Part shown: positions 1-33,652 of the stretch, piece by piece | Numbering within the stretch: the first letter of the stretch is position 1 | Layout: every line of letters starts with the position of its first letter | Assembly: GCF_003991905.1 (NCBI RefSeq) | Contig: NZ_RSCL01000029.1 | Span: 89,223-122,874, forward strand | Reading direction: 5' to 3' | DNA from: Dulcicalothrix desertica PCC 7102 | GTDB lineage: Bacteria > Cyanobacteriota > Cyanobacteriia > Cyanobacteriales > Nostocaceae | Length of the DNA: 33,652 nucleotides | Notes under the pieces: generated by a model | Database searches by the model: none | What the model was told of the DNA's origin: nothing | What the model saw: the letters and a program-made list of their open reading frames with translations, nothing else | Made by a program: the position numbers and the translations under genes

Positions 1-1
1 G

Positions 2-955
2 AGTGGCGGTTTAGGTGCTGATACCATTGATGGTGGTATAGGCGATGATTCCCTAACTGGTGGTAACGGAATTGACTCGCTTTCTGGTGGCGAAGGCAAT
101 GACTTCCTTGATGGCGGTGCAGGTGCTGATACCATGAATGGTGGTATAGGTGATGACGTTCTCAATGGTAGTGGCGGCAATGACTTCCTTGATGGCGGTG
201 CAGGCAATGACACCACCACTGGTGGTTTGGGTAACGATACATACATAGTCGATAGTACAGGAGATGTGATCGCAGAAAACCTCGATGAAGGAATAGATAC
301 AGTTCAATCAAGCCTGGACTATACCCTAGGTGATAACTTAGAAAACCTGATCTTGTTGGGTACAGCCCAAATAGGTACAGGCAATGGAGTTGCTAACACC
401 ATTACTGGTAATGAAGCTGACAACACCCTCAATGGACTTGGTGGCAGTGATATTCTCTTTGGTAACGGTGGCGCCGATGTCCTAACTGGAGCAGGTGGTA
501 ATGATAACCTTGATGGGGGTGATGGTGATGACACCCTCAACGGTGGAATTGGCGCTGATACCCTTACGGGTGGGGCAGGCAATGATGTCCTGACTGGCGC
601 TGATGGTAATGATATTTTGGTCGGCGGTATTGGTAATGACACAATTACCGGTGGTATAGGCAGCGATACCATTAGCTATACCTTGGGTGATGGTAGCGAT
701 CGAGTTAATGGATTTGTCACAGCAACAGGGGGAGATTTCCTTTCCTTCAATGGTTTTACTGCTATTGACGTGCGGCTTGTTAACACTGCTAATGGCACTA
801 ATACTCAGTTTAGAGTCAGCGACGGCATTGCTGGCAACGCAGGATTTGGCACAACAGGAGACCTGTTAATTACCTTGATTGGCACCAGCTTTACCCAAGC
901 GGATATCAGCTCCAACATTATTGACTCAGCAAATACGACCTTTTTATTCTCATAA
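2..955 (+). CDS. RTX calcium-binding repeat protein, C-terminal part (5' end outside window)
   Basis: The reading frame is open from the first bases of the window to a TAA at 953-955, so this is the 3' part of a larger gene; the first in-window Met (134) lies inside the repeats and is not a start. The visible ~317 residues hold two blocks of GGxGxDxxx nonapeptides (before about 240 and again about 390-690), separated by a non-repeat segment with TYIVDSTGDVI and ENLILLGTA. Such repeats form calcium-binding beta-rolls and mark proteins secreted by type I systems. The last ~85 residues lose the repeats and end in a hydrophobic FLFS tail, typical of an uncleaved C-terminal secretion signal. The function of the missing N-terminal part cannot be judged. 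A second RTX gene follows on the same strand. Confidence 0.9.
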   Translation, partial: SGGLGADTIDGGIGDDSLTGGNGIDSLSGGEGNDFLDGGAGADTMNGGIGDDVLNGSGGNDFLDGGAGNDTTTGGLGNDTYIVDSTGDVIAENLDEGIDTVQSSLDYTLGDNLENLILLGTAQIGTGNGVANTITGNEADNTLNGLGGSDILFGNGGADVLTGAGGNDNLDGGDGDDTLNGGIGADTLTGGAGNDVLTGADGNDILVGGIGNDTITGGIGSDTISYTLGDGSDRVNGFVTATGGDFLSFNGFTAIDVRLVNTANGTNTQFRVSDGIAGNAGFGTTGDLLITLIGTSFTQADISSNIIDSANTTFLFS

Positions 956-967
956 ATCCTTAACTTT

Positions 968-1037
968 CAAGAAACCGGGCATATGAACGAAAAACTAGGG
1001 GTTTCTAGCAAACTTTCTCAAGAAGCCCGGTTTCTTG
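968..1037. repeat. Inverted repeat of the GAAACCGGGTTTC type
   Basis: Arms caagaaaccgggc (968-980) and gcccggtttcttg (1025-1037) are perfect 13-bp inverted copies with a 44-nt spacer. They start 12 nt after the RTX stop. The core resembles the gaaaccNggtttc palindromes at 17041-17107. It may act as a processed hairpin or terminator; there is no strong T-tract. Confidence 0.6.
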
Positions 1038-1198
1038 GACTGGTGCAAGATGTGAGTTACAGCAATTTTCATTTAAGTCAAATTGAAATACTCAAATATT
1101 TTGCTCTTTTTCAGTGTAAATACTATTGACAAAAATAATTTTGCTTTAACTTGTCCTAACACAGTAATATCACTTACATAAAACAGTATCATCACAGT

Positions 1199-3283
1199 AT
1201 GGCAAATACCATTAAACTCACAGAAATTGGTAAATATACAACCGGAGTATTTAACCAAGGTGCGGCGGAAATTTCAGCTTACGACTCTGCATCCAAGCGG
1301 CTGTTCGTAGTCAATGCACAAACCGCCACTATTGATATTCTGGACCTCAGTGACCCCACAAGTCCGGCCAAAATTAGTCAGATTGCTGTCGGTTCGTTCG
1401 GTGCTGTTGCTAATAGCGTTACTGCCAAAAATGGCACTATAGCAGTGGCTGTGGAAGCTGTGGATAAAACTAACCCCGGCAAGGTTGTATTCTACGATAC
1501 TAATGGCACTTATTTAAAAGATGTACAAGTGGGGTCGTTGCCGGATATGTTAACCTTTACTCCTGATGGCAGCAAAGTGCTAGTTGCCAATGAAGGTGAA
1601 CCCGGTACTGTTGACCCTGATGGTTCGGTCAGTATCATTGACTTATCAGGTGGGGTTAACAATCTCACTCAAGCTAATGTCACAACAGCAAGCTTCGCGA
1701 GCTTTAATGGCTCAGAGGCTCAACTACGGGCAGATGGTGTTCGTATTTTTCCGGACAAGACTGCTGCACAGGATTTGGAGCCAGAATATATTGCAGTTTC
1801 TCCCGATGGGCAGAAAGCATACGTGACATTGCAGGAAAATAATACCGTTGCTGTAATCGATATTGCCACCGCAACAGTTACCGCACTGCAACCATTAGGC
1901 TTGAAAGACCATAGCTTAGTGGGGAACGGACTTGATGCCAGCGACCGCGATAATGCCATCAATATAAATACATGGCCTGTTTTCGGGATGTATATGCCTG
2001 ACGCGATCTCAACTTTCAGTGCCAACGGTCAGACCTACTACGTGACGGCAAATGAAGGGGACGATAGGGGTGAAAACAGAAGTGTCAGGAATTTAACACT
2101 CGATCCAACAGTCTTTCCTGATGCTGCGACCTTAAAATTAGACCAAAACCTCGGACGTTTGAGTGTGTCTAGTATTGATGGCGACACTGACGGCGACGGC
2201 GACTACGACAAGCTTTATGCTTACGGTACTCGCTCATTTTCGATTTGGGATAGCCAGGGTAACTTAGTTTACGACAGTGGTGACGACTTCGAGCAAATTA
2301 CCGCCCAGCAATTGGCTGCTAACTTTAATGCCAGCAACGACAATAATACTTTTGATAACCGCAGCGACAACAAGGGTCCCGAACCAGAAGGTATAGTAGT
2401 TGGTCAAGTTGATGACCGCACGTACAGTTTCATCGGTTTGGAACGCATCGGTGGGGTGATGGTCTACGATATAACGAATCCAAATAGCCCACAATTTGTC
2501 CAATACCTCAACAACCGCGACTTCAACCAAAATGTGCAACTACCAACCGCAGGTGACTTGGGACCTGAAGGCTTGACCTTCATTTCCGCCGCAGATAGTC
2601 CTACTGGTTTGCCCTTATTAGTCGTCACCAATGAAATTAGCGGTAGCACTACAACTTACGCCATAGCACCTAACGATACGGGTGGGATTGTTGGTACTGA
2701 ACAAGAAGACACTTTGAACGGTTCTAATCAAAACGATTTCATTAGTGGTTTGGGAGGAAACGATAGCATCTTCGGCGACAATGGAAATGATGTCATTTAT
2801 GGTGGCGCCGGCGATGATACTATTAACGGGAACAACGGCAACGATTTGCTTTTTGGAGAATCGGGGGTAAATAGCATCTTCGGTGGCAATGGAAATGATA
2901 TTATCTACGGTGGGGCTGACAGCGATACGATTACCGGAGATAATGGCGATGACAGATTGTTCGGCGGTGCTGGTAATGATATCCTTAATGGTGGAACTGG
3001 TGCTGATACTCTAATTGGTGGTGCTGGTAACGATACCATGAATGCTGCATCTGGCAACGACACCTTTATCTTTGCATCGGGTTTTGGCAACGATAGTATT
3101 AACGGTTTCGCCAATGGTGCAGACAAAATCGATCTAAAGGTATTTGCGACTAGTTTCGGAGCTTTGACTGTTACCCAAAATAGCGCAAACACAGTGATTT
3201 CCAGTTCGCTGTTCGGTACAGATACGATAACCCTAGAAAACTTCATTGCCACCAATGTTGATGCTACCGACTTTATCTTTTAA
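1199..3283 (+). CDS. Choice-of-anchor I family beta-propeller protein with C-terminal RTX repeats
   Basis: 694 residues. The first ~495 match the choice-of-anchor I family, an extracellular beta-propeller: blades show SASKRLFVVNAQ, TPDGSKVLVANEGEP, SPDGQKAYVTLQENN and an Asp-rich segment (GDTDGDGDYDKLYAYGTRS). Family members carry different C-terminal surface or secretion modules. Here the module is an RTX block from about residue 497 to 625 (repeated GGNGND/GGAGDD nonapeptides), followed by a ~65-residue tail ending DATDFIF, so type I secretion is expected. There is no N-terminal signal peptide, consistent with that route. The ATG at 1199 is the first in frame and gives MANTIKLTEIG; no clear Shine-Dalgarno precedes it. 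Enzymatic activity is unknown; related propellers have been linked to phytase- or phosphatase-like functions, which I cannot confirm here. Confidence 0.85.
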   Translation: MANTIKLTEIGKYTTGVFNQGAAEISAYDSASKRLFVVNAQTATIDILDLSDPTSPAKISQIAVGSFGAVANSVTAKNGTIAVAVEAVDKTNPGKVVFYDTNGTYLKDVQVGSLPDMLTFTPDGSKVLVANEGEPGTVDPDGSVSIIDLSGGVNNLTQANVTTASFASFNGSEAQLRADGVRIFPDKTAAQDLEPEYIAVSPDGQKAYVTLQENNTVAVIDIATATVTALQPLGLKDHSLVGNGLDASDRDNAININTWPVFGMYMPDAISTFSANGQTYYVTANEGDDRGENRSVRNLTLDPTVFPDAATLKLDQNLGRLSVSSIDGDTDGDGDYDKLYAYGTRSFSIWDSQGNLVYDSGDDFEQITAQQLAANFNASNDNNTFDNRSDNKGPEPEGIVVGQVDDRTYSFIGLERIGGVMVYDITNPNSPQFVQYLNNRDFNQNVQLPTAGDLGPEGLTFISAADSPTGLPLLVVTNEISGSTTTYAIAPNDTGGIVGTEQEDTLNGSNQNDFISGLGGNDSIFGDNGNDVIYGGAGDDTINGNNGNDLLFGESGVNSIFGGNGNDIIYGGADSDTITGDNGDDRLFGGAGNDILNGGTGADTLIGGAGNDTMNAASGNDTFIFASGFGNDSINGFANGADKIDLKVFATSFGALTVTQNSANTVISSSLFGTDTITLENFIATNVDATDFIF

Positions 3284-3302
3284 CTTTTTTAACTAGCTGC
3301 AA

Positions 3303-3335
3303 GATTCCCGACAAGTTTTACGCACGTCGGAAATC
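3303..3335. terminator. Weak hairpin between convergent genes
   Basis: gattcccgac and gtcggaaatc pair at 9 of 10 positions across a 13-nt loop, between the convergent RTX (plus) and TPR-CHAT (minus) genes. There is no strong T-tract on either side, so the terminator role is tentative. The rest of 3284-3487 shows only two GGCGCC sites. Confidence 0.35.
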
Positions 3336-3487
3336 TGACACCACGGCGCCATCAACGAGAATGCTCCCTTAACATAGGCTCTTTCAAACGGCGCCAATTT
3401 TGTCAACCCCACAAAGACATAAAATTTTTATACTTAACCAGATTCAATCGCAAATTACTGCTATTGTCGCGCACCGCGTCTCATAAA

Positions 3488-6400
3488 TCATTTAATTTCC
3501 TTCCAATTACCAGAAGGAATAAAGCTTGCCCAATAATAAGGGTGCTGGTATTTTGGGTTCTTTAAAAATTCTAATTGCACTTCTCGTAATGCTACATGTC
3601 TTCCTTTTTTAGCTTTAATGTTTTTATAATATTTTACCATTAAATCTTTAGTTCCTGCATCATCAACTTTCCATAAGCTTAATAGTTGGCTTTGAGTTCC
3701 AGCGATGACCAAAGCTCGACGCAAACCATAGACACCATCGCCTGTTTTAACATTTCCAAGTCCTGTTTCGCAGGCAGATAATATAACTAGTTGGGTTCCT
3801 CGTAAATTTAACCCAGCAACTTCTAAGGCAGTGAGAACCCCATCTTCGGTGTTATTGGTTCGTTTGTTTTGGCGGTTGTTAAATCCTGCCAATGCTAAAC
3901 CCGAACGTAACAGGGGATTTTCTAAATTTAAATATTTGCTTTGTTCTCGTTGATTATTTAAGTCAGTTATAGCGCTTGAAATCGGCTTAATTTCTTTATT
4001 AGGTAAAAAGAACCCGTGGGTGGCTAAGTGTAAAATATTAGGAGATTTTAGTTGCTTAATCGCGGTTTCTGTTGCGTTTTTACCTGTGATAATATTTGTG
4101 TTGGGAAAGATTTTTTTGATTTGTTGACCTTCTTCATAAGTTGCTGCCAGTGAGCCAAATTTGAGATTATCAAAGTCAATAGAACGCTGATTTTTGGAAC
4201 TACGGGATTGTGAGGCGATAACTGTTCCTTGTTGTTCGTAGTTAATATCAGCAAAAACTACAGGATTGGAAAGTTGTTTGGCTGTGGTGTCTAAACGCAG
4301 TAAATCTCTACCAGTAGTTAGGTAAGAGAAAGCGTAATTTTCAACGAGATATTTATTTTGCTCGTCTTTGAGTGCTTCAAAAGGTATAAGGTTTAACTGT
4401 CCATCAGGTGATAATAACAGATGACGTGCATTTCCCAACAACGGACGGATAGGCGCCATAACTTGCTTATCCAAACTGCGGGCAAGTTCTTGGAGTTGCG
4501 ATGTTCGATTTTTTCCTTCAATTGGAGTCACATCAATTCCCCGGTTGCTTGTAGGTGGGGCAGTTGCTAATACCTGACGAAAATTAGCCACCGACTTATC
4601 GATAATTGCACTATCGCCTAAATCAACCCACTTTGGCTCCCCTGTCGCACGCAACACCACCGCAGCGTAACGTGATTGACCCCATTTTTCGCTGTCTTTT
4701 TTTGCCTTAAGATTGAATGGTTTATACAGGACAATCTCTACCATTGCTGCATCAGTTGGAATTTGGACTTGGATATCAGCTAATTCCACAGTTTGAATTT
4801 CTTTGCGAAACTCGGCACTTTTTGCACTGACTTGTTCTTCTAGTCGTTCCTTATTAGCTTCTAGTTGTTTGATTTGCTGTTGGTAAATCTCAAATTTTTG
4901 CTCTCCGGCTCCCTGATATACTAGGTTTGCTAGTTGTTGTTGCACACCTAACCATTCATCAAACAATTTTTTAGTGTCCGGATTGTCTGCTAACTGAGTT
5001 TGTAATGTTTGCACAGTATCAGTCATCGCATCCAGTACCCGTCCTTTGCGACGGAGAATAGTGGTCAAGGCTAATTTACTAAGGGTCGGGTTTTTAGTTG
5101 ATTGTTGTAGAGCCAGGGAAACAACAGAGTTAGTGCTTCCAGTGAAGGTTTGCACGTAATTTTGTTTTCTTTGTTCTGAACCCACAGCATAAATCAATTG
5201 CAAGTTTTTTTCGTTAACCGCAAGCGCACGGGTGAGAAAATTAGTGGTGCGGGCGATATCTCCTTTTCTCCAGGAAAGTATTGATAAATTACTCAGGCTT
5301 AGTGCCACATCAGGATGTTCCTGACCGAATGTTTTCTCCCAAATAGCAAGAGAGCGTAGTAACAAAGGTTCGGCTTTATCATAATTCCCCTGTGATTGAT
5401 AAAGTGATGCTAAATTATTCAGGCTAATTGCCACATCAGGATGTTCTTTGCCCAAAGCCTTCTCTTGAATTGCGAGCGAACGCAATAACAAGGGTTCGGC
5501 TTTGCTATATTTCCCTTGTGATTGATAAACTGATGCCAAATTATTCACACTAATTGCCACAGATGGATGTTCTCGACCGAGTGCTTTCTCCAAAATAGCC
5601 AGCGATCTCACCAAAAGAGGTTCAACTTTGCTATCATCTTCCCGTATTTCATAAAGTGCAGCCAAATTATTCAAACTAGCTGCCACATCAGGATGTTCTT
5701 TACCCAAAACCTTCTCACGAATTGCAAGAGATCGCAATAACAGAGGTTGGGCTTTTGCATAATTACCCTGTGCATCGTAGAGTAAAGCTAAGTTATGTAG
5801 GACGTTTGCCACTTCGGGATGTTCTTTACCTAAAACCTTCTGTTGAATCTCGATCGCTTGTAGGTACAAAAGTTCGGCTTTGACGTAATTCCCCTGTGAC
5901 TGATAAAGTAAAGCCAAACTATTTAGGCTAAGTGCCACATTCGGATGTTCTTTACCTAAAACCTTCTCACTAATCGCAAGTGAACGTAAGTAAAATGATT
6001 CGGCTTTGGCATAATTTCCTTGTAATTGATAAAAGTTAGCTAAATTATTTAGGCTCGTTGCCACTTGACCATGTTCTTTGCCCAAAACTTTCTCTAAAAT
6101 CACAAGCGAGCGTAAGTACAAAAGTTCAGCTTTGGCATAATTTCCTTGTAATTGATAAAGGCTAGCTAAATTATTTAGGCTATTTGCCACTGCGGGGTGT
6201 TCCACACCCAGAACTTTCTCGCGAATTGCGAGCGCTCGTAGGGAATTGGACTCAGCTTTACTATAATTTCCTAATGAGAGATAAAGCTCTGCTAAATTAT
6301 GTAGACTAGTTGCCATATCAGGATGTTCTTTACCCCGAACCTTCTCTAAAATCGCAAGCGAACGTAAGTACAAAGGTTCGGATTTGATATAATTCCCCTG

Positions 6401-7144
6401 CACTCGGTAAAGTTCAGCCAAATTATTCAGGCTTTTTGCCACATCAGGATGTTCTTTACCCAAAACCTTCTCTAAAATCGCAAGCGAACGTAAGTACAAA
6501 GGTTCGGCTCTGGTATAATTCCCCTGCGCTCGGTAAAGTTCAGCCAAATTATTCAGGCTTTTTGCCACATCAGGATGTTCTTTACCTGAAACCTTCTCAT
6601 TAATCACGAGCGTTCGTAAGTATAAAGGTTCCGCTTTAGCGTAATTTCCCTTCGCCCGGTAAAGTCCTGCCAAGCCATTAAGAATTGTTGTGAGTTCAGG
6701 ATGTTCTTTACCAAATGCTTTCTCAAGAATATCGAGAGAGCGCAAATACAAGGTTTCAGCTTTGCCAAAATCTCCCTGCGCTCGGTAGATTTGAGCTAAA
6801 CCAGCCACGCTAATTCCTACCAAAGGATGGGACTTACCCCGTATTTGTTCAAACATACCTATGGCTTTCTCTGCCAGGGGAATCGCTTCTATATATTTCT
6901 TTTGTTCATATAACTGAAATGCTTGTTTATATAATTTATCAGCTTCTTGCATTTCTGCTTCTTGTGATTCTGGCGCCTGTTGAACTGACTGGGGTGTTTG
7001 AACTTGTCCTGTAACTTGTTGTGTTACACTTACTACTAGTCCCAAAGCCATAGCGAGCGTAAGCGTTCGAGATAGCAATTTCAAGGAATAAGATTTTTTT
7101 GAGAATAAATTGGCAAATATAAGCTTATATGGAAAATTATTCAT
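3488..7144 (-). CDS. Exported TPR-repeat protein with C-terminal CHAT protease domain
   Basis: From the ATG at 7144 the product is 1218 residues; the frame continues upstream to a TTG at 7249, but the ATG places a membrane or signal segment (LTLAMALGLVVSVT) near the N-terminus, so it is preferred. Next come about 13 kinesin-light-chain-like TPRs of 42 residues with the pattern GNYxKAEPLYLRSLAI...KEHPDVA..LNNLA..Y (DNA about 5290-6870). A coiled-coil linker (LEANKERLEEQV) leads to a CHAT domain with the caspase-like dyad His1043 (LATHGFF, codon 4016-4018) and Cys1125 (LSACETGLG, codon 3770-3772). Both residues are intact. CHAT domains are clan CD cysteine peptidases related to caspases and separase. 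The gene is divergent from a metacaspase gene 171 bp away, which suggests linked proteolytic or signalling roles. The substrate is unknown. Confidence 0.93.
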   Translation of the reverse strand: MNNFPYKLIFANLFSKKSYSLKLLSRTLTLAMALGLVVSVTQQVTGQVQTPQSVQQAPESQEAEMQEADKLYKQAFQLYEQKKYIEAIPLAEKAIGMFEQIRGKSHPLVGISVAGLAQIYRAQGDFGKAETLYLRSLDILEKAFGKEHPELTTILNGLAGLYRAKGNYAKAEPLYLRTLVINEKVSGKEHPDVAKSLNNLAELYRAQGNYTRAEPLYLRSLAILEKVLGKEHPDVAKSLNNLAELYRVQGNYIKSEPLYLRSLAILEKVRGKEHPDMATSLHNLAELYLSLGNYSKAESNSLRALAIREKVLGVEHPAVANSLNNLASLYQLQGNYAKAELLYLRSLVILEKVLGKEHGQVATSLNNLANFYQLQGNYAKAESFYLRSLAISEKVLGKEHPNVALSLNSLALLYQSQGNYVKAELLYLQAIEIQQKVLGKEHPEVANVLHNLALLYDAQGNYAKAQPLLLRSLAIREKVLGKEHPDVAASLNNLAALYEIREDDSKVEPLLVRSLAILEKALGREHPSVAISVNNLASVYQSQGKYSKAEPLLLRSLAIQEKALGKEHPDVAISLNNLASLYQSQGNYDKAEPLLLRSLAIWEKTFGQEHPDVALSLSNLSILSWRKGDIARTTNFLTRALAVNEKNLQLIYAVGSEQRKQNYVQTFTGSTNSVVSLALQQSTKNPTLSKLALTTILRRKGRVLDAMTDTVQTLQTQLADNPDTKKLFDEWLGVQQQLANLVYQGAGEQKFEIYQQQIKQLEANKERLEEQVSAKSAEFRKEIQTVELADIQVQIPTDAAMVEIVLYKPFNLKAKKDSEKWGQSRYAAVVLRATGEPKWVDLGDSAIIDKSVANFRQVLATAPPTSNRGIDVTPIEGKNRTSQLQELARSLDKQVMAPIRPLLGNARHLLLSPDGQLNLIPFEALKDEQNKYLVENYAFSYLTTGRDLLRLDTTAKQLSNPVVFADINYEQQGTVIASQSRSSKNQRSIDFDNLKFGSLAATYEEGQQIKKIFPNTNIITGKNATETAIKQLKSPNILHLATHGFFLPNKEIKPISSAITDLNNQREQSKYLNLENPLLRSGLALAGFNNRQNKRTNNTEDGVLTALEVAGLNLRGTQLVILSACETGLGNVKTGDGVYGLRRALVIAGTQSQLLSLWKVDDAGTKDLMVKYYKNIKAKKGRHVALREVQLEFLKNPKYQHPYYWASFIPSGNWKEIK

Positions 7145-7315
7145 ATATTTGTGAGTCGAGCGAGCCGAGGGATTGATATAGTACATTATATTGCTACTAG
7201 ATGCAACGACATCTCTGTATTCGTGTATGTAAGAACATAAGTGTTGCAATTTGCATACCCCCCCAAATCACCAGAAGTAATATAATTGACCAGAAAATCT
7301 AAATGCCTGACTTTT
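7145..7315. promoter_or_regulatory. Divergent promoter region between TPR-CHAT and metacaspase
   Basis: This 171-bp gap must hold both promoters. It contains a gcatacccccc motif at 7253-7263, which recurs (inverted) at 26866-26876 and, with one change, at 26981-26990 upstream of the sigma-like operon. An AT-rich stretch (gtaatataattga) lies just before the caspase gene. No Shine-Dalgarno is clear for either start. The exact promoters cannot be assigned by eye. Confidence 0.4.
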
Positions 7316-9553
7316 ATGAAACGCCGCCATTTTCTCCAATTCGCTAGTTCGACCCTGGCAACACTGGGTTTAAGCCAGTTGGATATTATGCAACAGGGGG
7401 ATAAGTATACTCAAGCTTTAGCACAAAATAGAGGGCGTAGATTCGCCCTACTAATTGGTATTAATGCATACACTAACGGGATAAACCCCCTTAATGGCTG
7501 CGTTAATGATGTGTTGTTACAAAAACACTTATTAATACATCGCTTTGGTTTTAATCCCAAGGATATTAAAATTCTTACCGATGAACAAGCTACCCGTCAA
7601 AATATCCTCACTACCTTTGAAGGACATCTTATCAACCAAGCAAAACCTGGTGATACGGTGGTGTTTCACTTCTCTGGACATGGTTCGCAGGTTGTCGATC
7701 CAGATAAAGATAGTCCTGATGGTCTTAATAGCACCCTTGTTCCAATTGATTCTGGGTACAATGCCTCCGGTGGGGTGGTGCAAGACATTATGGGACATAC
7801 GCTGTTTTTACTCATGTATGCGCTGAAAACCGATAATGTTACTGTTGTACTTGATAGTTGCCATTCTGGAGGAGCAAAACGGGGAAATTTTATGATTCGT
7901 TCTCGCGATGGTGGTAATAAATTTCAAGCCCTTCCTCAAGAGTTTGTCTATCAAAAACAGTGGTTAAAACGCTTAAATTTATCGCCTCAAGAATTTATTA
8001 AATTACGGCGCCAAGGTATCGCTAAAGGTGTTGTCATCGCCTCTGCAAAACGTGACCAATATGCAGCCGATGCACCTTTTTCTGATTTCCATGCAGGGGC
8101 ATTTACCTATTTATTTACTCAATATCTCTGGCAACAGACTGCTAATCAACCAGTGACAAAAAGATTGGCTGATGTTAATCGCAGTACACGAATTCTATCA
8201 CGCAATAGTGGTATTTTCCAAGAACCTGAGTTGGAAATTAATAAAAAAAATTCCAATTCATCGATTTATTTTACTCCTTTTAAAACATCCTATGCCGAAG
8301 CAGTAGTTACACAAGTAGCAGGCGATAAAGTCGAAGTATGGTTGGGTGGAATCGATATACGAACTATTGAAGCTTTTAATAAAGATTCTGCTTTTACCGT
8401 TATTGATGCCAATGGTAAAGAAATAGGACTGGTAAAACTAGAATCACGTCAGGGATTGATGGGAAAAGGTAAATTTTTGAGTGCAGCAAGGGGAAATTAT
8501 AGGCTCCAACCAGGGACACTTTTACAGGAAAGAATTCGTGGTATTCCTGTAAATTTAACCTTGAAGATAGGTTTGGATGATGGCTTTGATAGTAATGGGA
8601 ATAACCAAGCTCAACAAGCTTTAAAACAAGTTTCTCGTATTACACCCTTACCCTTAAGACAGCAAGAAATTCATTATATCTTTGGTCGCATGACTGAATT
8701 GCGATATAAACAATTACAAAAATTTAAGGTGGTAAATCTACCTGCTGTCGGCAGTTTAGGTTTATTCTTACCCTCATTAGATCGCATCGTTCCCAATTCC
8801 TTCGGCGCCGCTAAAGAATCTATACCAGCAGCGGTACAACGTTTACAGCCTAATTTTAAATCACTCTTAGCAGCGCGAGTTGTCAAGCAAATGGTTGGCA
8901 ATAACAATACATCACAACTTAAAGTAAAAGCCTCTTTAAATCTTGCTGATAATAAAAAAGTTATTGTTGAAACCCTTCCCACCCGTGGCATTCTTAAACA
9001 AACTGATGGAAGTATAAACCCTAAAAAAGCAGTAAATATTAGAGATGGAGAAGTTCCTAAATTACTCGTTGGTACACAAATTACCTTTGAAGTAGAAAAT
9101 CACGAATCTGTTCCTATTTATGTTTCTATTTTAGTAATTGGTTCTGCTGGTGACATGGCAATAATATTTCCCAATGACTGGTCTGCTTCTGACGACGCAG
9201 CATTATTAATTGCTAAAGATAAGCGATTAGTCCCTGGAATTGATGATGGTTTTAAACTAACTGTAGTAAAACCATTTGGAATTACTGAGGCATTAATTAT
9301 CGCTAGCGTATCTCCATTAAGAAATTCACTCAAAGTACTCAAAGAAATTGCTAGCAACAAAGCGAAAGACCGTGGACCCCTTACGACCAGCAATGATGAG
9401 TTTTTAACTTTAACTGATAAATTACTAGAAGATTTCGATAACGGTTATCGGGGTGGAATTAATGTTGAAGAAGTTCAATTAACAACGGGTATACGTGGTG
9501 CTGATACAAAAAAAATTGCAGCGATGACGATAGCTTTTGAAGTTGTTAGTTAA
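7316..9553 (+). CDS. Metacaspase (peptidase C14) with DUF4384-like C-terminal domain, Tat-type signal
   Basis: The start is placed at ATG 7316 rather than the upstream TTG 7286, because it begins directly with a twin-arginine signal, MKRRHFLQFASS, followed by a hydrophobic stretch. The product is 745 residues. The p20-like caspase domain runs from about residue 40 to 320: RRFALLIGINAYT is the first strand, His122 lies in HFSGHGSQ (codon 7679-7681) and Cys182 in LDSCHSGG (codon 7859-7861), so the dyad is intact. Residues about 585-690 (VPKLLVGTQITFEVENHE, AIIFPNDW) resemble DUF4384, often fused to caspases in cyanobacteria. Family members usually cleave after Arg/Lys. The predicted site of action is the periplasm or membrane. 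It is divergent to the TPR-CHAT gene. Confidence 0.93.
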   Translation: MKRRHFLQFASSTLATLGLSQLDIMQQGDKYTQALAQNRGRRFALLIGINAYTNGINPLNGCVNDVLLQKHLLIHRFGFNPKDIKILTDEQATRQNILTTFEGHLINQAKPGDTVVFHFSGHGSQVVDPDKDSPDGLNSTLVPIDSGYNASGGVVQDIMGHTLFLLMYALKTDNVTVVLDSCHSGGAKRGNFMIRSRDGGNKFQALPQEFVYQKQWLKRLNLSPQEFIKLRRQGIAKGVVIASAKRDQYAADAPFSDFHAGAFTYLFTQYLWQQTANQPVTKRLADVNRSTRILSRNSGIFQEPELEINKKNSNSSIYFTPFKTSYAEAVVTQVAGDKVEVWLGGIDIRTIEAFNKDSAFTVIDANGKEIGLVKLESRQGLMGKGKFLSAARGNYRLQPGTLLQERIRGIPVNLTLKIGLDDGFDSNGNNQAQQALKQVSRITPLPLRQQEIHYIFGRMTELRYKQLQKFKVVNLPAVGSLGLFLPSLDRIVPNSFGAAKESIPAAVQRLQPNFKSLLAARVVKQMVGNNNTSQLKVKASLNLADNKKVIVETLPTRGILKQTDGSINPKKAVNIRDGEVPKLLVGTQITFEVENHESVPIYVSILVIGSAGDMAIIFPNDWSASDDAALLIAKDKRLVPGIDDGFKLTVVKPFGITEALIIASVSPLRNSLKVLKEIASNKAKDRGPLTTSNDEFLTLTDKLLEDFDNGYRGGINVEEVQLTTGIRGADTKKIAAMTIAFEVVS

Positions 9554-9604
9554 GACTCCGGAATTGGATTTTATTTTAGTGTATGTAAAGTAGTATGAGA
9601 GCTA

Positions 9605-9645
9605 ACCCCCTAGCCCCTTCCCTGCCAGGGAAGAGGGGAGAGGTT
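9605..9645. repeat. Interspersed GC-rich palindromic repeat
   Basis: ttccctg/cagggaa is nearly perfectly palindromic inside a C-run then G-run sequence ending ggggagaggt. This resembles small repeats scattered through cyanobacterial genomes; ggggagaggt recurs in the repeat inside the transporter gene (10683-10736). Confidence 0.6.
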
Positions 9646-9685
9646 CTTAAAAGTAATTACTAATCACAAGTATAACTTAGCAAAT

Positions 9686-10282
9686 ATGTCGCATTACGAA
9701 ATTAATAACGGAAAACTCTTAACGCCATTCCAGCGTAAATTACTAGAAAAAAGCTTGCAAGATAATTTAACAGAATCATACCATCAGCGTATTCAAATTA
9801 TGTTGCTGGCAGATGAGGGTAAAACTCAAGCAGAAATTTGTCGTACTTTGGGGTGTTGTGCGGCGACGGTGCGGCATTGGACGCATATCGCCCGTACAGG
9901 AATGGCGCACCAATGGCAGGATTGCCCAATTGGGCGCCGTAAGAGCGTTAATGACCAGCATTTAGAACGTTTAAAGGAGCTGGTTAGCAATAGTCCTCGC
10001 GATTATGGTTATTCTTTTCGTCAGTGGACAGGAACTTGGTTAAGTAGGCATTTGGCAAAGGAATTTGGAATTAATGTGACACCCCAGCATATAAACCGAC
10101 TGCTGAAACAAATGGGGTTATCTACACGTCCAAAACCCAACTGTGTCAAAGAAACCATTAATCAACAAATCAATAGTTCGCAAATTTCGATTTCTGACCT
10201 CAAATCGACTGCTTTAAACAGTAGTTTTGAAATTTTACCGATTAAATTCGCTCCATTCGTAACGGATTCCTCAAATTCATGA
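9686..10282 (+). CDS. Helix-turn-helix protein, transposase-type DNA-binding domains only
   Basis: 198 residues. Residues about 47-68 (TQAEICRTLGCCAATVRHW) form a helix-turn-helix, and about 95-149 (SRHLAKEFGINVTPQHI, LLKQMGLSTRP) a winged HTH like those at the N-terminus of IS630-type transposases. No DDE catalytic domain follows; the last ~45 residues are low-similarity and Ser/Asn-rich. The stop TGA overlaps the transporter ATG (ATGA, 10279-10282), so the two are translationally coupled. This fixed position suggests a domesticated DNA-binding protein serving the export operon, perhaps as its regulator, rather than an active transposase. Function is inferred; the fold assignment is firmer. 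Confidence 0.75.
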   Translation: MSHYEINNGKLLTPFQRKLLEKSLQDNLTESYHQRIQIMLLADEGKTQAEICRTLGCCAATVRHWTHIARTGMAHQWQDCPIGRRKSVNDQHLERLKELVSNSPRDYGYSFRQWTGTWLSRHLAKEFGINVTPQHINRLLKQMGLSTRPKPNCVKETINQQINSSQISISDLKSTALNSSFEILPIKFAPFVTDSSNS

Positions 10283-12999
10283 CACAAAATCTCTCTGAGC
10301 AATTATCTTTAGAACGGCTCAATAATACTTTAGGATATTCTCTTTCAGAACAGCAATGGAAAAGCTGTTTACAGCAAGCTAAGTTTTTAACTCCGAAAGT
10401 TGGTAAGTTTTGGGAAGGAAGCGAAGTTAAACCAGGTGTTTACATTGTAATTACTGGCAAGGTGCGATTGCTTGATGATATAGGTGAGTTAATCGCAACT
10501 TTGGAAGCAGGCGATTCCTTTGGAGAATTTACTTTGTTTCCGGAAGCTGGGTTTATGCCCTATAGTGCCAGAGCAAGTGTTAATTTACAGCTTTGTTTTC
10601 TTTCGGGTGAGGTATTATCGCCATTAATAGCTAAATATCCGCAAATTCGAGAATATTTGGGCGATAAGGCAAAGAAATTTGGAAACCCCACCCCCAGTTC
10701 GCACACGGGGAGAGGTGCTGAAGGCGGGGTAGGGTCATCTAATGCTTACGCTGAAGAAATATATCCAGAAGCAAAGCGTCAGAAAAAAATTAGCAAAGCC
10801 TACTTTCCTAACCCTAGCGTAAAAGTTGGGCATTTATGGCAAAGCTTTGTCCATCGCTATCCGTTTTTTGCTCAACAAAGTTCCTCTGACTGTGGGGCTG
10901 CTTGTTTGGTAATGGTATCGCGTTATTGGGGGAAAAGTTTTAGTGTCAATCGCCTGCGGGATATTGCCAACGTTGACCGAGATGGTGCATCATTACGTGG
11001 GTTAACAGCTGCGGCAGAAAGTATTGGTTTTAGTACGCGACCTGTGAAAGCAAGTCTTGACCAGTTGGCAAAACAGAAATTACCTGCAATTGTTCACTGG
11101 GAAGGCAAACATTACATTGTTCTTTATGAAGTGACGCGGAAATACGTAATTGTTGCCGACCCTGCGATTGGTCAACGCACCCTTAGCTACGATGAATTTA
11201 AGCAAGGTTGGACTGGTTATACCTTATTATTGCAACCTACGGTTTTGTTTAAAAATACCAAGGAAGCAACTACCCCTTTTTGGCAATTTTTTGAATTGAT
11301 AAAGCCTCACTCTTTGGTCATGTTTGAGGTGTTTATTGCTTCTGTGTTTATCCAAATATTTGGACTTATCACTCCTTTATTTACCCAGTTGATTCTAGAT
11401 AGAGTAGTAGTGCAACGTTCTGAACTAACTTTAAATGCTGTTGGGTTAGGATTACTAATTTTTAGTATATTCCGTGTAGTGATGACTGGGTTACGACAAT
11501 ACCTTCTCGACCATACAGCAAATAAAATAGATTTAGCATTAGTTGTTGGGTTTATTCGCCATACTTTCCGATTACCCTTAAACTTTTTTGAAACTCGTTA
11601 TGTTGGCGATATAGTATCCCGCTTACAGGAAAACCGAAAAATTCAACGTTTTCTTTCAGGGGAAGCATTATCTATATTACTAGATTTACTAACTGTTTTT
11701 ATCTACGTCGGATTAATGTTTTGGTATAGTTGGAAAATGGCTTTACTGGCATTAGTGATTATACCACCATTTGCGATTTTGGCTTTGATTGCCACACCTT
11801 TTTTACAAAAAATTTCACGAGAAATATTTAGCGCTGTTTCCCATGAAAGTAGTTACTTAATTGAAGCTTTAACCGGAGTAAGAACAGTAAAGGCAACAGC
11901 AGTAGAACAAACAGTGCGATGGCATTGGGAAGAATTATTAGATAAAGAAGTAAAAGCTAACTTTTCCGGGCAAGTTATTGGTAATAGGCTACAAATATTT
12001 AGCAACACCATTCAAGCATTGGTAACTACTGGCTTACTATGGTTTGGTGCATATCAGGTTATCCATAACCAATTAACTATTGGTCAATTGGTGGCATTTA
12101 ATATGCTATTGGGAAATATCATTACACCATTTCAACGCTTAACTGTATTGTGGAATGAGCTACAGGAAGTAATAATCGCCGTCGAACGAATTAATGATGT
12201 ATTAGATACCGAACCGGAGGAGGATTTACAATATCAAGCAAGACAAAGTTTACCGCCTATTCAAGGGCATATTCGCTTTGATAATGTGACATTTCGCTAT
12301 CATCCAGAAAGCGATACTAATGTTTTAGAAAACCTCAGTTTTGAAGTCAAAGCAGGACAAATGGTAGCACTGGTAGGACGCAGTGGTTCTGGAAAAACTA
12401 CCATTTCTAAGTTAGTTTTAGGTTTGTATCCAGCCAGCGATGGTAAGATTTTGGTGGATGAACATGATATTACTAGTATTTCCTTACGTTCATTACGTTC
12501 TTGTGTAGGGGTAGTTGACCAAGATACCTTTTTATTCGGTTCAACAATTCGAGAAAATATTACTTTAGGGCATCCAGGGGCAAGTTTGGCAGAAGTTATC
12601 GAAGCTGCAACATTAGCAGGCGCCGATGAGTTTATTAAGAAGCTACCAATGGGGTATGAAACCAAAATAGGTGAAGGTGGTGGGTTGCTATCTGGTGGGC
12701 AAAGACAACGTATTGCTATCGCTAGAGCGTTGTTGGGCAATCCTAAGTTATTAATTATGGATGAGGCTACTTCTCATTTAGATACCGAGTCAGAAAGAAT
12801 TATTCAGCGTAATTTAAGCACTATTCTTAAGGATAGAACTACTTTGATAATCGCGCATCGTTTATCTACTGTACGAAATGCTGATTTGATTTTAGTGCTT
12901 GATAAGGGTGTGTTGATTGAAAGTGGGAATCATGAAGATTTGATGGCGAAACGTGGACATTATTTTTATCTTAATCAGCAGCAGGACTTAACCCTCTAA
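10279..12999 (+). CDS. CNBD - C39 peptidase - ABC transporter (HetC-like, double-glycine leader exporter)
   Basis: 906 residues. A cyclic-nucleotide-binding-like domain comes first (about 30-130; GVYIVITGKVRLL, GDSFGEFTLF). A low-complexity linker (about 136-155) is encoded by an inserted repeat. The C39 peptidase domain (about 193-320) has Cys205 in SSSDCGAACL, His278 in GKHYIVLYE and Asp294 in VADPAIG, the expected triad. The six-helix membrane domain covers about 335-620. The ATPase has Walker A GRSGSGKTT (about 700), signature LSGGQRQRIAIARA (about 804), Walker B LLIMDEATS and H-loop IIAHRLS. Transporters of this type cut leader peptides after GG and export the core. The six GG-leader peptides 2.5-5 kb downstream are the obvious substrates. 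It is translationally coupled to the upstream HTH gene and followed by its HlyD partner. Confidence 0.95.
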   Translation: MTQNLSEQLSLERLNNTLGYSLSEQQWKSCLQQAKFLTPKVGKFWEGSEVKPGVYIVITGKVRLLDDIGELIATLEAGDSFGEFTLFPEAGFMPYSARASVNLQLCFLSGEVLSPLIAKYPQIREYLGDKAKKFGNPTPSSHTGRGAEGGVGSSNAYAEEIYPEAKRQKKISKAYFPNPSVKVGHLWQSFVHRYPFFAQQSSSDCGAACLVMVSRYWGKSFSVNRLRDIANVDRDGASLRGLTAAAESIGFSTRPVKASLDQLAKQKLPAIVHWEGKHYIVLYEVTRKYVIVADPAIGQRTLSYDEFKQGWTGYTLLLQPTVLFKNTKEATTPFWQFFELIKPHSLVMFEVFIASVFIQIFGLITPLFTQLILDRVVVQRSELTLNAVGLGLLIFSIFRVVMTGLRQYLLDHTANKIDLALVVGFIRHTFRLPLNFFETRYVGDIVSRLQENRKIQRFLSGEALSILLDLLTVFIYVGLMFWYSWKMALLALVIIPPFAILALIATPFLQKISREIFSAVSHESSYLIEALTGVRTVKATAVEQTVRWHWEELLDKEVKANFSGQVIGNRLQIFSNTIQALVTTGLLWFGAYQVIHNQLTIGQLVAFNMLLGNIITPFQRLTVLWNELQEVIIAVERINDVLDTEPEEDLQYQARQSLPPIQGHIRFDNVTFRYHPESDTNVLENLSFEVKAGQMVALVGRSGSGKTTISKLVLGLYPASDGKILVDEHDITSISLRSLRSCVGVVDQDTFLFGSTIRENITLGHPGASLAEVIEAATLAGADEFIKKLPMGYETKIGEGGGLLSGGQRQRIAIARALLGNPKLLIMDEATSHLDTESERIIQRNLSTILKDRTTLIIAHRLSTVRNADLILVLDKGVLIESGNHEDLMAKRGHYFYLNQQQDLTL
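10683..10736. repeat. Interspersed repeat inserted in frame inside the transporter gene
   Basis: This C-run then G-run sequence (accccacccccag ... cggggagaggtgctg ... ggcggggtaggg) has near-inverted ends (accccacc/ggcggggt) and resembles intergenic repeats of this genome (9605-9645, 27136-27194). It encodes the odd GNPTPSSHTGRGAEGG linker between the CNBD and peptidase domains without breaking the frame. Confidence 0.6.
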
Positions 13000-13030
13000 G
13001 CAGTTAACTTAAATAATCGCAAATCCAACC

Positions 13031-13050
13031 AAAATCTAAAATCTAAAATC
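13031..13050 (+). repeat. Short tandem heptamer aaaatct
   Basis: Nearly three copies of aaaatct end 5 nt before the HlyD gene start. Short tandem heptamers of this kind are common in heterocystous cyanobacteria. Confidence 0.6.
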
Positions 13051-13055
13051 GCTAT

Positions 13056-14561
13056 ATGTCTAATTCATGGAATGAACGGGTAATGCAGGATTTATCGGAA
13101 GATGCTGCTGTTGAAGAATCATCAAAAGCTAATGATGATTGGTCTGATGTAACTAAAGATTTACTAAATAGTTTACCTCAAGTTTGGACGAGGGGAATAC
13201 TATATTTTTTATTCTTTTTTATTTCTATTGCTTTGCCTTGGGCGATGTTATTTCAAGTTGATGAGACTGGTGCAGCGAGGGGAAAACTTGAACCTAAAGG
13301 GAAAACAGTTAAACTTGATACTGCTGTTGCAGGAACTGTTGCAAATGTTTTGATTAAGGAAGGCGAAACTGTGAAAGCAGGAGAACCTGTATTAATTTTA
13401 GATTCAGAATTAGTACAATCGGAATTGCGTCAAGGCAAGGATAAATTAGAAGGACAGTTAAACAGACACTCTCAATTAAAGATTCTCAAAAACCAATTAA
13501 TTGTAGCACTATCAACTCAAGAACAACAAAGTCAAGCGCAAGAGTTAGAAAAACAGGCACAAATTGAACAAGCGCAACAGAATTTTATCGCTTTAAAAAA
13601 TTCTTACACAGTTCAGAATGAAGAAAAGTTAACACAAGTCAATCAGGCAAAACAAGCGATTGAAGAAACTCAAACAGCTAGCAAGTTAATGGAAAGTAGC
13701 TTAACTAGTGCCCAACGAGAAGTAGAACGCTATCGCCAGTTAAAGGAATTAGGAGCAGTACCGGAAATTAATGTTGTTGATAAGCAGGATATAGCCAAGG
13801 AAAGGCAAAGACTATATGAAAAAAGTCAGTCTGATATTAAACAAGCTGGCTTACGTTTAGCGGAACAACAAAGTAACTATGAACGAACTATTCGTCAAGC
13901 CAAGGCTGAAATTGAACAAGCATATTTACGCTTAAAGGAACAACAAAGAAGCCATAAAACCTTAATTCACTCTGGTAAGCTAGCTGTTCTCAAAAGTGAA
14001 GAACAAATAAAAAATCTAGATACAGAAATGATGGGATTAAATGCAGAAATCGCGCAAAGTAGAAACCAACTAAAAAGCCTACAATTACAATTACAGCAAA
14101 GGAAAATAACATCGCCCATAACAGGTAAAGTTTTCCAACTACCAATTCAACGTCCCGGTTCAGTAGTCCAACCTGGAACAATGGTAGCAGAAATCGCCCC
14201 CGAAGGTTCTCCATTAATTATTCGGGCAACAATGGCGACAACAGAAAGCGGTTCTTTAAAAAAAGGATTACCAGTCAAAGTAAAATTTGATGCCTATCCA
14301 TTTCAAGACTATGGCGTTATCGAAGGAGAATTACTAGATATTTCTCCTACTACTATAGATGTGGACACACCTAATGGAAAAATATCTGCATATAACTTAG
14401 AAATTATCCTGAAACAAGATTGTATGCCTAGCAATAATCAATGTATTCCTCTACGTCCCGGCGATACAGCAACGGCAGAAGTAATAGTTCGTCAAAGACG
14501 AATTATAGACTTCCTCCTCGACCCATTCAAACAATTAGATAAAGGAGGCTTCAAATTGTAA
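13056..14561 (+). CDS. HlyD-family membrane fusion protein
   Basis: 501 residues: cytoplasmic acidic N-terminus, one membrane helix at about 46-66 (ILYFLFFFISIALPWAML), then a lipoyl half-motif (AGTVANVLIKEGETVKAGEP, about 92-111), a long Gln/Glu/Lys-rich coiled coil (about 125-345), the second lipoyl half (ITSPITGKVFQLP...GSVVQPGTMVAEI) and a beta-barrel domain. This is the periplasmic adaptor that links an inner-membrane ABC exporter to an outer-membrane channel. It lies 56 bp after the C39 transporter on the same strand, so the two should form one exporter. No TolC-type channel gene is in the window, so a general one is probably used. Confidence 0.93.
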   Translation: MSNSWNERVMQDLSEDAAVEESSKANDDWSDVTKDLLNSLPQVWTRGILYFLFFFISIALPWAMLFQVDETGAARGKLEPKGKTVKLDTAVAGTVANVLIKEGETVKAGEPVLILDSELVQSELRQGKDKLEGQLNRHSQLKILKNQLIVALSTQEQQSQAQELEKQAQIEQAQQNFIALKNSYTVQNEEKLTQVNQAKQAIEETQTASKLMESSLTSAQREVERYRQLKELGAVPEINVVDKQDIAKERQRLYEKSQSDIKQAGLRLAEQQSNYERTIRQAKAEIEQAYLRLKEQQRSHKTLIHSGKLAVLKSEEQIKNLDTEMMGLNAEIAQSRNQLKSLQLQLQQRKITSPITGKVFQLPIQRPGSVVQPGTMVAEIAPEGSPLIIRATMATTESGSLKKGLPVKVKFDAYPFQDYGVIEGELLDISPTTIDVDTPNGKISAYNLEIILKQDCMPSNNQCIPLRPGDTATAEVIVRQRRIIDFLLDPFKQLDKGGFKL

Positions 14562-14637
14562 ACCCTCTTTCCGCGTACTCCTTTGTCTGTGCGGTCAATC
14601 AATCAATCAAAATATTTGAAGCATTTGGAGCAACATA

Positions 14638-15381
14638 ATGACACAAACAATCACCATCACCCACGAAGAAATCATCCACGAAATCAAACTATCCTGCAAA
14701 ATGCCTGAGATAATCGAGCAAATAATTACTCGTAAAGCGATTGCAAACGCTGCAAAAGAAGCAGGCATCGAAGTTACCAACGAAGCACTCCAACGAACAG
14801 CAGACGCTTTGCGATTAATAAGTAAACTCGAAACAGCTGAGGATACCTGGGCATGGTTAGAAAAATTTAGTCTGACTTTAGATGACTTTGAACAAATCGC
14901 TTACACAAACTTCATTTCTGCACAATTAGCCAATCATTTGTTTGCAGATAAAGTTGAACGTTGCTTCTTTGAAGATCAGCTAAATTATGCAGGCGCCGCT
15001 CTGTACGAAGTTGTATTAGATGATGAAGACCTCGCGATAGAGCTATTTTATGCGATAAAGGAAGATGAAATAAGCTTTCATGACGTTGCTCGCCAATACA
15101 TAGAAGATAAAGAACTACGTCGTAAAGGGGGGTATAAAGGAATAGTACACCGCAAAGATTTAAAGCCAGAAATTTCTGCTGCTGTTTTTGCAGCTAAACC
15201 ACCACAACTTCTCAAACCCATAGTCACCTCCAAGGGAGTTCATCTCATTTTCGTTGAGGAGTTAATTCAACCTAACTTAGATGACAAATTACGCGCTACA
15301 ATTTTGTCTGATATGTTCTCAGAATGGCTAAAACAACAAATAGAGCAATTTGCAGTATTGGAGCAATTTGAAGTTATTTAA
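14638..15381 (+). CDS. Cytoplasmic parvulin-type (PpiC/SurA-like) peptidyl-prolyl isomerase
   Basis: 247 residues without a signal peptide. The N-terminal ~110 residues form a helical SurA-N-like region (IIEQIITRKAIANAAKEAGI). The parvulin core (about 118-208) has the order ALYEVVLDDEDLA, FHDVARQY, LRRKGGYKGIVHRKDL, ISAAVFAAKPPQLLKPIV and KGVHLIFVEE. The start is supported by ttggagcaacata before the ATG. The gene is 76 bp downstream of HlyD and closes the operon at a strong terminator. Cytoplasmic parvulins next to C39/HlyD exporters occur in other cyanobacterial peptide-export loci. Here it could act on the precursors, two of which have Thr-Pro-rich cores; that link is inference. Confidence 0.85.
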   Translation: MTQTITITHEEIIHEIKLSCKMPEIIEQIITRKAIANAAKEAGIEVTNEALQRTADALRLISKLETAEDTWAWLEKFSLTLDDFEQIAYTNFISAQLANHLFADKVERCFFEDQLNYAGAALYEVVLDDEDLAIELFYAIKEDEISFHDVARQYIEDKELRRKGGYKGIVHRKDLKPEISAAVFAAKPPQLLKPIVTSKGVHLIFVEELIQPNLDDKLRATILSDMFSEWLKQQIEQFAVLEQFEVI

Positions 15382-15394
15382 TAGTATTAGCCAG

Positions 15395-15424
15395 AAAACC
15401 TACCATTAAAAGGTAGGTTTTTTG
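15395..15424 (+). terminator. Rho-independent terminator of the export operon
   Basis: A 10-bp perfect stem (aaaacctacc/ggtaggtttt) with a 7-nt loop runs into a T-tract, starting 14 nt after the isomerase stop. The A-run on the left arm could let it work on the other strand too. Confidence 0.9.
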
Positions 15425-15444
15425 TTTCCAAAATAATCTCAAAT

Positions 15445-15481
15445 AAAAAATGCCTGTATCTTAATATAATAAAGATACAGG
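15445..15481 (-). terminator. Rho-independent terminator of precursor peptide 1
   Basis: A 10-bp perfect stem (cctgtatctt/aagatacagg, 15453-15481) is followed on the minus strand by CATTTTTT. It lies 57 nt past the stop of the last precursor gene, back to back with the export-operon terminator. The same stem family recurs at 17163-17189 and 17601-17626. Confidence 0.85.
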
Positions 15482-15537
15482 ATATATAGTGTTTTACTTG
15501 ATTAAAACTAAAATCTAGAGCAATTTAGACACTAATC

Positions 15538-15735
15538 TTACTGCACTTTAGTTAACCTTGGAGTCAGGTCTGGAGTCATGGGAGTAATAGTAATGGGTGT
15601 AATAGTAATGCTATTACCAGTTCCACCTTTAGTTATATTTAGCTCTGTCTCTGTAAGTTCATTAAGATAGCTTTCTGAATCCATCAATAATTCGGCACCA
15701 GAGTTACGTAGATTGGAGATAGAAATTGTAGCCAT
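15538..15735 (-). CDS. Double-glycine leader precursor peptide 1 (Thr/Pro-rich core)
   Basis: 65 residues. The 38-residue leader begins MATISISNL, contains ESYLNELTE and ends TKGG, the C39 cleavage site. The 27-residue core has eight Thr, one Ser, four Pro and no Cys, with iterated ITPITITPMTP. A good Shine-Dalgarno (aaggag, 10 nt before ATG) supports the start. The leader is shared by five neighbouring genes while the cores differ, as expected of a RiPP or bacteriocin precursor family. The Thr-rich core would suit a Ser/Thr dehydratase such as the nearby kinase/HopA1 pair, but without Cys it cannot make lanthionine. The mature structure is unknown. Confidence 0.88.
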   Translation of the reverse strand: MATISISNLRNSGAELLMDSESYLNELTETELNITKGGTGNSITITPITITPMTPDLTPRLTKVQ

Positions 15736-15925
15736 TAAACTTGTACTCCTTATTCAAAATTGTTTGACCTTGCTTAAAATATTGAATTGCTTATCTCATT
15801 TCCATCATTTAAATAGGATGGGGCTTGAGTAAGCGCAAATACGCAGAATTATCAGAGATTATTACTAAGACTTTTGCTGTTGAGACTAAATCTTGGTTCG
15901 TTTTTCAACAGCTACAAGTTATAAT

Positions 15926-16117
15926 CTACAGCAGTTTCTTTAACTGTTTAATAAGCTCTGGACTTGCCAGTATAATTGGAATTGTAATAGGGCTAGGAGA
16001 AAATCCACCTTTTGTACTACTCAGTTCAGCTTCTGTAAGTTCATTAAGATAACTTTCTGAATCAGCAAATAAGTCAGCACCAGTGGCATGTAGGTTAGAA
16101 ATCGAAATATTAGCCAT
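15926..16117 (-). CDS. Double-glycine leader precursor peptide 2
   Basis: 63 residues. The leader begins MANISISNLH, includes ATGADLFADSESYLNELTEA and ends STKGG at residue 38. The 25-residue core starts FSPSPITIPIILASP and ends in a basic amphipathic LIKQLKKLL; it has three Ser, one Thr, three Pro and no Cys. The leader is closest to peptides 3 and 4. The start has a modest Shine-Dalgarno-like tggaa. The predicted partner is the C39 transporter at 10279-12999. Confidence 0.87.
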   Translation of the reverse strand: MANISISNLHATGADLFADSESYLNELTEAELSSTKGGFSPSPITIPIILASPELIKQLKKLL

Positions 16118-16164
16118 TAAAGTCGTATTCCATATTCAAAATGTTTTAGTTCAGATTAATTCAT

Positions 16165-16233
16165 TACAGTTCTTCTATAGGGTAGGCGTTCACGAAATAT
16201 ATCCTCATGAACGCTCTTTTTGAAAGAACTGTA
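16165..16233 (-). repeat. Nested inverted repeat after precursor 3
   Basis: Outer arms tacagttctt/aagaactgta (10 bp) enclose inner arms gcgttca/tgaacgc (7 bp). It begins 2 nt past the stop of precursor 3 on the minus strand and could end or stabilise its transcript. No T-tract follows directly. Confidence 0.55.
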
Positions 16234-16235
16234 GA

Positions 16236-16424
16236 TTATCTCGACAGTCTTTCGGCAATTGCAGTCGTGATAACAACAGCTGCGTAAACAGCAGCAGCAG
16301 CAATAATACTTCCACCTTTAGTTTCATTCAACTCAGCATCTGTAAGTTCACTCAGATAGCTTTCTGAATCAGCAAATAAGTCAGCACCAGTTGCACGTAG
16401 ATTAGAAATCGAAATAGTAGCCAT
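16236..16424 (-). CDS. Double-glycine leader precursor peptide 3 (Ala-rich core)
   Basis: 62 residues. The leader (MATISISNLR...ESYLSELTDAELNETKGG, 38 residues) is almost identical to peptides 2 and 4. The 24-residue core, SIIAAAAVYAAVVITTAIAE then RLSR, is strongly hydrophobic and Ala-rich with two Ser and two Thr and no Cys, suggesting a membrane-active helix. The upstream gggact may serve as ribosome binding site. It is the same peptide family with a clearly different product type from peptides 1 and 5. Confidence 0.87.
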   Translation of the reverse strand: MATISISNLRATGADLFADSESYLSELTDAELNETKGGSIIAAAAVYAAVVITTAIAERLSR

Positions 16425-16464
16425 TATAATTTTAGTCCCAATTTAAGTTTGAGTTAGTTTTTAT

Positions 16465-16506
16465 AGGATAGGTTTGATGAATTTTTTTATTACCAAACCC
16501 TATCCT
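16465..16506 (-). repeat. Hairpin between precursors 4 and 3
   Basis: aggatagg-ttt and aaa-c-cctatcct pair over about 11 bp with one bulge, enclosing an A/T-rich loop. It lies after the precursor 4 stop and 41 nt before the precursor 3 ATG (transcription direction), so it may process or attenuate a joint transcript. No T-tract. Confidence 0.45.
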
Positions 16507-16544
16507 AAAAGAAGTGTTAGCTATAGCAGCGTAATTTCTTCTTG

Positions 16545-16751
16545 TTATACTAATTTTTTAGCAACCGCAGTAACTGCCTTGGTTGCTTGGTATCCTATTG
16601 CAACACCTATCACAAAAACAGCCGTAGCAAAAAGACTTCCGCCCTTAGTTTCATTCAATTCAGAATCTGTAAGTTCATTAAGGTAGCTTTCAGAATCAGC
16701 AAATAAGTCAGCACCAGTTGCAGATAAGTTAGAAATAGAAATAGTAGCCAT
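16545..16751 (-). CDS. Double-glycine leader precursor peptide 4 (amphipathic core)
   Basis: 68 residues with the family leader (MATISISNLS, ATGADLFADSESYL, ELNETKGG). The 30-residue core (SLFATAVFVIGVAIG... AVTAVAKKLV) is hydrophobic with Gly spacing and a basic end, has one Ser and three Thr and no Cys, and resembles unmodified two-peptide bacteriocins in character. A ggag box lies 9 nt before the ATG. A 29-bp block about 54 nt upstream of the ATG is identical to the block before precursor 6, so this gene probably heads its own transcript, 4-3-2-1. Confidence 0.88.
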   Translation of the reverse strand: MATISISNLSATGADLFADSESYLNELTDSELNETKGGSLFATAVFVIGVAIGYQATKAVTAVAKKLV

Positions 16752-16804
16752 TGACGTTATGCTCCGTATTTAAAGTATTTGAGTTTGGAATCAGCTTTTA
16801 ATCT

Positions 16805-16833
16805 CCTCTTCCTATTACTATAATCTGTTATTT
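16805..16833 (-). promoter_or_regulatory. Conserved promoter/5'-UTR block upstream of precursor 4
   Basis: A 29-bp sequence identical to 17892-17920, each 52-54 nt upstream of a precursor ATG. Read on the minus strand it contains gattatagtaat, a plausible extended -10, followed by a purine-rich aggaagagg. Its conservation against diverged flanks argues for a functional promoter or regulator site. Confidence 0.65.
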
Positions 16834-17019
16834 AATAGATAGTTGCAAGGGTTAAATCAATAACTAAATAACAAAAATGTTATAGTTATATTTCTGGCTT
16901 AATCTTTTCTTCAAATTAATCGATTTTACATCCTCTTATTTGTGGTTTTTGTCAAGATTTATATAAAGGATATAAAATCTAATTAAATCATTATGTTCAA
17001 TTAGCTTAGAAAACATAAC

Positions 17020-17119
17020 AGGACTTATGCAAAAATCCTAGAAACCTGGTTTCTTTGTCGATGACTTGTAATAAAAACGACGATTTGGCGTAGAAACCAG
17101 GTTTCTTTACGTAAGTCCT
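17020..17119. mobile_element. MITE-like palindromic element, 100 bp
   Basis: Ends aggacttatgc (left) and acgtaagtcct (right, inverse complement aggacttacgt) form imperfect terminal inverted repeats. Inside lie two gaaaccNggtttc palindromes (17041-17055 and 17093-17107). No coding capacity. No convincing target duplication was seen. Confidence 0.6.
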
Positions 17120-17153
17120 GCATAAATTGAAAAGGTAGCAAGAAGTATTTTAA

Positions 17154-17189
17154 ATTAAAAACCCGTATCTTAATACATTAAGATACAGG
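17154..17189 (-). terminator. Rho-independent terminator of precursor 5
   Basis: gtatcttaa/ttaagatac forms a 9-bp stem (17165-17186) with flanking C-G pairs and, on the minus strand, a following TTTTT. It is the same stem family as the precursor 1 terminator. It is 147 nt from the stop, apparently because the element at 17231-17333 sits between. Confidence 0.75.
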
Positions 17190-17230
17190 TATATAAGATT
17201 AATATTTAATTTCTAAACAATTACGACTTA

Positions 17231-17333
17231 TATAGCAGTTCTAAATCATTTGTAAAATCCAAACGGTGTAGAGACGCGTTCACGGAGTGTACCGCAGGTA
17301 AATTTCGCGTCTCTACATTTAGGATTGCTATAG
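17231..17333. mobile_element. MITE-like palindromic element, about 103 bp
   Basis: Inner arms gtagagacgcg (17268-17278) and cgcgtctctac (17306-17316) are perfect 11-bp inverted copies. Outer ends tatagcagttctaaa and (inverse complement) tatagcaatcctaaa match at 13 of 15. It is a type of small repeat common in heterocystous cyanobacteria. Its end lies 2 nt from the precursor 5 stop codon. Confidence 0.65.
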
Positions 17334-17335
17334 TA

Positions 17336-17545
17336 TTAGAGTTGAAACTGTTGGAATAGAGTCGTAGGATATTTAGGTATTGGAGTCATTATATCTGTCG
17401 GGCCTACTGTAGGTGCAGTAATATAAAAATATCCACCTTTAGTCATATCCATTTCGGTTTCTGTCAATTCATAAAGATAGGTTTCTGTATCTGCAAATAA
17501 TTCAGCACCAGAGATACTTAGATTTGAAATATAAATTTTAGCCAT
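17336..17545 (-). CDS. Double-glycine leader precursor peptide 5 (Thr/Pro/aromatic core)
   Basis: 69 residues. The leader is the most diverged copy (MAKIYISNLS, GAELFADTETYLYELTE, MDMTKGG) but keeps length 38 and the GG site. The 31-residue core begins YFYITAPTVGPTD, contains MTPIPKYPTT and ends LFQQFQL: six Thr, five Pro, three Tyr, no Cys, no Ser. The leader groups with peptides 1 and 6 (GAEL, DTETYL). Ribosome binding site is weak. A hairpin of the shared family lies upstream between it and precursor 6. Confidence 0.86.
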   Translation of the reverse strand: MAKIYISNLSISGAELFADTETYLYELTETEMDMTKGGYFYITAPTVGPTDIMTPIPKYPTTLFQQFQL

Positions 17546-17600
17546 TGAAGTTTTACTGCTAATGAAAGTTGTGTGTTTATTTATGATTGCAAATGAGTGC

Positions 17601-17626
17601 CTGCATCTTAATAAAATAAGATACAG
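17601..17626 (-). repeat. Stem-loop between precursors 6 and 5
   Basis: ctgcatctta/taagatacag forms a 10-position stem with one mismatch, 25 nt past the precursor 6 stop. It is a third copy of the stem found after precursors 1 and 5 but lacks a T-tract, so it may only slow or protect the transcript, letting precursor 5 be co-transcribed. Confidence 0.55.
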
Positions 17627-17651
17627 AACATCTAGTTACTAAAGCTAAGTA

Positions 17652-17840
17652 CTATCGCAATACAGATACTATTGAAGTAGTTTTAAGTATTGTTGTTGGT
17701 TTAAAAATAGGTGAAATACAAATACATCCACCCTTCGTCATATCGAGTTCACTATCTGTCAGTTCATGAAGATAGGTTTCTGTATCCAAAAATAATTCGG
17801 CGCCAGAGGTATTTAGATTAGAAATAGAAATTGTAGCCAT
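17652..17840 (-). CDS. Double-glycine leader precursor peptide 6 (only Cys-containing core)
   Basis: 62 residues from the ATG at 17840, chosen because aaggaaactata precedes it and it gives the family start MATISISNL; an in-frame ATG 18 nt upstream is less likely. The leader ends DMTKGG at residue 38. The 24-residue core starts CICISPIFKPTT and ends SIVSVLR: two Cys at core positions 1 and 3, four Thr, three Ser. It is the one member that could in principle form lanthionine or disulfide bonds. A conserved promoter block lies 52 nt upstream. Confidence 0.87.
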   Translation of the reverse strand: MATISISNLNTSGAELFLDTETYLHELTDSELDMTKGGCICISPIFKPTTILKTTSIVSVLR

Positions 17841-17891
17841 TATAGTTTCCTTATTCATTAAAGTTGTGTAATAGGAATAGGCATTAAATCG

Positions 17892-17920
17892 CCTCTTCCT
17901 ATTACTATAATCTGTTATTT
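17892..17920 (-). promoter_or_regulatory. Conserved promoter/5'-UTR block upstream of precursor 6
   Basis: Identical over 29 bp to 16805-16833 and at the same distance from its ATG (52 versus 54 nt). It contains gattatagtaat on the minus strand as a candidate -10. Flanks differ, so this is not just a recent duplication of the whole gene region. Confidence 0.65.
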
Positions 17921-18132
17921 CATTACTAATTTCAAGGTTTTATCCAATAAATAATGAACAAAATAATTATACTTTTATGCGTGATATAGTGTTTTTATTC
18001 CCGTCACATATTGTATTTAAGCTAATTTGTTATCTGGGTGATTGATTATGTGATAACAATCAGAATATAATTGAAACACTCTACTTATGCTATTTATAGA
18101 AAAATCTATTTCAATTATTATTTGCTTATCAT

Positions 18133-18169
18133 AAAAAACCCTGTACTTTAAAGTAAGAAACAGGGTTTT
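18133..18169 (-). terminator. Rho-independent terminator of kinase/HopA1 genes
   Basis: aaaaccctgt and acagggtttt form a 10-bp stem with an inner actt/aagt pairing; TTTTTT follows on the minus strand. It begins 46 nt after the HopA1-like stop. Confidence 0.85.
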
Positions 18170-18214
18170 GTTGATAGTTGGGCTTGATGCCCCTTAAATC
18201 ATCTAATAAGAGGT

Positions 18215-19318
18215 CTAAAGTCTAACTACGAACTCATAAATATCCTCAGAACCAGCATTCAAATAAGCCCGTTCCACATCAATACCCAATTGCGAGAACT
18301 CTTTAAGGATAGCCTTCATCTTCCCTGCTGCTGACTTATCGTTCTGATACCAACTTTCCAATAATCCATTCGCCACAATTTGACATCTATTCATGCCAAA
18401 ACTTTCTTGAGTACCAAATTTCTGGTCGGGTTCCTCTGCTAAACCTAGTCCCGGTGCGAGTTGTTTGGTAAATAAAGGTATTTCAGGTACAAAATGCGAT
18501 TGATTTTTCTGATAAACAAGCTCTAAAACTTCTCTAGCTGCTAGAAAATCTTTCTTATCAAAGTATAATACACCAGCATCATAACGTTTATAATCGCTTG
18601 GATTATAGAGAACTTTGAAAGTAAAGGGAAGAGCAATAGCATTTAACTGCTGGGTTAAGTCACGCATAACTTCCACAGCTCCAACCGATGTGAAATTAAA
18701 GTAGATACGTGTTAATTGCTCTTCTGAGTCTTGGTGACTGTGTATTCCTGCATTAGCTACCGCCATGTAAAAGCCATTTTGCACTACATTTTTTGGTAAA
18801 CGAATTGCGACTATTTCACCAACTGTTGCAGATTGCTCATGAGGTTGCAGGTGCTTATCTCTATGTATATGTAGTCTTAAAGCTCCCTTTTTTACTGCTA
18901 AAGTGCCATCCTCTTCTTCCTTGATAACAGACCAACCGGGGTCAAAGTAACCATCGCCGGAATTACTTTCATGCAATTGCTGGTAAAATTCTAAATTTAC
19001 TCCTAAAAATGTATTATTCTCCATATCTAGGAGCAAACTATTTTCATCTGCATTTGGCGCCAGTATATTTTGCAAATACCCATTGTAATAAATGCCATAA
19101 AGAAAACTACGCAATTGCAAGCTCATATATTTCTGCTGCATTTGCTCAGGTAGTTTCTGAAAACGCTCAACAACCTCAACTGGTAGTTCTAAGGCTTTAT
19201 AATCTGGATGGCGAATCGAGAAATCTGAATGAATTTCTACTTTGTTAACGATATCTTCTAAAACGTCTAACAATCGCCCAGTTAATTGATTTGATGGAAT
19301 ATTCAGTAATTGTGCCAT
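18215..19318 (-). CDS. T3SS effector HopA1-family protein (predicted phospho-Ser/Thr lyase)
   Basis: 367 residues. The C-terminal two thirds carry the family pattern: RLHIHRDKH (148-156), RIYFNFTS (204-211), YNPSDYKRYDAGVLYF (238-253), PLFTKQLAPGLGLAEEP (281-297), GTQESFGMNRC (302-312). HopA1-family proteins in class V lanthipeptide (lexapeptide LxmY) and thioviridamide (TvaD) pathways act with an APH-type kinase to eliminate phosphate from phospho-Ser/Thr, leaving Dha/Dhb. The kinase partner lies directly upstream, 15 nt away. The His/Lys/Arg-rich 148-156 segment may hold acid/base residues, an inference from OspF/SpvC lyases. No signal peptide, so cytoplasmic. The nearest likely substrates are the six precursor peptides downstream on the same strand. 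Confidence 0.85.
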   Translation of the reverse strand: MAQLLNIPSNQLTGRLLDVLEDIVNKVEIHSDFSIRHPDYKALELPVEVVERFQKLPEQMQQKYMSLQLRSFLYGIYYNGYLQNILAPNADENSLLLDMENNTFLGVNLEFYQQLHESNSGDGYFDPGWSVIKEEEDGTLAVKKGALRLHIHRDKHLQPHEQSATVGEIVAIRLPKNVVQNGFYMAVANAGIHSHQDSEEQLTRIYFNFTSVGAVEVMRDLTQQLNAIALPFTFKVLYNPSDYKRYDAGVLYFDKKDFLAAREVLELVYQKNQSHFVPEIPLFTKQLAPGLGLAEEPDQKFGTQESFGMNRCQIVANGLLESWYQNDKSAAGKMKAILKEFSQLGIDVERAYLNAGSEDIYEFVVRL

Positions 19319-19333
19319 TTGTCAATTGTGGAT

Positions 19334-20470
19334 TTATAGAGTGTTTAAAGTATTGGCGCCAAAAATAGTAGGCATTGATTCGTAAGGACGACACAACAAG
19401 CTTTTCGCCACCTGAAGCATGACAATACCGGTATTACCAAAGGATTTTTGGTATTGAATCATAGCTTGAATTTGTTGAACTAAGGCAAACCCTGCAAATT
19501 GAATTGTTCGCTTTAAGAAATCTGGTCGGTGTTCTATAATTTCTGGGAATTTTTTTAGATAGGATTGGATTAATATCAAAATTGAAGGTTGAATTTTGTC
19601 TAAGGGGGTTATCGCTAAACCTAGAGATTCATCAATGCTCAAAGATTTGCTAATAACTAAGCTACCTAACCAAATTTGTATATAGCTAGCGATGATAGTA
19701 CCTAAATCAAAAGCTGGATCTCCCCAAGCTGAACGCTCCCAATCTATTAATCGCACACTAGAGTCTGTAGTTTCTTCCCAGTTATTATGCACCAGGATAT
19801 TATTGAGTTTTAAGTCATTGTGGACAAGACAAGAAGCAGTAAAGGAATTCGCGACCTCCGCTATTGCTTGCCCTAAACTGTCATATCTTTGATACAAAGC
19901 AAAAAATTTCAACCCATCACCTGGTACTATTCCAAAGATTTCTGGGCTAATTCTTTCCAAACTTTGTTGTAAATCTTTCACCATGTCAATTTTGAGATTA
20001 TCTGGCTTATCAGAGAAAAAATCTTGATATTCTTTGCAATTGAAAGTCTCACCATGAATAGATGCTAAAAGGGTACCAATCGTTGCTGCAATTTTACTAT
20101 GAAAAGTCTGCTCTTTTGTATAAAAGTCCATCAAATCTCGATATTGATCTAAATATTTAAAGACAAGAATTGAATTGGCTCTATCAAAATATAATATCTC
20201 TGGGAGAAATGGACAAAGATGATTGACTGAAGAAAAATTTAGTAAGAATTCTTGAATTTTCCACTCTCCTAAAAATTCTCCATGTGCTTTTCCTTCCTGG
20301 TTATGACGTTCCTGTTTAACAAGAAATTTTTCGTCATCTAAAAAAGTAACTAGTAAGTTAAAATTTTTAGCCGCTAGTGGTTTTACTTTACTTAGAGGGC
20401 GCTCTAGCTGATTGCAATGTTTGACTAAATAATCGCAAACATTCTGCTCGTTTATTAGAAATGTCATCAT
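19334..20470 (-). CDS. APH-fold kinase (predicted RiPP Ser/Thr kinase)
   Basis: 378 residues (two adjacent ATGs, 20470 or 20467, are both possible). It has the aminoglycoside-phosphotransferase fold: candidate ATP-binding Lys52 in FLVKQE, hinge region LVFKYLDQYRDL (about 102-113), catalytic loop LVHNDLKLNNIL with His217, Asp219 and Asn224, and metal-binding Asp243 in LIDWERSAWGDPAFDLG. The kinase looks active. In an antibiotic-producer context it could be a resistance gene, but the HopA1 partner 15 nt downstream matches the split kinase/lyase dehydratase of class V lanthipeptides (LxmK) and thioamitides (TvaC). It is probably co-transcribed with the lyase. The 135-nt gap before it may contain its promoter or link it to the upstream operon. 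Confidence 0.85.
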   Translation of the reverse strand: MMTFLINEQNVCDYLVKHCNQLERPLSKVKPLAAKNFNLLVTFLDDEKFLVKQERHNQEGKAHGEFLGEWKIQEFLLNFSSVNHLCPFLPEILYFDRANSILVFKYLDQYRDLMDFYTKEQTFHSKIAATIGTLLASIHGETFNCKEYQDFFSDKPDNLKIDMVKDLQQSLERISPEIFGIVPGDGLKFFALYQRYDSLGQAIAEVANSFTASCLVHNDLKLNNILVHNNWEETTDSSVRLIDWERSAWGDPAFDLGTIIASYIQIWLGSLVISKSLSIDESLGLAITPLDKIQPSILILIQSYLKKFPEIIEHRPDFLKRTIQFAGFALVQQIQAMIQYQKSFGNTGIVMLQVAKSLLCRPYESMPTIFGANTLNTL

Positions 20471-20605
20471 AAGTTACTGCAATATTGCTCTCTATTCTAC
20501 AAAAAAATTAGAGAATTCTCCGTAATTATGCAATTATTGATTAGGCATAATTGAAACTTTTATGTTCTCACATTCAATCCATCCCACAAGATGGTTAAAC
20601 ATTTC

Positions 20606-21385
20606 TTATTGATAGCATAATTGTTTTGGTAAATCTTGACGTAGCTGGGCTAATTCGGAAGAAGGTTTAAGAACAGAATATGCTTCCTGTAATGCATCAG
20701 ACCACAAACCCTTATCCGCAAAATATTTAGTTTTTTCCAAAGCTATAGTTTCGGGATTCGCTCCTTTCTGTCTCTGCAATTGTTCCAAACGTTTTAATTC
20801 TATAGTAATGCGATCTCGCTGGTTTGCTTCCATTATTTTAAAGTTGACAAACATTGTAGGAGCAGTAGCTTCTTGAGTTAAAAAGACTAACCAAGTATAA
20901 GTTTGACCAGGTTTCAAGGGTTCACCTTGATAAGTTATGCTTTGCTTACCAGCGACAATTTGAGTGCTTAAATACTTTTGATTATTTCTTTGGCTATTCG
21001 TTTGCCTATCTAGTTTACTATCCAAAGTTGCCACTGCTATTTTCTTAACTTGTCTGATTGGCTGATTTCCTCGACTGAGTTGGAATTCTCCATTGTGCCA
21101 AATAAATAGGGGTTTTGTATTCCAAATAATTCTCGTTTGAGAAGGGACATCTGGGGAAATAAGACATATTGATTGTTTGGGACGGGAACCACCTTTACGG
21201 GGTTTGATTGGAGGTTGAGGGTCGCGCGCTGGTTTAAAAATTTTATTCCAAAAGCCTTGTATGGTGGGAGTGATTTGGGCTGTTACTGTTTGAGGAGTGA
21301 AGAAAAAGGATAAACCAATAAATAAAGGAATAAATCTTGTAACTGATAATGTGGAAGTTCGCAATATTAATATATTTTTGTTCAT
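20606..21385 (-). CDS. DUF928 family exported protein
   Basis: 259 residues. An N-terminal signal peptide (IPLFIGLSFFFTPQTVTAQ, about 19-37) precedes a Pro/Arg-rich spacer and a beta-rich domain with SICLISPD, RIIWNTKPLFIWH and YTWLVFLTQ, typical of the cyanobacterial DUF928 family. The C-terminal helical part has LERLEQLQ-like and LWSDALQEAYSVLK segments. It is the last gene of a minus-strand operon, 44 bp after the CHASE2-CHAT gene. The family is regularly found beside CHASE2, DUF1822 and CHAT genes in cyanobacteria; its function is unknown, presumably periplasmic. Confidence 0.88.
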   Translation of the reverse strand: MNKNILILRTSTLSVTRFIPLFIGLSFFFTPQTVTAQITPTIQGFWNKIFKPARDPQPPIKPRKGGSRPKQSICLISPDVPSQTRIIWNTKPLFIWHNGEFQLSRGNQPIRQVKKIAVATLDSKLDRQTNSQRNNQKYLSTQIVAGKQSITYQGEPLKPGQTYTWLVFLTQEATAPTMFVNFKIMEANQRDRITIELKRLEQLQRQKGANPETIALEKTKYFADKGLWSDALQEAYSVLKPSSELAQLRQDLPKQLCYQ

Positions 21386-21429
21386 GTTATTGATAAATCT
21401 AGTATTTGTGTGACCAGCTTCATTGCTTA

Positions 21430-23910
21430 TTAGTTATTGATGAATATATGTCTTGACTTACGAACAGCACTTAGAATGTAGAAGTAAAAAGTTATTGTTG
21501 GCAATAACCAAGGTAAGATAATTGCCGTTGATGATATGTAGAGTTGTAAACTAATTAATGCATAAGCTATAGAACTCATATTTAATAGAATCAATAATTT
21601 ACGTTTTTGTTCCGGATTATTTAGGATATATTTATGACTAAGATACTCGGAAGTCAATTTACCTAGTAATACCGCTAAAGCAATCACCCACAAATCGGGA
21701 ATTGGTACAACTATTCTGTTATTAAGGTAGTGATGGGTCATGTAAGCGTGAACTTCGCCACCCGTAAGGACGACACGATTATTATTGGGGTTCTCTTGGT
21801 TGAGCCAATAACTCATCGCTGCTGGTAGCTCGAAATTATCCTCACTATCATTTCCCGTTCCCGCTTCTTCGTATCCTCCTGGTGCAATTATCGCGATTCG
21901 CTGTTGTAATTTCTGCGGTAAGTTGTTTTTAGTTGGATTATCCAGTAATTCCCATGTAGAGATAGTTTGATAAACTTGCTTTGGGAGAATGGAAAAGTCT
22001 ACTATTGGATGCAACCACATTTGCTGGAGGTTGTAACTAAAAGCTGTTATTGGTTGCAGTTGGGTTCGCTCCGATGAATTTTTTTTACTATTACTTGCAC
22101 GATTAATATAATTATTGATTTGTCGCCACAAATCTTGTTTACTTGTTAACTGTGGTTGAGGTGAGTTGGGAAATTTACGTAACTGTTGAGAAGTCGCCAA
22201 AACAGCAGCAAAAGGTCTGGGGTTGGAGCTAAATTTATTAATAGGTAATAGTTGCATATACCACCCAGGCAAAAGTTCCATTTCTCCTTCCATACTCCAG
22301 TTGAGACTAGCAATTTTGGGATGAACGTTTAACCATTTGCCTTGAGTGTCGCGAGTTGTAATGAATACAAAACGTATCGGTTCATATGAGTCCTTTAATC
22401 CTGCTTGGAGCGACTTGTTTAAAAGAAAATCGTTTTTAAAATCTGGTCGATCTAATAGATAATCTATACCGACAACAGATGCTTTTAATTCTACTAATTT
22501 ATCGACAATCTGCGCCATATATTTACGGTCAATCGGTCTTGGATTTAAAATTCCAGCTTTTTTAATTGACTCGTTATCTATTTGTAATAGAAGTAGAGGA
22601 GAAGTGCTTTTTGTATCGACTTGGTTAGTTAAATTGCGATATATTGCTTGCATTAAAACTCGTTTTTCTAATAGCCAGGTTTGTACGGGAAGTTGTAAAC
22701 TAATTAATGCTAAGGCTGAAATTGTGACCGTTTCTAAAAGTGTTGGTGTTAGTTTTTTTAAATATTGTTTAAATCCAAAGGGTTCGAGATGAAATAAAGA
22801 TGCATCGGGATGACGAAATAAGGAAGGAATTAAATAAGAACTGGGATAGGTGAGATTTTTCTCTATTTTGAGATAATCGCAAGCTGCTAATAATGCTTGA
22901 TGGACATCTTGATATTGAGAGACATTATTTAAAAGCTGGACAAAAATTTCTTCGGCAACCCGATTGTGTATGGGTTCACGCATAATTGCAACTTGACTCA
23001 AACCCAATTCAACTAATTTATTGGCGATGCTTAAGCCATCACAGGAGTTGAACAAAGCAAACTGCAATCCATTTTGAATTGCTACAGATAAAGGTTGTTC
23101 AATTTCACTTAGCATAATTGTGGCATTGGGTGCGATTGATATTTGTCCTCCCGTTAAGTCCGTTTCCCGACTGTGACCAGCAAAGAATAAAATATCCCAT
23201 CCCTGGCTATTTTTGAGTTTTTCAACTATTTCGTATTTGAGTTTATCTATATCTGTTTCTCCTTGTGAAGAAATTAAATCGACTTTAATAAGTTTTTGTA
23301 ATGATAAAATTGCTTGTTTCTCTTTCTCGAAATTTAATCCGCTATCGTCGCCAAAAATAGCCAATACTCTTACCTTACCTGGAGTTCGTTTGACTAGTTT
23401 GACACTTTGTTGAATATTAATCGGTTGACGAACTATACGTAGTTTGTTTGCCAAAAACTGAGAACTAATCTCCCATGTTTCCCAAGGTAAGCGTGTTAAT
23501 TCGAGAATATTACAACTAATAAAAATATCTATATAACTACTTTTTAAGATGCTTTTATCTTGATTGTTTGTACCTTTACTATTAATATTATTGACAGTTA
23601 AAATTGAGCGAATATCATATAATTCCTTGCTGCGTAACCATTGATGAAACTCATATAATAGCTTTGCTTCGGCTTGCACTAATTCGGCTTGCCAATCCAC
23701 AGGAGGAGGCGCCACAACACCAATATTAATAATCTTTCCCCGTGATTCTTGGCTGTAAAAATTATGATAGATACGCTGCCATATTTTGTAGTTAGCAATA
23801 ATATGTTCGGGATAGATAAGTTCGGCGGTTATTTTTTGATTATTATTCCATGTGAGTTGAAATAAACACTTGTTTTCAACTCGTTGAACTTGCAAGTAAA
23901 ATTTACTCAT
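21430..23910 (-). CDS. CHAT - CHASE2 membrane sensor protein
   Basis: 826 residues from ATG 23910. That start leaves 13 nt to the preceding gene and is preferred to an overlapping TTG at 23943. A CHAT-type domain occupies about 130-360, with His246 in FFAGHSRE and Cys290 in FNSCDGLS, so the caspase-like dyad is present. A membrane helix at about 385 (TISALALISLQLPVQTWLL) leads into a CHASE2 extracytoplasmic sensor domain (LLLLQIDNESIKKAG, RPIDRKYMAQIVDKL, VVGIDYLLDRP). Three more helices end the protein. The layout suggests a membrane sensor whose periplasmic CHASE2 part controls a cytoplasmic CHAT protease. Signal and substrate are unknown. Confidence 0.9.
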   Translation of the reverse strand: MSKFYLQVQRVENKCLFQLTWNNNQKITAELIYPEHIIANYKIWQRIYHNFYSQESRGKIINIGVVAPPPVDWQAELVQAEAKLLYEFHQWLRSKELYDIRSILTVNNINSKGTNNQDKSILKSSYIDIFISCNILELTRLPWETWEISSQFLANKLRIVRQPINIQQSVKLVKRTPGKVRVLAIFGDDSGLNFEKEKQAILSLQKLIKVDLISSQGETDIDKLKYEIVEKLKNSQGWDILFFAGHSRETDLTGGQISIAPNATIMLSEIEQPLSVAIQNGLQFALFNSCDGLSIANKLVELGLSQVAIMREPIHNRVAEEIFVQLLNNVSQYQDVHQALLAACDYLKIEKNLTYPSSYLIPSLFRHPDASLFHLEPFGFKQYLKKLTPTLLETVTISALALISLQLPVQTWLLEKRVLMQAIYRNLTNQVDTKSTSPLLLLQIDNESIKKAGILNPRPIDRKYMAQIVDKLVELKASVVGIDYLLDRPDFKNDFLLNKSLQAGLKDSYEPIRFVFITTRDTQGKWLNVHPKIASLNWSMEGEMELLPGWYMQLLPINKFSSNPRPFAAVLATSQQLRKFPNSPQPQLTSKQDLWRQINNYINRASNSKKNSSERTQLQPITAFSYNLQQMWLHPIVDFSILPKQVYQTISTWELLDNPTKNNLPQKLQQRIAIIAPGGYEEAGTGNDSEDNFELPAAMSYWLNQENPNNNRVVLTGGEVHAYMTHHYLNNRIVVPIPDLWVIALAVLLGKLTSEYLSHKYILNNPEQKRKLLILLNMSSIAYALISLQLYISSTAIILPWLLPTITFYFYILSAVRKSRHIFINN

Positions 23911-23923
23911 GATAATGACCCAC

Positions 23924-25294
23924 TTATCTAATATCAAATGCAAAGGTTGGTAATGTTACCTCAACTCCATCCGCTATATTCACACTAACAATAAACTTTT
24001 CATCCCAAGTACCAGATACAGCAGTAAATAAGTAAGAATTTACCTGTTGAGAATTTACCTGCTGTTCGCTCAAAATTCCGGTTTTATCGCTAAGTCTAAA
24101 TATCAAATTATTCGGTAGAGTATTTGGTGCAGGGGCGCCCAATATTAAGAATAAGCTCCAGCTATTTGGTTCACTTTCTGTTGAAGAATTCCAAGCTACG
24201 GCATATATCCTCAATAAATTTCCTGCCAAATTAAAATTATGATGTCCGCACCTAGCTGTGTTAGGAATTTCTACGCCTTGAGTGTGTAATTGCGATTTAA
24301 TAGCTGCAAATTCTGCGGTCGGACTGCGAAATTCACTGGCTGGTGATAAACCAATTAATTCCCATGATAATGCTTCCCCTAGTTCATCTAATTCTCCCCA
24401 CAGCCAACGTCCTAAATTTATTGCCGGTTGGGTAACTAATTTGATGAGGTCGGCTAAATATGTTTGTAATTTTTTTTCTCTCGAACTATTGGTTTCTAAA
24501 TTAGCATTATCTAAATTATTCGTTTGTAATTGATATACCCATTTCAACAAATCTGGAGAAGTTACAACAGCACTTCCTTGTTGCCAATTTAAAACTTGCC
24601 AAAGTTCGGTTTCTGGTGGTTGTAACTGGGGTAAGAATCTCGCTAACTCACTTGCCATTGCAGCTAATTCTTGCTTGCGATCAACAGTTAGCGCAGGTAA
24701 CAAAATTGCCTCTGGTTTTAGAACACGTAAATATAGTAATAAATTATTGGGTTCTGCTTCAAACCAATCTAAGGGGATTTGATACGTCCAATCCGATCTA
24801 CCCCCTATATCAGATGAGCTAGAAGACGAATTGGAAATATTTTCCTTTAACTGCTGATAATTCATTACTCCTCGAACAATCCCAGCTTCTTGTTCCTCTG
24901 CAACTTCTAAAAGTACATAAAAATGAGGAACAAATTCGGGTATATCTACGACAAATCGTGATAGAGATACTTCCTCGTCAAATACACTATCAAGAGTAAT
25001 TAAACAAAGTTTGAATTGACCGACTTGTAAATTACTTATGATGGGAAATACGTTCATTAATTCGGGTTTAGCAATCGTTGATTCTTGCCAATTAACCGTA
25101 AGATGATTATCTCGTTCTTCCAACCATTTTTTTAAAGTTAATAATCCCAAAGCATTCAAATATGTTTGCCATTGACGGGAATTGTCTGGTATTTGCTGGC
25201 TTAATTGTATTGCCCACTCAATATCTTCAATCTCGATACTCAGAGCTTCTGTAGATAAACGTTCAAATTCAAAAGGCATTGGTAAAATCTGCAT
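23924..25294 (-). CDS. DUF1822 family protein
   Basis: 456 residues, beginning MQILPMPFEFERLSTEALSI and having WQTYLNALGLLTLKKWLEER near residue 50, both characteristic of the cyanobacterial DUF1822 family. No signal peptide or membrane helix. It lies between the sigma-like gene (66 bp) and the CHASE2-CHAT gene (13 bp), so one transcript is likely. Its function is unknown; its constant company with CHAT/CHASE2 and sigma-like genes suggests a shared signalling module. Confidence 0.87.
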   Translation of the reverse strand: MQILPMPFEFERLSTEALSIEIEDIEWAIQLSQQIPDNSRQWQTYLNALGLLTLKKWLEERDNHLTVNWQESTIAKPELMNVFPIISNLQVGQFKLCLITLDSVFDEEVSLSRFVVDIPEFVPHFYVLLEVAEEQEAGIVRGVMNYQQLKENISNSSSSSSDIGGRSDWTYQIPLDWFEAEPNNLLLYLRVLKPEAILLPALTVDRKQELAAMASELARFLPQLQPPETELWQVLNWQQGSAVVTSPDLLKWVYQLQTNNLDNANLETNSSREKKLQTYLADLIKLVTQPAINLGRWLWGELDELGEALSWELIGLSPASEFRSPTAEFAAIKSQLHTQGVEIPNTARCGHHNFNLAGNLLRIYAVAWNSSTESEPNSWSLFLILGAPAPNTLPNNLIFRLSDKTGILSEQQVNSQQVNSYLFTAVSGTWDEKFIVSVNIADGVEVTLPTFAFDIR

Positions 25295-25360
25295 GATTTT
25301 GGAGATGTCTATTATATAATCACGGTTTCTTGGTTTTATGATTTGAGCGCAAATGCTCGC

Positions 25361-26779
25361 CTAGTTTTTAGTATCTAATTGTTGGCAAAGTCTTTGAGAA
25401 AAAAAACTAACTGCACAATTATTTTGCATACTTGCCGCTTCTACTTCGGCTTGGTAAATGACGTTGCCAATTTGTTCGTCCAGTAATTCTGCAATTGTTA
25501 ATTCTAAATTTAATAGGTTTGTAGGAGTTGAATACTTTTGTGCCAACTCGATTACTCTAACTTGTAATTTTACTAAGGTTTCCTGACGGACATCTGCACG
25601 AAACTCCTTGAGCTTTAATAAGCGGGCAACGGCATCTTGAGCGCGTAAATTTAATTGCTTGGCTATATTACCCATCGATAATCTCTGACAGTGAAATAAT
25701 TGTAATGCTGTTAAAAATTGCTGTACTTTTTCTGTATCTTTTTTTTGTAGTTTTTCAGAACGATATGCAATTACGGTATGCAAAGCACTATCGAGGCAAC
25801 TTATCATTTGAGAACGATACGTTTTTAAAAACTCATTTATCTCATAAACGTCTTCTGTTGGATTAATTATATTGTTTGAATTAGTATCAGGAACTCGATC
25901 AACAAAAGTAGAATTTTTATACAATTCCGCATCTAAGGATATCGTTTTAAAAGAAGCATTTCTCACATGAAGCCGATACTCGCGCAATCGCTCGGCTAGA
26001 TTTTGTAATTTTTGCATAACTACCTTGGTCGATAAACCATTAGATAAATTATCAATTGCTTGTGTTTGTAAAATTTTAATCATTGCCTGTAATTGCTCGG
26101 TTCTGGGTGGATTGCACTTACCTAAAATTTTGTAATCGGTACGTTGGCATAATCGTTCGGTACGATAAATTTTGTGATATGCCTCCAAAAGTTGCTGGGC
26201 TTGCTTTATTTCTATATTTGTTAAAGAATGAAATGAGCCTAAAATTTTTGGTAATTGCTTAATTTTAGTATCATTGAGAATTGCCCAATCACTCATCAAA
26301 TATAATCCGCGCTCCAATAAATATTTATTCAGTTCTCTGTGCTGTTTGACTTTCCGATTTGTCCAAGTAACGAGACTACTTTTATCTGGATCGAAATTTT
26401 CTAAGATTTCTCTAGCCAAGCATTTATAACCTTTTGATGGCTCCAAACTGCCATCATCATCAAGAACATAACCTAATAAATCACGACTTTTAAACCCGTG
26501 AAAATCACCAAATTGTTGCTCTAATGATAAACAAGTTTGTTCAATCTGCCAAGAAATAAAACAGAGTAAACAACGCTGGGCAATTAAACTAGAACCACTG
26601 GAGTTATTATGAGATAATTCCAGTAATTGCTTTTGAATAAAAATATCCGATTCGGAATTAATATCAAAAGAATTAGCAAAAGTTTCGTTAAAAAATATCT
26701 TTGCTATCTCAATTTCTTTGCATTTGCGTTTGTCATCGTTACTGGGCAGGATGAGAGTGTAGTATTTTAGCTTGTTCAT
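25361..26779 (-). CDS. Divergent sigma-70-like regulatory protein
   Basis: 472 residues, all soluble. The C-terminal third contains a helix-turn-helix (SMGNIAKQLNLRAQDAVARL, about residue 375-395) like sigma region 4. The rest is helical with conserved segments FKSRDLLGYVLDDDGSLEPS, LVTWTNRKVKQHRELNKYLL and GLYLMSDWAILND. Proteins of this kind in cyanobacteria are annotated as sigma-70-family-like and head operons with DUF1822, CHASE2 and DUF928, the order seen here. It may control its own operon. The family call rests on context and the HTH; a classical region 2 is not obvious, so it could be another type of DNA-binding regulator. Confidence 0.6.
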   Translation of the reverse strand: MNKLKYYTLILPSNDDKRKCKEIEIAKIFFNETFANSFDINSESDIFIQKQLLELSHNNSSGSSLIAQRCLLCFISWQIEQTCLSLEQQFGDFHGFKSRDLLGYVLDDDGSLEPSKGYKCLAREILENFDPDKSSLVTWTNRKVKQHRELNKYLLERGLYLMSDWAILNDTKIKQLPKILGSFHSLTNIEIKQAQQLLEAYHKIYRTERLCQRTDYKILGKCNPPRTEQLQAMIKILQTQAIDNLSNGLSTKVVMQKLQNLAERLREYRLHVRNASFKTISLDAELYKNSTFVDRVPDTNSNNIINPTEDVYEINEFLKTYRSQMISCLDSALHTVIAYRSEKLQKKDTEKVQQFLTALQLFHCQRLSMGNIAKQLNLRAQDAVARLLKLKEFRADVRQETLVKLQVRVIELAQKYSTPTNLLNLELTIAELLDEQIGNVIYQAEVEAASMQNNCAVSFFSQRLCQQLDTKN

Positions 26780-26865
26780 TTCCCAATTTGTTTACAATTA
26801 TTGTTTTTGGCTTATCTCCCCATATCTCTATATTGCTGTCATTGCTTCTTAACTCTTAAGGCATC

Positions 26866-26990
26866 GGGGGGTATGCAGCTTTGTTAATATACTTCGCGAT
26901 GGCGCCAAATTACTACGATTCTTCGTCAGAAACGCCACGCGAACAATTAAAAAACCATCGAAAATGGATTTGAAGTTTTGGCATACCTCC
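26866..26990. repeat. Possible MITE-like element with GGGGGTATGC ends
   Basis: Left end ggggggtatgc (26866-26876) and right end gcatacctcc (26981-26990) are inverted copies with 9 of 10 matches, 125 bp overall. A related gcatacccccc stands alone at 7253-7263. No open reading frame inside. Confidence 0.4.
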
Positions 26991-27135
26991 TTTTAACACC
27001 GGAAATATATACAGTTTAACGGAGTTCGATGGCGGTAGCTACTCCCTGCGAGAGCAATCGCATTCGTCACCTTGCCTGTACTATTTTTAATCGAGCAGCG
27101 GTTGCCTGCACTAGACATCTCCGGAAAACAGAAAA

Positions 27136-27194
27136 GACCCCTCTCCAAACCTCCCCCCGCAACGGAGAGAGGCTTTAAAACCCCCCTTCCCTCG
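27136..27194. repeat. GC-rich interspersed repeat
   Basis: gacccctctcc ... ggagagaggc then a C-run (ccccccttccctcg) forms an imperfect palindrome of the same C/G-run family as 9605-9645 and 10683-10736. Confidence 0.6.
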
Positions 27195-27228
27195 TAGGAT
27201 ACTGTGCTGGCGCCAAACGGTGTATTAC

Positions 27229-27245
27229 CCAGGGCAAACGCATCT
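27229..27245. repeat. 17-mer repeat, copy 1
   Basis: ccagggcaaacgcatct, identical to 33572-33588, where it abuts a truncated gene. It is probably the end of a mobile or repeat element. Confidence 0.6.
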
Positions 27246-27320
27246 AAAAAAGGTTAAGGGGATATTGACAAAAGTCGATGTTAATGTATTAAAAATTATC
27301 TGAGGTTATTTTTACAGAAA

Positions 27321-27371
27321 ATAGTTAAATTTTACATAAAGTAGACTGTTTGTACGAAAGTATGGTTATAT
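27321..27371. repeat. 51-bp direct repeat, copy A
   Basis: About 80% identical to 29376-29426; the shared core is tgtttgtacgaaa. Copy A lies just downstream of the RTX gene, copy B just downstream of the subtilase gene, in the same orientation. Confidence 0.55.
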
Positions 27372-27384
27372 TGTTTAATTGACA

Positions 27385-29001
27385 TTAAAAAACAAAGTTG
27401 TTGGGATTATTTAAGGCGCCACCACTGGCAACGTTTACCGTAATGAAAGGTTGGAAGATATCTCTACCTGTGAAACCATCTGCATCAATTTCGACTTTGA
27501 AGTTATTGCTGATGCTACCCTCTACAACTCTAACGTAGCCATCGGTAAAGGCATTAGTTCCAGTGTAACCACCACGTACCAAGCTATCGAGTAATTGTGT
27601 AAATACAATTGTATCTTTGCCAACCTCGAAGTCTGTAATGGTGTCACCTTTGTCACGAATGCTTGTGTATACAAATTGGTCATTGCCACCTTTACCAGTC
27701 AGCTTATCTGCACCTTGTAAACCTATAATGCGCTCGCCTTTTGAACTACCTGTAAGTTCGTCATAACCTGATGTGCCAAGAATTTCATTATTGCTTTGTG
27801 TAAGCTCTATGCTTCTTATTGCTGTAACAGGCGCCGTATTTAGTTCTTTGAGAGAGACTTTTTTATCTTTAAACTGAGCAAACTCAATATTAGTTAGGGT
27901 GTCTGTTCCATCTCTTTTTGTGCCACCAATATGGGCAATAGTAACTGTCTTTAAGTCTGTCTTGGAAAGAGTAAGTTTATAATCGTTGTAGTTACCAGAA
28001 TAGACGGCTATATCTCCGTTACTACCTCCTCCATCAAGAATATCGTTGCCTTTACCACCATCGAACTTATCATCTTTGGAACTTCCAGTCAGCTTGTCTG
28101 CTCCATCACCGCCAATAATAACAACACCATTATTCTTATATTCTATTAAGGTAGCCTTTGTTGATAAATAGTTAAATGGATAAGCTGTGTATTTTTCATT
28201 CAGCTTGTTAAAAAATGATGCTGCAGAAATGGTGTCGGCGCCTACTGTGCCATATAAAATTGGCTTATTACCTTCGAGAAATTTTGTACTACCATTGTTA
28301 AACAGTTGATCTGATAAAGCACCCATGTCCAAAAGTAATTTAATAGAATTAAGACCTTTCCAAGTTGACATTTTTACACGGTCATTATCAAATGACTGCT
28401 TATTATATGTTGTCGTTGGAAGTGAGCCAACAAAGTTGATATTTACTGTTCTACCAATACGGGATGGGTCAACGCGCGCTTCAAGATATGGATTACCTGC
28501 ACCTGCAATTGCACCTCCTCCAATAAAATCAAAATTTTCCTGACGACCCTTCTGAAATTCAACGGCAAAGTTCTCTATTCTCTTTGCACCGTTTGCTTCA
28601 ACAATAAATTTTGCATTATCAGAAATTTGAAATGACTGGGAGTTGTAGACATAAACCCGCTGTGCATAATCATCAAAACTGTCTTGATAATCAGTTTGCC
28701 TCATATCCCAGTTTAAGTTACTTACCTTTAACTTATTAGCTACCTCTTGTTTGGTGTAACTTCCAGCGGGGACTAACGGGGTAGACGACCCTGGATTAAA
28801 AAATTTTTGTACAAGTTCAAACGTAGCTCCTACAGCAAACCTTCCTGCACCAGCCATAAAATCTTTTTTATCAACATTAACAGAAGTTACTTTTGGTAAT
28901 GTTAATGGTCGAATTAGGCTATCATTCACAAGATTTTTAGAAGTTGTTGTTGTTCCATACAAATATAAATTAGTAACTTCTTTTGCAGTTAGGTCTGGCA
29001 T
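27385..29001 (-). CDS. RTX-repeat secreted protein with unknown N-terminal domain
   Basis: 538 residues, ATG start (MPDLTAKEVTNLYLYG), no signal peptide. Residues 1 to about 295 do not match a family I recognise; they include YDDYAQRV-like and SFQISDNAKFIVEANGAKRI segments. RTX units follow in two small groups: about 300-325 (GGDGADKLTG, GGKGNDILDGGG) and about 405-440 (GTSGYDELTGS, LQGADKLTGKGGNDQFVY). The end (VGKDTIVFTQLLDSLVRGG... NNPNNFVF) is a typical type I secretion tail. Calcium-dependent folding outside the cell is expected. The next gene upstream on this strand, 500 bp away, is a subtilase without signal peptide. Confidence 0.85.
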   Translation of the reverse strand: MPDLTAKEVTNLYLYGTTTTSKNLVNDSLIRPLTLPKVTSVNVDKKDFMAGAGRFAVGATFELVQKFFNPGSSTPLVPAGSYTKQEVANKLKVSNLNWDMRQTDYQDSFDDYAQRVYVYNSQSFQISDNAKFIVEANGAKRIENFAVEFQKGRQENFDFIGGGAIAGAGNPYLEARVDPSRIGRTVNINFVGSLPTTTYNKQSFDNDRVKMSTWKGLNSIKLLLDMGALSDQLFNNGSTKFLEGNKPILYGTVGADTISAASFFNKLNEKYTAYPFNYLSTKATLIEYKNNGVVIIGGDGADKLTGSSKDDKFDGGKGNDILDGGGSNGDIAVYSGNYNDYKLTLSKTDLKTVTIAHIGGTKRDGTDTLTNIEFAQFKDKKVSLKELNTAPVTAIRSIELTQSNNEILGTSGYDELTGSSKGERIIGLQGADKLTGKGGNDQFVYTSIRDKGDTITDFEVGKDTIVFTQLLDSLVRGGYTGTNAFTDGYVRVVEGSISNNFKVEIDADGFTGRDIFQPFITVNVASGGALNNPNNFVF

Positions 29002-29203
29002 AATTTTTATCCATTGTTATTTCTAAATTTTCATAAAAATGCTAATTAGCAAATTCATGTTATAAATATTATAAGTGCATTTTTCGAGATGTATTTTATA
29101 AGCGTATTGGTCTATGTCATTAAATTTAGGGTGTTGATTTGTAACGGATATAAACGCAGATAATTTATTAATTATAAACAAAATCTAGTCGTTAAAAATT
29201 AAC

Positions 29204-29237
29204 CATTCGTTACATCTGTTCACCATCCGTTGCCAAT
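29204..29237. repeat. Iterated cgtt/atc repeat, copy 1
   Basis: Three degenerate copies of atccgtt end in catccgttgccaat. It matches 32075-32109 at about 88% and in the same orientation. Confidence 0.55.
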
Positions 29238-29375
29238 AATTACTCCTGACATGTTAGATTTAGCACTATACCAGTATATCGCTTAGATAGATTATTTCCA
29301 AAGAGAAAAATGATAATAAGTCTAAAATCATATTAACTTTACACTTGAGTGTGGTTTAGAAAAGTATAAAGTAAT

Positions 29376-29426
29376 ATAGTTAAATATTATATGAAGTAGA
29401 TTGTTTGTACGAAAATACTGTTATAT
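29376..29426. repeat. 51-bp direct repeat, copy B
   Basis: Partner of 27321-27371; see there. It lies 75 bp past the subtilase stop. Confidence 0.55.
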
Positions 29427-29465
29427 GGATTGTAACTTATTTATGATTTTGATGACCCATAATTT

Positions 29466-29489
29466 AGAGACGTTACATGTAACGTCTCT
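29466..29489. repeat. Perfect 24-bp palindrome
   Basis: agagacgttaca and its exact inverse complement meet without a spacer, 12 bp after the subtilase stop. gtagagacg-type palindromes are abundant in heterocystous cyanobacteria; this copy might act as a transcript-end hairpin. Confidence 0.7.
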
Positions 29490-29501
29490 ACGTCTCTACT
29501 A

Positions 29502-31526
29502 TTACTCGGCTACTCGCACAACTAACGCATAAGATTGAGGTTGAGTAATGCGATACGCGCGGACTATTACCTCTACTGTGGATGCGGGTATATCATTCCA
29601 AATAACCTGTTCAACATTATTATACCTATCAAATTCTGTAGATGTCGGCGCCATATTTCCATGTCGTTCTTGTCCATCAGATGTTTTGACAATTAAATCT
29701 AAGTCGTTTTGAAGTGCTTCTCCTGGATAGTCAACCCATACTAATGTTACTTTGAGCAGCGAGTCAGTATCTTTAATCTCAACTTCAATTTTTTCCTCTT
29801 CACTTGTATCAAGAGCAGTACCTTCATCTTTAAAAATAACTCGCTCGTTCTCACCTCGTGGCGCCACTGTTGCAGCTAAGTCAACTCTACCAAAACCTTC
29901 GGCAAAGTTAGGAATTTCTCCTGCTTCTGAGGGGACATATTGACCTGAGATATCTTTGGCGCCGTTAATAAGCATGGCTTTAACTAAAGCACCACTCGGA
30001 GAATTATAATTTTCTTTCTTTAGAAAATACTCTCTAACCACCGCAGCACAACCCGCAACTAACGGAGTTGCCATGCTAGTACCCGATAAAAATGCATAAA
30101 GGGGGTCTGTAGATGTGCCGTAAAATGGTTTTATATTTGCTTCTCGTGAAGCAGTAGATAAAATTACAGTACCAGGCGCCACAATATCAGGTTTAATACG
30201 GTCGCCTTGAGTTGGACCTCGACTACTAAAAGCTGCCATTCCTTCGGGGTTATCACACCAACCATCTGAAGCTATCGGTTCAGCACGATAGCGACCAAGA
30301 GTACTATATGGTTTTGATAGCTCAGGTCTGTTATTTTCTGTAGCACCAACTGTTATACAATTTTTGGCGGCGCCAGGTGAGGCAATAGAGCCATTGTCAA
30401 TAACACCGTTTACATCTCTATCACGACCATCGTTACCTGCGGCAAAACAAATTACCATGTCTCGATGTTCCCAGACAAATTGGTCTACTTCTTGGCAATT
30501 AATATTGTATCTACCTGCAGTCGGGGCGCCCCAAGAATTAGTATGAACACGGGCGCCATCGTTTTCGTAAGGGACTTTAAATAAATCATTTAAATCTTCG
30601 GGTATACCTCCTAAACCTCCTCTGGGGTCTAAAAGAGATTGTAAAACAAGCTTGGCTTTGGGTGCCGTTCCTCTAATGGCGCCACCCATACTTTCCGAAA
30701 AACCATCACCTAACACCGAACCAGTAACGTGAGTCCCATGTCCATCAGGGTCAGAAGCTATTGCTTTCCCCAATGCATAAAGCTTGAGTACCCTACCTGT
30801 AAAAGCAGGATGAACATCCTCGGTAGAACCTTTATCAAAACCACTATCAGCAACTGCGACAATTTGACCTTCACCTTCAAACTTGGCGATGTCGTGGGTT
30901 TTATCTGCATTTATTACTGAATTCGCTGCATTATTATATAGTTGTGGTGCTACGTGTTCTTCAATATGTCGTACCTCATCTATTTGTGCCAAATCTTCTA
31001 TATACTGTGCTTGTACCGAAAGCCTAATTGAGTTGCGCGCAAATTGTAAGTCATCAATATTAATTCTCGCAGCAGTCGCAAGGCGCCTTTTTAGGTCGTC
31101 ATTAATTTCAACATTATTATGGAATACAATATCAACTTCCTTGGGTTGCCGTGATATTGTTTTATCTAACTCGCCAAGTTCAAGTAAATTTGTTCTTCTA
31201 GGGTCAACAGTTCCAGGACGTAATGCGGGTGCAACTTTAAAACCTTCTAAATATATGTTTGCCCATTGTACAAATGGTAAATTCCGAATCGCATCTAAAT
31301 CAGCAGGTTCGTAACAACAAATATAAGCGTTTTCTGGTACATACTCAAGAATGGAGGCGCCGATATCAGCCAGTTGACTTTTTTGCTCGCGAGTCAAGGG
31401 TTGGGTTGCTTGGATTATTATATAGTTGGAGGTGGAACTATCTGGACTGATAAGATTGGCATATCCCATCGCATTGCTCTGCGCTTCTGGGTCTATGGAA
31501 ATGCCATTGATAGTAATTTTTGCCAT
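29502..31526 (-). CDS. Subtilisin-like serine protease (peptidase S8)
   Basis: 674 residues from ATG 31526, which has gaggtg a few bases upstream; the in-frame GTG at 31532 lies within that ribosome binding site and is rejected. Residues 1 to about 215 form a prodomain-like part. The catalytic domain (about 220-545) has Asp227 in VADSGFD, His263 in DGHGTHVTGS, oxyanion Asn365 in AAGNDGR and Ser484 in SGTSMATP, all intact. The C-terminal ~110 residues (IEVEIKDTDSLLKVTLVWVDYPG) are a beta-sandwich as in KP-43-type subtilases. No signal peptide is seen, so it is either intracellular or exported by another route. The gene is unusually rich in GGCGCC sites (ten in 1.7 kb). Confidence 0.94.
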   Translation of the reverse strand: MAKITINGISIDPEAQSNAMGYANLISPDSSTSNYIIIQATQPLTREQKSQLADIGASILEYVPENAYICCYEPADLDAIRNLPFVQWANIYLEGFKVAPALRPGTVDPRRTNLLELGELDKTISRQPKEVDIVFHNNVEINDDLKRRLATAARINIDDLQFARNSIRLSVQAQYIEDLAQIDEVRHIEEHVAPQLYNNAANSVINADKTHDIAKFEGEGQIVAVADSGFDKGSTEDVHPAFTGRVLKLYALGKAIASDPDGHGTHVTGSVLGDGFSESMGGAIRGTAPKAKLVLQSLLDPRGGLGGIPEDLNDLFKVPYENDGARVHTNSWGAPTAGRYNINCQEVDQFVWEHRDMVICFAAGNDGRDRDVNGVIDNGSIASPGAAKNCITVGATENNRPELSKPYSTLGRYRAEPIASDGWCDNPEGMAAFSSRGPTQGDRIKPDIVAPGTVILSTASREANIKPFYGTSTDPLYAFLSGTSMATPLVAGCAAVVREYFLKKENYNSPSGALVKAMLINGAKDISGQYVPSEAGEIPNFAEGFGRVDLAATVAPRGENERVIFKDEGTALDTSEEEKIEVEIKDTDSLLKVTLVWVDYPGEALQNDLDLIVKTSDGQERHGNMAPTSTEFDRYNNVEQVIWNDIPASTVEVIVRAYRITQPQSYALVVRVAE

Positions 31527-31656
31527 ACTCACCTCATTTCTGCTTGACGTATAAATTTTATTACTTACTTTTTGGCGCCGTAATGTTTGTAAGAAAACGT
31601 AAAAAACGATATTTGATTATATAGTCATTTTTATTGTATAGTAATGTATCTTTTTT

Positions 31657-31690
31657 ACCACAGAGACGTAGAGGACACAGAGGGAAGAGT
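31657..31690. repeat. accacagagac...gaggacacagagg interspersed repeat
   Basis: This purine-rich repeat of cagag/acacagag units is a familiar small repeat of filamentous cyanobacteria. Confidence 0.6.
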
Positions 31691-31753
31691 TATTAGTTAT
31701 TAGTAACATTAATTGCCAAATCTATAACTACGCTCATACTCGCCGATAGCTGA

Positions 31754-31793
31754 AAGCTATAGGCTAATAGCTTAAGTCCATTAAAATGGACTT
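31754..31793. repeat. Two adjacent hairpins
   Basis: aagctat/atagctt (7 bp, loop 6) at 31754-31773 is followed at once by aagtccatt/aatggactt (9 bp, loop 2) at 31774-31793. Probably part of a small non-autonomous repeat. Confidence 0.6.
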
Positions 31794-32074
31794 GTAAAAA
31801 AGTGAACTTCAAAACTTGCTTATTATAAACTAGTGATTCATACGTAGAAGTGCAAGATTTGAGTTAGGGGAGACGGCTAATGGTTAATGTGGCGCCTGTG
31901 GTAAGGTTTTCTTCTTGTTACTTACTGTGGTCAAAAAAGTAAATAGGCGCCTGCGGTAAGGTGCGCGAAAGCAGTTTAATTTTTCGTTTCACTAAAGATT
32001 GTAATGGCGCAGAGCGCACCCTACTCTCATCCTGCTGCCGGAGCAAACCTACCAAATGTTTTATTACAATAAAT

Positions 32075-32109
32075 CATCCGTTACATCCGTTCCAACATCC
32101 GTTGCCAAT
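32075..32109. repeat. Iterated atccgtt repeat, copy 2
   Basis: Three exact atccgtt units; partner of 29204-29237. It lies about 105 bp before the peptidoglycan-binding gene. Confidence 0.55.
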
Positions 32110-32213
32110 CTGCTACATTTTGTCAAAATTTGGCGACTTTTCCGTAATAACCGCAAGTGAGAGTGAAGTTATTTATAACCACGTGCGTCATAACCATAAA
32201 ACTAGAGAATAAT

Positions 32214-33101
32214 ATGAAATCAGTAGTTTCGGAGCGCGCTGCCTTAACTTCTCAGAAAAAAATGAAAATTTGGAAAAAGCTGCCCAGTTTGGCTGGAGTC
32301 GGTTTATTATCTTTTGGCATAACCTTAACACTTTTTAATACAGTCGCAATTAAAGCGTTTGCACACTCAGCAGGGACAGAAATAAATATTACTCAACAAA
32401 GTGCAGCAACAAAGCAACGCAGAAATAATCGTCAATATTCAACTTTACGTCGTAATAATAAAGGTTTAGAAGTAGAATATTTACAGCTTCGGTTGCGGGA
32501 ATGGGGGTATTATAGACAAAATATAACAGGCAATTTCGGCGCCGACACAGAAAATGCAGTAAAGAGGTTTCAGCAAGATTCAGATATTTTCCCTACTGGA
32601 GTAGTAGACGCTCAAACTTGGGACGCTATTGAGAGAAAACCAAATACAACACCAAGAACTTCGCAGCGTTGCAATAGACCTACATTACAACCAGGTGCAG
32701 AAGGTGAAGATGTACGAGAGCTACAGCAGCGTTTATATGACTTAGGTTACCTGAAAATTCGTCCTTCAAATTACTTTGGGCAAGCTACTAAACAAGCGTT
32801 AATTCGCTATCAACAGCAGCAAGACTTACCAGCAACTGGTACTGTAAACGCGCGCACTTGGGAAGCATTAAAACTTTCGTGTAAAGCTGAAACAGTTTTT
32901 GTTGTTGTAATACCAGTTAAAGATAGATTTACTTTGGCAGACGTAAAAGATTATATATCAGGCGCCTTTGTTTACAATACAGACGATGGTCCTTACATAA
33001 ATGCAGGTCAGTTTCCTAACCAACAAAATGCAAGAAGACGCGCTGATTTTTTGCGCGGTAAGGGATTCGATGCCCAATTAATTAGAAGAAACAATAGTTA
33101 A
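32214..33101 (+). CDS. Exported protein with two peptidoglycan-binding domains and a SPOR-like end
   Basis: 295 residues from ATG 32214, chosen over the GTG at 32157 because the extra 19 residues lack family character. A signal peptide (LAGVGLLSFGITLTLFN, cleavage near AFAHS) is followed by two PG_binding_1 domains: GLEVEYLQLRLREWGYY...FGADTENAVKRFQQDS and GEDVRELQQRLYDLGYL...FGQATKQALIRYQQQQ. The last ~70 residues (FVVVIPVKDRFTLADVKDYI, NAGQFPNQQNARRRADFL) resemble a SPOR fold that binds denuded glycans. It probably acts in the periplasm on the cell wall, without a catalytic domain of its own. Confidence 0.85.
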   Translation: MKSVVSERAALTSQKKMKIWKKLPSLAGVGLLSFGITLTLFNTVAIKAFAHSAGTEINITQQSAATKQRRNNRQYSTLRRNNKGLEVEYLQLRLREWGYYRQNITGNFGADTENAVKRFQQDSDIFPTGVVDAQTWDAIERKPNTTPRTSQRCNRPTLQPGAEGEDVRELQQRLYDLGYLKIRPSNYFGQATKQALIRYQQQQDLPATGTVNARTWEALKLSCKAETVFVVVIPVKDRFTLADVKDYISGAFVYNTDDGPYINAGQFPNQQNARRRADFLRGKGFDAQLIRRNNS

Positions 33102-33108
33102 AATGTAT

Positions 33109-33125
33109 GGTGGGCAGTGCCCACC
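33109..33125. terminator. ggtgggca/tgcccacc hairpin repeat
   Basis: A 17-nt near-perfect palindrome 7 nt past the stop of the peptidoglycan-binding gene, part of the atggtgggcaNtgcccacc family common in cyanobacteria. It could end transcription, but there is no T-tract. Confidence 0.5.
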
Positions 33126-33186
33126 TTACTGTGAATCGAATTTTGAAATAGGTATTGACATGCGAAAAGCATCATAACTATATTAT

Positions 33187-33429
33187 TTAACGTGGCATTA
33201 TATCATCAAGTTTGAGTTTTATATTTGGGAAAAGTGAGGAAGTTATATTTTGACCTAAACGATATTGTTGTTGCTGGTATGTATCGCCCACTAACTGACA
33301 AACGGTAAAGGTAGGTTGTTTTGGCTTACCAATAAATTGTAAACCTCCTAGACCTAAAAAATCTATAATCCAGTACTCTTGGATACCTAGAAATGCATAT
33401 TCTTCAACGACTAATGATATTTTCTTTTT
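33187..33429 (-). pseudogene. Uma2-family (DUF820) endonuclease, C-terminal remnant
   Basis: On the minus strand the frame ending at TAA 33187-33189 reads [20 protein letters not shown], then LGLGGLQFIGKPKQPTFTVC, and ends LKLDDIMPR. EYWIIDF, the GKPKQPT segment and the end are characteristic of Uma2/DUF820 proteins, PD-(D/E)XK-type nucleases common in cyanobacteria. Only about 75 of the usual ~190 residues remain; upstream the frame meets a stop at 33445, where D-amino-acid-oxidase coding sequence begins in another frame. It is a broken 3' end with no start. Confidence 0.7.
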
Positions 33430-33569
33430 GCTAGGGAAGCTACTTCAATTGCACATCCCCAAGATAATGTTACACCAGAACCACCATGTCCATAATTATG
33501 GATTATTGAGGAATTTGGTTCATATTCCAATCGTAAATTTTGTTTACGACTAGGGCGTAATCCTACTTT
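33411..33569 (-). pseudogene. D-amino-acid oxidase family (DAO), C-terminal remnant
   Basis: The minus-strand frame ending at TAG 33411-33413 reads [19 protein letters not shown], then [20 protein letters not shown] and [13 protein letters not shown]. GLRPxR and [16 protein letters not shown] are hallmark C-terminal FAD-binding motifs of D-amino-acid oxidases. Only about 53 residues are left. Directly upstream lies the 17-mer repeat (33572-33588) and an in-frame TAA at 33588-33590, so the gene was cut by an inserted element or rearrangement. Confidence 0.75.
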
Positions 33570-33571
33570 TA

Positions 33572-33588
33572 CCAGGGCAAACGCATCT
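33572..33588. repeat. 17-mer repeat, copy 2
   Basis: ccagggcaaacgcatct, identical to 27229-27245. It marks the breakpoint of the DAO remnant. Confidence 0.6.
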
Positions 33589-33652
33589 TAAATTGGCTTT
33601 GGGCAAGGAATAGCGGTCAAGTGGGAGCGCAGAGTTTCTTCAAATACGACTA
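33588..33652 (-). CDS. Unidentified 3' end of a gene running in from the right
   Basis: The minus-strand frame is open from the window edge to TAA 33588-33590 and reads VVFEETLRSHLTAIPCPKPI. It could be the C-terminus of a transposase or other gene whose end carries the 17-mer repeat, but 21 residues are too few to identify it. Confidence 0.3.
   Translation of the reverse strand, partial: VVFEETLRSHLTAIPCPKPI

Follow-up and report, generated by a model that had tools for sequence, protein, structure and literature searches.

A dehydratase split into a kinase and a HopA1-family lyase is known from two groups of peptides: the class V lanthipeptides (cacaoidin, lexapeptide, pristinin), which use a LanK/LanY pair, and the thioamitides (thioviridamide, thiostreptamide), which use a HopA1/phosphotransferase pair. 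According to a 2025 review, class V lanthipeptides had been found only in actinobacteria (PMC12328550). A survey of HopA1 proteins, which found a phosphotransferase with 96% of them, describes a precursor Family 1A that occurs in cyanobacteria only and comprises 570 peptides in 183 clusters encoded near HopA1 proteins; each cluster holds several precursors with a conserved double-glycine leader and variable cores without conserved Ser, Thr or Cys residues (PMC8153245). Cyanobacterial candidate precursors of a 'type-B' have been presented as well (PMC9486802), and between them three papers cover cyanobacterial clusters in which HopA1 and a kinase accompany double-glycine or type-B precursors (PMC8153245, PMC9486802, PMC7794033). 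In the openly licensed literature we found no characterised cyanobacterial product of a kinase/HopA1 pair, Family 1A included. The descriptions of the cyanobacterial bacteriocin groups I and II (PMC3140520, 2011) report a long-type transporter with nucleotide-binding, C39 and ABC domains together with HlyD and rotamase genes; group II has, on average, several precursors, M16 peptidases and HetP-like genes.

The window, a stretch of 33,652 nucleotides from the 11.4 Mb genome of Dulcicalothrix desertica PCC 7102, holds a locus that brings elements of these systems together (Table 1). The minus strand (15538-20470) encodes the kinase (20470-19334), HopA1 (19318-18215) and six precursors (within 17840-15538), and a plus-strand unit of HTH, C39-ABC, HlyD and parvulin genes (9686-15381) runs toward them. 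Domains and coordinates thus agree with the original prediction of one locus combining an APH-fold kinase, a HopA1 protein, six double-glycine-leader precursors, a C39-ABC/HlyD exporter and a parvulin. The nearest named relatives of the hopA1 gene are found in Calothrix sp. NIES-4101 and PCC 7103 (84% identical). A contig scan for relatives gave three Calothrix loci (L145, L146 and L147), all of which contain kinase, HopA1, parvulin, HlyD and C39-ABC genes (the C39 gene of L147 is broken by the contig end), while the HTH gene is present in two and the leaders number four, three and three per locus. The flanks of the window encode TPR-CHAT, caspase-domain and CHASE2/CHAT plus DUF1822 proteins and a subtilase (3488-7249 minus, 7286-9553 plus, 21430-25294 minus, 29502-31532 minus); the subtilase may in principle trim peptides.

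Table 1 Features of the D. desertica PCC 7102 locus, with positions counted from the first letter of the window
Feature	Position	Strand	Evidence and remarks
HTH protein, putative export-unit regulator	9686..10282	+	Homeodomain-like; PF13565/PF13384; 4-base overlap with C39 gene
C39-ABC exporter, 906 aa	10279..12999	+	cNMP-binding PF00027, C39 PF03412, ABC membrane PF00664, ATPase PF00005
HlyD-type membrane fusion protein	13056..14561	+	PF13437 E 3.4e-19; TIGR01843 over cut-off
Parvulin-type prolyl isomerase	14638..15381	+	PF00639 E 3.1e-10; export-unit member
Hairpin with T run 3' of parvulin gene, putative terminator	15392..15424	+	Inverted repeat I10; -17.6 kcal/mol, z -6.65
Hairpin 3' of precursor 1, putative terminator	15453..15481	-	Inverted repeat I16; z -4.59
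Precursor 1	15538..15735	-	Thr/Pro-rich core TGNSITITPITITPMTPDLTPRLTKVQ
Precursor 2	15926..16117	-	Core FSPSPITIPIILASPELIKQLKKLL
Precursor 3	16236..16424	-	Hydrophobic core SIIAAAAVYAAVVITTAIAERLSR; related peptides in Calothrix loci L145, L146
Precursor 4	16545..16751	-	Hydrophobic core SLFATAVFVIGVAIGYQATKAVTAVAKKLV; related peptide in L145
Upstream element of precursor 4, putative promoter region	16787..16908	-	Direct repeat D2, 75%; like stretches in L145, L146
Hairpin 3' of precursor 5, terminator-like	17161..17190	-	Terminator scan; z -5.26
Precursor 5	17336..17545	-	Core YFYITAPTVGPTDIMTPIPKYPTTLFQQFQL; relative in L146
Hairpin between precursors 6 and 5, possible attenuator/terminator	17600..17626	-	Repeat D4; z -3.69
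Precursor 6	17652..17840	-	Core CICISPIFKPTTILKTTSIVSVLR; start set at internal ATG 17840
Upstream element of precursor 6, putative promoter region	17874..17995	-	Direct repeat D2; like stretches in L145, L146
Hairpin with T run 3' of HopA1, putative terminator dividing enzyme unit and precursors	18135..18169	-	-13.9 kcal/mol, z -3.72; absent from terminator-scan sites
HopA1-family phospho-Ser/Thr lyase (LanY-like, predicted)	18215..19318	-	PF17914 E 1.2e-60; LxmY chain 9dk1_B E 1.6e-8
APH-fold kinase (LanK-like)	19334..20470	-	K52, D219, N224, D243 present

With the class V lanthipeptides the locus shares a predicted split dehydratase of the LanK/LanY type with corresponding active-site residues. 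It differs in that the window proteins scanned include no decarboxylase, methyltransferase or LanC domain (nor, by Pfam, a linked LanD decarboxylase or LanC-type cyclase) and in its combination of C39 export with a double-glycine leader. Likewise, the dehydration pair recalls the thioamitides, but neither a YcaO domain, the thioamitide thioamidation enzyme, nor a decarboxylase domain was detected among the window proteins scanned. The earlier statement that no LanC-like, YcaO or decarboxylase gene is visible therefore holds for the scanned proteins, and a LanC-domain match is absent from the entire contig. As in the bacteriocin groups I and II, the nucleotide-binding, C39 and ABC domains occur together with HlyD and rotamase proteins; unlike the descriptions of those groups, which name no kinase or HopA1 genes (PMC3140520), the window has both, and in contrast to group II its best HetP-like match (E 0.65) is not significant.

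The closest likeness is to Family 1A, from whose description (PMC8153245) we found no difference: the window has HopA1 with a phosphotransferase, several non-identical double-glycine-leader peptides and variable cores. Since the match of the leaders is by description, we infer by analogy that the MATISISNL-type leader of the window is the Family 1A leader. The cluster is a new locus of an already described kind, probably of this family. The original prediction had called the known pathways mostly actinobacterial, which is correct for characterised products (PMC12328550); the implied novelty, and with it the suggestion of a possibly new product class, is not supported, as Family 1A had been described with the same anatomy (PMC8153245).

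The active-site Arg/Lys/Arg/Tyr set of LanY-type HopA1 lyases is present in the window protein, in which R204, K235, R245 and Y252 match LxmY by alignment and the CaoY residues (PMC9486802) by spacing. The kinase reaches 78.8 bits with the LanK model NCBIfam NF038156, below the cut-off of 315, and this is still its top-scoring NCBIfam model; a structure model of moderate confidence had LxmK as best match, tied with 5-methylthioribose kinase. Judged from the sequence, the locus is likely to encode a RiPP pathway with a split dehydratase resembling that of class V; it is a real, conserved cyanobacterial cluster that probably makes and exports small dehydrated peptides. In such a pathway the kinase would phosphorylate Ser and Thr residues of the six precursors and the HopA1 lyase would eliminate the phosphate to yield dehydroalanine and dehydrobutyrine; the C39 domain would cleave after the Gly-Gly motif, the ABC/HlyD pair would export the peptides and the parvulin would help the export unit.

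The association of leader and enzymes extends across the phylum. Among 386 cyanobacterial genomes (that of D. desertica counted), PF17914 was found in 56 and the leader profile in 46; both are present in 45 genomes, the leader only in one, HopA1 only in 11 and neither in 329 (Fisher p 4.6e-47, a value that is overstated because the genomes are related). The surroundings of 113 HopA1 matches were collected as 112 loci, of which 111 hold 112 HopA1 ORFs; L143, with no HopA1 ORF by phmmer, was left out of the locus counts. Of the 112 HopA1 ORFs, 111 have a kinase on their own strand no more than 1 kb away, in one case as a fusion; the exception is L083. After profile iteration, 181 leader ORFs were counted; they are spread over 60 of the 111 loci, at up to about 10 kb from HopA1, and 178 of them are on the HopA1 strand. 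The link between enzymes and precursors, formerly drawn from adjacency and strand in a single locus, is thereby borne out, and so is the co-occurrence of the pair with MATISISNL-type leaders in relatives. When the 112 HopA1 proteins are placed in a tree, 18 sequences form a window-type group (chosen by eye; support 0.70) with leaders in 16 loci, mostly downstream of HopA1, and a broader set has them mostly upstream of the kinase.

Further genes were observed close to HopA1. An aldo/keto reductase gene lies 3' of HopA1 in six loci (a blastp group, one member of which was Pfam-tested) and may encode an enzyme that processes dehydrated residues further; in L055, L111, L120 and L106 a second parvulin gene follows it. 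HetP-family genes are located 3' of HopA1 or beside the HTH-C39 unit in L037, L040, L042, L045, L049, L050, L054, L060, L063, L079, L117 and L122, all outside the window-type group, and the three members tested were over the cut-off of NCBIfam NF037966. HopA1 is fused to a LanC-like domain in L137 (8323-10812), an arrangement already described (PMC8153245), and shares one ORF with a kinase-like region (APH slightly under the cut-off) in L139 (9703-12162).

In the exporter, the C39 domain has the catalytic Cys of a DCG motif at the position of the HlyB Tyr in the alignment. The HTH protein is similar to IS630 transposases in their N-terminal part (NF033545, 74.4 bits, under the cut-off of 100). 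Blastp groups of the export-unit proteins are concentrated in loci with leaders as compared with leaderless loci, with counts of 43/60 versus 3/51 for the parvulin, 33 versus 2 for C39-ABC, 30 versus 2 for HlyD and 27/60 versus 2/51 for the HTH protein, all of them lower bounds, since the loci were limited to 10 kb and some stop at contig ends. The exporter has close relatives in 15 genomes; in the five that were traced, on the HlyD side only (L203-L207), the exporter always adjoins HlyD and parvulin genes, no kinase or HopA1 match was detected on that side and no HopA1 match of those genomes lies within 10 kb. The export unit with its parvulin is a general export module that is also found without HopA1. 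The parvulin, which the original prediction had counted as part of the pathway, is hence not a marker of it, and a function as tailoring enzyme was rejected because it accompanies the exporter at sites without HopA1. A role as Pin1-like reader of phospho-Thr-Pro is unlikely too, since by eye no basic loop of the Pin1 type is present.

The most serious alternative, though one we regard as rather unlikely, is that the precursors leave the cell essentially without modification, as bacteriocin-like double-glycine peptides, with the enzyme pair acting elsewhere or on one or two of the six. It gains from the exporter relatives far from any HopA1 match, four of the five traced (L204-L207) having other short ORFs with Gly-Gly nearby, in L205 along with a Nif11 peptide and a radical SAM protein, and from the weak likeness, under the cut-offs, of cores 3 and 4 to class II bacteriocins. 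Moreover, among the leader matches listed, 120 of 150 are within 10 kb of a HopA1 match and 30 are away from HopA1; in L194 and L202 the leader stands beside an export module with no HopA1 on the contig (L202 stops at the contig end). Leaders at such sites mean that the leader may mainly serve export. Unmodified export is, however, difficult to reconcile with the presence of HopA1 in 45 of the 46 leader genomes, the position of the enzyme genes near the precursors and on their strand, the catalytic Lys kept where leaders are present and the conservation of the Thr-rich cores 1 and 6 in relatives. A separate observation concerns members of the leader family away from HopA1 whose cores are rich in Gly, His and Ser and could bind metal (L187 9963-10229, L189 9935-10141, L192 9964-10158, L197 6864-7145 and L201 9787-10041).

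The six leaders have 21 of 37 residues invariant and a mean column identity of 82%, compared with 62% for the whole peptides. Leaders change mostly at synonymous sites and cores do not: 36 of 55 codon changes are synonymous in the leader and 16 of 74 after it (five comparisons, stop codons counted). The cores are of two kinds, Thr/Ile/Pro-rich (precursors 1, 2, 5 and 6) and hydrophobic, Ala/Val/Gly-rich (3 and 4). The core of precursor 1 recurs in identical form in two database homologues and with a single change in a third, in each case behind a different leader, and PIFKPTTILKTTSIV is common to precursor 6 and Calothrix NIES-4101 and kept in the L145 relative of precursor 6.

For the window-type group, 40 distinct complete cores were compared with pieces of equal length from neighbouring proteins. 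The set, from which duplicates had been removed, includes the six of the window and those of L145-L147. L124, broken by the contig end, and L054|12413-12607, in which no Gly-Gly was seen, were left out of the core statistics. A script took the end of the leader as the first Gly-Gly, Gly-Ala or Ala-Gly within a set range, so that some cores hold one surplus residue, and L145|12021-12263 was re-split by hand. Ser and Thr together account for 18.3% of residues versus 11.5% (sd 1.0), a share reached in none of 1000 draws, and no core lacks Ser and Thr (2.3 expected). Cys is likewise enriched, 4.0% versus 1.1%, and for this reason the Ser/Thr enrichment cannot be taken to show modification; it fits dehydration substrates, and other members of the group may perhaps have rings or disulphides, but it does not prove modification. 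The remaining leader-linked cores are longer (median 43 versus 27), and 105 of 148 have a Lys-Ser-Phe/Tyr-Ser motif, more Ser conservation than is given for Family 1A overall (PMC8153245).

The distribution of Cys bears on a further alternative, that the products are true lanthipeptides with rings formed spontaneously or by unlinked LanC-domain enzymes of the genome. Five LanC-domain proteins (open frames of 690-1158 aa) are encoded elsewhere in the genome, on contigs C2, C3, C7, C11 and C75 of G000 (L148-L152), precursor 6 has two Cys residues, and Cys is present in 18 of 41 distinct window-type cores (the set before two final corrections), with four to six in those of L147. In the window, however, five of the six cores lack the Cys that, together with Ser/Thr, the (Me)Lan or AviCys of class V products requires, Cys being restricted to precursor 6, and the contig is devoid of a LanC-domain match; we therefore judge this alternative improbable. 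As five of the six cores are without Cys and no cyclase gene is on the contig, mostly linear dehydrated peptides are the likeliest predicted products. The linaridins are a known class of linear, dehydrated peptides.

The HopA1 tree also contains a leader-free clade of 41 kinase/HopA1 pairs (support 1.0), with a leader in none of the 41 loci. The catalytic Lys is replaced in all 41 HopA1 proteins (Gln in 34, Glu in five, His in two), while the kinases retain K52, D219 and N224 in 41/41 and D243 in 38/41. Of the phylloquinone-type genes looked for in the fetched stretches (five families: 4HBT thioesterase, AMP-binding enzyme, isochorismate synthase, MenA and MenC), 29 of the 41 loci encode one or more families, 22 the complete set of five and 12 none; none was found in the fetched loci outside the clade. 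Examples are L034 (G000:C1:591042-611041, HopA1 9701-10801), L064, L087 and L088. A hidden precursor in this clade was rejected, the widest group of small ORFs found (ORFs starting with ATG, up to about 4.5 kb away) occurring in 7 of the 41 loci. Possibly the kinase of this clade works beside a lyase that is no longer active, in a process unrelated to RiPPs; in the openly licensed literature we found no report of a Lys-less HopA1 clade.

By contrast with this clade, the catalytic Lys is present in 58 of 61 leader-linked HopA1 proteins (exceptions L138, L142 and L052_15607). L052 has two HopA1 genes (15607-16674 and 18827-19939), one with the site intact and the other with K235, R204 and Y252 replaced. 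Ten leaderless copies fall outside the clade, among them L063 and L079, which carry diverged double-glycine peptides, and L039, which is near a contig end; because nine of the ten keep the Lys, its loss marks one clade and not every leaderless locus. The contrast was rejected as statistical proof, given that the Fisher p of 2.4e-18 counts kin sequences as independent and that the loss is essentially that of one clade. Since 41 of 112 HopA1 proteins belong to a leader-free clade that has lost the catalytic Lys, the presence of the pair alone was likewise rejected as a RiPP marker. Going by the residues conserved, the predicted lyase site is maintained where precursors occur, the window copy included, so that the window pair fits a RiPP pathway.

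By analogy with what is predicted for the Lys-less clade, the window kinase might only phosphorylate, next to an inactive HopA1 partner. The loss of the Lys throughout that clade beside well-kept kinases lends this idea its appeal; with all four active-site residues in the window copy and its placement outside the clade, we regard it as very improbable. A chance grouping of the six ORFs and their neighbours can be dismissed, as no point in its favour was found and it is refuted by the synteny in three Calothrix loci, besides the leader conserved with synonymous change and the phylum-wide co-occurrence of leader and HopA1.

Within the RiPP cluster as preferred here, the hairpins and the repeated upstream elements (Table 1) suggest that the putative kinase-hopA1 unit is transcribed separately from the precursors, with predicted starts before precursors 6 and 4. 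The stretches folded for z-scores were picked for their hairpins, and the site scan showed no excess over shuffled sequence (six terminator-like sites versus 7.1 expected, 45 promoter-like versus 39.2).

The exporter has the architecture of HetC, the N-terminal part of which bound ppGpp in vitro and the cargo of which is not known (PMC10986499). In a search for HetC, the C39-ABC homologues formed several groups per genome, and a connection between the HetC cargo and the window leader family is only a lead. It enters a more specific proposal, to which we give a small chance: that the products are ring-free peptides with Thr-derived dehydrobutyrines (e.g. a dehydrated TITITPITITP core), exported under nucleotide regulation by a HetC-type transporter as cell-cell signals of filamentous cyanobacteria and not as antibiotics. 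If this were true, the HetP-adjoining leader-linked relatives and the HetC cargo would be parts of one peptide system.

That leader-linked HopA1 proteins have the Lys and those of the leader-free clade lack it provides a simple filter for genome mining and a natural negative control for biochemistry. Family 1A, with its 183 clusters, ranks among the two largest peptide families associated with HopA1 (PMC8153245), and the D. desertica locus is a compact test case for it, with six cores of two kinds, one enzyme pair and Thr-rich cores kept among relatives.
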